A stretch of 48,812 nt of DNA from Vampirovibrionales bacterium (lineage in GTDB: Bacteria > Cyanobacteriota > Vampirovibrionia > Vampirovibrionales > Vampirovibrionaceae), in assembly GCA_029262635.1 (NCBI GenBank), contig JAJCZA010000026.1:1-48812 (forward strand), written 5' to 3'. Position numbers and translations under genes: made by a program. This document shows, one piece after another, positions 1 to 48,812 of this stretch (position 1 is its first letter; each line of letters begins with the position of its first letter). The notes beneath the pieces are model-generated. The model saw only the letters and a program-made list of their open reading frames with translations. It ran no database searches and was not told the DNA's origin.

Positions 1-29
1 TATTGGACACCGAATCAGTTCATCGCCCA

Positions 30-50
30 TTGGTATTCTACGAATACCAA
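30..50. repeat. Short inverted repeat downstream of mfd
   Basis: The arms TTGGTATT and AATACCAA (8 bp, perfect) flank the 5-base loop CTACG. It is the first of three successive inverted repeats in the first 200 bases, all beyond the 3' end of mfd. No T-run follows on either strand, so it is not a standard intrinsic terminator. Confidence 0.5.
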
Positions 51-93
51 TCCCTCTCCCCTCGGTCATGCAGGAATTAAGAAACTTATGTTA

Positions 94-123
94 TGATCCA
101 ACTCTCTAGTTTTGACTGGATCA
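94..123. repeat. Inverted repeat, 7-bp arms
   Basis: TGATCCA at 94-100 is matched by its reverse complement TGGATCA at 117-123, with a 16-base spacer. It is the second of the three inverted repeats beyond mfd. Function unknown; by itself it could be chance. Confidence 0.35.
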
Positions 124-141
124 ACTTTCGGGGGGCAGTCA

Positions 142-193
142 GCAACTATACCTTTATAGCAGATAATAATATCTGCTATAAAGGTATAGTTGC
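142..193. repeat. Perfect 24-bp inverted repeat with 4-base loop
   Basis: Bases 142-165 are an exact reverse complement of 170-193, leaving only ATAA (166-169) as loop. The stem is AT-rich and starts and ends with GCAAC/GTTGC. It lies about 70 bases past the mfd stop codon. A transcript in either direction would form a very stable hairpin, but there is no U-tract after it, so an ordinary intrinsic terminator is unlikely. It could be an mRNA 3'-end stabiliser, a protein-binding site or the remnant of a small mobile repeat. Confidence 0.8.
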
Positions 194-261
194 CTAAGAT
201 AAAGGACTTTTAATCATCAATTCTCTTTTGTTCTTTCTACCACTTAATAGTTGAACCAGGA

Positions 262-3200
262 TTAGCCTACGTGTTTTTTCTGAATGGTGATAATTTCTTT
301 GAAGAGATCCATAAGGTATTCGATTTGTTCATCGCCATCCATGGTCAGGTGCTTGACCAGTAGGCAAGCCTGACTTCCCTGACTGCTAGTCACAGCAGGA
401 ATCCAACGGGCTTTTTTCCCGATTTTTACCGGCATTTTATTTTGCAAGAACATCCACTCCTGCAAGCTATAAGGTACATTAATTCTTAAATGCTGATCAT
501 CAGATCGCACCATGGAAAAGCCCAGTTCCGTGCCCATAATCCGTAGCTTCACCAATTTAACCAACTGTAGCGTTTCCTCTGGAATTTCGCCGAAACGATC
601 CCGCCATTCTTCCTGAATCAACTTCAACTGAAGTTCCGTTTCTACGGCGGCTAAACGCTTATATTCCGTCAATTTAACATCCAAATCACCCACCCAATTT
701 TCAGGAATAAACGCCGTGACATTTAGATCAATAATGGCCTGTTCGTGTTTATTCACCACATTGCCCTGCAGTTCCTCGATAGATTCTTCCAGCATTTGAC
801 AGTACAAATCAAACCCGACTGATACCATGTGCCCATGTTGCTCTGCACCTAGAATATTCCCTACCCCTCGAATTTCCAAATCCCGCAAGGCGATCTGATA
901 GCCACTGCCCAGGGTGGTAAATTCCCGAATCGAACGCAATCGATCTTTGGCATCGGTGGATAGAATCTTGTCCGGGTCATAATAACAATACGCGTAAGCC
1001 TGTGTATTACTTCGCCCGACCCGGCCCCGGATCTGATAGAGCTGAGCCAAACCAAACCGGTTGGCTTCGTCCACAATAATAGTGTTCACATTGGACACGT
1101 CCAACCCGCTTTCAATAATAGTGGTACAAATCAACACGTCATACTCATGTTTGGCCAAGCCCAACATCACGGTTTCCAGATCGTCACCACTCATCTGGCC
1201 ATGGCCCACACAAAAACGGACTTCCGGGACGAGCGCTTGAAGCTCCTCCATTTTTTGGTAGATAGACTGCACCCGGTTATGGAGAAAATACACCTGTCCG
1301 CCCCGATCGATTTCCTGTAAAATCGCCATGCGGATTTGCGCCGGGTTATACGGTCCCACATAGGTTTGAATGGGCAAGCGATTGACAGGCGGGGTTTTAA
1401 TTAAGCTCATTTCTCGCACACCCGACAAAGACATATATAGTGTTCGAGGAATGGGGGTGGCTGACAGGGTTAATACGTCAAGTTCCGCTCGCATCTGTTT
1501 TATTTTTTCCTTATGAGACACGCCAAAGCGTTGCTCTTCATCAATCACCAACAGTCCTAGATCCTTAAACTGAATATCCCGCTGGAGCAGTCGATGAGTC
1601 CCCACCACCACATCCACTTCGCCCAAAGCCAATCGCTTAACCACTTCTTTTTGCTCTTTCGGCGACCGGAATCGGGACAGAAGCCCCATTCGAACCGGAT
1701 AGGGCTTAAACCGCTCAGAGAAGGTATTAAAGTGTTGTTGAACCAGAATAGTCGTCGGTGCCAAAATCGCCACTTGCTTACCAGACAAAACCGCTTTAAA
1801 AATGCCTCGAAGGGCCACCTCGGTTTTCCCAAAACCGACATCACCACAAATTAAACGATCCATGACCTTATCCGACTCCATGTCGGCTTTCATATCAAGA
1901 ATCGCCTGCCATTGATCCGGAGTTTCCGTAAACGGGAACGCCTCTTCCATTTCAACCTGCCAGGGTGAATCACCATCAAACGGAAAGCCTGAGGCTTTCG
2001 CTCGCCGCGCGTACAACTGCATAAGATCCCGAGCAATGTTGGCAATGGATTTTTTTGCTTTTTTCTTGACCTTATTCCAATCCGTGCCACCCATTTTGCT
2101 AAGTTTAGGCGGCTTATCTCCCGCTCCCCGATAACGAGACAGCAAATTCACCTGATCGATCGGCACATGAAGGCGATCCGTCCCAGAATACTGTACCGTC
2201 AAATATTCTCGAATTTCGCCATCCATCTCAATTTGTGCTAATTTTTTAAACTCGCCAATGCCATGCTTGAAATGGACAACAAAATCCCCCGGACGCAAGT
2301 CATTAACCGAATTAATCACATCAATGTCATCTCGACGCGCACCGGCTTTTCGATCCACAATCAATCGTTTTTGACTTCGCCCAAACAGTTCTGTGTCCGT
2401 GTAGTGAATAATTTTCTCATGGGGCAACACAAAACCTTCCTGCGGGCCCTGCTTGGACACAATGACATCCCGACCTTCTTCCCAACTGACCTCTTCGGAA
2501 GAGATTCCTTCTCCCGGCCAATAAAACACGGGGACATCGCCTTCCTTGCAAGCATCCAAAACCCGCTGTGGGTGATCCGAGGTCACAAACACCCGGAATC
2601 CTTTTCGCCGAAATGCTTGAAATTGTTCTGCCGCCTTGGATAAATCTGCCTTAAATCGGTCTGGCGCCAACACCTCAACCGGGTACAAATGCTTTAGCGC
2701 ATCCATGGAAATTTGTCCATCGGCCATAATGGGTAGGGTATCCAGAATCAACCGACGGGGCACTTGATTTTTTAAACGCCCTAACGCCTCTTCATCTGTC
2801 AGATGGTAACAAAAATCGAGATCCAGTAAGCGACCTTTTTCAATGCCTTCTTGATATTGAGTGGTCAGCCGATCGCTTAGCCCTCCCAAATGGTTAGCCA
2901 TTACCGTCCAGTCGTCCAGCACCACCAAAGCGTTACTGGGGAAATAATCGATAATCGTTCGGTAACTGTCTGGAGTCTCTGCCTGAACCAGTGGTGCGTA
3001 ATAATCAATACCATCAGGCAAAAACTCTTGATCCAACGCCTGAATCTGATTTTCGATGGTGGTTTTTAGCCCCTCAAATTCTGTTTCGTTCAGTGTTTTT
3101 CCCTGCACGTCCAGTCGGGCATTTAATTCCTGAACCAAGCGCTCCCGGTGGTCTGGCGTTAATACAATGCCGGATCGAGGAATCGCCAGCACAGAATCAA

Positions 3201-3936
3201 CCGATTCTACGGAGCGTTGATTTTCCACATCAATTTGACGAATATTCTCAATAGAGTCCCCAAAAAATTCAATCCGAACCGGACTACCATTCACAGGGTA
3301 TAAATCAAAAATATCCCCTCGACTGCTAAATTCGCCCGGTTCCATAACCAGACTGTTCCGAGAGTAGCCTAATTCTAAACACTGTTTCGTCAAAATTTCT
3401 GGCGAAATTTCTACGGATTTATCCAGCCGGATGGCATAACGAAGCAATTGATCGTAGGCCAGATGCTTCAACAGTAAATTTTTCGGCGATAGAATTAAAA
3501 TAAATGGATCTGGCTTCTTCTCTGATTCGCCGCCACTCAAACGCGTCAGCAGGCGGTAATGCTCTCGCAGTGAGGACACAGAAAATCCAGATTGATCATA
3601 CGGCGAGAACTCTTCCACCGGATACGCTTCCACCTGATGACCGGGCAGGTATTGCCGAAGTTCGTAGCGATATTTTTGAACGTGGTGTGGTTCCGAACAA
3701 ACCATAATCATAGACCGTCGGTTATGTTTAAACACCGAGGCCATAATCAACGCCTTCACCGCTGGATTTGCCAAATTCTCCAGACTAGCCTCACACCCCC
3801 CGTCGGGCATGTCCTCCAGTTTTCTCAAAAAGCGATTCGCCAACTCAATGACCCAATCCTTTTTTAAAAATTCGCTCATCAGATGAGCCCCAGCGGTCTG
3901 ATTTTTTTGGGTTTGAGTCAACGGAGAGGAAGACAT
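262..3936 (-). CDS. mfd: Transcription-repair coupling factor Mfd
   Basis: This ATP-driven DNA translocase removes RNA polymerase stalled at DNA damage and recruits the UvrABC excision system. At 1224 aa it is close to the usual Mfd length of about 1150 aa. Visible in order are an N-terminal UvrB-like region (about 25-340), a CarD-like RNA-polymerase-binding domain (about 546-605, containing VVHFKHGIG), a Walker A motif GDVGFGKT at 698-705, the helicase box DEEQ at 799-802, LSATPIPRT, and the translocase motif with QIRGRVGRS. A TRCF-type C-terminal domain closes the protein. AAAAGG lies 8 bases before the ATG. A DUF192 gene sits 38 bases upstream on the same strand, so the two may be cotranscribed. 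Nothing essential appears to be missing. The identification is secure. Confidence 0.97.
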   Translation of the reverse strand: MSSSPLTQTQKNQTAGAHLMSEFLKKDWVIELANRFLRKLEDMPDGGCEASLENLANPAVKALIMASVFKHNRRSMIMVCSEPHHVQKYRYELRQYLPGHQVEAYPVEEFSPYDQSGFSVSSLREHYRLLTRLSGGESEKKPDPFILILSPKNLLLKHLAYDQLLRYAIRLDKSVEISPEILTKQCLELGYSRNSLVMEPGEFSSRGDIFDLYPVNGSPVRIEFFGDSIENIRQIDVENQRSVESVDSVLAIPRSGIVLTPDHRERLVQELNARLDVQGKTLNETEFEGLKTTIENQIQALDQEFLPDGIDYYAPLVQAETPDSYRTIIDYFPSNALVVLDDWTVMANHLGGLSDRLTTQYQEGIEKGRLLDLDFCYHLTDEEALGRLKNQVPRRLILDTLPIMADGQISMDALKHLYPVEVLAPDRFKADLSKAAEQFQAFRRKGFRVFVTSDHPQRVLDACKEGDVPVFYWPGEGISSEEVSWEEGRDVIVSKQGPQEGFVLPHEKIIHYTDTELFGRSQKRLIVDRKAGARRDDIDVINSVNDLRPGDFVVHFKHGIGEFKKLAQIEMDGEIREYLTVQYSGTDRLHVPIDQVNLLSRYRGAGDKPPKLSKMGGTDWNKVKKKAKKSIANIARDLMQLYARRAKASGFPFDGDSPWQVEMEEAFPFTETPDQWQAILDMKADMESDKVMDRLICGDVGFGKTEVALRGIFKAVLSGKQVAILAPTTILVQQHFNTFSERFKPYPVRMGLLSRFRSPKEQKEVVKRLALGEVDVVVGTHRLLQRDIQFKDLGLLVIDEEQRFGVSHKEKIKQMRAELDVLTLSATPIPRTLYMSLSGVREMSLIKTPPVNRLPIQTYVGPYNPAQIRMAILQEIDRGGQVYFLHNRVQSIYQKMEELQALVPEVRFCVGHGQMSGDDLETVMLGLAKHEYDVLICTTIIESGLDVSNVNTIIVDEANRFGLAQLYQIRGRVGRSNTQAYAYCYYDPDKILSTDAKDRLRSIREFTTLGSGYQIALRDLEIRGVGNILGAEQHGHMVSVGFDLYCQMLEESIEELQGNVVNKHEQAIIDLNVTAFIPENWVGDLDVKLTEYKRLAAVETELQLKLIQEEWRDRFGEIPEETLQLVKLVKLRIMGTELGFSMVRSDDQHLRINVPYSLQEWMFLQNKMPVKIGKKARWIPAVTSSQGSQACLLVKHLTMDGDEQIEYLMDLFKEIITIQKKHVG

Positions 3937-3974
3937 AAATGAAACCTTTTTAATTTTTTATTATGACACACGTG

Positions 3975-4550
3975 CTAAAACTGTTCCGGCATGGCTTCCG
4001 GTGGTGAAAGTAAAAACGGCTTCTGAAAAACATGTTGTGGATGTTTTTTCATCGTCAAATTTGTGATGAGATCGCCAGGCGCAAGCCCCAAACGGTTTGC
4101 AGTTCCTCCAGACACCTCAAAAACCATATCGACCGGATAGCGAGACGGGTAGGTTGGACACGGTTCGTCTTGACACGGCGGTGCCGAATGCACAATACCC
4201 ACGACCCGATTCTCTTTCAAAAAAATCATATCCAGCGGAATTAAACAGTTTTTCATCCAAAAATCCACCCGCCGAGGCGGCGAAAAGGGGAAAAGCATTC
4301 CTTCATGCGATGAAAGTTCGGTGCGATACATTAACCCTTGACGAAGTGCTTGAGGGGTTCTTGCCACTTCAGCATGAAATATTTCCCCCTTCAATGCCAC
4401 ATCCACTTTTAACTCGAATGACTCAAGTGACTCGGTCTTCGACTGGGCAAACCCAATTAAAACTAGACAGCAAAGACTGATGAATAAAATAAAGGCCAAC
4501 CCTATGCCGAACTTTCTGTTTTTTGAATAATTGTTATTTAAATTGGTCAT
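3975..4550 (-). CDS. DUF192 family protein, exported or membrane-anchored
   Basis: This 191-residue protein has a hydrophobic N-terminal segment (about 14-35, FGIGLAFILFISLCCLVLIGF) that should act as a signal peptide or anchor, followed by a DUF192 domain. Family landmarks are GLMYRTEL, the segment around FWMKNCLIPLDMIFL, and a C-terminal APGD. DUF192 has no established biochemical role. Four cysteines are present in the mature part or anchor, including a CxxxxC arrangement at SAPPCQDEPCP. The gene begins with ATG after AAGGC and lies just upstream of mfd. A second, non-exported DUF192 protein is encoded at 21358-21738. The family assignment is firm and the function is unknown. Confidence 0.85.
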   Translation of the reverse strand: MTNLNNNYSKNRKFGIGLAFILFISLCCLVLIGFAQSKTESLESFELKVDVALKGEIFHAEVARTPQALRQGLMYRTELSSHEGMLFPFSPPRRVDFWMKNCLIPLDMIFLKENRVVGIVHSAPPCQDEPCPTYPSRYPVDMVFEVSGGTANRLGLAPGDLITNLTMKKHPQHVFQKPFLLSPPEAMPEQF

Positions 4551-4683
4551 TTGCCTTATTTTACCGCTATGCCTGCATTCTTACCTAAAAGACTCCTTTA
4601 AGACACTCTTTAAAGCAATACTCTATTGTACGCCATCGGGCGCTTCTTTAAAAGAATTCAGCAAAAGCAATTCACCAGCTTGT

Positions 4684-5772
4684 TCATTGAACCAGCTTTA
4701 AGACCACCTGAAACACCTGTTCATATTCATCCACAAATAAATATTCACCTAAGCTATGCGAATGATGAAACCCCATTCCCAGAACCACAGTGGGTAAACC
4801 GGTTTGGTTTAGTATATGGGCATCAGAACCAATGTTCATCGGCAAAACCGCTGAAGTGATCCCGAGAGATACAAAGCCCTTTTCCGCCCGCACGATCACA
4901 GGGCTGTCCTCAATGACGGAAAAGCCGTTATACTTTCGAATCACCTTGAGTTGGATCTTTGAGCCCAAAAAAGCCTTTTCAGCTGACTGACAGGTCTCCC
5001 GGTATTGCTCCACCAGCTTGATTAACTCTTCTTCCACAAGGCTCCGGGCTTCGGCCCGAATCCGAGTTTCCGGAGCCGTGACATTCATGGCAGATCCGCC
5101 CTCAATAATCCCAACGTTTGTCGTAAGCCGCTCATGAATCCGTCCTGAGGGTAATCGGGCAATCACATAAGCGCCCACTTCAATGGCACTAACCCCTCTC
5201 TCAGGCGCAATCCCCGCATGAGCGCCCCGACCATGGCATAAAATCTCCAGATTGTCCTGAAAGGGACCCGCATTAAAAATATCCCCCACAGAGCCTTCAC
5301 CATCGAGAACATAGCAATATTTTGCTTTCGACCACATGGGGTCGTATTCCTTTGCCCCCAATAGGCCAACTTCTTCCCGTGTGGAAAAAAACAACTCCAG
5401 CGGATGGTTGTCTTTAAACCCCTTCTCCGCCAATATTTTTACCACTTCTAGCATCATGGCAATTCCCGACTTATCATCCGCCCCCAGAATTGTCTTTCCC
5501 TGAGAACGGATGACCGGACGGCCATTCACGGTATCGTCAACCGGAATGATCCCATGACATGGAGGAACGCTATCCATATGGGCCGATAACATGATGGTTT
5601 CTTTGTCTGCGTTTCCAGGCACGCGAACCAACAGGTTTCCCCCTGAGTCAATGGTTTGATCCCGCACCCCCATTTCAAACAGACACTCGGTGATCTTCTG
5701 ACGAATCGCCTCTTCACCCCCCGAGGGATTATCAATCACGCAAAACGTTTTAAACCGCTGAGTTAAAGTCAT
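4684..5772 (-). CDS. M20-family metallopeptidase (peptidase T-like)
   Basis: This is a probable cytosolic zinc aminopeptidase acting on small peptides. With the start chosen here it has 362 residues. The M20 signature residues are in order: HMDSV (H65, D67), GADDKSG (bridging Asp 99), TREEVGLLG (catalytic E133 and metal ligand E134), LDGEG (D157) and a late HHSHSLGEYL histidine. The dimerisation domain contains GRGAHAG, typical of the group. The reading frame extends upstream to 5835, but the extra 21 residues are not conserved in kind. The ATG at 5770-5772 follows a weak AGG, so I prefer it. Peptidase T proper and YqjE-like peptidases are the closest families. The substrate cannot be read from sequence. 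Confidence 0.85.
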   Translation of the reverse strand: MTLTQRFKTFCVIDNPSGGEEAIRQKITECLFEMGVRDQTIDSGGNLLVRVPGNADKETIMLSAHMDSVPPCHGIIPVDDTVNGRPVIRSQGKTILGADDKSGIAMMLEVVKILAEKGFKDNHPLELFFSTREEVGLLGAKEYDPMWSKAKYCYVLDGEGSVGDIFNAGPFQDNLEILCHGRGAHAGIAPERGVSAIEVGAYVIARLPSGRIHERLTTNVGIIEGGSAMNVTAPETRIRAEARSLVEEELIKLVEQYRETCQSAEKAFLGSKIQLKVIRKYNGFSVIEDSPVIVRAEKGFVSLGITSAVLPMNIGSDAHILNQTGLPTVVLGMGFHHSHSLGEYLFVDEYEQVFQVVLKLVQ

Positions 5773-5842
5773 GACCAATTTGCCTACAATGAACAACTCT
5801 ATTTTGATTGTACGCAAAATAGGGCTAAAGCTCAAAAAGGAC

Positions 5843-6433
5843 TTACGGTGCCTGATTCGGATAAGACCATAATGGGTTGTTACTTCGAAGAACCATAACG
5901 CCTTGCAAAGCGGTCTGAACTCCGTCCTTACGGCTATCGGTTACTTTTAATCCCCGTGGATCTTCTGTTAAGGTCGAATAAGTATCTCGTAAAATAGTGG
6001 TCACTTCTTCTGTTAAGTCCTGACGTGTGATCGATTCTTCTCCACCTACTCGAGAAGCGATCACACCTGAAATACTAGTGATTTGCAGTGAGAAAATAGC
6101 CAAAACCTTGATGGGAACAGTAGCCATCATATTAAAGGCCCGACGGGTTTTTGGTCTTGAATCGTACCAGCGGCTTCGACGTGACGCGCTGTACAGACCC
6201 ATAATTTTAGAAATTCCGACACTCACCTGATGCGTTTTACGATAATGGCGATAATGATCAATATAATCATTTAAACTTTGAACCACGGCCTGTTGAAGAT
6301 ACGGTGGCAACTGTTCCACATCATCAATGGCTTGAGCTAGATGAGGAATTGAATCGTACCAGCGTCGTTGAAAGTCAGATTTTTTTAAGACACAACTGTT
6401 ATTAGAGCTATCATTCAATCGGAACGCCTCCAT
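5843..6433 (-). CDS. Unrecognised 196-residue protein
   Basis: I do not recognise a family. The protein is basic in the middle (SASRRSRWYDSRPKTRR, about 85-100), followed by a moderately hydrophobic stretch around MMATVPIKVLAIFSLQ that could lie at a membrane. The motif RWYDS occurs twice (around residues 24 and 88). The C-terminal part is hydrophilic. The ATG at 6433 is used here; a TTG four codons earlier (6445) is equally possible, and neither has a good ribosome-binding site. It lies 70 bases upstream of the peptidase gene on the same strand. It is probably real because of its length and unbroken frame, but its role is unknown. Confidence 0.5.
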   Translation of the reverse strand: MEAFRLNDSSNNSCVLKKSDFQRRWYDSIPHLAQAIDDVEQLPPYLQQAVVQSLNDYIDHYRHYRKTHQVSVGISKIMGLYSASRRSRWYDSRPKTRRAFNMMATVPIKVLAIFSLQITSISGVIASRVGGEESITRQDLTEEVTTILRDTYSTLTEDPRGLKVTDSRKDGVQTALQGVMVLRSNNPLWSYPNQAP

Positions 6434-6580
6434 TGTTAGGGCCAACGCTTATTTTAGGTCTAGTTTCTCTGTCCTTTTTCTATCCATTAAGTATCATTCA
6501 AGCGTCCTGCTTATACCCACTGGCAATCAATCATGCGTCCTTTGCTACCTTTACCATAACCGAATTCCCTCTCGAATCTC

Positions 6581-6609
6581 GCTCTCTTAAGAAAGGCTTT
6601 AAGAAGAGC
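6581..6609 (-). terminator. Hairpin beyond the sugar transporter gene
   Basis: GCTCTCTTAA at 6581-6590 pairs with TTAAG and AGAGC at 6599-6609, with one bulged A. It lies about 45 bases past the stop codon of the minus-strand transporter gene. No T-run follows on the minus strand, so termination is only a possibility. Confidence 0.3.
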
Positions 6610-6652
6610 TATCCAAAGGATGTCATATTAAAGTTTACCTGAGAAACTGAAC

Positions 6653-8002
6653 TTATCCTGCTATGGATTTCGACTTCTCGGTAACCTGACTCAATAATAG
6701 AGCGGATATAAGAATTGAAGCGCCACCAATCAGAAAAGCATAGCCTTCGTTACCACCAAGTGCACTAATTATTGGCCCTACCAAGAAACTGCAGAGCACA
6801 CCGGGAGCCGCAATAAAAATATTGAAGGTTCCCATCAGTACGCCTTCTTTCCCTCGAGGAAGGTGTTCGGTCAACAGAGCAAAAGGCACGGAGAGTGTGG
6901 TCGACCACCCGATACCGATAACCCCCATAGCAATCAGAACCTGTTCAGGTGTTTGCATGACATAAAGCGACATCATGCTAACGGCCATACACAAGACAGC
7001 CAGCTGATGAACCGTTTTTTTCGATAAGGCATGACACAGAGGACTAATCAGCGGCGAAAAGGCAAAACAAACCAGATTCATCAGACAGTAACACCAAGAT
7101 GCCCAGCGAACTCCCTCCTGATACAAAACGGAATCGGCTCCGACGGCGCCAAAAACCTGCTTGGGAACAAAAACGGAAAAGAACACGAAAAGGCACATCA
7201 AACCAAACCAGGTAAAACTATGAGCTACACACAACTTTAACGCTTCCTGTGGCATTGCACCTACGGATTGAAACGTTTTGCTTAATACACTATATACCGA
7301 AGGCTTTGAAACCGGCTCTTCCAAAGTGTCTTCCAGGGGTTTCTCGGGGCAAGTAAAGACCGTCCAACCCATGGCAAACAGCATGGCCAGTGCTCCCAGA
7401 TAAAACAACAAGTGGACATCTGTAATTTGCGAAGCGATAAAAAATGCCGCCACTGCTCCGAGGCCAATGGTCAGGCTCATTAAAGCGTAAGCTGTCGTCT
7501 GTTGCTCTTGTCCCACAACATCGGGCACCATGGCCCGATAAGGACCTTGGGTTATATTAATGCTTGCATCCAGTACCCACAAAAGAGTAGCGGCAACCAA
7601 CAGTCCGACCGGAAACGTGAGGGCCACCGGGCTTACATTCGCCAGCCACTCTCCCAGCCAAGCCGAATTAGGCATTAGAATTAGACTGATGGCGGTTAAT
7701 ATGGCTCCCAAAATCAGAAACGGACGACGACGACCAAAAGCGCTACGGTGTCCATCGCTTAGTGTACCAACAATGGGCTGGACCAGTACCCCAGTTACAG
7801 GCCCGGCGGCCCAAATCATACTGGTGAGCCAAGGTTCAGACCCTAGTCTCTCCAACAGCGGACTCATTTGCCCCATTTGAAGGGCCCAGGCAAACTGGAT
7901 TCCCAAAAAGCCAATGCTCAGGTTCGCCGGCCGAGCCAACCGGGATAGCTTCCCTATTGAAAGAGATTCTTCAGGTGACAGGGAAGACATGGAATCAGAC
8001 AT
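6653..8002 (-). CDS. MFS sugar symporter, sucrose/maltose (SLC45/GPH-like) type
   Basis: This 449-residue polytopic inner-membrane protein has about 12 hydrophobic segments. It matches the sucrose/maltose:H+ symporter branch of the major facilitator superfamily. The first helix carries FAWALQMGQMSPLLERLG. The loop after helix 2 carries SDGHRSAFGRRRPFLILG, the characteristic GRRRPF motif. Helices 7-10 carry VPFALLTEHLP and MGTFNIFIAAPG. The ATG follows AAGGA at a good distance. It lies 88 bases downstream of the long GH13 gene on the same strand. This makes import of a sucrose, maltose or other glucoside the likely role, although substrate choice is inferred from context. Confidence 0.85.
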   Translation of the reverse strand: MSDSMSSLSPEESLSIGKLSRLARPANLSIGFLGIQFAWALQMGQMSPLLERLGSEPWLTSMIWAAGPVTGVLVQPIVGTLSDGHRSAFGRRRPFLILGAILTAISLILMPNSAWLGEWLANVSPVALTFPVGLLVAATLLWVLDASINITQGPYRAMVPDVVGQEQQTTAYALMSLTIGLGAVAAFFIASQITDVHLLFYLGALAMLFAMGWTVFTCPEKPLEDTLEEPVSKPSVYSVLSKTFQSVGAMPQEALKLCVAHSFTWFGLMCLFVFFSVFVPKQVFGAVGADSVLYQEGVRWASWCYCLMNLVCFAFSPLISPLCHALSKKTVHQLAVLCMAVSMMSLYVMQTPEQVLIAMGVIGIGWSTTLSVPFALLTEHLPRGKEGVLMGTFNIFIAAPGVLCSFLVGPIISALGGNEGYAFLIGGASILISALLLSQVTEKSKSIAG

Positions 8003-8090
8003 AACTTCTTTTTCCTTACAGATTAACTTAAAAAGAAACTTAATTGATTAAAACCCAAAAACAAACAAATTGAACTTTTTTGAACCTTTG

Positions 8091-11000
8091 TTACTGACGG
8101 ATCAGTAGTTTATAAACAGGAACATCAATCCCTTTAGCCGGATCCTGCTTGGAAACCAGTTGCCCCGTGTTGTTAATCACGTAATTAAGGCCAGCTTCCA
8201 CATCACGATATTCCGTTCCTTCGGCAATGTCTAGGTTAGACACATTGAGCTTATAATTTTGTTTGATGGGCTGGGTGGATTGGATTTCACGGTACAGCGG
8301 ACCGTCACCCACTTTGTTATTATAATCCAGCTCGGAAGGTAGACCCGTGTTAACCAGCATAACGACCTGCTGTTCGCCATTATCCCGAATCACAGGTAGT
8401 ACACCGTCCTGATCGTTCACCACCGGTTTCAGAACGAATCCGTCATTCAGAGCCGGATACGCTGTTCTTAAATCCAATAACGCCAAAATATCGTCCTTGG
8501 ATTCTCGAATGTCTTTTTTGCCCGCCAGCCAGTCATGACGAATCAGGTTACGATTCTGAAGGAACATGTTTTTGGTGTATTCGCCACCACCCTGAGCCAA
8601 CAGATCCGGCAGGTAAATGGAGGGGTTACCTGGGAGGGCAACCTGAAGCGCCACCACCCGTTTGTATTTCTCCAGAAAGGAGCCCGTCAGTTGATCAAAT
8701 AACTGGGTCTTCAGCTTGGCCAGAAATTTTTTGGAAAAAGGTTGAACTGAAGATGAAGATGAATCTGCCGCCATTATCCCCACCACATCCTGCAAGGCAA
8801 GGTTTGGAGGGAGGTAACCAAAATGCTGCCCCTTTTCCTGAATCGCCTGATTCATCGCCCGGTAAAATATGGTTTTAACCGCTGGATCTTCTGAAACACT
8901 TTCCACAGCATTGTTCAACACCGCTCGCATGGCTCGATTTTCAGAAGGTTCCGAAATCCGTTCAATTAAAACATCCCGAAGCTGTTCGGCCTGCTTCTCA
9001 GAAAGGCCAAGCGTTTTCTCACTCACCGCCTCAAAGAGTTCTTGAATAAAACGGATTTTTAATTCCCTTGGTGTGGGCTCCGTGTTCCCTAACTTTTCCT
9101 TGTTTTCGTTGGTCAGATAGTCTTGCACCTCTTCGGATAACTCGGCTCGAACTTCCTCATGTTGTACCATCGCCAATAAGTCGTTGAGAACTTTTCCGAG
9201 ATGATTAATGCCCAACTGTTGGCGTTGAGTTTCAAAACAGGCTTTTCGTTCCAGCTCATTGGCCGCAACGTTTAAATCATCCACCAGCCCATGCCAACGC
9301 AACAGATCCATGTTAAACAGTTCCGGATTCAATAACAAACGATGGGCGGTGGTTGAATAATCATGGCTCGTCGTCATGTTCTGATAATTCATGGCCGCCG
9401 ACCATGGCACTTCGGTGGTCATTTTCTGGACACTATAGTCATAAAACGCATTGGGTTGAATGGTTCGATCCCCATTCTCATCCGGGCGAGGCTCAAAATT
9501 AACCAAGCGACAAAGTGAACTGAACAGATAATCCATATTCGGCGAACTCGTAAACGTATTGTCATTGAAAAAGGCCTGATAGGCATTTTCTTTGGTCTGA
9601 TGGCCATCCCCTGAATATTTCAGGAAATCGGTTAATTCGGCAATAATCGACACCTTGGGGAAAATAGAATGAATACGCTGAGACACTTCTTTCCAGAAGT
9701 TCTTAGCGAAGGCAATCTCTTCTTTAAAGACGGGCGCACGTTGTGATTGCTCCGTATTTAAAACCCGATCCATATCCCCGATGTCCTTGGCCGCATCAAT
9801 TCGCCAGTTCAAACCAAATTCCCGCTTTTTTAAAACCGCTTCAGCAACGGCAACCGATTCGGGGTCAAGACGGCTCAATTTATTCGATAAAAATTGTCCC
9901 AGAGCATCAACATCCAGAGACTTCAATTGCTGTTTTAAAAAATTGGAAAGTAACCCGGAAGCGGCTACAGGGTCGGCGGTTCGAATATACGCCGGCACGG
10001 TCTCGCTGAAGCCCTTTTCGTAGTCATCTGGCGTTTTCTCAATACCCTTTAGTTGATAGTATTCCGGGCTATGAAGACCGGTAAACAACTGAAGGAAAAT
10101 TTCCTGCCCCAAGTATTCACTCATCAGGCCCCGAATTCGGGCATCTTGAAGCTTCGTAAACGCACCCTTTTTCTCAAACATTTTCGCCAATTGGGTTGTC
10201 AATTGAGCCGAAAGCGTATCCGAGTCTAAATACTTCTTCAGTTTGGTCGCCCAATGCGTGAGAATATTGAATTTTTTAGATAGCTTAACAACAGGGGTCA
10301 AGAGAACCCCCAGAAGCTTTTTAACACCGCCTCGCTGATGGTAAACATCTCGATGGACTTCTGAAAAGCTTAACGTGGCCTTGAATTCGGCAGGTAACTC
10401 TAAAGCCGAAAGAGGGAACTCTGCCTTCATGGTTTCCATCATACGCTCAGCAACAGAGATTTCATCAACATGTTCTTCTTCTTTTGATAACGCTTTCAGA
10501 TGATCCAGAGTGTTTTGAATGTCCGACGTTCCAAGCTTTTCAAACGCCATACGAGGCTTGGGTAGTATATGACCTTCAAGGGCCTGCACTCGGGAAGGCC
10601 AGTCTTTCCCTTTTGCCTGGCGTAACGCCACGGCCACTTCTTCTACATAGGTATTGGTAACATAACGGGACCAATACACCATAGCATCCTGAATATATTG
10701 GCGAACCTCGGGGTTTTTCATGTTCATCTTGGGCACATCAATCTGACCATCCCACTTGATGGAGGAGTTATCCATGGCCGGTTGATTCAACTGAAAATGT
10801 TTCCAGTCCAGCATGGCCTTTTTCCGGTTTATTTCCGTTTGCTCGTCCTTTGGCTGATTTTTTAACTCTTTTTCTTTTTTTAGCTTTTCCTCTTTGTCAG
10901 CCAGTTCTTTTGGGTCAATCGGGAACCGATACGGCTGAACCGAATCACTATATTTGGACTGAGTTCGGGTTTCTTCGGGTTGTGTCTCCTTCAGCCGAAT

Positions 11001-11927
11001 ATATGTCCCTTGAGCATCCTTCTCCACCCCAATATCAAAACGGGAATAATCAATATCTGTCCGGCCGGTGTCTGGATCTTCAGCCACCGGTAGCACCCCG
11101 AAGGTCATCTTGTCCTCTTTAAACAGGTTAGGCAGCGGCGAGCCATTCTCTTCTTCCGAAAAATTGAACCAGTCCCAGTAGGGTGAATTAAAACCATGCC
11201 GAAGATTACTCATCATCTGGACCCCATTCAGCCCCTGATTCACAAAAGCGCCATCGGCATACACCTTCATATCTCGCTTTAGAGCCTCCATCAAGGTATC
11301 TCGTAAGGCCTGTTTCGAAGAAAAGGTGTCATTCAGAACATAGGGATCCACCGTCCAGTATTTATGGGGAGAAATATTATCTCCGCCAATGAATGGTTTG
11401 AAAAGAATGCCCCGGAAAGCGCTTTTAGTATCAATCTTATCGAAAAGCACACGGAGTCCATCCTCATTCCCATAATAGCGATTAAAATGATCTCGCTGAG
11501 AGGTCTGATCCAAAACATGATCCTTTACCCGGTACGATTCCAGCTGTTTCTCCGACAGCAACGAATCTGAAAAAACATCAAGAATAGGTCCGCTTTTTTG
11601 GGGGGCTTCAAAGGGAAAAACCCGATTGAACTTGACGGGTTCATTTCCAGAAGTCGTTTGAATGTTCCGCTGTTCTGACCAATCCAGAACCGGCTGACCT
11701 TCCACCAAAAATCGATAGTCGGAGCCAAGGGGAACCTCTGTAGGGGCAACCCAATAATGGCCTTCCCGAACCAACGCCTCCCGACGAACGACTTGTTTTC
11801 CGCCTTGGCCTTCTAATACCTCGACTTCAGGCGAATTTACTGACGCATGACCCGGCAAAAAGAGCTTTGCCTGCCCCGAAGTTGTTGGGCGATAACCTGA
11901 AAATGTTAAAAAATGTTGTGAAACCAT
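8091..11927 (-). CDS. Giant GH13 (alpha-amylase family) protein with large insertions
   Basis: This 1278-residue protein is predicted to act on alpha-glucans. An N-terminal CBM48/pullulanase-like beta domain (about 1-85) is followed by a split GH13 barrel. Region I is YADGAFVNQG (D225), preceded by YWTVDPYV. Region II is NWRIDAAKD with nucleophile D711. Region III is IIAELTDF with acid E764. Region IV is TTSHD (H855, D856). PGNPSIYLPD at 1099-1105 and LLDLRTAYPALNDG match the end of the barrel. Regions I and II are some 480 residues apart, and region IV to PGNPS some 240; both gaps are far longer than usual and are filled by Lys/Glu/Leu-rich, probably helical sequence. No signal peptide is evident. 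The ATG has AGGAG about 14 bases upstream, a long spacing. All catalytic acids are present, so activity is plausible. Confidence 0.8.
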   Translation of the reverse strand: MVSQHFLTFSGYRPTTSGQAKLFLPGHASVNSPEVEVLEGQGGKQVVRREALVREGHYWVAPTEVPLGSDYRFLVEGQPVLDWSEQRNIQTTSGNEPVKFNRVFPFEAPQKSGPILDVFSDSLLSEKQLESYRVKDHVLDQTSQRDHFNRYYGNEDGLRVLFDKIDTKSAFRGILFKPFIGGDNISPHKYWTVDPYVLNDTFSSKQALRDTLMEALKRDMKVYADGAFVNQGLNGVQMMSNLRHGFNSPYWDWFNFSEEENGSPLPNLFKEDKMTFGVLPVAEDPDTGRTDIDYSRFDIGVEKDAQGTYIRLKETQPEETRTQSKYSDSVQPYRFPIDPKELADKEEKLKKEKELKNQPKDEQTEINRKKAMLDWKHFQLNQPAMDNSSIKWDGQIDVPKMNMKNPEVRQYIQDAMVYWSRYVTNTYVEEVAVALRQAKGKDWPSRVQALEGHILPKPRMAFEKLGTSDIQNTLDHLKALSKEEEHVDEISVAERMMETMKAEFPLSALELPAEFKATLSFSEVHRDVYHQRGGVKKLLGVLLTPVVKLSKKFNILTHWATKLKKYLDSDTLSAQLTTQLAKMFEKKGAFTKLQDARIRGLMSEYLGQEIFLQLFTGLHSPEYYQLKGIEKTPDDYEKGFSETVPAYIRTADPVAASGLLSNFLKQQLKSLDVDALGQFLSNKLSRLDPESVAVAEAVLKKREFGLNWRIDAAKDIGDMDRVLNTEQSQRAPVFKEEIAFAKNFWKEVSQRIHSIFPKVSIIAELTDFLKYSGDGHQTKENAYQAFFNDNTFTSSPNMDYLFSSLCRLVNFEPRPDENGDRTIQPNAFYDYSVQKMTTEVPWSAAMNYQNMTTSHDYSTTAHRLLLNPELFNMDLLRWHGLVDDLNVAANELERKACFETQRQQLGINHLGKVLNDLLAMVQHEEVRAELSEEVQDYLTNENKEKLGNTEPTPRELKIRFIQELFEAVSEKTLGLSEKQAEQLRDVLIERISEPSENRAMRAVLNNAVESVSEDPAVKTIFYRAMNQAIQEKGQHFGYLPPNLALQDVVGIMAADSSSSSVQPFSKKFLAKLKTQLFDQLTGSFLEKYKRVVALQVALPGNPSIYLPDLLAQGGGEYTKNMFLQNRNLIRHDWLAGKKDIRESKDDILALLDLRTAYPALNDGFVLKPVVNDQDGVLPVIRDNGEQQVVMLVNTGLPSELDYNNKVGDGPLYREIQSTQPIKQNYKLNVSNLDIAEGTEYRDVEAGLNYVINNTGQLVSKQDPAKGIDVPVYKLLIRQ

Positions 11928-12080
11928 GGGGCTTAACCCATCTCCTAAAAGTAAAGAGCAAACAACCGATACTTCAACAAATCTCCTGAAGCGGACAAGT
12001 TGCTTAGCCCTTCTTTGGCAATTTTAAGTATCCCATCGTGTTTTGTGTTTATAGTACAACAGTCATAACCTTTAGCTCAT

Positions 12081-12109
12081 TTACATTTTATTGAGACCCT
12101 ACTATCTGC
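12081..12109 (+). promoter_or_regulatory. Candidate promoter of the membrane/GH13 operon
   Basis: TTTACA (12081-12086) and TATCTG (12104-12109) are separated by exactly 17 bases, 20 bases before the first ATG of the plus-strand operon. The -10 element matches only 4 of 6 consensus bases. The 201-base gap between the divergent GH13 genes must hold the promoters for both directions. I could not pick a convincing minus-strand one. Confidence 0.35.
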
Positions 12110-12128
12110 TTGGGGTATATCAAAACGG

Positions 12129-13226
12129 ATGTCATTTATGCCTCCTGTCAATCCCACAATGCGGACTCTATCGTTCGGACAGTCTAAATCACCGGCAAAT
12201 TCACCTTATCCGGTATTTAAGCGTGCCTCTCTAAGCGATAAGACGATTTATTTCCCTGATCAAACCTTTCAGGACGAGCATGTTCTTGAACTCAATGCCT
12301 TAGAAAAAGCCAATTTACATCTAACAAATACATTTATTGAAACCCCTCGCTCTGTTGCCAAAGGGCTTCGAGGAGATCCGGACTTTGGCTTCGGCGATTT
12401 TCTACGTATTGGTAAAATCCCCTACTACTTGGGCGGCGCGTTTCTAACCCTGTTATTCGTGGCGGGTGGCAGTAAGGTGACCGCCCTGCGGCAGGGGGTT
12501 GGCGTTCTTCTTTACTACTTAGGCGTGATTGCAGGAAACCGTATTGTTGACGAGGTGGTTCAGGCCAAATACGGTGTAAACTTAAACCTGAAGTACAAAA
12601 AACATACAGGTAAAACTGAAAACGTTTTCACCAGCCCAGTGTTCAGCCGTTATGACCTCATTCCTAAAAAAACGATTGAAACCATGCGGAAAAAGATGGG
12701 TATTCCGGCCTTTATCGCAGATCCTGAAGGCGAAGTTCGCCAAGTGATTCAAGATCTGATTCCAGCCGCCCGCACAGCAAAAATTCTATTTTCAACAACT
12801 CTGGCCGCTTTTGGAGCTGGCTATCTGGCAAGAACAGACGCATGGACCAGACTGTTTGGCGGATTTAAACCTCTGAAGGGCATCCTGTTTGACTCGCAAG
12901 CAGGCTCTCTTGGAACTCGAATGACCAATGGAATAACCCTTCTCAGCCAAACATTCAAGGATGTTTTTAATGAAAAGTTCCGGGGAAGAGGATCATTTGC
13001 CCAAACCCCTGCCTGGTTCCGGCGTAGTGCTATTGCATTGCCCATCGCGGCCGGAGCTTATTCTCTATGGCAAATTTTCAGGATCGCCCCCTCTAAGGAC
13101 TACGCGCGTCCAGGAACGACCCTATCCGATCGGCTACAGAACTCCAACAACACTTCGGTTTTCCGACAATTCATGATAGCTCAAAATCCTCGGTTTCCGT
13201 CTGACCATCGGGGAGGACCTGCCTGA
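12129..13226 (+). CDS. Multi-pass membrane protein, paralogue of the next gene's N-terminus
   Basis: This 365-residue protein belongs to no family I recognise. Hydrophobic segments are at about 97-113, 121-137, 216-232 and 299-316, with a soluble N-terminal tail of about 90 residues. The stretch 118-235 resembles residues 84-200 of the following protein. Both have a hydrophobic segment, then IVxxxVQxKxGxxxN, a polar stretch with an aromatic cluster, a Lys-Lys-x-x-Ile-Pro element, and a further hydrophobic segment. The stop codon is one base before the ATG of the next gene, so the two are translationally coupled. It probably forms a membrane complex with its fused paralogue. An alternative ATG lies three codons in, behind CGGATG. 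Confidence 0.7.
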   Translation: MSFMPPVNPTMRTLSFGQSKSPANSPYPVFKRASLSDKTIYFPDQTFQDEHVLELNALEKANLHLTNTFIETPRSVAKGLRGDPDFGFGDFLRIGKIPYYLGGAFLTLLFVAGGSKVTALRQGVGVLLYYLGVIAGNRIVDEVVQAKYGVNLNLKYKKHTGKTENVFTSPVFSRYDLIPKKTIETMRKKMGIPAFIADPEGEVRQVIQDLIPAARTAKILFSTTLAAFGAGYLARTDAWTRLFGGFKPLKGILFDSQAGSLGTRMTNGITLLSQTFKDVFNEKFRGRGSFAQTPAWFRRSAIALPIAAGAYSLWQIFRIAPSKDYARPGTTLSDRLQNSNNTSVFRQFMIAQNPRFPSDHRGGPA

Positions 13227-13227
13227 T

Positions 13228-16188
13228 ATGGAAGGTTTCATCCACCCACCTATCGAAAATCACCTTCTGCCCTTGGCTCGGCCCGCTTCTCGCCAAGGTT
13301 TCAGAGAAATATTCCTTCAGGAGCCCGCCCAAACTCTTGATACGCTTGTTAAATCGCACCAGCCCGGCCGCCGCGTTTCTGATCAGCAACTGGGCGACTT
13401 TGATGATCGGATTAAGCTGGTGGGTGGGGCCGCATTAGCAACATTGGCCACTTTAGGTCTAACCCGACGCATTTTGGGCGTTGGAGAAACCCTCGGTTTC
13501 CTGGGATTTTTCGGCGCCATGGCCCTCACTCCAAAAATTGTCCATGCCATGGTTCAGATGAAAACCGGACTGGATATGAACCAAGAGTTTTTCAGTTCCC
13601 AAAGCGAGCGCCGATGGATGTATCAAGACCCAAAATACCTGCCGCTTCATTTACTCTCGGATTCAGACCTCCAACGGATTGGAAAGAAATTAAACATTCC
13701 TGAAGAAACACCGGATCACCGTCGAGTCATCGAGGATCGTATTCATCAAATCGCCAGCCAGTCGCTTACGTGGTGGATGCTGATCGCAGGGCCTGCCACC
13801 CCGGTTATTGGCAGTCTGTTTTCCCATGTTCTCGAAAACCCGGTAAGAGCGGGGATCAGCAAAACCATACAGCTCTACAACCAGGCCGGACTTAAACTGT
13901 TTTCTCATCGGCCCGACTTGAAAAATAAGCATTTGGACAGTGCGTTAAATCAGAGGATTGGTCAGAGCGCGGAGTCCGGTCTATCACGTTGGTGGGAACA
14001 GTTTGCAGACGGTGTGGTTAAACACAGCGGTTTATCCCAATCCACACCGCCTAAAATTTTCCTGAACAAAACACCCGAAGATCGGCTGGACACTCTGGCC
14101 AAACACTTTCATCATAAAAACTACAACCCAAAGGCTTTCAGTCAATACATTCAGACCCAACAAGACCGCCTGACCCAAATAGAAAAGGGCGCACTAAACT
14201 TACTCCAAGGCCAAAAATCAAGCTCAACAATACAAATTCAGAAAGTTAAGGACCGAATCGCCAATGCCCGGGCCACGCTAGCTCATTACAACACATTACT
14301 CCAGCAAACCGGAAAAGGAGATAAACCCGATATTCGTCGACTAAAAAGCCTGATGAATAATTCACGAATCGCTGAAATTGAGCGACTGATTCAACAGGGG
14401 CACAGCCAGGAAGCGAAAAGACTCAGTGGTGGCTCTGAGATTTTTGAGCGGGTTAAAACCTTTATCCGGGAAGGACGGTTTGAAAAAGCGGTGGAAGCTT
14501 TGGGCGATTCCATTGGCAATCATCTGGATCGTTCTACTCGGAACTTTATGCGTCGAAAGCTCTGGCGACAACGTATCTTGCTAGGGCTGGGCGGCGGACT
14601 CACTTTACTTAGCCTTATTTATACCCAGTTGTTTATGGCCCGTGGGCAAAAGTCGGGTAACGAAAAAACCCTCACCAGTCATGAGTTAAAAAACCGTTAT
14701 GCCTCATCGGCTTACCTCCAGAGCGAGAAGGAGCTAGAGACCCTTAAACTTCTCCAGCAACAGCTCGGACCTCTTCCGCCGACCAACTGGACTAACCCGC
14801 TGAAACACCAGTTCCAAAAGAACCAGGCCATTATATACGCACTGAATTTAAGAACCTTTGGTGCCCATGACACTAATGGCGACGGGATTATTTCACCCTC
14901 TCATTCTGAAAACGGGACCTTTCTATCAGCGATCAAGCGCCTCGACAATCTAAAAGATTTGGGTGTCAATACGATTCATCTACTGCCTATCAACTCAACC
15001 GGTATTATCAAGCGCAAAGGAAAAGTAGGTAGTTTATATGCCCCATCTAGCTTACTAACACTTGGAGTCGAATATGATACGCCCGGAAATCGTTTGAACG
15101 TCATTGAAGAAGCTCGACTTTTTATCCGGGAAGCTCACAAGCGGGGCATTAGCGTTATGGTTGATGTGCCCAGCGCCGCGTCATTGGATCTTGCGCTTCG
15201 TCGACCCGATCTCATCGCTACTGACGCCTCGGGCCACACCCTGACACCGACCACTTGGTCAGACATCGTCATGTTTGAAAATAACCAAGCACTGACCGAT
15301 TATTATCAGGGATTCTTCGATTTAATGGCTAACCAACTTGGGGTCGATGGATTCCGAGTTGATGTGGCTCGCGCCCGTCCACCCCAATTCTGGAAATACT
15401 TTACCGATCAGTACCCCAAACATGCTTGGCTCGCCGAATCTTATACATACGAAGACGCCTCGCCTCTGGAAAATATACCGCGAGACAACCCTCTAGAACT
15501 TTTAAGTGCCGGATTTGACTCGATTTATGGCCAGTTACATACTTTTCACCAAATGCGTACTGCCAACGAGTACCAACAATACCTGGCTGACGTTAACCGA
15601 ATGATTAAGATGGCTTCAGGGTACGGAAAATCTATGATTGGCTCTTTTCTGACCCATGATGATGAGGAAACCGTTATGGATCATGGGGGTGTTGTCAACA
15701 GCAATCTGGTCTCCGGCCTGATGGCAACCCAACCCTTCACCAATCCCTATATTCTGGACGGTTACACCACTGGCTTCTCTCACCGGCTTGATATTTTTAA
15801 CCATAAGCAGGCACCCAAAGGACTTTACCCAGAAATCGGCACCTTTCTCCAAACCATGCTCGATCTGCGTAAGCAATATCCGGATGCCTTTGCCACCGGA
15901 AACTACACGCCGGTTCCGGTACTGCATGACCGGCGAAATCAAATCATCGCATTTACCCGACAGTCTAATCATCGCACCTTTCTCGTGATCGCCAACAAGG
16001 ATGTTAATGCCCGAAGCCGGGGGGCGGTTCATATGCCTGCTCTTCCTGACGCCAGACTCTCAAAAAACTTGGCCCCGGAATATGGTCAGCCGAGTATAAT
16101 TTCACCCCATATCGATCCAACGACCCAGATGTTGAACGTTGATTTAGGGCCGGGACGCTTCCATGTATTTGAAGTCACAGCGGTTTAA
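13228..16188 (+). CDS. Membrane-anchored GH13 (alpha-amylase family) protein
   Basis: This 986-residue two-part protein starts with a membrane module like the preceding gene product (hydrophobic segments about 65-100 and 180-200). A helical stretch rich in Lys, Gln and Arg (about 280-440) and a transmembrane segment at about 449-468 follow. A complete GH13 domain occupies 530-986. Its motifs are DTNGDGIISP (548-557, the amylase calcium/DxNGDG loop), LKDLGVNTIHLLPI, region I VDVPSAASL (D646), region II GFRVDVAR with nucleophile D712, region III WLAESY with acid E737, and region IV FLTHDDEE (H810, D811). Region I lacks the usual Asn-His pair. With a single helix just ahead of it, the catalytic domain would sit on one side of the membrane; which side cannot be told. 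GGGGAGG lies 11 bases before the ATG. The product is probably an alpha-glucan hydrolase or transglycosylase. Confidence 0.85.
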   Translation: MEGFIHPPIENHLLPLARPASRQGFREIFLQEPAQTLDTLVKSHQPGRRVSDQQLGDFDDRIKLVGGAALATLATLGLTRRILGVGETLGFLGFFGAMALTPKIVHAMVQMKTGLDMNQEFFSSQSERRWMYQDPKYLPLHLLSDSDLQRIGKKLNIPEETPDHRRVIEDRIHQIASQSLTWWMLIAGPATPVIGSLFSHVLENPVRAGISKTIQLYNQAGLKLFSHRPDLKNKHLDSALNQRIGQSAESGLSRWWEQFADGVVKHSGLSQSTPPKIFLNKTPEDRLDTLAKHFHHKNYNPKAFSQYIQTQQDRLTQIEKGALNLLQGQKSSSTIQIQKVKDRIANARATLAHYNTLLQQTGKGDKPDIRRLKSLMNNSRIAEIERLIQQGHSQEAKRLSGGSEIFERVKTFIREGRFEKAVEALGDSIGNHLDRSTRNFMRRKLWRQRILLGLGGGLTLLSLIYTQLFMARGQKSGNEKTLTSHELKNRYASSAYLQSEKELETLKLLQQQLGPLPPTNWTNPLKHQFQKNQAIIYALNLRTFGAHDTNGDGIISPSHSENGTFLSAIKRLDNLKDLGVNTIHLLPINSTGIIKRKGKVGSLYAPSSLLTLGVEYDTPGNRLNVIEEARLFIREAHKRGISVMVDVPSAASLDLALRRPDLIATDASGHTLTPTTWSDIVMFENNQALTDYYQGFFDLMANQLGVDGFRVDVARARPPQFWKYFTDQYPKHAWLAESYTYEDASPLENIPRDNPLELLSAGFDSIYGQLHTFHQMRTANEYQQYLADVNRMIKMASGYGKSMIGSFLTHDDEETVMDHGGVVNSNLVSGLMATQPFTNPYILDGYTTGFSHRLDIFNHKQAPKGLYPEIGTFLQTMLDLRKQYPDAFATGNYTPVPVLHDRRNQIIAFTRQSNHRTFLVIANKDVNARSRGAVHMPALPDARLSKNLAPEYGQPSIISPHIDPTTQMLNVDLGPGRFHVFEVTAV

Positions 16189-16220
16189 GCTAACCTATTA
16201 AAAAAGGAAGGAAACACCCA

Positions 16221-17144
16221 ATGCAAGCTCATCCCATAATTAGTGGAGGACAAGGCCCGTATAAGACAACTGAACCTTCGGTTAAGGCTTTTTACCACGG
16301 TAGAAACTGCGCGAAAAATATGCACCAAGCGACCAAGCAAGCCTTTCTAGCGTTAGAGAAAAACAAAAATAACCCCTTCATACAAATATTAAATACCTCA
16401 CAAAAATATGCGCAAAAAAACGCAACGATTACTCAGCGCGTCGAGGCCGCTCTCGGGTTTGGTGTCGAAGTGGTTAACCACTTCGACTTAAATGGGGATC
16501 GTCGTTTAGACTTAACCGAATGGCGACAGCGAAAACAATCGGTAACCCCATCTCAAGAAGCTCAGAAAAAACAACATTTTCTAGTATTGGAAAATGTAAA
16601 CGCTCTCACCCTCCGTATTTTAGAAAAAGTAAAAAAAGCAACAAACCCCAGTATTTTAGCTTCTCAAGGGGTTCATATTGATGCGGCTATTCAGGAACAA
16701 AAAAATCGTTCTCAGGAAATAACAGCCCACCCGCCAGATTATTTAGCCGAAGACCCACAAATTGTTGAGCGTAATTTTAAGCAACTTCAAAATGAGAACG
16801 GCTATATTACGGCCAAAGAACTGGCCGCCGAACAACTCATTTCGGATGCCCCTGGGACGTTTTTTGCAACAACCCCTCCCTTTCAGCAACCCCTCTTCTC
16901 ACCTGAAACCTCTCATACATTAAACTGGTTCTTTTTCCTGCTCGCCTCCGCTGGAGACGAAGCCTCCAAATTTGATGGGATTATTACACCCTTTGAAGCA
17001 ACCATAACCAATAGTATCAAACAGCAAGCGTTATTTGACGGTCGTGATTTATTTAAAGAAATGATTCAAGAGGCGAAGAAAAAATACAACATGGATCAAA
17101 TGGCCTTAACCTTCATGAGCGACCCCAGCCAGCCTCTTCATTAA
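16221..17144 (+). CDS. EF-hand protein, third gene of the GH13 operon
   Basis: This 307-residue protein has no overall match that I recognise. Residues 89-100 form a textbook EF-hand loop, DLNGDRRLDLTE (D1, N3, D5, D9, E12), so calcium binding is likely. FDGIITPFEA (about 264-273) resembles a second, degenerate loop. There is no signal peptide or clear transmembrane helix. Very good AGGAAGGA precedes the ATG. The gene starts 32 bases after the membrane-anchored GH13 gene, so it belongs to the same operon. Since GH13 enzymes often bind calcium and that protein has its own DxNGDG loop, a calcium-dependent partner role is a reasonable guess, not shown. Confidence 0.75.
   Translation: MQAHPIISGGQGPYKTTEPSVKAFYHGRNCAKNMHQATKQAFLALEKNKNNPFIQILNTSQKYAQKNATITQRVEAALGFGVEVVNHFDLNGDRRLDLTEWRQRKQSVTPSQEAQKKQHFLVLENVNALTLRILEKVKKATNPSILASQGVHIDAAIQEQKNRSQEITAHPPDYLAEDPQIVERNFKQLQNENGYITAKELAAEQLISDAPGTFFATTPPFQQPLFSPETSHTLNWFFFLLASAGDEASKFDGIITPFEATITNSIKQQALFDGRDLFKEMIQEAKKKYNMDQMALTFMSDPSQPLH
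16464..16487. repeat. 24-bp perfect palindrome inside the EF-hand gene
   Basis: Bases 16464-16487 equal their own reverse complement, centred on GTTAAC (16473-16478), with half-site GTCGAAGTGGTT. It codes for the residues immediately before the EF-hand loop (VEVVNHFD). It may be a chance effect of the codons or a dyad protein-binding site. No comparable site was seen nearby. Confidence 0.6.
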
Positions 17145-17253
17145 ACTTCATAATTACAGTATTTTAAAATTGACTTTGTCATAATAAATATCAACATATC
17201 CCCTTTAATCTGATTCAGCGAGGTCAGAAAGGGTTCGCCAAAACGCAACGGCT

Positions 17254-17278
17254 CTGGTTTTAGTCAAAACCAAACCAG
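17254..17278 (+). promoter_or_regulatory. Overlapping alternative hairpins in the pyrB leader
   Basis: CTGGTTT (17254-17260) can pair with AAACCAG (17272-17278). Alternatively GGTTTT (17256-17261) can pair with AAAACC (17266-17271). The two stems share bases and exclude each other, as in switching leaders. The 216-base gap before pyrB holds no gene. I found no convincing PyrR-type binding loop. Confidence 0.35.
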
Positions 17279-17324
17279 TTTACGCTTTAGGCAATTCACC
17301 TGTATTACCCACAGGCCCCTTATC

Positions 17325-17359
17325 CCTCCTGCTGAATAAAAAACCAGAGGAGGTTTTTT
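17325..17359 (+). promoter_or_regulatory. Stem that masks the pyrB ribosome-binding site
   Basis: CCTCCT (17325-17330) is an exact complement of the ribosome-binding site AGGAGG (17348-17353). After one bulged G, CTG (17332-17334) pairs with CAG (17345-17347), giving nine base pairs around a ten-base loop. The ATG follows the site by 7 bases, so the whole ribosome-binding site is buried in this fold. A second fold is possible: AAAAAACC (17338-17345) with GGTTTTTT (17352-17359), which also hides part of the site. This suggests translational control of pyrB. The controlling signal (protein, nucleotide or RNA) is not evident. Confidence 0.5.
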
Positions 17360-17360
17360 A

Positions 17361-18371
17361 ATGGCCACCCCCACCGCGTCAACCCCATCTCCAGCGACCG
17401 GAAAGCAAACCCCGGATGCCACCGTAAAATGGCAGCACCGGCATGTGATTGATTCCAGCAAGCTTTCTTACACCGATGTTCAGGAAATCCTAAATACCGC
17501 TAAAACATTCGCCGATATTTTATCCCGCCCGGTCAAAAAAGTACCCACACTACGCGGAAAAGTCATCGTCAACATGTTTTACGAAAACTCGACCCGAACC
17601 CGAACCAGCTTCGAGCTTGCCGGACGCTACCTGAGTGCTGACATTAGCAATTTTTCCATCGCCACGTCTTCTGTTAAAAAAGGCGAATCTATCATCGATA
17701 CGGCAGAAACCCTGGCGGCTATGGGCGTAGATGCTGTGGTTATTCGTCACTCCAGCTCTGGCATCTGTCAACAGCTGGCGAACCATTTTGGTAATCGGTT
17801 GGGCATCATTAACGCGGGTGACGGCTGGCATGATCACCCAACCCAGGGCCTGCTTGACCTATATAGTATTCTAGAAAAACGTTCTTGCATTAAAGGCAAA
17901 AAAATCGTGATTGTGGGCGATATCACCCATAGCCGGGTGGCCCGAAGCAACATCGCTATCCTCAATCTATTTGGTGCTGACGTACATGTGGCTGCCCCCT
18001 CCACCCTGCTTCCTGTAGACATTGAGCAACTGGGTTGCAAGGCTCACACCCAAATAGAGCCCGCACTGGAAGGCGCAGACATTGTCATGTGCCTACGGCT
18101 TCAATTAGAACGTCAAAAAGCCGGATTGATTCCCTCATTAAGTGAATACAACAAGTTTTATACCATTAACAAAGAACGCCTCCAGCGCCACTGCAAGCCG
18201 GATACAATCATCATGCACCCGGGGCCCATGAACCGGGGTGTGGAAATCGCCAGCGATGTGGCGGACGACAAGTCCACCTCCCTCATTACCAACCAGGTCA
18301 CCAGCGGGGTTGCTATCCGAATGGCATTACTCTATCTGGTTTTAAGTACGCCCGTTGAACGGGGCCAATAA
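17361..18371 (+). CDS. pyrB: Aspartate carbamoyltransferase, catalytic subunit
   Basis: The enzyme condenses carbamoyl phosphate and aspartate to carbamoyl-aspartate, the committed step of pyrimidine synthesis, in the cytosol. Key motifs are ENSTRTRTSFE (carbamoyl-phosphate binding), HPTQGLLD, VGDITHSRVARS and MHPGPMNRG. The protein is 336 aa, about 25-30 residues longer than usual. The excess is a low-complexity Thr/Ser/Pro/Ala N-terminus (residues 1-22), so translation may truly start where AGGAGG precedes the ATG, or the tail may be an oddity. No pyrI regulatory-subunit gene is nearby. pyrC follows 30 bases downstream in the same operon. The leader has a stem masking the ribosome-binding site. 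Confidence 0.96.
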   Translation: MATPTASTPSPATGKQTPDATVKWQHRHVIDSSKLSYTDVQEILNTAKTFADILSRPVKKVPTLRGKVIVNMFYENSTRTRTSFELAGRYLSADISNFSIATSSVKKGESIIDTAETLAAMGVDAVVIRHSSSGICQQLANHFGNRLGIINAGDGWHDHPTQGLLDLYSILEKRSCIKGKKIVIVGDITHSRVARSNIAILNLFGADVHVAAPSTLLPVDIEQLGCKAHTQIEPALEGADIVMCLRLQLERQKAGLIPSLSEYNKFYTINKERLQRHCKPDTIIMHPGPMNRGVEIASDVADDKSTSLITNQVTSGVAIRMALLYLVLSTPVERGQ

Positions 18372-18401
18372 ACATTTTAAAGAAAAAGGAGCCTTCCTCC
18401 C

Positions 18402-19715
18402 ATGACTTCAACCACGAAAACCCGATTACTCAAAGGGGGACGTGTTATCAACCCCTCCACTCAGCGGGACGAGATTTGTGATGTCCTTATCGACGGCGAA
18501 GCCATCGTTGCCATTGAAAAAAACCTGTCGCCCGATCATGTCGATGAAGTCATCGAGCTGACGGAAAAACACTGGGTTACTCCCGGCCTCATCGATATTC
18601 ACGTTCACTTCCGGGATCCAGGCCGTTCGGATAAAGAAACCACGGTCACCGGCGCCGCCGCCGCTATTGAAGGCGGATTCACCAGCGTGTGCATTATGCC
18701 CAACACGGATCCGGTCATCGACAGTATGCCTACACTGGAATACGTCCTGCAAGCGGCGAAAAACGTCCCCATTGATATCCACCCTGTACCTGCCGCCACC
18801 CGAGGCATTGCTGGCGAAGCCATTACCAGCATGATGGGCATGGCCGCCAAGGGCGCTGTTGCCTTTACCGATGATGGGCATTGCATCATGAACGCCAAGG
18901 TCATGCGTCTGGCGCTCGAATATTCGAAAATGCTCAACGTGCCCATTATGCAACATGCCGAAGACTATAACCTCTCCGGCCATGGCTGTATGAATGAAGG
19001 CCCTTACTCGACGAAACTTGGCCTTTCCGGGCATCCCAACACGGCAGAAAGCGTGATTGTCGCGCGAGACATTGAATTGGTTCGACAAACCGGCGGCCAT
19101 ATGCACGTGTGCCATATCTCCACCAAAGAAGCAGTTCAGCTGGTGCGTCAAGCCAAAGCCGAAGGACTAAACGTAACCGCCGAGGTGACACCTCATCATA
19201 TCAGCCTGACAGACGCGGCGCTGGAAGGGTATGATCCGGATTATAAAATGTGTCCGCCTCTGCGCTCGGAAGCCGATCGACTGGCTATGATTGAGGGTTT
19301 ACGCGATGGCACCATTGATGCGATTGCCACGGATCATGCCCCTCACACACCCGATGAAAAAGCGCTGGCGCTGGACGAGGCGCCCAACGGCGTTGTCGGC
19401 CTGGAAACGGCTGTCGGTGTGGTGATTACCCATCTCGTTGAACCCGGCCTCATGAGCCCACTGGACATAATTAAAGCCATGACCCTGCGTCCGGCGGAAG
19501 TCATGAAGCTCTCTGCGGGCCGGTTAGAAGTAGGCCAGCGGGCCGACATTACGGTCATTGACTCGGAGCGGGTCTGGGTAGTGGACCCCGCCCAATTTAA
19601 AAGCAAATCCCGCAACTCCTGCTTCAAAGGCATGACTCTTAAAGGCAAAGCCGTCATGACTTTTTTCGCCGGCGAATGTCTGATGAACCAGATACAACAA
19701 ACCACTTCCGTTTAA
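18402..19715 (+). CDS. pyrC: Dihydroorotase
   Basis: This zinc amidohydrolase cyclises carbamoyl-aspartate to dihydroorotate, the step after PyrB. At 437 aa it is the long (type I, AllB-like) form. Motifs in order are DIHVHFRDPG (metal-binding HxH), GGFTSVCIMPNTDPV, MQHAEDY, HVCHISTKEAV, AEVTPHHISL and ATDHAPHTPDEK (catalytic Asp). AAGGAG precedes the ATG. It lies 30 bases after pyrB and ends the operon. No active-site change was noticed. Its GC-richer, C-ending codons contrast with the AT-rich gene that follows at 20048. Confidence 0.96.
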   Translation: MTSTTKTRLLKGGRVINPSTQRDEICDVLIDGEAIVAIEKNLSPDHVDEVIELTEKHWVTPGLIDIHVHFRDPGRSDKETTVTGAAAAIEGGFTSVCIMPNTDPVIDSMPTLEYVLQAAKNVPIDIHPVPAATRGIAGEAITSMMGMAAKGAVAFTDDGHCIMNAKVMRLALEYSKMLNVPIMQHAEDYNLSGHGCMNEGPYSTKLGLSGHPNTAESVIVARDIELVRQTGGHMHVCHISTKEAVQLVRQAKAEGLNVTAEVTPHHISLTDAALEGYDPDYKMCPPLRSEADRLAMIEGLRDGTIDAIATDHAPHTPDEKALALDEAPNGVVGLETAVGVVITHLVEPGLMSPLDIIKAMTLRPAEVMKLSAGRLEVGQRADITVIDSERVWVVDPAQFKSKSRNSCFKGMTLKGKAVMTFFAGECLMNQIQQTTSV

Positions 19716-20047
19716 GAGCCTCACAATCTCTTGGTTATAGGTTCGAATCTCACTAGGCCCACTCTTTCTTTGATTGCCTTTAAGGCGTTTTGTATTGGTG
19801 GTATACTAAGGCGTTCTGTGTCAATCCTGTGTTTTCGTGTAGGGATTTTGTGGGAATTACAGAGAATTAAAGGGAAGGAAGTACCTCTATGTTTTTGCAA
19901 CCACGTGAAAAACATAGAAAGTGAATATAAGATAATGAACCTGAGAATTTAAAAGGTGCCTCCATATGTAAGCAATCACTTATTTGCCCCCTAGCGATCC
20001 TCCGTTTTTTGAATTAGAAACCGCTAAAAAAGTGAAAGGTTTTTTCG
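19716..20047. other. Gap between pyrC and the AT-rich gene
   Basis: This 332-base stretch has no gene that I can support. It holds a tRNA-like 3' fragment just after pyrC, then AT-rich sequence with several AAGGCG and TAAGGCG copies. A TGCCCCCT (19985-19992) reappears just past the next gene. Confidence 0.5.
19740..19761 (+). other. tRNA 3'-end fragment (tRNA-Ile-like), possible att remnant
   Basis: GGTTCGAATCTCACTAGGCCCA reads as a T-loop (TTCGAAT), the 3' T-stem (CTCAC) and the 3' acceptor strand (TAGGCCC plus discriminator A). Its expected partner GGGCCTA is the usual 5' end of bacterial tRNA-Ile(GAT). No D-arm, anticodon arm or 5' acceptor strand is found upstream; pyrC coding sequence occupies that place. 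Only the 3' part is present, the part that integrases typically copy when elements enter tRNA genes. The assignment to Ile is from memory of tRNA sequences. Confidence 0.5.
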
Positions 20048-21289
20048 GTGCAAGTGAAAGAGGTTATTAAAAAAGCAGTTTTAATCGTATTAAGTGCTTT
20101 CGTTTGCTTTAATCTGATTGTTTTTGGCTTTCCAATTATTCGAGAAGCTTTTGGAACGCCTTATTTTAAGCCCAGAATCTATATGGTAAGTTCTCGTGCA
20201 TTGACAAGTGTTTACATTATACCGATTGCAGGCATATTCAAGGAAAAAAAGGCGCCCTTTGGGTTTCTTTATAGGGTTAGAGACTATTTGTATCGAAAAG
20301 GTGATAAGGCTTTTCCTGAAAATGAAGGGGAACGAGCCTTATGGTGGGTTAGAATTTATGGGAATGAGTATAACAGAGTTTACAGTCCCGAGATAGAAAA
20401 GGTCCATGAAAATAAAATTTTATTTTCGGATTCTGAAGCGGAGCTATATTTATCTAGAGTAGGCAGAATTTTTGTGTTTCTGGATAACTATTATGCTGAC
20501 ATGGGTAAAAAGGAATTTCTCGATGCTAAACAAGAGTTAGCTTTGTATGAAGGATTGAGTGGGCTTATGTCTCTGTATTATCAGGATAGTTCCTGGATTA
20601 AGTTTTTTTTAAATGGCACTCAAAAGAACCACCAAATTTTGTCTGAAGACGAAATTTTGAAAACTGAAAGGCTCTTGGAACTATATCTTAGAATAAGCGA
20701 AAAATTTCAAAATAAGTTTTCTGAAGAGTACAAACGTTCAAAGACACACTATTTTGAATATGGTTTTTTGCATAATGCCTTTTCTGATGTGCTAACTTAT
20801 AAAATATCTTCTCAAACTTTTAGTTGTGCTTATCCCAAGATTAAAACCTACCTATCTAATAGGGAAAACCTTATTAGCTCTGTAGTTAAAGGACATAACG
20901 TATCTCCGGTTGAGGCACGACTTTTTGTTGATACCGTTGAGCCGAACAAAGACGTAGGTGTTTTTGAAACAATAAATAAGAAATGCCACCATGTATTAAC
21001 GGAGTTGAAATTTGCCTATTCAATGGATATTTATGTGGGGTATTTAAAAAAGAGAATTGGTAACACTTTATGGAAAGAGTATAAGAATAGGCTAAAAAGT
21101 TCTAAAATCAGCCTAATTATAAATAGAAATGGAGAACTTTCTAATGTACTGGTCAAACCTAGTATAGGTTCTAGCATAATTATGGATAAAGAAAAAATAG
21201 CAAAGGAAATAGAGGAAATGTCTCCTTTCATTCCTTTGCCTTATGATTCAAAATTAAATAATTTTCAGCTGAATATTGTTTTTAAGTAG
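20048..21289 (+). CDS. AT-rich orphan membrane protein with TonB-C-like end
   Basis: I do not recognise this 413-residue protein as a whole. Residues 9-31 are strongly hydrophobic and should anchor it in the inner membrane. The central part is Lys/Glu/Tyr-rich and probably helical. The last 60 residues follow the pattern of TonB/TolA-type C-terminal domains: a beta strand, INRNGELSNVLV, a Gly-Ser turn, MDKEKIAKEIEEM, then PFIPLP and a final strand NFQLNIVF. The start is GTG behind GAAAGG. Base composition and codons are visibly AT-richer than in every neighbour. It lies beyond the tRNA fragment, with an 8-base repeat TGCCCCCT on each side, suggesting recent acquisition. Confidence 0.65.
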   Translation: MQVKEVIKKAVLIVLSAFVCFNLIVFGFPIIREAFGTPYFKPRIYMVSSRALTSVYIIPIAGIFKEKKAPFGFLYRVRDYLYRKGDKAFPENEGERALWWVRIYGNEYNRVYSPEIEKVHENKILFSDSEAELYLSRVGRIFVFLDNYYADMGKKEFLDAKQELALYEGLSGLMSLYYQDSSWIKFFLNGTQKNHQILSEDEILKTERLLELYLRISEKFQNKFSEEYKRSKTHYFEYGFLHNAFSDVLTYKISSQTFSCAYPKIKTYLSNRENLISSVVKGHNVSPVEARLFVDTVEPNKDVGVFETINKKCHHVLTELKFAYSMDIYVGYLKKRIGNTLWKEYKNRLKSSKISLIINRNGELSNVLVKPSIGSSIIMDKEKIAKEIEEMSPFIPLPYDSKLNNFQLNIVFK

Positions 21290-21299
21290 TTGTGTGATC

Positions 21300-21307
21300 T
21301 GCCCCCT
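21300..21307. repeat. Right copy of the 8-base direct repeat flanking the orphan gene
   Basis: TGCCCCCT here repeats 19985-19992, so the two copies bracket the AT-rich gene. Eight bases is short enough to be chance, although such a repeat would also suit a target-site duplication. Confidence 0.25.
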
Positions 21308-21357
21308 GAATATGCTCGCCATTTTGGTGGCTGTAGCGTTCGACCCTCTGGTCCAAG

Positions 21358-21738
21358 TCAATGCTGGATTTGCAGTATGTCGCCCAGTTGAATGCCAAGG
21401 CGGGCGATTTGGCCGCCGTCCATTTCCAGTACCACCCGGCCACCTTTGACGAATTTGGAAATGCGCCACGGTTTCATGCGTTCCATCAAATGCAAAACTT
21501 CTCCTTCTTTATTAAGAAAAACAGCATCAAACTCAAAACGCAAAAAGAAGGAATGAATATCAGCGCACGGTTCAATCCAGAGCCCATCCACACCCTCCGG
21601 CATACCGGGCTTGCCCATTAAGCCCCAAAAGCGGGTCCACGGATTCGTGGCCATTTGAAGATTTTCGACCACCACCTTGTTTTTCGTGACATTGAAAATG
21701 GTTTTCGGATGCGTTTCGACTTTTGTTCTTTTACTCAT
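21358..21738 (-). CDS. DUF192 family protein, cytosolic form
   Basis: This 126-residue protein consists almost entirely of a DUF192 domain. Landmarks are RFWGLMGKPG, GLWIEPCADIHSFFLRFEFDAVFLN, MKPWRISKFVKGGRVVLE and a final LGDILQI. The open frame continues upstream to 21918, but the added 60 residues look like untranslated leader. The ATG at 21738, preceded by GGCGGA, gives the normal family length. There is no signal peptide, in contrast with the exported DUF192 protein at 3975-4550. It is convergent with the AT-rich gene. The biochemical role of the family is not known. Confidence 0.8.
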   Translation of the reverse strand: MSKRTKVETHPKTIFNVTKNKVVVENLQMATNPWTRFWGLMGKPGMPEGVDGLWIEPCADIHSFFLRFEFDAVFLNKEGEVLHLMERMKPWRISKFVKGGRVVLEMDGGQIARLGIQLGDILQIQH

Positions 21739-22114
21739 CAGTGGATGTCCGCCCTTATTGTTAATCGATTTACAGTTATTATAGGACAGCTCCGTTGTTC
21801 GGGGGAGGTTGGTTGAAGGAGAGAAGCGTCCCTTTGCGATCAACACGATTAAGAAAGTGTTTAAACTGTTTTTAAAGGCTTTTTTACGGTTCCGCAAAAG
21901 AAGAAGGCAAAAAAACATTGATCCATTGGTCTATGAATTTGGCAAAAATATCAAACGATCAGATGATGAGTCCACCTGACGCTGTACGTTATGATAAGGA
22001 TACCAGTCGATACTTTTATTTTATCTTCTGGAACAGCGTGTGATTCTAATTTAAGAGAGAAATTGAAGAATTACCAAGGTGATAAGTGGAGTTTAGGAGG
22101 CATTTAGCCAGCTT
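21739..22114. other. Gap between DUF192 and the response regulator
   Basis: This 376-base divergent gap contains no gene that I can defend. A 56-codon frame at 21809-21979 (TTG start, Lys/Arg/Phe-rich product) is possible but lacks a spaced ribosome-binding site. AGGAGG (22095-22100) precedes the response-regulator ATG by 14 bases. The promoters for both flanking genes should lie here, but I could not pick clear boxes. Confidence 0.4.
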
Positions 22115-22822
22115 ATGAGACGAATTAATTCATCAGAACTTCGTATCTTTATTGTTGATGATAACGCCAATCACAGTACCGGCATTAAGCAATTGCTTGA
22201 ATTGCAATCCGGCTATAACGTGGTGGGCATCTCTACCAACGGCGAAGATGCTGTTAAACGACTGGAAGGTTTGGACGTTGATATTATCCTAATGGACATG
22301 AACATGCCGGAAGTGGACGGTGTTTCCGCCATTCAGCAAATCGTGGCCAAAAATGAGAATGTCAATATCTTGGCACTAACCGGTTATGACGACCCCGACT
22401 TGATTTTCCGGGCGATGAAATCCGGTGCCAAAGGGTATATTTTAAAAACCATGGTGACCTCTCAATTAACCAGTGCCATTGAAGAAGTGATTGCAGGAAA
22501 AGTCTATCTACCGCCTGCATTGGCAACAAAGTTCTTTGACGAGTTCCATGTAAAAATCGCCAAGCAAAGCCGACCGGATCCCCAGAAACAGGCATTGCTT
22601 AATTACCTGACCTCTCGCGAGAAAGAAGTGCTTCGTCTTCTGACCGATGGCATCACCTATAAAGGGGTGGCCGATAAATTGGTCATTAGTGAAACCACCG
22701 TAAAAACTCACGTGAACAATATCTTCCAAAAGTTACAGGTAAACGACCGAACCCAAGCGGTGCTTTATGCCATTCGTCATGGATTGGTTGAACCCGGTGC
22801 GCCGCTTCAGCAAGCCGTATAA
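22115..22822 (+). CDS. Two-component response regulator, NarL/FixJ type
   Basis: This 235-residue DNA-binding regulator has a receiver domain (about 10-128) followed by a LuxR-type helix-turn-helix (about 163-222). The receiver has the acidic pair D15/D16, phospho-acceptor D61 in LMDMNMPEVDG, T89 in ALTGYDD and K111 in GYILKT. The output domain reads LTSREKEVLRLLTDG, then ISETTVKTHVNNIFQKLQV. It should control transcription when phosphorylated by the histidine kinase encoded 90 bases downstream. AGGAGG stands 14 bases before the ATG, farther than usual. No target site was identified; autoregulation is possible. Confidence 0.92.
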   Translation: MRRINSSELRIFIVDDNANHSTGIKQLLELQSGYNVVGISTNGEDAVKRLEGLDVDIILMDMNMPEVDGVSAIQQIVAKNENVNILALTGYDDPDLIFRAMKSGAKGYILKTMVTSQLTSAIEEVIAGKVYLPPALATKFFDEFHVKIAKQSRPDPQKQALLNYLTSREKEVLRLLTDGITYKGVADKLVISETTVKTHVNNIFQKLQVNDRTQAVLYAIRHGLVEPGAPLQQAV

Positions 22823-22860
22823 AAACGGTAAGCCGAAGACAAAAAGGTCAATAAGCACGC

Positions 22861-22866
22861 TATAAT
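22861..22866 (+). promoter_or_regulatory. Candidate -10 box ahead of the histidine kinase gene
   Basis: A perfect TATAAT lies in the 90-base gap between the regulator and kinase genes. No good -35 partner is present (AAGACA at 19 bases is weak). A small inverted repeat, CGTTTTT (22881-22887) with AAAAACG (22890-22896), follows just before the ribosome-binding site. The kinase may therefore have its own transcript besides readthrough. Confidence 0.35.
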
Positions 22867-22912
22867 GAGTTGAGATAATCCGTTTTTCTAAAAACGCTCA
22901 AAGGATGTAGCT

Positions 22913-24301
22913 GTGATGAAAAAAACTGACCCGACGACGCAACCCAAACAACAAAATACGCCAACACGGTTGGCAAAGCTGGATGGCCTACTGGGCCATC
23001 TTAGCTCTTCTTCGGGGTTATATTCCAAAGAGACCTTTTTGAGCCTTTACGGGTGTATTACTCGTATGGTACGGGATCATCGCCTGCCGGGGTTTGTCAT
23101 GACCCGAACCCTGGGCGATGAGGATTTTGAGTCGTTGGCCACCTCACTGGAAGGTCGCCCGGACTTGGAGCTCTACCGGTTGGACGAATCCGACAGTTTA
23201 CCAGAATCAGCGGGAATTTCACCTGCAACAGGTTTTTTAATTGTGCTAACAGATCGCCAATGCGCCGTTATTTCCTGGAACGTCGATGCCCGGAAGTCGT
23301 TCCAAATGTATCGGGGCGGATGGACATTTCACCCCTCGGACACAAAAACCATTGCCTCGCACCTCATTGGTCACCTAACCCACCACACGGGAAGCGACGC
23401 CCTCCAAAAACGGCTAGACGAAACCCCGGTAGATCGGCGCTATGATGATAAGCTCAATACACTGGTAACATCATTAGTAAACGGGCTGGAAAACCAGAGC
23501 CGGGATCTGGCCATGGCCCTCCAGCAAGTCAAAGATTTGAATCAACAGCGAGTAGAGCAAGAACGACTGGCGGCCATTGGTCAACTGTGTTCGGTAGTCG
23601 CCCATGAGATTCGGAATCCACTGGGGTTGATTGATTTATATGCCAAACTCATTGAAGCACAGACCGAACAATTGGAGTTACTGGAGGGACAGGAGGAGAA
23701 AACAGACGCTCTGTATAAAAATATTCGCCTGATTCGTCAATCCATTGAGAGTCTGGAAAGTATTTTGTCCGAACTGACCAGCTATTCTCGTCCGCTGACG
23801 CTTACCCTAAAGCCGGTATCGGTTATCGACATGGTGACAGATATTTGCGATTTTTACCGACCTTCTTATGACGAAAAAGCGGTTGATTTACAGGTGATTA
23901 CGCCGAATCTAGACAACACATTGATTTTAAATCTGGATCGGGGACGAATTCAACAGGCATTAATTAATTTACTCAAAAACGCGTTGGAGGTTTCCAAGGC
24001 AAAGGATCAGGTCACCGTGGTTATTGCCAGTCGTAAAAACGATGACCGGGTTTATATTAAAGTCACGGATCAGGGGCCCGGCGTGGAGCAAAAAGCCCGG
24101 AAAAAGCTATTTACCCCTTATTTTTCAACAAAGAAAAACGGTACTGGTCTAGGGCTCGCCCATAGTCGAAAGATTTTACAAGCCCATGGGGGCAGTGTTG
24201 AATTACTTAATACTCCCACCAAAGAACGACCAAGAACTAAAGGCAGTACCTTTGCGCTGGTTTTACCGAAAGACGTCAAAGCAATAACCACACAAGGGTA
24301 A
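22913..24301 (+). CDS. Soluble sensor histidine kinase
   Basis: This 462-residue kinase has no transmembrane segment, so it should sense a cytosolic signal. An N-terminal region (about 35-160) of unassigned sensor type contains FLIVLTDRQCAVISWN, and a coiled-coil linker follows (about 185-218). The H-box is VVAHEIRNPLGL with phospho-acceptor H231. Next come the N-box ALINLLKNALEVSK, G1 VTDQGPGVE and G2 GTGLGLAHSRKILQAHGG. The presumed partner is the NarL-type regulator just upstream. GTG (22913) and ATG (22916) are adjacent starts behind AAAGGA, and either could be used. The next gene begins 8 bases after the stop, so the kinase and the lipoprotein hydrolase are cotranscribed. The signal is unknown. 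Confidence 0.9.
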   Translation: MMKKTDPTTQPKQQNTPTRLAKLDGLLGHLSSSSGLYSKETFLSLYGCITRMVRDHRLPGFVMTRTLGDEDFESLATSLEGRPDLELYRLDESDSLPESAGISPATGFLIVLTDRQCAVISWNVDARKSFQMYRGGWTFHPSDTKTIASHLIGHLTHHTGSDALQKRLDETPVDRRYDDKLNTLVTSLVNGLENQSRDLAMALQQVKDLNQQRVEQERLAAIGQLCSVVAHEIRNPLGLIDLYAKLIEAQTEQLELLEGQEEKTDALYKNIRLIRQSIESLESILSELTSYSRPLTLTLKPVSVIDMVTDICDFYRPSYDEKAVDLQVITPNLDNTLILNLDRGRIQQALINLLKNALEVSKAKDQVTVVIASRKNDDRVYIKVTDQGPGVEQKARKKLFTPYFSTKKNGTGLGLAHSRKILQAHGGSVELLNTPTKERPRTKGSTFALVLPKDVKAITTQG

Positions 24302-24309
24302 GAGGGTTC

Positions 24310-25362
24310 ATGACAAAAATAGAAATCAAATCAATACAAAAAGGAGTTTATGGGCTCTTAGTCGCCTGTTTTGGGATCTTTTTGCTCATGGGGTGTGATA
24401 ACCCTCCCCCAGCCGAAGAAACTGAGGCGTCCACCCCTAAAAAATCAGCCGCTATAGGTTTTACGGCCCATTCGATCGCAATGGACTCGGATGTAGAGGA
24501 GCTGTCTTTGCCTCCCAGCAGTCATGAGCCCGGCCTTATCCCTATCCAGCAACTACCTTATGAAGAATTAGAGCTTCCGGTCATGGGCAGTCAAACCTTA
24601 TATGGACGATTGTATGACCCCTTCCAAAAACCAGAAAGTGACGACGAGGACGAGGAGTCAGAGGAAGAAGAGGCGAATCCGACGGAAAAATATCCGCTGG
24701 TGATTCTACTGCATACGTTGAATGGTCGTTATCGAGACTGGGAACAGCTTCCCGCCCGGTTGGTAAAAGCAGGTTATGCGGTTCTTGTGGTGGATCAACG
24801 GGGCCATGGAAAAAGTGCACTTCGAGGGCAAACCTGGCGAAGTTTTCAAGACGAGCAATGGAAACGGTTGCCCGATGACGTACTTCGAATGATCACTTTT
24901 TTCGATGGTTCAGAAGATTATCCGCAGGTGGATTCAAACCGAGTTGGCTTGGTTGGAGCCAGTTTAGGTGCCAATGTGGCTTTAATTGCCGGTGCTCGAG
25001 ATAATGCCACAGAAGACCGAATCAAGGCGATGATTGTCTTATCTACCGGGATGGAATACAAGGGACTGAATGCCACAAAGCCTATTTATCGCTATAAAAG
25101 CCCACTCATGATGATTGCCAGCCAGAATGATAAATACGCATTTGAATCAACCCAGATGCTCAACCGGCTTCATACAGGGATAAAATCCGTTAAACTCTAT
25201 AAAAATATCGGCCATGGTACAGATATGATCCGGTTTTTCCCTGAATTACAAAAAGAAATCGTTCAATGGCTCGTCATCACATTTCCTCCTACACCCGCAC
25301 CAATCACCTATCCCGATGATGAAGACGAAGAGAGTGATGAAAGTAACGAGGACGAAGAATAA
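24310..25362 (+). CDS. Lipoprotein alpha/beta hydrolase with acidic tracts
   Basis: This 350-residue protein has a type II signal peptide with lipobox LLMGC, so C29 should be lipidated and the protein anchored in the envelope. The hydrolase fold shows the oxyanion segment LLHTLNG, nucleophile elbow GASLG (S218), probable acid D274 in ASQNDKYA and H302 in NIGHGTD. This is the complete triad of a dienelactone hydrolase/BAAT-like esterase. Two strongly acidic runs are unusual: residues 109-121 in the N-terminal part and 336-350 at the very end. Being 8 bases from the kinase gene, it may take part in, or answer to, that signalling pathway. The substrate is unknown. Confidence 0.8.
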   Translation: MTKIEIKSIQKGVYGLLVACFGIFLLMGCDNPPPAEETEASTPKKSAAIGFTAHSIAMDSDVEELSLPPSSHEPGLIPIQQLPYEELELPVMGSQTLYGRLYDPFQKPESDDEDEESEEEEANPTEKYPLVILLHTLNGRYRDWEQLPARLVKAGYAVLVVDQRGHGKSALRGQTWRSFQDEQWKRLPDDVLRMITFFDGSEDYPQVDSNRVGLVGASLGANVALIAGARDNATEDRIKAMIVLSTGMEYKGLNATKPIYRYKSPLMMIASQNDKYAFESTQMLNRLHTGIKSVKLYKNIGHGTDMIRFFPELQKEIVQWLVITFPPTPAPITYPDDEDEESDESNEDEE

Positions 25363-25506
25363 ACAAAAGGCGCACGCTCCATTACCCGAAGGATTCCATT
25401 CCTATTTTCCACCTTTCTTAGGGCAACCGGCTCCAGTTTTCTCCTACTCTGCCGACAACAAGGAGTAAGCCACACCCCACGCCCAAAAAAGGAATTCTCA
25501 ACTGAT

Positions 25507-25938
25507 ATGGATGCCTTGAACCCTTCTTCCATCGATCCCCCTTTTTCCTTTCACGCTTGTGTTAAGGAATTTGACCGGTACCTAAACAAAACATATCTGG
25601 AGACCCTGTCACTGGATGAGGCTCAATTGCTGTTAGGTCGAATCGAACTGTTTGATATTATGGCCCAACAAGCTAAAGCCCTAGAGCCTCTATCAGATGA
25701 CGAAGCATATTTAATTACAGTCGGATGCCGTCTGAGTTCCGACTTATCCGACACCATCACCATGCGCCTTGTGGATTTATTGCAACAACACGAAGGCGAA
25801 ATCAGCTTGCTCTCTAGCAAGCTTCGAAAGCAGATGCAGAAAAGATTTCAAGCCTCTGTGCTATTAAACCAGGCTCAAAGTGTTCGCTCTCAAGTCAATG
25901 ACATGGGTGAAACCTATGGTCTTGGGGTGATTCTCTAA
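25507..25938 (+). CDS. Unrecognised 143-residue protein
   Basis: I do not recognise a family. The protein is soluble and probably all-helical. It has a leucine-rich segment (YLETLSLDEAQLLLGRIELF, about 40-59) and an amphipathic region near LLQQHEGEISLLSSKLRKQ. It has no signal peptide or membrane segment. It starts with ATG behind AAGGA at a long distance. It lies 144 bases after the lipoprotein hydrolase on the same strand and ends 11 bases from the stop of the convergent murI gene. It may be the last gene of the two-component operon. A hairpin with a T-rich tail overlaps its stop codon. Confidence 0.55.
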   Translation: MDALNPSSIDPPFSFHACVKEFDRYLNKTYLETLSLDEAQLLLGRIELFDIMAQQAKALEPLSDDEAYLITVGCRLSSDLSDTITMRLVDLLQQHEGEISLLSSKLRKQMQKRFQASVLLNQAQSVRSQVNDMGETYGLGVIL

Positions 25939-25955
25939 AGAGTGCCCCTTTATTT
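25924..25955 (+). terminator. Possible terminator at the end of the two-component operon
   Basis: GGGG (25924-25927) pairs with CCCC (25945-25948). An inner CTC/GAG stem closes the TAAA loop, and TTTATTT follows. It spans the stop codon of the 143-residue gene. The middle of the stem is imperfect, so strength is uncertain. Confidence 0.4.
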
Positions 25956-26786
25956 CCAACAAGAAACGCGAGTGATCTGGAGAGATTTTAATGGCAGATG
26001 TTGAGCGGTAGCGAGGAAAGCATCCGGATCACCACTAACATAGTATGAAAGGCTTCCATCAGTCTCTCTCAAGTTTAACAACTCCTGAACATCCAGATGC
26101 GTCCAGAGTGCATCGGCGATATGATTAGCCGGATCCAACAACACGATAGCGTCTGGAATAAGCGAACGAAGAACCGATTCAATATGGGAATAATGGGTAC
26201 ACCCTAACACCAGCGCTTCAATATTCTGTGATAACAAGGGTGCCAAGTCGTTTTTCAAGGATTCCAGCACAACCGGATCCTCAAAAGAGACGTTTTGCTC
26301 AATTTGTTGTGCCAAGTTTTTGGACGCCTGTTGAATCAAGGTCACCTCATGACTAAAACGAGCCATGGTGTGCGGGTAGATATTTGAAGCGACCGTTCGG
26401 GTCGTTGCGAGAACACCCACTCGTCGAAAACTGGACTGACTTATCCAACAACACACCGGTCCAACGGGTCCAATCATGTCCGGTTTCTTGTGGGGTTTAA
26501 GAATATCATCCAGTTCCCCCCATTGGGCCAAAGCGGATCGAGCCGTGTTGCAGGCCACAACAATAAACTTAACGCGCTTGACGTTAAAAAGCCAGTTAAA
26601 GGCCTGATGAATTGGCTCATAAAGTTCGGCAGCGGAACGATTACCATAAGGCATGTTGGCCGTATCTCCGAAATAGACAAAGTCTTCGCCAGGGAATTTT
26701 TTCCTGAGAACATCCAACGCCGCCAGACCACCAACACCGGAATCAAAAACGCCAATAGGTTGAGAAGGTAGTTTTCTAGAGGACAA
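25950..26786 (-). CDS. murI: Glutamate racemase
   Basis: The enzyme converts L-glutamate to D-glutamate for peptidoglycan, in the cytosol. Both catalytic cysteines are in their motifs: C79 in VVACNTARS and C196 in LVLGCTHYSH. The N-terminal IGVFDSGVGGLA (D15) and YFGDTANMPYG are also diagnostic. The length of 278 aa is normal. The frame opens with TTG (26784-26786), with no good ribosome-binding site. No ATG lies close by, and the start is placed by family length. The gene follows the cell-wall amidase gene on the same strand after 57 bases, so the two cell-wall genes are probably cotranscribed. Confidence 0.95.
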   Translation of the reverse strand: MSSRKLPSQPIGVFDSGVGGLAALDVLRKKFPGEDFVYFGDTANMPYGNRSAAELYEPIHQAFNWLFNVKRVKFIVVACNTARSALAQWGELDDILKPHKKPDMIGPVGPVCCWISQSSFRRVGVLATTRTVASNIYPHTMARFSHEVTLIQQASKNLAQQIEQNVSFEDPVVLESLKNDLAPLLSQNIEALVLGCTHYSHIESVLRSLIPDAIVLLDPANHIADALWTHLDVQELLNLRETDGSLSYYVSGDPDAFLATAQHLPLKSLQITRVSCWK

Positions 26787-26843
26787 AACAGGACTTTCTT
26801 TTAATAGGTTCGATATGAATTAGGGAAGCAATTGACCTTCCGT

Positions 26844-28730
26844 CTACCGGGCTTGTGCCGACAAGCGAGATTTTAGATATTCTACAACACCTTCGGCAAT
26901 GGCGTTGATCTGCGCATTCTGGCGGCGTTCGGAAACCAGTTCGCGCCGCTCTTGCGCATTGGAAAGATAACCGACTTCACACAAAATAGCCGGAACTCGG
27001 GTGTGATGAATGACATAGAACATGGCCCGACGAGTACCTCGATGCTTCACACCCAGTGTGCTGACCATGCTTCGATGAACTTTCTGGGCAAGGGGCTTGC
27101 TTTGTGGGGTATAGTAATAGGTTTCCACCCCGGAGATGGCTGGATTTTTACTGGCATTGTGGTGAATACTGACAAACGCGTCGGGATGATGGTAGTTATT
27201 GACTTGAGTAATCTGCTTTAAGGTTAGGTATTTATCGGTAGTGCGAGTCATATAAACCGTAATACCTCGAGCCTCCAATGCTTTTTTCAACTTGAGAGCC
27301 AGCTTCAGATTTAAATCTTTTTCCAGAATACCTTCTCGGCTGGCTCCCTGATCCTTGCCACCATGACCAGCATCCACTACCACACGGGCCTTAAAAGGTA
27401 CTTTGGTCAAGGTGGTAGCGTTGCGTTCCTGAAGCAAGATATCCAGAGTTCGTCCATCGGAACCAACTTTAGAATCCACCGCCCAATAAGGGTTTTCCAG
27501 ATCAATAATAAATTTGCTGTTGGGTTGTCCCACGGCTAGGGTTTCCACATTCATGGCCTTAATCTGAGGGAAGTTTTTCTGATCAAACCCTACCCAGCCC
27601 GGCCGGGCCGCGATATTTAGGAGCTCAATCTGAACTTTACCCGCTCGCTTAAACAGGCGATGAATCACCGGTGCTGAGGCGGTCAGACGAAGACGAGTGA
27701 CTCCACTCTCTTTGTCCAGCGAAATTTGTTCCAGAGTACCCAACTGAACGTCCCGAGGTAAGTGAGTAATGTTCACATCAGCGGAAGAACTGATGGCCAT
27801 GAGCTTTTTATGGGTTGATGGATAATAGACATTAAATCGTTCCGGTGTCGGTGTTTCGATGACGATCCGAACTGTCGTTTCATCAAACTGGCCGATTCGA
27901 ATTTGTCGGATGCGGGGATCGTCATTCACACCAATACTTCCCTGAAGCGCTTTGCTGGCAACCATGGCGTTATCCAGATCAATAACCAGTCGAGTGGGGG
28001 AACGGAGAACAAACCGGTTGGCCACCCGAATGGCGTCAGCATGATCCGGGTCAGCGAAAATAACGAGCTGTTGATCCCGGTAATAAATATCGTTTATTAC
28101 ATTTCGACCTTTGGGAATGGCCAACGGGTTATCCCATTTTCGAAGAGAAGGGGTCAGAAAATCGGGTATTGCTGTTGCAGCCCCCGTTTGGAGAGGTAAA
28201 ATGGACGGATTGGCCAGAGCTCCTTGAGCGAGTGGCTTGTTTGCTTGAGAGCTGGCCTGCCCCAATTCCTTAGAAGGCAAGGTCGCTTCAGCCTGGATGT
28301 CTTCCAGATGAATTTGAAGCGCGTTACCACTCACAGAAGTCTTTAATCGCTGAAGAACTGTATCATTTTTAGCATAAACCGTAATTCGAACCGCTTTGTA
28401 AAACATCCCCCGTTTTTGCGTAACCTCAACCCGGAGAATATCTGGGTGATCCACAGGAACCGTATCTACAGGAAGCGCCATATCAGAATCCGGCAGATCA
28501 ATAACCAAGCGACTAGGGTTCATGAGTTTAAGAACCGAGTATTCGTTAAATGTCGTAAGCGGGCGGCTCCCTGAAACAGACAGCGTGTTTTGGAGCGGGT
28601 TCATCTCAATGGCATACAAATGATTGATGTCATCTGAAGCCGCCTCGGTGATGGTAAAAGCTCCAGACAGCAAAATACTCAACACAAGAAACAGGGCCGT
28701 CAACGTATATCGAAATGAGGAGCGTATCAT
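26844..28730 (-). CDS. amiC: N-acetylmuramoyl-L-alanine amidase with AMIN domains
   Basis: This periplasmic zinc amidase cleaves the peptide stem from muramic acid during septum splitting and wall turnover. Numbering here is from a TTG nine bases upstream; the ATG at 28730 drops three residues. A signal peptide (about 1-34) precedes two AMIN-type domains (about 43-146 and 213-304) and a third, looser one (about 335-436). The Amidase_3 domain spans 451-623 and has VVVDAGHGGKDQG (H459), LEKDLN (E473), VSIHHNAS (H526) and LCEVGYLSN (E588). AMIN domains target amidases to the division site or peptidoglycan. Three in one protein is more than the single domain of E. coli AmiC. The symbol is by analogy. 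Confidence 0.88.
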   Translation of the reverse strand: MIRSSFRYTLTALFLVLSILLSGAFTITEAASDDINHLYAIEMNPLQNTLSVSGSRPLTTFNEYSVLKLMNPSRLVIDLPDSDMALPVDTVPVDHPDILRVEVTQKRGMFYKAVRITVYAKNDTVLQRLKTSVSGNALQIHLEDIQAEATLPSKELGQASSQANKPLAQGALANPSILPLQTGAATAIPDFLTPSLRKWDNPLAIPKGRNVINDIYYRDQQLVIFADPDHADAIRVANRFVLRSPTRLVIDLDNAMVASKALQGSIGVNDDPRIRQIRIGQFDETTVRIVIETPTPERFNVYYPSTHKKLMAISSSADVNITHLPRDVQLGTLEQISLDKESGVTRLRLTASAPVIHRLFKRAGKVQIELLNIAARPGWVGFDQKNFPQIKAMNVETLAVGQPNSKFIIDLENPYWAVDSKVGSDGRTLDILLQERNATTLTKVPFKARVVVDAGHGGKDQGASREGILEKDLNLKLALKLKKALEARGITVYMTRTTDKYLTLKQITQVNNYHHPDAFVSIHHNASKNPAISGVETYYYTPQSKPLAQKVHRSMVSTLGVKHRGTRRAMFYVIHHTRVPAILCEVGYLSNAQERRELVSERRQNAQINAIAEGVVEYLKSRLSAQAR

Positions 28731-28977
28731 ATCAGTCAAGGTCTCTCTTTCTTACCAACTGGCTTTTGTCAGGGAATCGTTATCTGGTATCGCTTTTCTT
28801 ATCAGGCTTTCACCGGTAATCTTATCGGTAAAAAAAGTGAAACCTTTAGCTGCAACTGGTTTAGAGGACTACTTTCTAAATCTTAAAGCCCCCAACCTCA
28901 TGGGTTCCCTCTCTAGTGTACCGATTTTTTCAAGAAAGAAAAAGGGGTAATGGGTTAAAACCTGGTTTTCTGAATTT

Positions 28978-31502
<2,525 letters not shown>

Positions 31503-31572
31503 TCATTCTCTTCGGTTGTTATCGCCAGAAAACAGATTATCCTGTAAACAGGTCAGAACGAACCGCCCTGCT

Positions 31573-31578
31573 ATTATA
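31573..31578 (-). promoter_or_regulatory. Candidate -10 box for serS
   Basis: On the minus strand this reads TATAAT, 104 bases before the serS start and overlapping the stop codon of the small membrane protein gene. No convincing -35 element is present at 16-18 bases. In the same leader, CCTGT-AA-ACAGG (31541-31552) forms a small dyad. Confidence 0.3.
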
Positions 31579-31849
31579 CTCGAGAATCATTCTGGATAAA
31601 TAGATTTCCGCCAATAATCGATTGTTCAGCGGATACCGACACCGTCATGGTCGAAGTATGCTGGAGATCAGCCCGGTGTCGTTTTTTGGCTGGCGGGGTT
31701 AAAATAGCGTTAATCAACAATAGAACGCCCCCGATAACCAGAGCAATCAGAACCCCTATCAAAAGGGTGTTAAGCACATAAGACACGGCCTTGGTGCCGA
31801 TTAAAATAAAATCTTCTTTCGTATAACTATTCAGTTTTTTAAATGACAT
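31574..31849 (-). CDS. Small single-pass membrane protein
   Basis: This 91-residue protein has one long hydrophobic segment (about residues 18-50, containing LLIGVLIALVIGGVLLLINAIL). It is followed by a basic stretch (PPAKKRHR) and a polar Ser/Thr-rich tail. No family is recognised. The ATG at 31847-31849 is preferred, behind GAAAG; a TTG start ten codons upstream would run further into the divergent gene. Its start codon lies only 15 bases from that of the opposite-strand secreted protein, so each gene's control region must overlap the other's coding sequence. It probably belongs with that envelope protein. Confidence 0.55.
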   Translation of the reverse strand: MSFKKLNSYTKEDFILIGTKAVSYVLNTLLIGVLIALVIGGVLLLINAILTPPAKKRHRADLQHTSTMTVSVSAEQSIIGGNLFIQNDSRV

Positions 31850-31864
31850 ATGGAAACTTTCAAA

Positions 31865-32530
31865 ATGGTTCAGCCTCAATTTTTCATATCACAAGCCCGT
31901 CGCTTAATTTTTCAAGGCTGTTTAATTGTCTTTATCATAACCGATTTTAGCGGATTTGCGTGGGTGTCCGCCTATGCGCAAGCCGAAAACAATATGCTCC
32001 CCTCAGATGTCTATGCGCCAGATCAGGTGACCACAGAACGCATGGCTCCACCCCCACCGACCGTTCCTAAAATAAAATGGTGGAAGCGTCCATTTAAAAA
32101 GAAGGAACCGCCGGTTGATGAAGAAACCATTATTAATGTAGGTCCTCGGGAATACCCTATTACACCAGGGCCTTTACTTCGCCTTTCTCAACCTCTCATG
32201 GTGAAAACTCCCAATGATGGCGCTAAGCTTCAAGTATTGCCCCCCGGATTTTATCTGGCCCGGTACCAAAAAACAGCCAACCAAAGCCAGATGATGTACC
32301 TGTACCACGGACGAAAGCTTTTAGCACAAATCCCATTATTTTCCATTGAAAAACGTGCGGCAGAACCTGTAGAAACGCTAGACGAGGACGCCCCCCCTTT
32401 GGAATCCGTTCAAGCCAGCCTGATTGAGCAAGGTACAAAAGCCTTAATTACTTTCACCCAAGGAAAAAAAAGATACCAGAGCCACCCCTTGCCTGTACAA
32501 ACAGACCCACGCCCCCAGCTTCGTTATTAA
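31865..32530 (+). CDS. Secreted or periplasmic protein of unknown function
   Basis: This 221-residue product has a signal peptide ending at a plausible AYA|QAEN cleavage site (about residue 40). It is followed by a Pro-rich linker (RMAPPPPTVP) and a basic patch (KWWKRPFKKKEPP). The rest is rich in beta-type sequence (PGPLLRLSQPLMVKTPNDG, LPPGFYLARYQK) and resembles no family I can name. The ATG at 31865 is chosen because GGAAA precedes it and it gives a normal signal peptide. An in-frame ATG at 31850 would touch the divergent gene's start codon. The gene is convergent with the MBL-fold gene, with a 10-base gap. Confidence 0.6.
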   Translation: MVQPQFFISQARRLIFQGCLIVFIITDFSGFAWVSAYAQAENNMLPSDVYAPDQVTTERMAPPPPTVPKIKWWKRPFKKKEPPVDEETIINVGPREYPITPGPLLRLSQPLMVKTPNDGAKLQVLPPGFYLARYQKTANQSQMMYLYHGRKLLAQIPLFSIEKRAAEPVETLDEDAPPLESVQASLIEQGTKALITFTQGKKRYQSHPLPVQTDPRPQLRY

Positions 32531-32540
32531 ACGCTTTTAT

Positions 32541-33197
32541 CTACCCATTAGGCGCGTATTTAAGAAAAAAAGCTTCCAGAAGGTCCTGGGCACCGCTTAA
32601 AATCGGTTCTCCATCGCCTGCTAGAATGGCTTCCATGCCGGGGTGAAGATCCGCAAGGATTTTCAGACGCTCATAGGCTTCTTCAGAGCTTTTATATTTG
32701 TCATCGGGCAACATAGACAGTTCGTTGGCCGGATGAGAAATCAGCGCATCACCAACCAGCAGAAGACCTCGCTCTTTCTGATAAAGAGCCGACTCACCAG
32801 GTGATTTTTGACTGGGAAGATGAATGACTTTAAACTCGCCGGGCAGTCGGTCACCGTCATTGTAAACAATATCGGGCGACGTTTCTAATAAGGGGCCGTC
32901 CAGTGCATGCACCATGGTAGGAACCTGAAATCGATGACGAAAAGCACTCGACTCCCTTTCATGATCCCGGTTGGTAATAAAGATCATGAAAGGAGGCGCA
33001 ATCTGCAGGAGGGCTTCGAATATTTCTGCACTGGCACTGGGGGGATCCACAATAAGCAGTCCCTTGGGTGTAACAAGAGCGAAGCCGTTAAAATAAACCC
33101 CTTTTTCCTCAGAAAAAACAGACCACATCCAGACGCCGTCTAAAACCTCATGGGGCAAAGTGCGTTCCTGTACCGTATTTTGGTGCTTTAGAGTCAT
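32541..33197 (-). CDS. MBL-fold hydrolase-like protein with altered metal motif
   Basis: This 218-residue protein has the metallo-beta-lactamase fold layout: GLLIVDPP (first Asp strand), a metal loop, HLPSQKSPGESALY, LLVGDALI (D150) and a C-terminal HPGMEAILAGDGEPI. The usual HxHxDH loop is replaced by TNRDHERES (N76, D78, H79), so metal binding must differ or be lost. Other MBL-fold groups with NRDH loops exist as far as I recall. AGGGA precedes the ATG by 7 bases. It lies 40 bases after ric, in the same direction, and probably shares its promoter. That suggests a role in nitrosative or oxidative stress, which is inference. Confidence 0.7.
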   Translation of the reverse strand: MTLKHQNTVQERTLPHEVLDGVWMWSVFSEEKGVYFNGFALVTPKGLLIVDPPSASAEIFEALLQIAPPFMIFITNRDHERESSAFRHRFQVPTMVHALDGPLLETSPDIVYNDGDRLPGEFKVIHLPSQKSPGESALYQKERGLLLVGDALISHPANELSMLPDDKYKSSEEAYERLKILADLHPGMEAILAGDGEPILSGAQDLLEAFFLKYAPNG

Positions 33198-33237
33198 CAG
33201 AATGTCCCTATGTTAAATGCTTAAGGCTACACTATCA

Positions 33238-33969
33238 CTAAGCCGACAGTTTTTCCACTTGTTTCAACACATTGGGAAACAGGATATTATTTTCTTTGTG
33301 AACGTGTTCGTGAATGTCTTGCTCAAGGGTTTCCAGGGTTTCAAATAAGGCGCGGTAACTATTGCAGGCACCTTCTGGGAGTGAAAAATCCTGAGTCAGC
33401 GTTCGGATCTCTTTGAGCAGGTCACCCGCATCCTCATGTTCTCGGAGCATAACCGCAATAGGGTTACTCACATGGCCACAATGGATTTCAGGCAAAGTAT
33501 CAGCATTATCCAATGTGATGCAGTAGGGGAAAAGAACCGTTTCTTCTTTTTCCAGATGATTCTCCAAATCTTTCGATAAAGCGCCAACCGCCTCATGAAC
33601 CCGAATGAGTTCAGGGTGATCTTTTCCATGAACCCGAGCCACTTTTTCCGCCAAGTGCTGAGCTCGCGGAAGTTCTTGTTTTAGGAATTCATGGTGACGG
33701 GAGACAATGTGATCAATAAGCTCCTTAATCGAAGCATCAAGCCAATTGGACTCATCTGTTTTTTCCGCATTCTCTTTATCAAACTGTTCTAACGCCTTCA
33801 GAAGCGTTTGCAGATCGGCATCTGTCTCCTGACAAACCTGAGACAAAAGCTTTCGACCACCACAACAATAATCGATGTTTCGCTTTTCAAAGAATCGAGC
33901 CCGCATAGGACGCTCTGCGACCAGCTCGCCTACCGTTTTGTCACTATTGGGTAAATGGGTTAAAGTCAT
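33238..33969 (-). CDS. ric: Iron-sulfur cluster repair di-iron protein (Ric/YtfE/ScdA)
   Basis: This cytosolic di-iron protein repairs Fe-S clusters damaged by nitric oxide or peroxide. At 243 aa it matches the family. The N-terminal ScdA_N/DUF542 domain holds RPMRARFFEKRNIDYCCGG (C35, C36). The hemerythrin-like domain supplies histidine and glutamate ligands (HIVSRHHEFL, ENHLEKEETVLFPY, MLREHEDAGDLL, HEHVHKENNILFP). A strong GGAGGT lies before the ATG. An MBL-fold gene follows. The upstream region has a Crp/Fnr-like dyad placed 41.5 bases before a predicted start point, which fits control by an oxygen- or NO-sensing regulator. Confidence 0.93.
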   Translation of the reverse strand: MTLTHLPNSDKTVGELVAERPMRARFFEKRNIDYCCGGRKLLSQVCQETDADLQTLLKALEQFDKENAEKTDESNWLDASIKELIDHIVSRHHEFLKQELPRAQHLAEKVARVHGKDHPELIRVHEAVGALSKDLENHLEKEETVLFPYCITLDNADTLPEIHCGHVSNPIAVMLREHEDAGDLLKEIRTLTQDFSLPEGACNSYRALFETLETLEQDIHEHVHKENNILFPNVLKQVEKLSA

Positions 33970-34005
33970 GCTCAGGATACCTCCAACTTGCTTGCTTTTT
34001 AAAAA

Positions 34006-34057
34006 ACTAGATTCTAGTGTATCCTACCCCTAAAAGGGTTTAAATGACTTAAGTCAA
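34006..34057 (-). promoter_or_regulatory. Predicted ric promoter with Crp/Fnr-like box
   Basis: ATGACTTAAGTCAA at 34044-34057 (perfect core TGACTTAAGTCA) resembles Fnr/Dnr-type sites, TTGAT-N4-RTCAA. On the minus strand a -10 box TACACT lies at 34016-34021, giving a start near 34009 and placing the dyad centre at -41.5, the class II activator position. A second dyad, ACTAGA-T-TCTAGT (34006-34018), overlaps the -10 box and start, where a repressor could bind. The same gap also serves the divergent TSUP permease gene. Confidence 0.5.
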
Positions 34058-34094
34058 ACCTTTTTACTTTACAAAGGCAAGGTAAAGGACACCA

Positions 34095-34847
34095 ATGGAA
34101 CCACCTGAATTTTTCATTCCTCTACTGATTTTCATCATGGCCATACTCTATTCCTCGGTGGGCCACGGTGGGGCATCGGGATACCTGGCGGTTTTATCCT
34201 TTTTTAATTTTTTACCCGACGAAATGGCCACAACCGCCCTGTGTTTAAATATTCTGGTTTCCTCCATTGCCTTTTTCTCTTTTTGGCGAGCCGGTCACTT
34301 TTCATGGTCTTTAACTTGGCCCTTTATTGTGACATCCATTCCCGCAGCATTTATTGGTGGATTAATTGATCTGCCTAAAACGATCTATTATATTATTTTA
34401 GCCCTTGTTCTTCTCTTTGCAGCTGTTCGTATGGGGTTTGGCATGCTGAACAAAGAGGAGGAAACAACATTCAGCATTAGGAAGTCATGGGCCTTTGCCA
34501 GTGGTACGGGAATTGGCCTCGTTTCCGGTTTAATCGGCGTGGGCGGCGGCATTTTTCTTAGTCCGCTGATGATTTTAATGAAATGGGCTAGCGCAAAGCA
34601 AACTGCCGCTGTTTCGGCGGTATTTATTTTCGTTAATGCCGCTTCGGGATTATTCGGACGCTTTTTTAGAGATGGATTGATTTTTGGCGATTTAGGAGCC
34701 TACCTAATCGCCGGTTTTTTGGGCGGGTTAATCGGCTCTTATTGGGGGGCTCACCGAGTTTCAAATCAGGTTTTGAAACGGATCTTAGCGGTTGTGCTCG
34801 CCATTGCCTCGGTCAAGCTTTTGCTTTATGTCATCCATTTTTCTTGA
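34095..34847 (+). CDS. TSUP (TauE/SafE) family permease
   Basis: This 250-residue inner-membrane protein has about eight hydrophobic segments. The two-repeat TauE/SafE pattern shows as YSSVGHGGASGYLAVLSFF near the N-terminus and SGLIGVGGGIFLSPLMIL in the second half. GGLIDLP and GGLIGSYWGAHR also fit. Members export or import sulfite, sulfoacetate, thiosulfate or other organosulfur anions; the substrate cannot be told here. AAAGGA precedes the ATG. It is divergent from ric, from which it is separated by the dyad-rich gap, so both could share a regulator. It has no companion sulfur gene in the window. Confidence 0.85.
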   Translation: MEPPEFFIPLLIFIMAILYSSVGHGGASGYLAVLSFFNFLPDEMATTALCLNILVSSIAFFSFWRAGHFSWSLTWPFIVTSIPAAFIGGLIDLPKTIYYIILALVLLFAAVRMGFGMLNKEEETTFSIRKSWAFASGTGIGLVSGLIGVGGGIFLSPLMILMKWASAKQTAAVSAVFIFVNAASGLFGRFFRDGLIFGDLGAYLIAGFLGGLIGSYWGAHRVSNQVLKRILAVVLAIASVKLLLYVIHFS

Positions 34848-35252
34848 ACCTTTCCCGTAACTATAAGCCGGTCATTCCTGAACAGTAGAGGAAGCTTTCT
34901 CGTTGCCTCCTTATTTCACATGATTTTCCCTCCTTTAAAAAAGGGAGAAGAGGAAAAGATAACCGTCTGCTTTTCAATGTCTACATAGAAGGGTTTAGCC
35001 ATTTTAATACCTAAAAAGACCCCTTTTATAGAGGGGCTAAAGAGATTGATTTTTATAGAAGCAAGCCATGGATAATTTACAAATGAAAAAGCTATTTACT
35101 TACTCTTACGTTGATTAGCCGATCTTTGTAACAAAAATATAGTTTTTACCTATAGAAATGTCTAAAGTGGTCGATAGAGGAGTATAGAGAATTTTCTTTT
35201 TCCAAATCCGATTTAATAAATTATTAGATAAAAAAGGTATTCGTGGTTGAGC
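34848..35252. other. Gap between the permease and the giant adhesin
   Basis: This 405-base AT-rich stretch has no gene that I can support. It holds a C/G-clustered hairpin region around 34928-34955 (CCCTCC ... GGGAG), another hairpin at 35020-35036, and the adhesin's leader. I found no confident promoter. AAAAAGG (35231-35237) may be the adhesin's ribosome-binding site. Confidence 0.5.
35020..35036 (+). terminator. Weak terminator-like hairpin
   Basis: CCCCT (35020-35024) pairs with AGGGG (35032-35036) around a seven-base AT-rich loop. A T-run (35048-35055 area) follows but not immediately. It could end transcripts of the permease gene. Confidence 0.3.
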
Positions 35253-38200
35253 ATGATTGCCCTTAGACAGATTTACAACAGCATTCAATCGCTGGTTTCT
35301 TCAATTGACCAGCGATTGAATGCTGTTCTCACATCGGATTTTATGAAAGGGTTGGGAAACACAAAAAATCGGATTTTCTTGCGGGGGCTGGTTAAACGCA
35401 GTATTGCACTGGCGATGGTGGGTAGTTTTATTACCTATTCGGCTGCGGTTTACGCACTTCCAACAGGCGGAGACGTTGTTACCGGTGATGTAACTATCTC
35501 TCAACCCGATAGTACAACCATGAACGTCACGTCAGGATCCAATCGTTCTATTGTCAACTGGAACACCTTTGACATCTGGCAAAATGAAACGGTTAATTTT
35601 CTTTTGCCAGGGAGTAATTCAGCCATTTTAAACCGGGTGACCGGCGGATCGCCGTCTTCTATTTTAGGGCGAATGAACTCCAACGGACAGGTTTATCTTA
35701 TTAACCCCAGCGGGGTAATTTTCGGTGCGGGAGCCCAAGTTAATGTGGGCGCACTCACCGTTTCGACAATGGATATTACCAATGCCAATTTCCTGAGCGG
35801 CAATTTAGTCTTCGCGCGTGCGCCCGGTTCGAACCCGGCCTCTATTATCAATCAAGGACTGATTCTTACCGCCGATGGCGGTCATGCCGTACTCATGGGG
35901 AGCGCTATTGAGAACAGTGGTTCCATTACCTCACCCAACGGACAAATTCATTTTGCGGTCGGCGATCAGGTGACCATGTTAACCGATACCGAAGGGGTTT
36001 TGGTTGACGTCGTCGTGGATAAAGCCCTGTCGGATCAGGTTGAAAATTACCAAACCGCTATTGACAACACTGGGGTTCTGGATGCCAGCGGTGGACTAAT
36101 CAAGCTGCAAGCTGACCTAAAAAATAGTGTCTACGAACGGGCCATTAATAATGACGGCCAGATTAAAGCCATCGGGTTCGCGTATCGAAATGGACAAATT
36201 GAGATTGTAGCCCACTCTGAAGATCAAACCGCCTTAATTGTAAATGGCGGGCTCATTGACGTCAGTGGTGGTCAATTAATGACCGACGGCGGAACCGTAA
36301 ATATTGACGGCGACTTAATGATCCAGGCCGGTGATATTTTAGCCAATGCCGGTGACATGGCACGAGGCGGAAATATTCGAGTCAGTTCCACGAAACAAAC
36401 AACCCTCACGAATACCAGTATTATCAACGCCAACGGGGGTGAAACCTCGGGTGACGGCGGAAACATCGTTGTTTGGTCTGATGAGGACACCTATTTTGAT
36501 GGAAGCATTGAAGCCAAAGCGGGCGCATTAGGTGGCGACGGCGGATTCATTGAAACCTCGGGCAAACTCACGCTTTTTGTCGAAGGCTCTTCCTACGTCA
36601 ACGCATCGGCGCCCAATGGCAACGGCGGATTGTGGCTTATGGATCCCACGGACATGACCGTTAATGCCGGTGCAGGAGCTGATACCGCATCGAATGTCTA
36701 CGCCAATAATATTCAAACCACCCTCAACACCGGAACCAATGTCACCATCCAAACCGCCGCTGCCGGTGGGGCCAGTGGTGATATCACCGTGCTGGATGGG
36801 GTCACCATTAACAAAACCGGCGGCGGAGCAGCGACGCTTCGTATGAATGCCCATGAATCTATTTTATTCAATGGGGCTGGTACCGGCATTACCATCTCTT
36901 CTTCAAGCAGCACGCTGGATCTGATTCTCAATGCGGATTTTGATAACAGTGGCGTCGGGGGTATTCTACTCACCAACACGGATATTACAACCAACAACGG
37001 CAATGTCACCTTTGGTGGTGGGCTTAATCCCGCTACAACCGCAGCGGTCGCCACATCTGCTCTTGGAACCGGAATATCACTCAATGGCAGTACCATTACG
37101 AGCGGAACCGGCAACATTTCTCTCCGAGGGCAAGGCCACACAACCGGGGGCTACGGCGTTTCTATTGATGGGAGCAGTGACCTGCATACGACGAATGGGG
37201 CTATTACGATCACGGGAACCGGCGGAGCAAGTGGCACAGATAACTATGGTGTTTATACTGATGGTATCGTCCGTGCTACTGGAGTGGGAACGGTTGATAT
37301 TACCGGCACCGGCGGTAATGGAACAGGATGGAACTATGGTGTTTATGTTGATGGAGCAAGTGGTGGTGAAGTCAGCACCGTGAACGGGACCCTTGATATC
37401 ACGGGAAGCGGTTCAGGCACGACCGAACAAGGCTATGGCATACAGGTTTCGGGTGGTGGTATCGTTCGTTCAACAGGATTTGGGGATGTAACCATCGATG
37501 GTACTGGAAACAATGCTGGAACGAGATGGAACTATGGTGTTGTTGTTTATGGCGCGGGCAGTGAAATTAGCACCGTGCATGGGGATCTGGATGTCACAGG
37601 AACAGCCGGAGGAACAACTTATGGGAACGAGGGCATTAATGTTAGTGGTGGCGCAAAAATCAGATCCACCGGATTCGGTAATGTCACCATTGATGGCACC
37701 GGAGCCAATGGAAGCTACAGTAATTATGGGGTTAATGTTCATGATGCTGGAAGCGCTATTAGTGTAGGCAGTGGTAGTGCGCTAAACATTACGGCCACCG
37801 GAGGGAGTGGAAGCACCACAGATAACCGAGGGCTTTCTGTCACCAATGCCGGAACCATTACGGCGACTGGATCAGGGACGATAGATATCACCGCCAACAG
37901 CGGTATAGGAGGAACCACAGATAACCGGGGCGTTCTGGTTGATGATGTGGGCAGTGAAATTAGCACCGAGCATGGTGCGCTTAATGTGACCGGCACCGGG
38001 GATGGGACGGTTGATAAGAACTATGGGATTCATGTGAGTGACGGTGCCATCCGTTCAACAGGATTTGGGGATGTAACCATCATTGGTACTGGCGGCAATG
38101 GACAGAAGTGGAACCATGGCGTTGTTGTGGCTACGGGCGCTGAACTGAGTACCGTGATTGGGGATCTGGATGTCACCGGAACAGCCAATGGAACGACCCG

Positions 38201-41200
38201 TGACAACAGTGGGATTCAGGTTATTGATGGCGGGAAAATTCGCTCGACAGGATTTGGAAGTGTCACCGTAGACGGCACCGGATCCCACAATGGAACAGTA
38301 CGTAACTATGGGATTTATGTTGGGTGGCCCGGTACCGGAGGGGAAATTAGTACCATCAACAGCACACTCAATATTACGGGTACGGGCGGTAACGGAAGCG
38401 GCAATGATAATCAAGGTATTAAGGTCGATACGTTAGGTGTCGTTCGCTCGACCGGAACAGGAAATGTCACCTTAGACGGCACCGGCGGTAACGGCACAAG
38501 CTTTAATTTTGGTGTTGGTGTTGATGATACAGGCGTAATCAGCACAGTGAATGGAACGCTAGATATTACAGGCACCGGGGGTAACGGCTCTCAAGAAGAA
38601 AACAGTGGTATTGACATCAATAATGGCGCTGTGGTTAAAACCACAGGATTTGGCGCACTAAACCTGACCGGTGCCGGGGGAACGGGCACCTTTAGTAATG
38701 ATGGGGTTCATATTAATAACCCAAACACCGAAGTCAGTACCGTCAATGGCACCATGACCATCGACGGCACCGGCGGGAGTGGAAGTACCGAGGATAACCT
38801 TGGGGTGATAGTCAATAGTTTTGCCGACGTCAAATCAACCGGATTCGGCACAATCAATATAATCGGCGTCGGTGGCACGGGTGGTACGCAAAATAACATA
38901 GGGATCGTTGTTAACAATGGCGGTTCGGTTGAAGCACTTGGGACTGGCGGCCTCAATATGACCGGCACCGGCGGTACCGGCGGAAGCAGTAACGGTCATC
39001 AGGGTATTGCGATAAGTAATTTCGGAAATGCCAATAATGTCACTAGCCGCTCAGGAGATATTATTTTCCATGGAACAAAGGGAAGCAATGCCGCAGCAGG
39101 CATTACCATTATTGGCGCTAACACCATTGGAGATAGCTTAACCACCGGGGATATTCAGCTGTATAGCGACACCTGGAGCTTGGGCGGACTGGTCCTAGAA
39201 ACCGCAGGAACCATGGTCTTTGCCCCTGAAACCGCCACGAATAGTATTGGCATTAACGGCGGAGCCGGAACCGTACAATTTGATAACACCTTTTTAGATA
39301 CGATTAACACCGCCACCGTGACGCCCACCCAAGTCATTTTTGGTAATGAAACCGCAGGAACCGGCGCCGTCACCATTGGCAACAATTGGAACATCAGTGC
39401 CTACAACCTCTCCACAAAATCCGTCGGCGGCAGTGTGAGTGCCGGTAACATAACCGACGGAACCGGGAACCTTACCCTGGAAGGCCGAACCGGGAATGTT
39501 TCTTTTAATACCATCACCGGTTCCAGCGGAAGTTTTACAGGTACGGCCAGTAACACAATTAATGTCAACGGCAATGTAACCACCACCAACGGCGATATTA
39601 CCTTAACTGCGGATTCGGATAGTAGTGGGGGAGGCAACTTAAATATTTCTAATAGCCTTTCGTCTACCGGTGGAGACATCACTTTATCGGGCGTATTTAT
39701 TACTTTAGACTCAGGAAAAACCGTTAATAGTGGCGGCGGTTTAATCCAATCCACTTCTTCAGATGAAACCTATATGGCTGGGACTTTATTATCCGGTGGC
39801 GGTAATATCAACCTCACAGCCAGTACGGCGGTCAACGGATTTCTTGATATTGAGAACACGGTTGACTCCAGCGGCGGAAACATTACGCTTACAGGCGACA
39901 AACTTGATATTTATAACGTCGCATCGGTTAATTCTGGAGCGGGCAGTATTACCGGTACGTTCGCCCGGGATATTGATATCAGCCGTAGCGTCACCTCCAC
40001 AAGCGGAAATATTAGTTTCACCGCCGATTCAGATGCGAATGGTTCCGGCGATATAAATCTCAGTGCGGCGATGGCTTCGGGTGGCGGCGATATTACGCTG
40101 CAAGCGGCGGACATGAGCCTAACCTCGGCTATTAACGCCGGAGCAGGCGATGTTCAGCTCATCTCTTCACAGTTGGGAGCGACCATTGGTTTGGGTGGCG
40201 CGGCTGGCGGACTTAATTTGTCTCAGGCGGAACTAAAGAATGTTGCGGCCAGTGACCTGATTCTGGGGAGTGATACCACCACCGGTACCATTGCCTTTGA
40301 TTCTCTGAACATTACAGGAGAAACCTACAATCTCACCCTGAATACCACAGGAGCCATTACCGATGTCAGCGCCGGGGAAGGGTGGAATCTGGTTACGGAC
40401 AATTCAATTAATATGACTATCACTGGGGGCGGCGGTACCGGCTCCGGTCAAATTGGTGGGGCAGGGGTTGCCGATCTGGACGTCGCCCTGCAGGGTGGCC
40501 TTTTTGATATTATCACCAATAATGCCGATATCTTTCTTGAAGAAAGCGGTGTGAATAACCTAGACATTAATACCATCTCCTCAAACGGCGGAGATATTAA
40601 TCTGACCGCTGGATTGCGTATTCAAAACACGGGGGCCATTGATTCTGGCGGCGGAGATATTAATTTAATTGGTACGACCGACTTGAATGCCAACAACACC
40701 ATCAGTTCCGGTGCCGGAACCATTACCGCTACCTTTGACGATGACATTAATGTCAATGCGGCCATCACCTCTACAGGCGGAGACATTATTTTCACAGCAG
40801 ATTCGGATTCAAGTGGAGCTGGCGACATAAACATCGACGGAAATCTCACCGCTAGTACAGGTGATATTAACCTCACCACCACTTTAAATGATATTAACCT
40901 GGATTCCGGGGCAACGACACGGACCCATTCTGCAACGGACGTAACCATGAACGGCGTCAATATTAATATTGTGGATGCGGGAACCACTGTAACAGCAACC
41001 GGTGACCTCGGTGGTGGTGTAACTAATTATGATGATAACGCAGGAACACCCGCGGCACCGCCCATTACCCCGGGCGACACCATTAATGGGGGCGATTCAG
41101 GTGGAACCATTACCATTACAGGTGAGCTCCACAGTGTGGGAACCCTAACCGCTAATGGCGGTAATGGTAGCAATGTCACCATTGATTACGACGCCAGCAA

Positions 41201-44200
41201 TTTAGATCTCACCAACGTGACCGTGAATCTAGCTGGCGGTGATGGTGTCATTACATTGGTGACTGACACCAACGCCTTGGATGACGGTACTATTGACGAA
41301 CAAGTCGGAGGCGGTGGCGGCGGAACCCTAACCATCAATACCACCAACGGATTTGATGTAACAGGGACCAACTTTACCTCGACAGCAACCAATATCATTT
41401 GGAACGTGGATGATTTGGTGAATGTGAGTGGTAATCTCAATGACGCCACTCAAACCGTCACCACGAACACGGGTAACTTCACTCTGGTTGATACGGCTAG
41501 CGACCTGACCTTTGGCAATATTAGCACCGGCGGAGATTTTAGTGCGACAAGCGTTACGGATATTGATATCAGCGGCACGCTCACCACCACCAACGATAAC
41601 ATTAATTTAACCGCCGATTCCGACGCAAACGGAACCGGGGATCTAACGATTAGTGCGGCGGTAGCTTCGGGTGGCGGCGATATCACCTTACAGGCTTCGG
41701 ACATGATCATCACCTCAACCGTTAATGCTGGAGCAGGCGATGTGCAACTCATCTCTTCGCAACTGGGTGCGACCATTGGTTTGGGTGGGGCCGCGGGTGG
41801 GCTTCAGTTATCTCAAGCCGAACTCGCTAACGTCGCAGCCAGTGATCTCATCATCGGAAGTAATACCACAACGGGTACATTTGCTTTTGATACCCTGAAT
41901 CTGGCTGGCGAAACGTATGATATTACCCTGAATACCACGGGAGCCCTTACCGATGTCAGCGCCGGTGAAGGGGTCGGGGAAAACCTCTTCACGAACCAAT
42001 CCAATAACCTAACCATTATTGGGGGGGGTGGCACCGGCGCCGGTCAGGTGGGTGGAGCCGGGGTAGCCGACATGGATATTGCCCTACAGGGTGGACTCTT
42101 TACCATCACCACCAATAATGCCGATATTTTTCTTGAAGAAGGCGGAGCAAATAACCTGGATATTAATGCCATCTCTTCAAACGGTGGAGACATTAACCTA
42201 ACCGGTGGGCTACGTATTCAAAATACGGGGGTGATTGACTCGGCCGGCGGAAACATTAATTTAATTGGGGGCACGGATCTAAATGCCAACAACACCATCA
42301 ATTCGGGCGCAGGAACCATTACCGGTACCTTTGCCGATGATGTGAATATCAATGCGGCGATCACCTCCACCACGGCAACAGGCGACATCTCTTTAACCGC
42401 CGATTCGGACGCAAGCGGAGCGGGTAATGTCAATGTTAACGCTGCTGGAAGTATTACCACCACCGGCGGCGATATCACCCTTGCCGGTGAAGATATAACG
42501 GTTTCAAGTACGTTAAGCTCAGGAGCCGGGCTGATTGATTTAACCTCAGCCGATGATATCCTGGTTGACGCGACGGGATCGATCACTTCGGCGGGCGCGG
42601 ATATTACAATGACTGCAAACGGGGCAGGCGTTGATGAAGACGTAACGTTCGCCGCCGGATCGGTTGTGACTGCCGGAGCCGGAGATGTTAACGTCACCGC
42701 TGGCAGAGATCTGACAGCCACCCTAAGCAATGACATCAATTTTGGCGTCTTAACCCTTGGCGACGATGCCACTATCACCATTAATGGCGCCACCAATAAT
42801 GTGACCTTCAATGGGGTCGGAAGCACCGCTGTAGATGACATTCAAGTCACCAATAATTCAGGCGGAAACATCACCTTTGGTGTGGGGTCAACCACCACTA
42901 CTGCGGCCACTAACGGTTTAGCGGTTGATTTAATCACCACCACCGGCGATATTATCCTGAATGGAACCTTGGACATTACCACCGTAGATGGCGCTAAACC
43001 AACATTCACCACCGGCGGCGGTGATATTACCATTGGCGCCACCGGGTCGCTTATTTCCAATCAGGTCTGTGGAACCTGTGATATTCAACTCGAAGCCAAC
43101 GGCGGAACCACCACCATTAACGGAGCCGTTACATCGGGTCGGGATTTAGATATCAACCTGAGTTCTGTAACCAAAGGGGCTGTGGTGATTGATGGCGCCA
43201 CCCTGACCTTAGCCGACGATTTGGAGATCTGGACCAATCAAGTCGGGGCCACCATCGACATACAAAATTCCAACATCTCTTATACCGGTATGACCCTGTC
43301 GACCACAGCGAACACGAGTGGTATCAGCGTTGATGGGGCAACGACCTTAACCTATACCGGAACGACTCCGACAAGTCCTGAAAATGAAATTACCACCACC
43401 GGGGATAACAGCGCCATCTCCATTCTCACGGATATTACGTTAACAGGAACCGATCAGATTCAGAATGATAATGTCATTGACATTACAACCACGGGAAACA
43501 ATTCGGGAATCACCCTGACCGGCGATGTAACAGCCGTTAATAGTGATTCTCTCGCAAACCCGCTGGGCTTAAACATCACCACAGCAGGATCCAATAGCGA
43601 TATTTTACATTCCGGCGGAACCATCACCGCAAACACCGGTCCGGGTGATGCCACCATTACCATCAGTACCGCAGATAGCTCTACTATTACCACCGGCAAT
43701 ATCACCGGAGAAAATGTAACCATTGAAACAACGGACGCCGTTACCGCTGGAAACCATATCACCGTCAGCGGGGCTCTCACGGCAACCAAAACCGTCGACA
43801 TTTCGACCGAATTGGGTAATATCGCCATCAACGGCAATTTAACTGGTGAAACCACGTCAATCGTCACCAATGGGGATGCGAGCGATATCTCATCCACCGG
43901 AACCATTGCCGGAACCACCACCTTAACCATTCAAACCTTAGGCGATGGCAGTGACATCTTAACCGGAAACACCTTAACCGGCGGCGCTACTACCCTATCA
44001 ACCGCAGGACTCGCCTCGACCATTAATACCACAGGCGATATTAATGCCAATACCAATGTCGGCGATGATTTAACGGTTTCCACCACCGGCGATGATAGTT
44101 TCATTAGTATTAACGGCGATATCGCCGTTGACGATGTGGCCACCTTCACCACCATCGGACCAACCGACTCCCATATTGACCTTAAAAAAGATCTGGATAC

Positions 44201-47200
44201 GGGCGGTAACCTCACCGTTTCCACAACCGGAACAGATAGTGAGATTGAATTTAGCCAGAATATTGTTAATACGATTACAGCCGGCGGTAATGCTACCATA
44301 TCAACGGTTGGCGATAACAGCTTTATTGATATGGGTTTTGCTTCAAATGTAGGGATTGCCGCCATTGGAACCGTTGATATAGATACCAGTGGAAATGCTA
44401 GTGACATTGATATTTGGGGCGTTTCGGGTAATTCCATCCAGATAGATACCACCGGTAATAGCTCTTTTATTTGGACCAACGATTTGCAATCAGTAGCGGA
44501 CACATCCATTTCAACCACCGGAACCAATGCCTATGTTCGATTAGATGGTTTTGGCGCCCCGCCGACAACAGCTATTGGCACCACGTTAAATGTATCCACC
44601 GCGAATACCGGTTCCTATATACAAGTAGATAATTCCCTAACGTTCGGCACCAGCGGCACCTTCACCACCACCGGCAATACATCCAATATCAACTTAAAGA
44701 AGAATATCGCCCAATCGGTGGCAGGCGCTAACTTAACCGCCTCCACCGCCGGAACCGACAGCGACATTATTGTCGGCACCTCAGGCGGACCATTTGCTAA
44801 TATTAACCTAAGTGGAAACCTTTCCCTGACCACCACCAACGTGGGTGCGGCGGCGGATTCTGATATTGAAATCTACGGAAATATTGGAAACACGGTTGCC
44901 CCATCCACTTTAGCCCTTTCCACAGCAGGTGGGTTAAGCCATATCCTGCAACAGGATGGTAACATCACCGCCAACAACGCTACCCTATCCACTACTGGTA
45001 ATTCTAGTGCCATTACCACCAACGGAACCCATAACATTACAACCAGCCTGAATGCGACAACAACCGGTGACAACAGCGGAATTACTCAAATTGGCACCCT
45101 GACAGCCGGTAGCGCCACATTAGATACCACCGGGACAACCGGCAGTGCCATTACCACCGGAGCTATTGCAACAACCAACGATATTACGTTATCTACTTCA
45201 GCTGTTTCCAGTGATATCGATACCAGCGCAGGCAATTTAACCTCTTCGGTTGGCGATATTAACCTCACCGCCACTTTGAGCGATATTAACCTGGATGCCG
45301 GGGCAACGACACGAGCCCATTCCGCAACAGATGTGACCATGAACGCCGTCAATATTAATATTGTGGATGCGGGAACCACTGTCACAGCAACCGGTGATCT
45401 ATTTGGTGGTGCAACAAGCTATGACGACAACGCAGGAACTCCCGGAGCACCTCCTATTACCCCAGGCGATACAATTAATGCTGGCGATTCAGGCGGAACC
45501 ATTACTATTACAGGCGAACTCCACAGTGTAGGAACATTAACCGCTAACGGCGGCAACGATGGCGATATCACCATTGATTACGACGCCAGCAATTTAGATC
45601 TTACCAACGTGACCGCGAATCTAGGCGGCGGTGACGGTGTCATTACATTGGTGACTGACACCAACGCCTTGGATGACGGCACTATTGATGAACAAGTCGG
45701 AGGCGGTGGTGGCACCGGAACCATTACCATCAATACCACTAACGGATTTGATGTGATTGGGAACAACTTTACCGCTGTGGCAAATAATATTGTCTTCAAC
45801 GTGGATGACCTGGTTAACCTGACAGCCAGCGATTTTGGCGGAGCAACCGTTCAAGCCACAACCACGACTGGCGCATTTTCCATTGCTGACTCCTCCGCCA
45901 ATAATCTGGTTATTTCTACCGTCAGCGCAGGCACCGACGTTAATCTAACATCCAATACAGGCTCCATTACCTTCGATACTATTGCTTCTACCGGTGGTGG
46001 AAATATGGCTCTTAGTGCAGGCACAACCATCGATGATAATGACGACGTCGGCGACAACATCACCACGACAGGTACACTCACCTTAACCAGTTCAGGCGCT
46101 ATCGGTGGAGCTAATGCTCAAGGTTTGGATATCAACACCGGCAACATTATCGTCACCTCCACGGGTGGGAATGACATTGACATCACCGACTCAGGTGCCT
46201 TAACGATTGATAGTATTGCAACAGGTGGTGCAGGCGCCGTCACCCTCAACGCCGGCACCACACTCAACGACATCGACGACGTTGGCGACAACATCGTCAC
46301 CACCGGCACACTCGACCTCACAGCAACCAGCCATATTGGTGATGCCTCCACACTCAACATTAATACCGGAGACGTCACAGCCACAACCGCTGGTGCGTCA
46401 ACCATCGATATCACAGACTCTGCCGCTTTCACCGTCGATACCATTACCACCGGATCCGGCGCTGTCACCCTCAACGCCGGCACCACACTCAACGACATCG
46501 ACGACGTCGGCGACAACATCGTCACCACCGGCGGATTAACCTTAGCGTCAACAGGAGCTATTGGCGGAACATCCACATTAAATATTGCGACGGGTGATGT
46601 TCAGGTGACTGGAACAGGTGGCAATGATGTAACCATGACTCATTCTGGAACGATGGCCACTTCAGGGATTCTGACCGGTGGCGATGGTCATATTACGTTA
46701 GTTGGTGCAACAGGTATTGACGCAACAGGTAATATTCAAACCAGCACAGCAGGCAATTTAACCATGACAGCAACTATTGGTGCGGTTGATCTTGATAGCG
46801 ATGGTGTGGCTAGGACCCACCGGGCACGAGACATAACGGTGACCGGGGATAACATTAACATTATTAATGCCGCCACCTTGGTTGAAGCAACAGGTGATGA
46901 TAATGGCGGAGGTACCACTTTAAATTTTGATGAAACCGTCACTCCTATCGTTCCAGGCAATACTTATACTGCCGGCAGTGATGGTGGGGTCATTGTATTT
47001 GACGGCGACTTTGCCAGCGTGGGAACCGTTCAGTCTAAAGGCGGTGGCGATGGCGAAATTAATATTAATTACGACACCACGGACCTCGATCTCACCAACG
47101 TCACGCTTCTTGCCAGTGGTAGCGATGGCTCCATTACCTTCTTAAATGATGTCCCTTCCGGTGCTGGTAATAATGGAACGGTTAATGAGTTGGCCAGTGG

Positions 47201-48812
47201 CGGTGGATTCAGCGGCGATGTAAATATCATAACCACCACCGGGGCTGATGTACTCGGAACCGGTACGGACATTCGAGCGAAAAATATTGTTTTCACTGTC
47301 GACGATCCGGTGAACCTAAGCGGTAACTTTAATGAAGCCGTGATTACGGCCACCACGACAACCGGTGATTTTACGCTGGTTGATACCACGAGTAACATCA
47401 ACCTTGGCACCATGAATGTTGACGGTAATATGAGTGTGACAGCAAATGTCGGTACTCTGAGTCAAACCGGGAACACCACGGCCGTCGATGCAACCTATGC
47501 CACATTGGCCGATACGATGAATGTTGCCGTTACAGGCGACATCACATTGACAGGCGATTTAAACGTCACAACCGCTGGTGCCACAGCTAGTGATATTAAT
47601 ATAACCGGAGGGATTTCAGCTTCTAACGCAACCATTGCAACGGCTGGAACGACCAGTGGCATTGTTTTAGCCAATGGGGTCGGTGGACTGGCGATTACCA
47701 ACACACTGGACATTGATACCATAGGTGATAACAGTGCTGTAACCCAAACAGGTGCCCTCACCGCAGCGACAGCTGATATAGACACCACCGGAGCCAGTTC
47801 AGCAATTAGCCAGACGGGCGCTGTCAATGTAACAACCATGACAGCCAATACCACCGGCGATAACGCAACAATTACCTTAAACGATAGCGGCGGCGGGGTT
47901 GCCGTAGGAACAACGTTGACTCTGAGAACCACCGGAGATAGTGCGGCCGTTAGCCAAACCGGTGCCGTTACAGGAACCGGAAACATTACCCTGGAGACAA
48001 CCGGTGACGTACTAAGCACGGTTAGTCAGAGTGGCGGTATAACGGGTAACAACATTATATTAGAAACCACAAGCGCCGATGTCACGGTTACAGGTGATTT
48101 AAACGCCACAACCAATATTACGATTGACCCAGATGGCACCGGAGCTGCTAATGCGCTTATTACAGGCAATGTGACTGCTGGTAATCGTGTGAATGCTCAA
48201 GTACAAGGCGTGGGCAGCGGTGATTTAACCATTACCGGCAATGTCACTGCAACAGCGGGTTTCTTGACACTAACAACGGATGCAGGCAATATCGCCATTG
48301 GTGGCAACATTACTTCGAATAGTGCCGCTGGTTTGGGCGACGATGTCAATATTCAAGCCGGTATTAATGATTCGGATAGCACCTTTAATGTTACAGGGAA
48401 TGTAAACATTGCATCAAGCGCCGATAAAAATGTAACCGTCACCACGGGTACGGGTAATGTTTTCGACAAAATCGATTACACGGCGCCCCTCACACTGGAA
48501 AGCCTGACCTACCTCTCTAAAGGAGCGGCGACATCCATCACCGTTGGAAACAGTGTAACAACGGATACAAATATTGATATTCAAACCCAGGACAACTCAT
48601 CCAATATTACGGTTAATGGCAATTTAACCTCTACAGCGGGCAATGTTATTGCATCAACACTTGGTACGGATAGTGACATTAGTTTGACCGGTGGCATTAA
48701 CGCTGTCGACGCAAACATCACGGCCACAGGAACTCAAAGCAGCATTACACAAACAGCCGGAGACATCTCTCTCTCCGGAGACCTCACTCTCACCACCACT
48801 GGAGCAACAGAC
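35253..48812 (+). CDS. Giant two-partner-secretion exoprotein (TpsA, filamentous haemagglutinin type), 3' end outside window
   Basis: One frame of 4520 codons runs without a stop from ATG 35253 to the window edge, so the gene is incomplete. A long signal region (about 1-68, ending AAVYA) precedes a TPS/haemagglutination-activity domain. The latter carries NWNTFDIWQNETVNF (102-116) and NPSGVIFGAGAQVNVG (151-166), the NPxG-type secretion motif. Beyond residue 200 the protein is rich in Gly, Thr, Asn and Asp, with repeats expected to form a right-handed beta-helix. It should be exported through the outer membrane by a TpsB partner, not seen here, and act as a surface adhesin. Other possible starts are TTG 35247 (9 bases after AAAAAGG) and ATG 35343, which gives a 38-residue signal. 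One CxxC pair (C2606, C2609) was noticed. Function in adhesion is inferred from the family. Confidence 0.92.
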   Translation, partial: MIALRQIYNSIQSLVSSIDQRLNAVLTSDFMKGLGNTKNRIFLRGLVKRSIALAMVGSFITYSAAVYALPTGGDVVTGDVTISQPDSTTMNVTSGSNRSIVNWNTFDIWQNETVNFLLPGSNSAILNRVTGGSPSSILGRMNSNGQVYLINPSGVIFGAGAQVNVGALTVSTMDITNANFLSGNLVFARAPGSNPASIINQGLILTADGGHAVLMGSAIENSGSITSPNGQIHFAVGDQVTMLTDTEGVLVDVVVDKALSDQVENYQTAIDNTGVLDASGGLIKLQADLKNSVYERAINNDGQIKAIGFAYRNGQIEIVAHSEDQTALIVNGGLIDVSGGQLMTDGGTVNIDGDLMIQAGDILANAGDMARGGNIRVSSTKQTTLTNTSIINANGGETSGDGGNIVVWSDEDTYFDGSIEAKAGALGGDGGFIETSGKLTLFVEGSSYVNASAPNGNGGLWLMDPTDMTVNAGAGADTASNVYANNIQTTLNTGTNVTIQTAAAGGASGDITVLDGVTINKTGGGAATLRMNAHESILFNGAGTGITISSSSSTLDLILNADFDNSGVGGILLTNTDITTNNGNVTFGGGLNPATTAAVATSALGTGISLNGSTITSGTGNISLRGQGHTTGGYGVSIDGSSDLHTTNGAITITGTGGASGTDNYGVYTDGIVRATGVGTVDITGTGGNGTGWNYGVYVDGASGGEVSTVNGTLDITGSGSGTTEQGYGIQVSGGGIVRSTGFGDVTIDGTGNNAGTRWNYGVVVYGAGSEISTVHGDLDVTGTAGGTTYGNEGINVSGGAKIRSTGFGNVTIDGTGANGSYSNYGVNVHDAGSAISVGSGSALNITATGGSGSTTDNRGLSVTNAGTITATGSGTIDITANSGIGGTTDNRGVLVDDVGSEISTEHGALNVTGTGDGTVDKNYGIHVSDGAIRSTGFGDVTIIGTGGNGQKWNHGVVVATGAELSTVIGDLDVTGTANGTTRDNSGIQVIDGGKIRSTGFGSVTVDGTGSHNGTVRNYGIYVGWPGTGGEISTINSTLNITGTGGNGSGNDNQGIKVDTLGVVRSTGTGNVTLDGTGGNGTSFNFGVGVDDTGVISTVNGTLDITGTGGNGSQEENSGIDINNGAVVKTTGFGALNLTGAGGTGTFSNDGVHINNPNTEVSTVNGTMTIDGTGGSGSTEDNLGVIVNSFADVKSTGFGTINIIGVGGTGGTQNNIGIVVNNGGSVEALGTGGLNMTGTGGTGGSSNGHQGIAISNFGNANNVTSRSGDIIFHGTKGSNAAAGITIIGANTIGDSLTTGDIQLYSDTWSLGGLVLETAGTMVFAPETATNSIGINGGAGTVQFDNTFLDTINTATVTPTQVIFGNETAGTGAVTIGNNWNISAYNLSTKSVGGSVSAGNITDGTGNLTLEGRTGNVSFNTITGSSGSFTGTASNTINVNGNVTTTNGDITLTADSDSSGGGNLNISNSLSSTGGDITLSGVFITLDSGKTVNSGGGLIQSTSSDETYMAGTLLSGGGNINLTASTAVNGFLDIENTVDSSGGNITLTGDKLDIYNVASVNSGAGSITGTFARDIDISRSVTSTSGNISFTADSDANGSGDINLSAAMASGGGDITLQAADMSLTSAINAGAGDVQLISSQLGATIGLGGAAGGLNLSQAELKNVAASDLILGSDTTTGTIAFDSLNITGETYNLTLNTTGAITDVSAGEGWNLVTDNSINMTITGGGGTGSGQIGGAGVADLDVALQGGLFDIITNNADIFLEESGVNNLDINTISSNGGDINLTAGLRIQNTGAIDSGGGDINLIGTTDLNANNTISSGAGTITATFDDDINVNAAITSTGGDIIFTADSDSSGAGDINIDGNLTASTGDINLTTTLNDINLDSGATTRTHSATDVTMNGVNINIVDAGTTVTATGDLGGGVTNYDDNAGTPAAPPITPGDTINGGDSGGTITITGELHSVGTLTANGGNGSNVTIDYDASNLDLTNVTVNLAGGDGVITLVTDTNALDDGTIDEQVGGGGGGTLTINTTNGFDVTGTNFTSTATNIIWNVDDLVNVSGNLNDATQTVTTNTGNFTLVDTASDLTFGNISTGGDFSATSVTDIDISGTLTTTNDNINLTADSDANGTGDLTISAAVASGGGDITLQASDMIITSTVNAGAGDVQLISSQLGATIGLGGAAGGLQLSQAELANVAASDLIIGSNTTTGTFAFDTLNLAGETYDITLNTTGALTDVSAGEGVGENLFTNQSNNLTIIGGGGTGAGQVGGAGVADMDIALQGGLFTITTNNADIFLEEGGANNLDINAISSNGGDINLTGGLRIQNTGVIDSAGGNINLIGGTDLNANNTINSGAGTITGTFADDVNINAAITSTTATGDISLTADSDASGAGNVNVNAAGSITTTGGDITLAGEDITVSSTLSSGAGLIDLTSADDILVDATGSITSAGADITMTANGAGVDEDVTFAAGSVVTAGAGDVNVTAGRDLTATLSNDINFGVLTLGDDATITINGATNNVTFNGVGSTAVDDIQVTNNSGGNITFGVGSTTTTAATNGLAVDLITTTGDIILNGTLDITTVDGAKPTFTTGGGDITIGATGSLISNQVCGTCDIQLEANGGTTTINGAVTSGRDLDINLSSVTKGAVVIDGATLTLADDLEIWTNQVGATIDIQNSNISYTGMTLSTTANTSGISVDGATTLTYTGTTPTSPENEITTTGDNSAISILTDITLTGTDQIQNDNVIDITTTGNNSGITLTGDVTAVNSDSLANPLGLNITTAGSNSDILHSGGTITANTGPGDATITISTADSSTITTGNITGENVTIETTDAVTAGNHITVSGALTATKTVDISTELGNIAINGNLTGETTSIVTNGDASDISSTGTIAGTTTLTIQTLGDGSDILTGNTLTGGATTLSTAGLASTINTTGDINANTNVGDDLTVSTTGDDSFISINGDIAVDDVATFTTIGPTDSHIDLKKDLDTGGNLTVSTTGTDSEIEFSQNIVNTITAGGNATISTVGDNSFIDMGFASNVGIAAIGTVDIDTSGNASDIDIWGVSGNSIQIDTTGNSSFIWTNDLQSVADTSISTTGTNAYVRLDGFGAPPTTAIGTTLNVSTANTGSYIQVDNSLTFGTSGTFTTTGNTSNINLKKNIAQSVAGANLTASTAGTDSDIIVGTSGGPFANINLSGNLSLTTTNVGAAADSDIEIYGNIGNTVAPSTLALSTAGGLSHILQQDGNITANNATLSTTGNSSAITTNGTHNITTSLNATTTGDNSGITQIGTLTAGSATLDTTGTTGSAITTGAIATTNDITLSTSAVSSDIDTSAGNLTSSVGDINLTATLSDINLDAGATTRAHSATDVTMNAVNINIVDAGTTVTATGDLFGGATSYDDNAGTPGAPPITPGDTINAGDSGGTITITGELHSVGTLTANGGNDGDITIDYDASNLDLTNVTANLGGGDGVITLVTDTNALDDGTIDEQVGGGGGTGTITINTTNGFDVIGNNFTAVANNIVFNVDDLVNLTASDFGGATVQATTTTGAFSIADSSANNLVISTVSAGTDVNLTSNTGSITFDTIASTGGGNMALSAGTTIDDNDDVGDNITTTGTLTLTSSGAIGGANAQGLDINTGNIIVTSTGGNDIDITDSGALTIDSIATGGAGAVTLNAGTTLNDIDDVGDNIVTTGTLDLTATSHIGDASTLNINTGDVTATTAGASTIDITDSAAFTVDTITTGSGAVTLNAGTTLNDIDDVGDNIVTTGGLTLASTGAIGGTSTLNIATGDVQVTGTGGNDVTMTHSGTMATSGILTGGDGHITLVGATGIDATGNIQTSTAGNLTMTATIGAVDLDSDGVARTHRARDITVTGDNINIINAATLVEATGDDNGGGTTLNFDETVTPIVPGNTYTAGSDGGVIVFDGDFASVGTVQSKGGGDGEININYDTTDLDLTNVTLLASGSDGSITFLNDVPSGAGNNGTVNELASGGGFSGDVNIITTTGADVLGTGTDIRAKNIVFTVDDPVNLSGNFNEAVITATTTTGDFTLVDTTSNINLGTMNVDGNMSVTANVGTLSQTGNTTAVDATYATLADTMNVAVTGDITLTGDLNVTTAGATASDINITGGISASNATIATAGTTSGIVLANGVGGLAITNTLDIDTIGDNSAVTQTGALTAATADIDTTGASSAISQTGAVNVTTMTANTTGDNATITLNDSGGGVAVGTTLTLRTTGDSAAVSQTGAVTGTGNITLETTGDVLSTVSQSGGITGNNIILETTSADVTVTGDLNATTNITIDPDGTGAANALITGNVTAGNRVNAQVQGVGSGDLTITGNVTATAGFLTLTTDAGNIAIGGNITSNSAAGLGDDVNIQAGINDSDSTFNVTGNVNIASSADKNVTVTTGTGNVFDKIDYTAPLTLESLTYLSKGAATSITVGNSVTTDTNIDIQTQDNSSNITVNGNLTSTAGNVIASTLGTDSDISLTGGINAVDANITATGTQSSITQTAGDISLSGDLTLTTTGATD
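35277..35327 (+). repeat. Perfect 20-bp stem at the start of the adhesin gene
   Basis: Bases 35277-35296 are the exact reverse complement of 35308-35327, around an 11-base loop. With the ATG at 35253 the stem falls in codons 9-25, inside the extended signal region. With the ATG at 35343 it lies in the untranslated leader, 15 bases before that start. Either way it would form a strong mRNA hairpin close to translation initiation. Confidence 0.75.
37141..39010 (+). repeat. Adhesin block 1: about 35-residue repeats with STGFG motif
   Basis: Roughly 18 degenerate units run in tandem here. They alternate between a STGFGxVTIDGTG unit (also seen as RSTGFGDVTI, KTTGFGALNL) and a SEISTVxGxLDVTGT unit. 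Most end in NxGI or NYGV followed by a short V-x-V strand, so a pair spans about 70 residues. The regular spacing matches rungs of a beta-helix. DNA identity between units is moderate, indicating old duplication. Confidence 0.8.
39969..40782 (+). repeat. Adhesin module A, copy 1 (about 810 bp)
   Basis: This segment recurs at 41559-42375 at an offset of 1590-1596 bases. Shared protein landmarks include TIGLGGAAGGL, TLNTTGAxTDVSAGEG, GTGxGQxGGAGVAD, NADIFLEE and ANNTIxSGAGTIT. The match is clear at DNA level but has many silent and some amino-acid changes. Confidence 0.8.
40863..41433 (+). repeat. Adhesin module B, copy 1 (about 570 bp)
   Basis: This segment recurs at 45255-45828 (offset about 4393 bases) with long near-identical runs, for example around VTLVTDTNALDDGTIDEQVGGGG and INIVDAGTTVTATGDL. 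A third, more diverged copy is at 46783-47322. Modules A and B overlap in context, giving the order A1-B1-A2 with B2 and B3 further along. Confidence 0.8.
41559..42375 (+). repeat. Adhesin module A, copy 2
   Basis: Second copy of the module at 39969-40782. It keeps the whole order of landmarks with small in-frame length differences (the offset grows from 1590 to 1596). Frame is preserved throughout. Confidence 0.8.
43456..45250 (+). repeat. Adhesin block 3: TTGDxS repeats
   Basis: Degenerate units of about 20-24 residues carry (S/T)TTG(D/N)(N/D)SxI followed by a short loop and a TL/AT strand, for example STTGDDSFISING, STTGTDSEIEF, DTTGNSSFIWT and TTTGDNSGITQ. The same kind of unit returns from about 47440 to the window edge (TTGDNSA, QTGAL), after modules B2 and B3. 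Confidence 0.7.
45255..45828 (+). repeat. Adhesin module B, copy 2
   Basis: Second copy of 40863-41433. Many stretches of tens of bases are identical, notably around 45640-45710, which suggests later duplication or gene conversion than for the module A pair. Confidence 0.8.
46239..46307 (+). repeat. Near-identical 69-base direct repeat, copy 1
   Basis: This segment is repeated at 46464-46532 with a single difference that I can see (GTTGGC versus GTCGGC). The 225-base offset equals 75 codons. It codes for VTLNAGTTLNDIDDVGDN and neighbours and is markedly C-ending in codon choice compared with flanking DNA. Confidence 0.85.
46464..46532 (+). repeat. Near-identical 69-base direct repeat, copy 2
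   Basis: Second copy of 46239-46307. A third, diverged relative is visible at about 46010-46075 (GTTIDDNDDVGDNITTTGT), so this is a tandem 75-residue module whose last two copies are recent. Confidence 0.85.
46783..47322 (+). repeat. Adhesin module B, copy 3 (diverged)
   Basis: The order of landmarks matches copies 1 and 2: a DLDSDGVARTHRARDITVTG-like start, INIINAATLVEATGDD, ITP-like VTPIVPGNTYTAGS, DTTDLDLTNVTL and ending FTVDDPVNLSG. DNA identity is much lower than between copies 1 and 2. Confidence 0.65.

Follow-up and report, generated by a model that had tools for sequence, protein, structure and literature searches.

A conserved and apparently undescribed gene set in Vampirovibrionales and Gastranaerophilales: a SUC/SLC45-like symporter, two unusual GH13 proteins and a pair of membrane-type proteins

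Described relatives of the proteins reported here include the neopullulanases, maltogenic amylases and cyclomaltodextrinases (PDB 2z1k, 1sma, 2wc7); the maltooligosyl trehalose synthase TreY (3hje, 1iv8), a GH13 barrel with large helical insertions; a group of enzymes with maltose-unit chemistry comprising AmyB of Thermotoga neapolitana (4gkl), the maltosyltransferase of Thermotoga maritima (1gju) and GlgE (3zss); and, among transporters, plant SUC1 (8bb6) and mammalian SLC45A4 (9giu). Canonical region I of GH13 enzymes reads D-x-V-x-N-H. The locus that we compare with these systems comes from a Vampirovibrionales bacterium, a non-photosynthetic relative of cyanobacteria, whose own relatives include Vampirovibrio chlorellavorus, a predator of algae. 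It extends to the Gastranaerophilales, largely gut bacteria, which are common and hard to culture. We found no published description of the set in the literature searched. Alpha-amylase and starch use are listed for Melainabacteria in general (Di Rienzi 2013), and 123 CAZymes are reported by Soo et al. (2015; PMC4451040), this cluster going unmentioned in the passages of that paper that were found.

An earlier note on the window (the whole 48,812-nucleotide stretch analysed) had proposed five adjacent genes, in two divergent operons sharing a 201-base control region, as a candidate undescribed alpha-glucan system. All five open reading frames are real and lie where the note had placed them, the fourth (13228-16188, plus strand) encoding a 986-aa fusion, and the gap between the divergent starts is 201 bases long. 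The features are as follows.

6653-8002, minus strand: SUC/SLC45-like MFS symporter, 449 aa, a predicted disaccharide/H+ importer (Pfam MFS_1, 1.6e-23)
8091-11927, minus strand: bigGH13, 1278 aa, a signal-less GH13 protein with two large helical insertions (Pfam Alpha-amylase, 2.3e-6)
9360-9797, minus strand: catalytic region of bigGH13, with D711 (9795-9797), E764 (9636-9638) and D856 (9360-9362) placed by alignment
11928-12128, no strand: divergent intergenic region, 201 bases, its layout kept in G001, G003, G004, G006, G007 and G008
12129-13226, plus strand: smem, 365 aa, a membrane-type protein of a new family and a paralogue of mem, without a Pfam/NCBIfam match
13228-14757, plus strand: mem domain of the 986-aa fusion (aa 1-510), a separate gene in most relatives
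14761-16188, plus strand: GH13 domain of the fusion (aa 512-986), with triad D712/E737/D811 and region I DVPSAASLD (phmmer, 4gkl 1.3e-17)
16221-17144, plus strand: EF-hand-like orphan, 307 aa (EF-hand_6, 2.8e-4, below cut-off)

Three of the genes have known families, as the note had said, with MFS represented once and Alpha-amylase/GH13 twice in Pfam and among solved structures. The 365-aa protein has no Pfam/NCBIfam family, and the 307-aa protein has sub-threshold EF-hand matches. The "membrane partner" is indeed membrane-type, but it has a homologue next door, which makes up the N-terminal half of the 986-aa "GH13". No SusC/SusD pair, as in a Sus-like locus, was found among the five proteins with Pfam and NCBIfam. 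The intergenic region contains one imperfect inverted repeat (11968-11977 / 12023-12032); scanning found no promoter-like match within it, and promoter and terminator scans gave match numbers no higher than in shuffles.

Conservation of four of the five genes

We searched 58 related genomes for the symporter, bigGH13, smem and mem-GH13. Gene maps show all four genes adjacent in six other family members, the same six in which the intergenic layout is kept, in the order symporter, bigGH13, then divergently smem, mem and GH13. G009 has the same layout over the stretches that its contigs cover, and V. chlorellavorus carries the same cluster (L150; L125). Strain NCIMB 11383 of that species (L150) is among the named relatives of bigGH13, the more distant of which are mostly Candidatus Gastranaerophilales. 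The neighbourhood comparison with which the earlier note had proposed to check its claim thus bears it out for four of the five genes, conserved both as proteins and as neighbours in other genomes. The conserved set consists of the SUC/SLC45-like symporter, the 1278-aa GH13 protein, the 365-aa membrane-type protein and the 986-aa fusion.

The EF-hand-like protein is not part of it. It has one canonical loop, DLNGDRRLDLTE (aa 89-100), with Pfam scores under the cut-off; canonical 12-residue EF-hand loops are usually paired. Its sole relative in the 58 genomes is a weak 22% match in G002, and for want of conservation we rejected it as a bystander, so that the proposal of a common set holds for four genes and fails for this one. 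Downstream on the same strand, and outside the set, lie the pyrimidine genes pyrB and pyrC (17361-19715). Farther along, an open frame on the plus strand (35247-48812) runs off the contig end; it encodes a giant protein, at least 4522 aa long and without a Pfam match.

The earlier note would have given up its claim had the genes been scattered in relatives. They are split in some of them: in G005 the set genes are spread over three contigs, and in family f2 and the Gastranaerophilales (f6) smem, mem and GH13 stay together with bigGH13 and the symporter at other loci. Yet the genes still co-occur. Both bigGH13 and smem are present in 21 of the 58 genomes and neither in 36; the remaining genome, which is 56% complete, has smem only, and bigGH13 was found in none of the 36 genomes without smem. 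Symporter and smem likewise occur together in 21 of 22 genomes; the MFS protein stands alone in one more. Co-occurrence extends to nearly every genome sampled from Vampirovibrionaceae, f2 and Gastranaerophilales and to hardly any other Vampirovibrionia lineage sampled. The Fisher p value of 7e-15 is inflated by the shared ancestry of the genomes and is not to be read as a probability of linkage. That the genes are chance neighbours without a common function is very improbable in our judgement: the scatter just described and the clearly unrelated EF-hand gene would fit that explanation, but adjacency persists at 26-63% protein identity across six further genomes, and co-occurrence persists where the genes are unlinked.

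A broader profile search with smem covered 292 Cyanobacteriota genomes and gave matches in 131. Besides our own genome, these belong to family f6 of the Gastranaerophilales, apart from a single genome of f10. Among the genomes listed, every Gastranaerophilales genome had a match, and class family f8 and cyanobacteria of other classes had none; 141 more genomes without a match stand beyond those listed. Since gut-dwelling Gastranaerophilales carry the set, algal starch, which the earlier note had suggested as a natural substrate for a predator or epibiont of algae, is too narrow an explanation and does not apply generally.

The two GH13 proteins and the symporter

By sequence, bigGH13 is nearest to the neopullulanase/maltogenic amylase/cyclomaltodextrinase group, whose catalytic triad it shares; it differs from that group in its length of 1278 aa, in its two helical insertions (aa ~409-701 and ~868-1097) and in region I, which reads DGAFVNQG in place of the canonical motif. 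This departure is conserved across the aligned group, and the triad D711/E764/D856 is kept in all aligned family members except one paralogue. Residues 120-1278 were modelled with AlphaFold (pLDDT 80.7, pTM 0.79), and Foldseek returned GH13 matches, the best over the whole length being TreY (3hje, 5.9e-7 over 1167 columns), although the superposition is weak overall (TM 0.29/0.46, rmsd 23.7). Despite the likeness in fold, we rejected an identification as TreY: no TreZ over the cut-off was found in our own genome, nor more generally in G000, G001 and G003, and in relatives true TreZ lies elsewhere. In V. chlorellavorus relatives it is found near a further GH13-type frame of ~1000 aa, away from the set.

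The exceptional paralogue lies on contig C29 of our own genome (L109:7655-11662), flanked by alanine racemase on one side and an ABC permease on the other. It has none of the three catalytic residues, D having changed to N, E to N and HD to TD, and is probably a pseudoenzyme. The same neighbourhood is present in G005, with which the paralogue groups.

The GH13 domain of the fusion falls under the Pfam cut-off, yet it is clear against solved structures. In a profile search it matched 4gkl (3.9e-37), 1gju (4.9e-29) and GlgE 3zss (9.9e-20), with 3dhu also among the nearest. The triad D712/E737/D811 is conserved in the alignment, and in both enzymes the Asp nucleophile, the Glu acid/base and the third Asp have the order and sequence context expected for GH13 regions II, III and IV. 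Region I, DVPS(C/A)AS, lacks the Asn-His pair throughout the group; in the printed alignments this pair is present in 4gkl and 3dhu but likewise absent from maltosyltransferase and GlgE, so the departure in region I does not exclude either enzyme from GH13. In contrast to AmyB, maltosyltransferase and GlgE, its closest solved relatives, the window protein carries a membrane-type domain, has its own form of region I, stands in a different neighbourhood and comes from a genome without maltokinase. Mak_N_cap, which marks the TreS-Pep2/Mak route to maltose-1-phosphate, is absent from every genome with the set, and for lack of this maltokinase route we rejected GlgE as the likely identity of this domain.

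The symporter belongs by sequence to the SUC/SLC45 type and has its GRRRPF motif, and its orthologues in the host's family are 57-63% identical. It shares the motif with plant SUC1 (7.2e-30), one of its closest solved relatives, and with SLC45A4, the other; it differs from both in being a bacterial protein of 449 aa that falls far under the GPH_sucrose cut-off of NCBIfam (1.3e-42; 146 of 511 bits). Its candidate substrates are maltose and sucrose.

Might the set act on the cell's own glucan? The earlier note had remarked that glgA, glgB and glgC were missing, which is correct locally, none being found in the block, but not for the genome, which has glgA at C5 and glgC at C23. Its further conclusion, that this is not a standard glycogen operon, agrees with our finding of no linked glgA/glgB/glgC in the block, and we rejected a plain glycogen operon because glgA and glgC are unlinked to it. 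No GH13 GlgB over the cut-off was found in our own genome; a short GT35-type phosphorylase lies elsewhere in it. A less restrictive proposal, that the set synthesizes or mobilizes storage glycogen at the membrane and that the symporter is incidental, could draw on glgA, glgC and this phosphorylase, on the presence of smem in all Gastranaerophilales genomes among those listed, on the relationship of the fused GH13 to GlgE, and on a starch-synthase-like (GT5-like) glycosyltransferase that adjoins the block in G003, G004 and G007. We nevertheless consider it unlikely. Canonical glgA and glgC were not found in G001 and G003, which carry the set all the same, so that the set does not depend on ADP-glucose glycogen; a GlgE route would lack maltokinase in every set-bearing genome; and the symporter sits beside bigGH13 throughout the family.

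Homologous glycosyltransferases occupy opposite ends of the block in V. chlorellavorus (L125:1435-4380), G007 (L130:15937-18903) and G003 (L124:3476-5845). A GH13 branching enzyme is present in G001 and G003, and none over the cut-off was found in the relatives that bear glgA and glgC. Neighbours of 839-878 aa in relatives were considered as phosphorylases and rejected; they are PriA, malic enzyme, GH35 and SecA.

The smem and mem pair and the side of the membrane

Proteins smem and mem are paralogues (hhalign 98.6%, E 5.6e-16, 180 columns), which suggests a heteromeric pair that arose from an old duplication. They form an unnamed family pair, widely kept in Vampirovibrionales and Gastranaerophilales, for which we found no family in Pfam or NCBIfam and no fold in the PDB. 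The AlphaFold model of smem is all-helical (pLDDT 77, pTM 0.68), and a fold search against the PDB gave no significant match; the only hits, helical and BAR-domain-like, had E values of 0.25 or above and were dismissed as meaningless. The hydropathy peaks of both proteins are modest and their hydrophobic helices weak; to judge from their sequences, they are likely to be membrane proteins.

In most relatives smem, mem and GH13 are separate genes, and most of the junctions checked overlap by 4 bases; the mem-GH13 fusion forms one clade (window, G001, G003) that is monophyletic at 99/99. A second, unfused smem-mem-GH13 unit is found on contig C12 of our own genome (L108:7971-12227), and its GH13 groups with G005, also at 99/99.

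We considered whether the pair might be an export or display device, such that a signal-less GH13 digests glucan outside the inner membrane or beyond and the adjoining symporter imports the product. In 12 of 13 Vampirovibrionales sequences the last mem helix has more positive charge on its N side, a positive-inside bias that would place the fused GH13 outside; a hydrophobic helix precedes this domain, and in the window the domain contains no cysteine. Hydrolases of V. chlorellavorus have also been proposed to reach prey through a T4SS (Soo et al. 2015; PMC4451040). On balance, export appears rather unlikely to us, as the unfused GH13s tested have neither a signal peptide nor a TM segment, several unfused orthologues have 4-8 cysteines, a weak sign of a cytoplasmic location, and the Gastranaerophilales already own a second family member equipped with a Sec-type N-terminus. 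This second GH13 was present in 9/9 Gastranaerophilales genomes examined (L113:7221-8768; L222-L229). The signal-less copy in the cluster is, by comparison, probably the inner one, and the two N-termini suggest that these bacteria have one enzyme outside and one inside for related substrates.

The genomic setting in Gastranaerophilales raises another alternative. At 5/5 loci (L111, L114, L116, L117, L120) four co-directional genes that agree in size and order from locus to locus precede the unit; in L111, the one locus annotated, they are a SIS-CBS isomerase, a HAD phosphatase (KdsD/KdsC-like), a PTPS and uppP. Such company would suit a unit that builds or trims a capsule- or LPS-linked envelope glucan, with the symporter and bigGH13 in a separate sugar pathway. 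We regard this as improbable, since Vampirovibrionales do not keep the uppP neighbourhood and have bigGH13 and the symporter beside the unit instead, and since bigGH13 accompanies the unit in both groups.

A proposed working of the set

Starting from the observed gene content, conservation, co-occurrence, smem-mem homology, mem-GH13 fusion and catalytic triads, we infer a substrate, a complex, a membrane side and a direction of flux. Other enzymes would cleave alpha-glucan extracellularly, and the symporter would take up the resulting disaccharide, maltose or sucrose, together with protons. Within the inner membrane smem and mem, which are helical, paralogous and weakly hydrophobic, would assemble into a heteromeric scaffold. 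This scaffold would hold a GH13 of the maltose-unit type, either maltogenic or maltosyl-transferring, most likely at the cytoplasmic face, and the large soluble bigGH13 would further hydrolyse or rearrange maltodextrins. We tentatively favour a lineage-specific system of Vampirovibrionales and Gastranaerophilales that uses alpha-glucan disaccharides after their import and has a maltosyl-type GH13 held at the membrane, probably at the inner face, as a reading that is quite possible while falling somewhat short of probable. Several observations count against it: the charge bias at the last mem helix, which speaks against the inner face; the glycosyltransferase flanking the block in three relatives, a hint of synthesis; the position of the Gastranaerophilales unit beside uppP and probable KDO genes and not sugar genes; the separate loci of bigGH13 and the symporter in f2 and Gastranaerophilales; and the weak hydrophobicity of the smem and mem helices. 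A bolder idea, conceivable and on the doubtful side, is that smem and mem constitute a new two-protein device, found only in Vampirovibrionales and Gastranaerophilales, whose role would be to tether a signal-less glycoside hydrolase beside a disaccharide symporter or to translocate it there, serving as a physical enzyme-transporter channel or a dedicated export route.

The set is real, conserved and apparently undescribed. The natural fusion of mem to GH13 provides a direct clue to the role of the smem/mem pair, and the occurrence of the set across the sampled Gastranaerophilales and in the algal predator Vampirovibrio makes it a probable part of core carbon metabolism in a class that is poorly understood.
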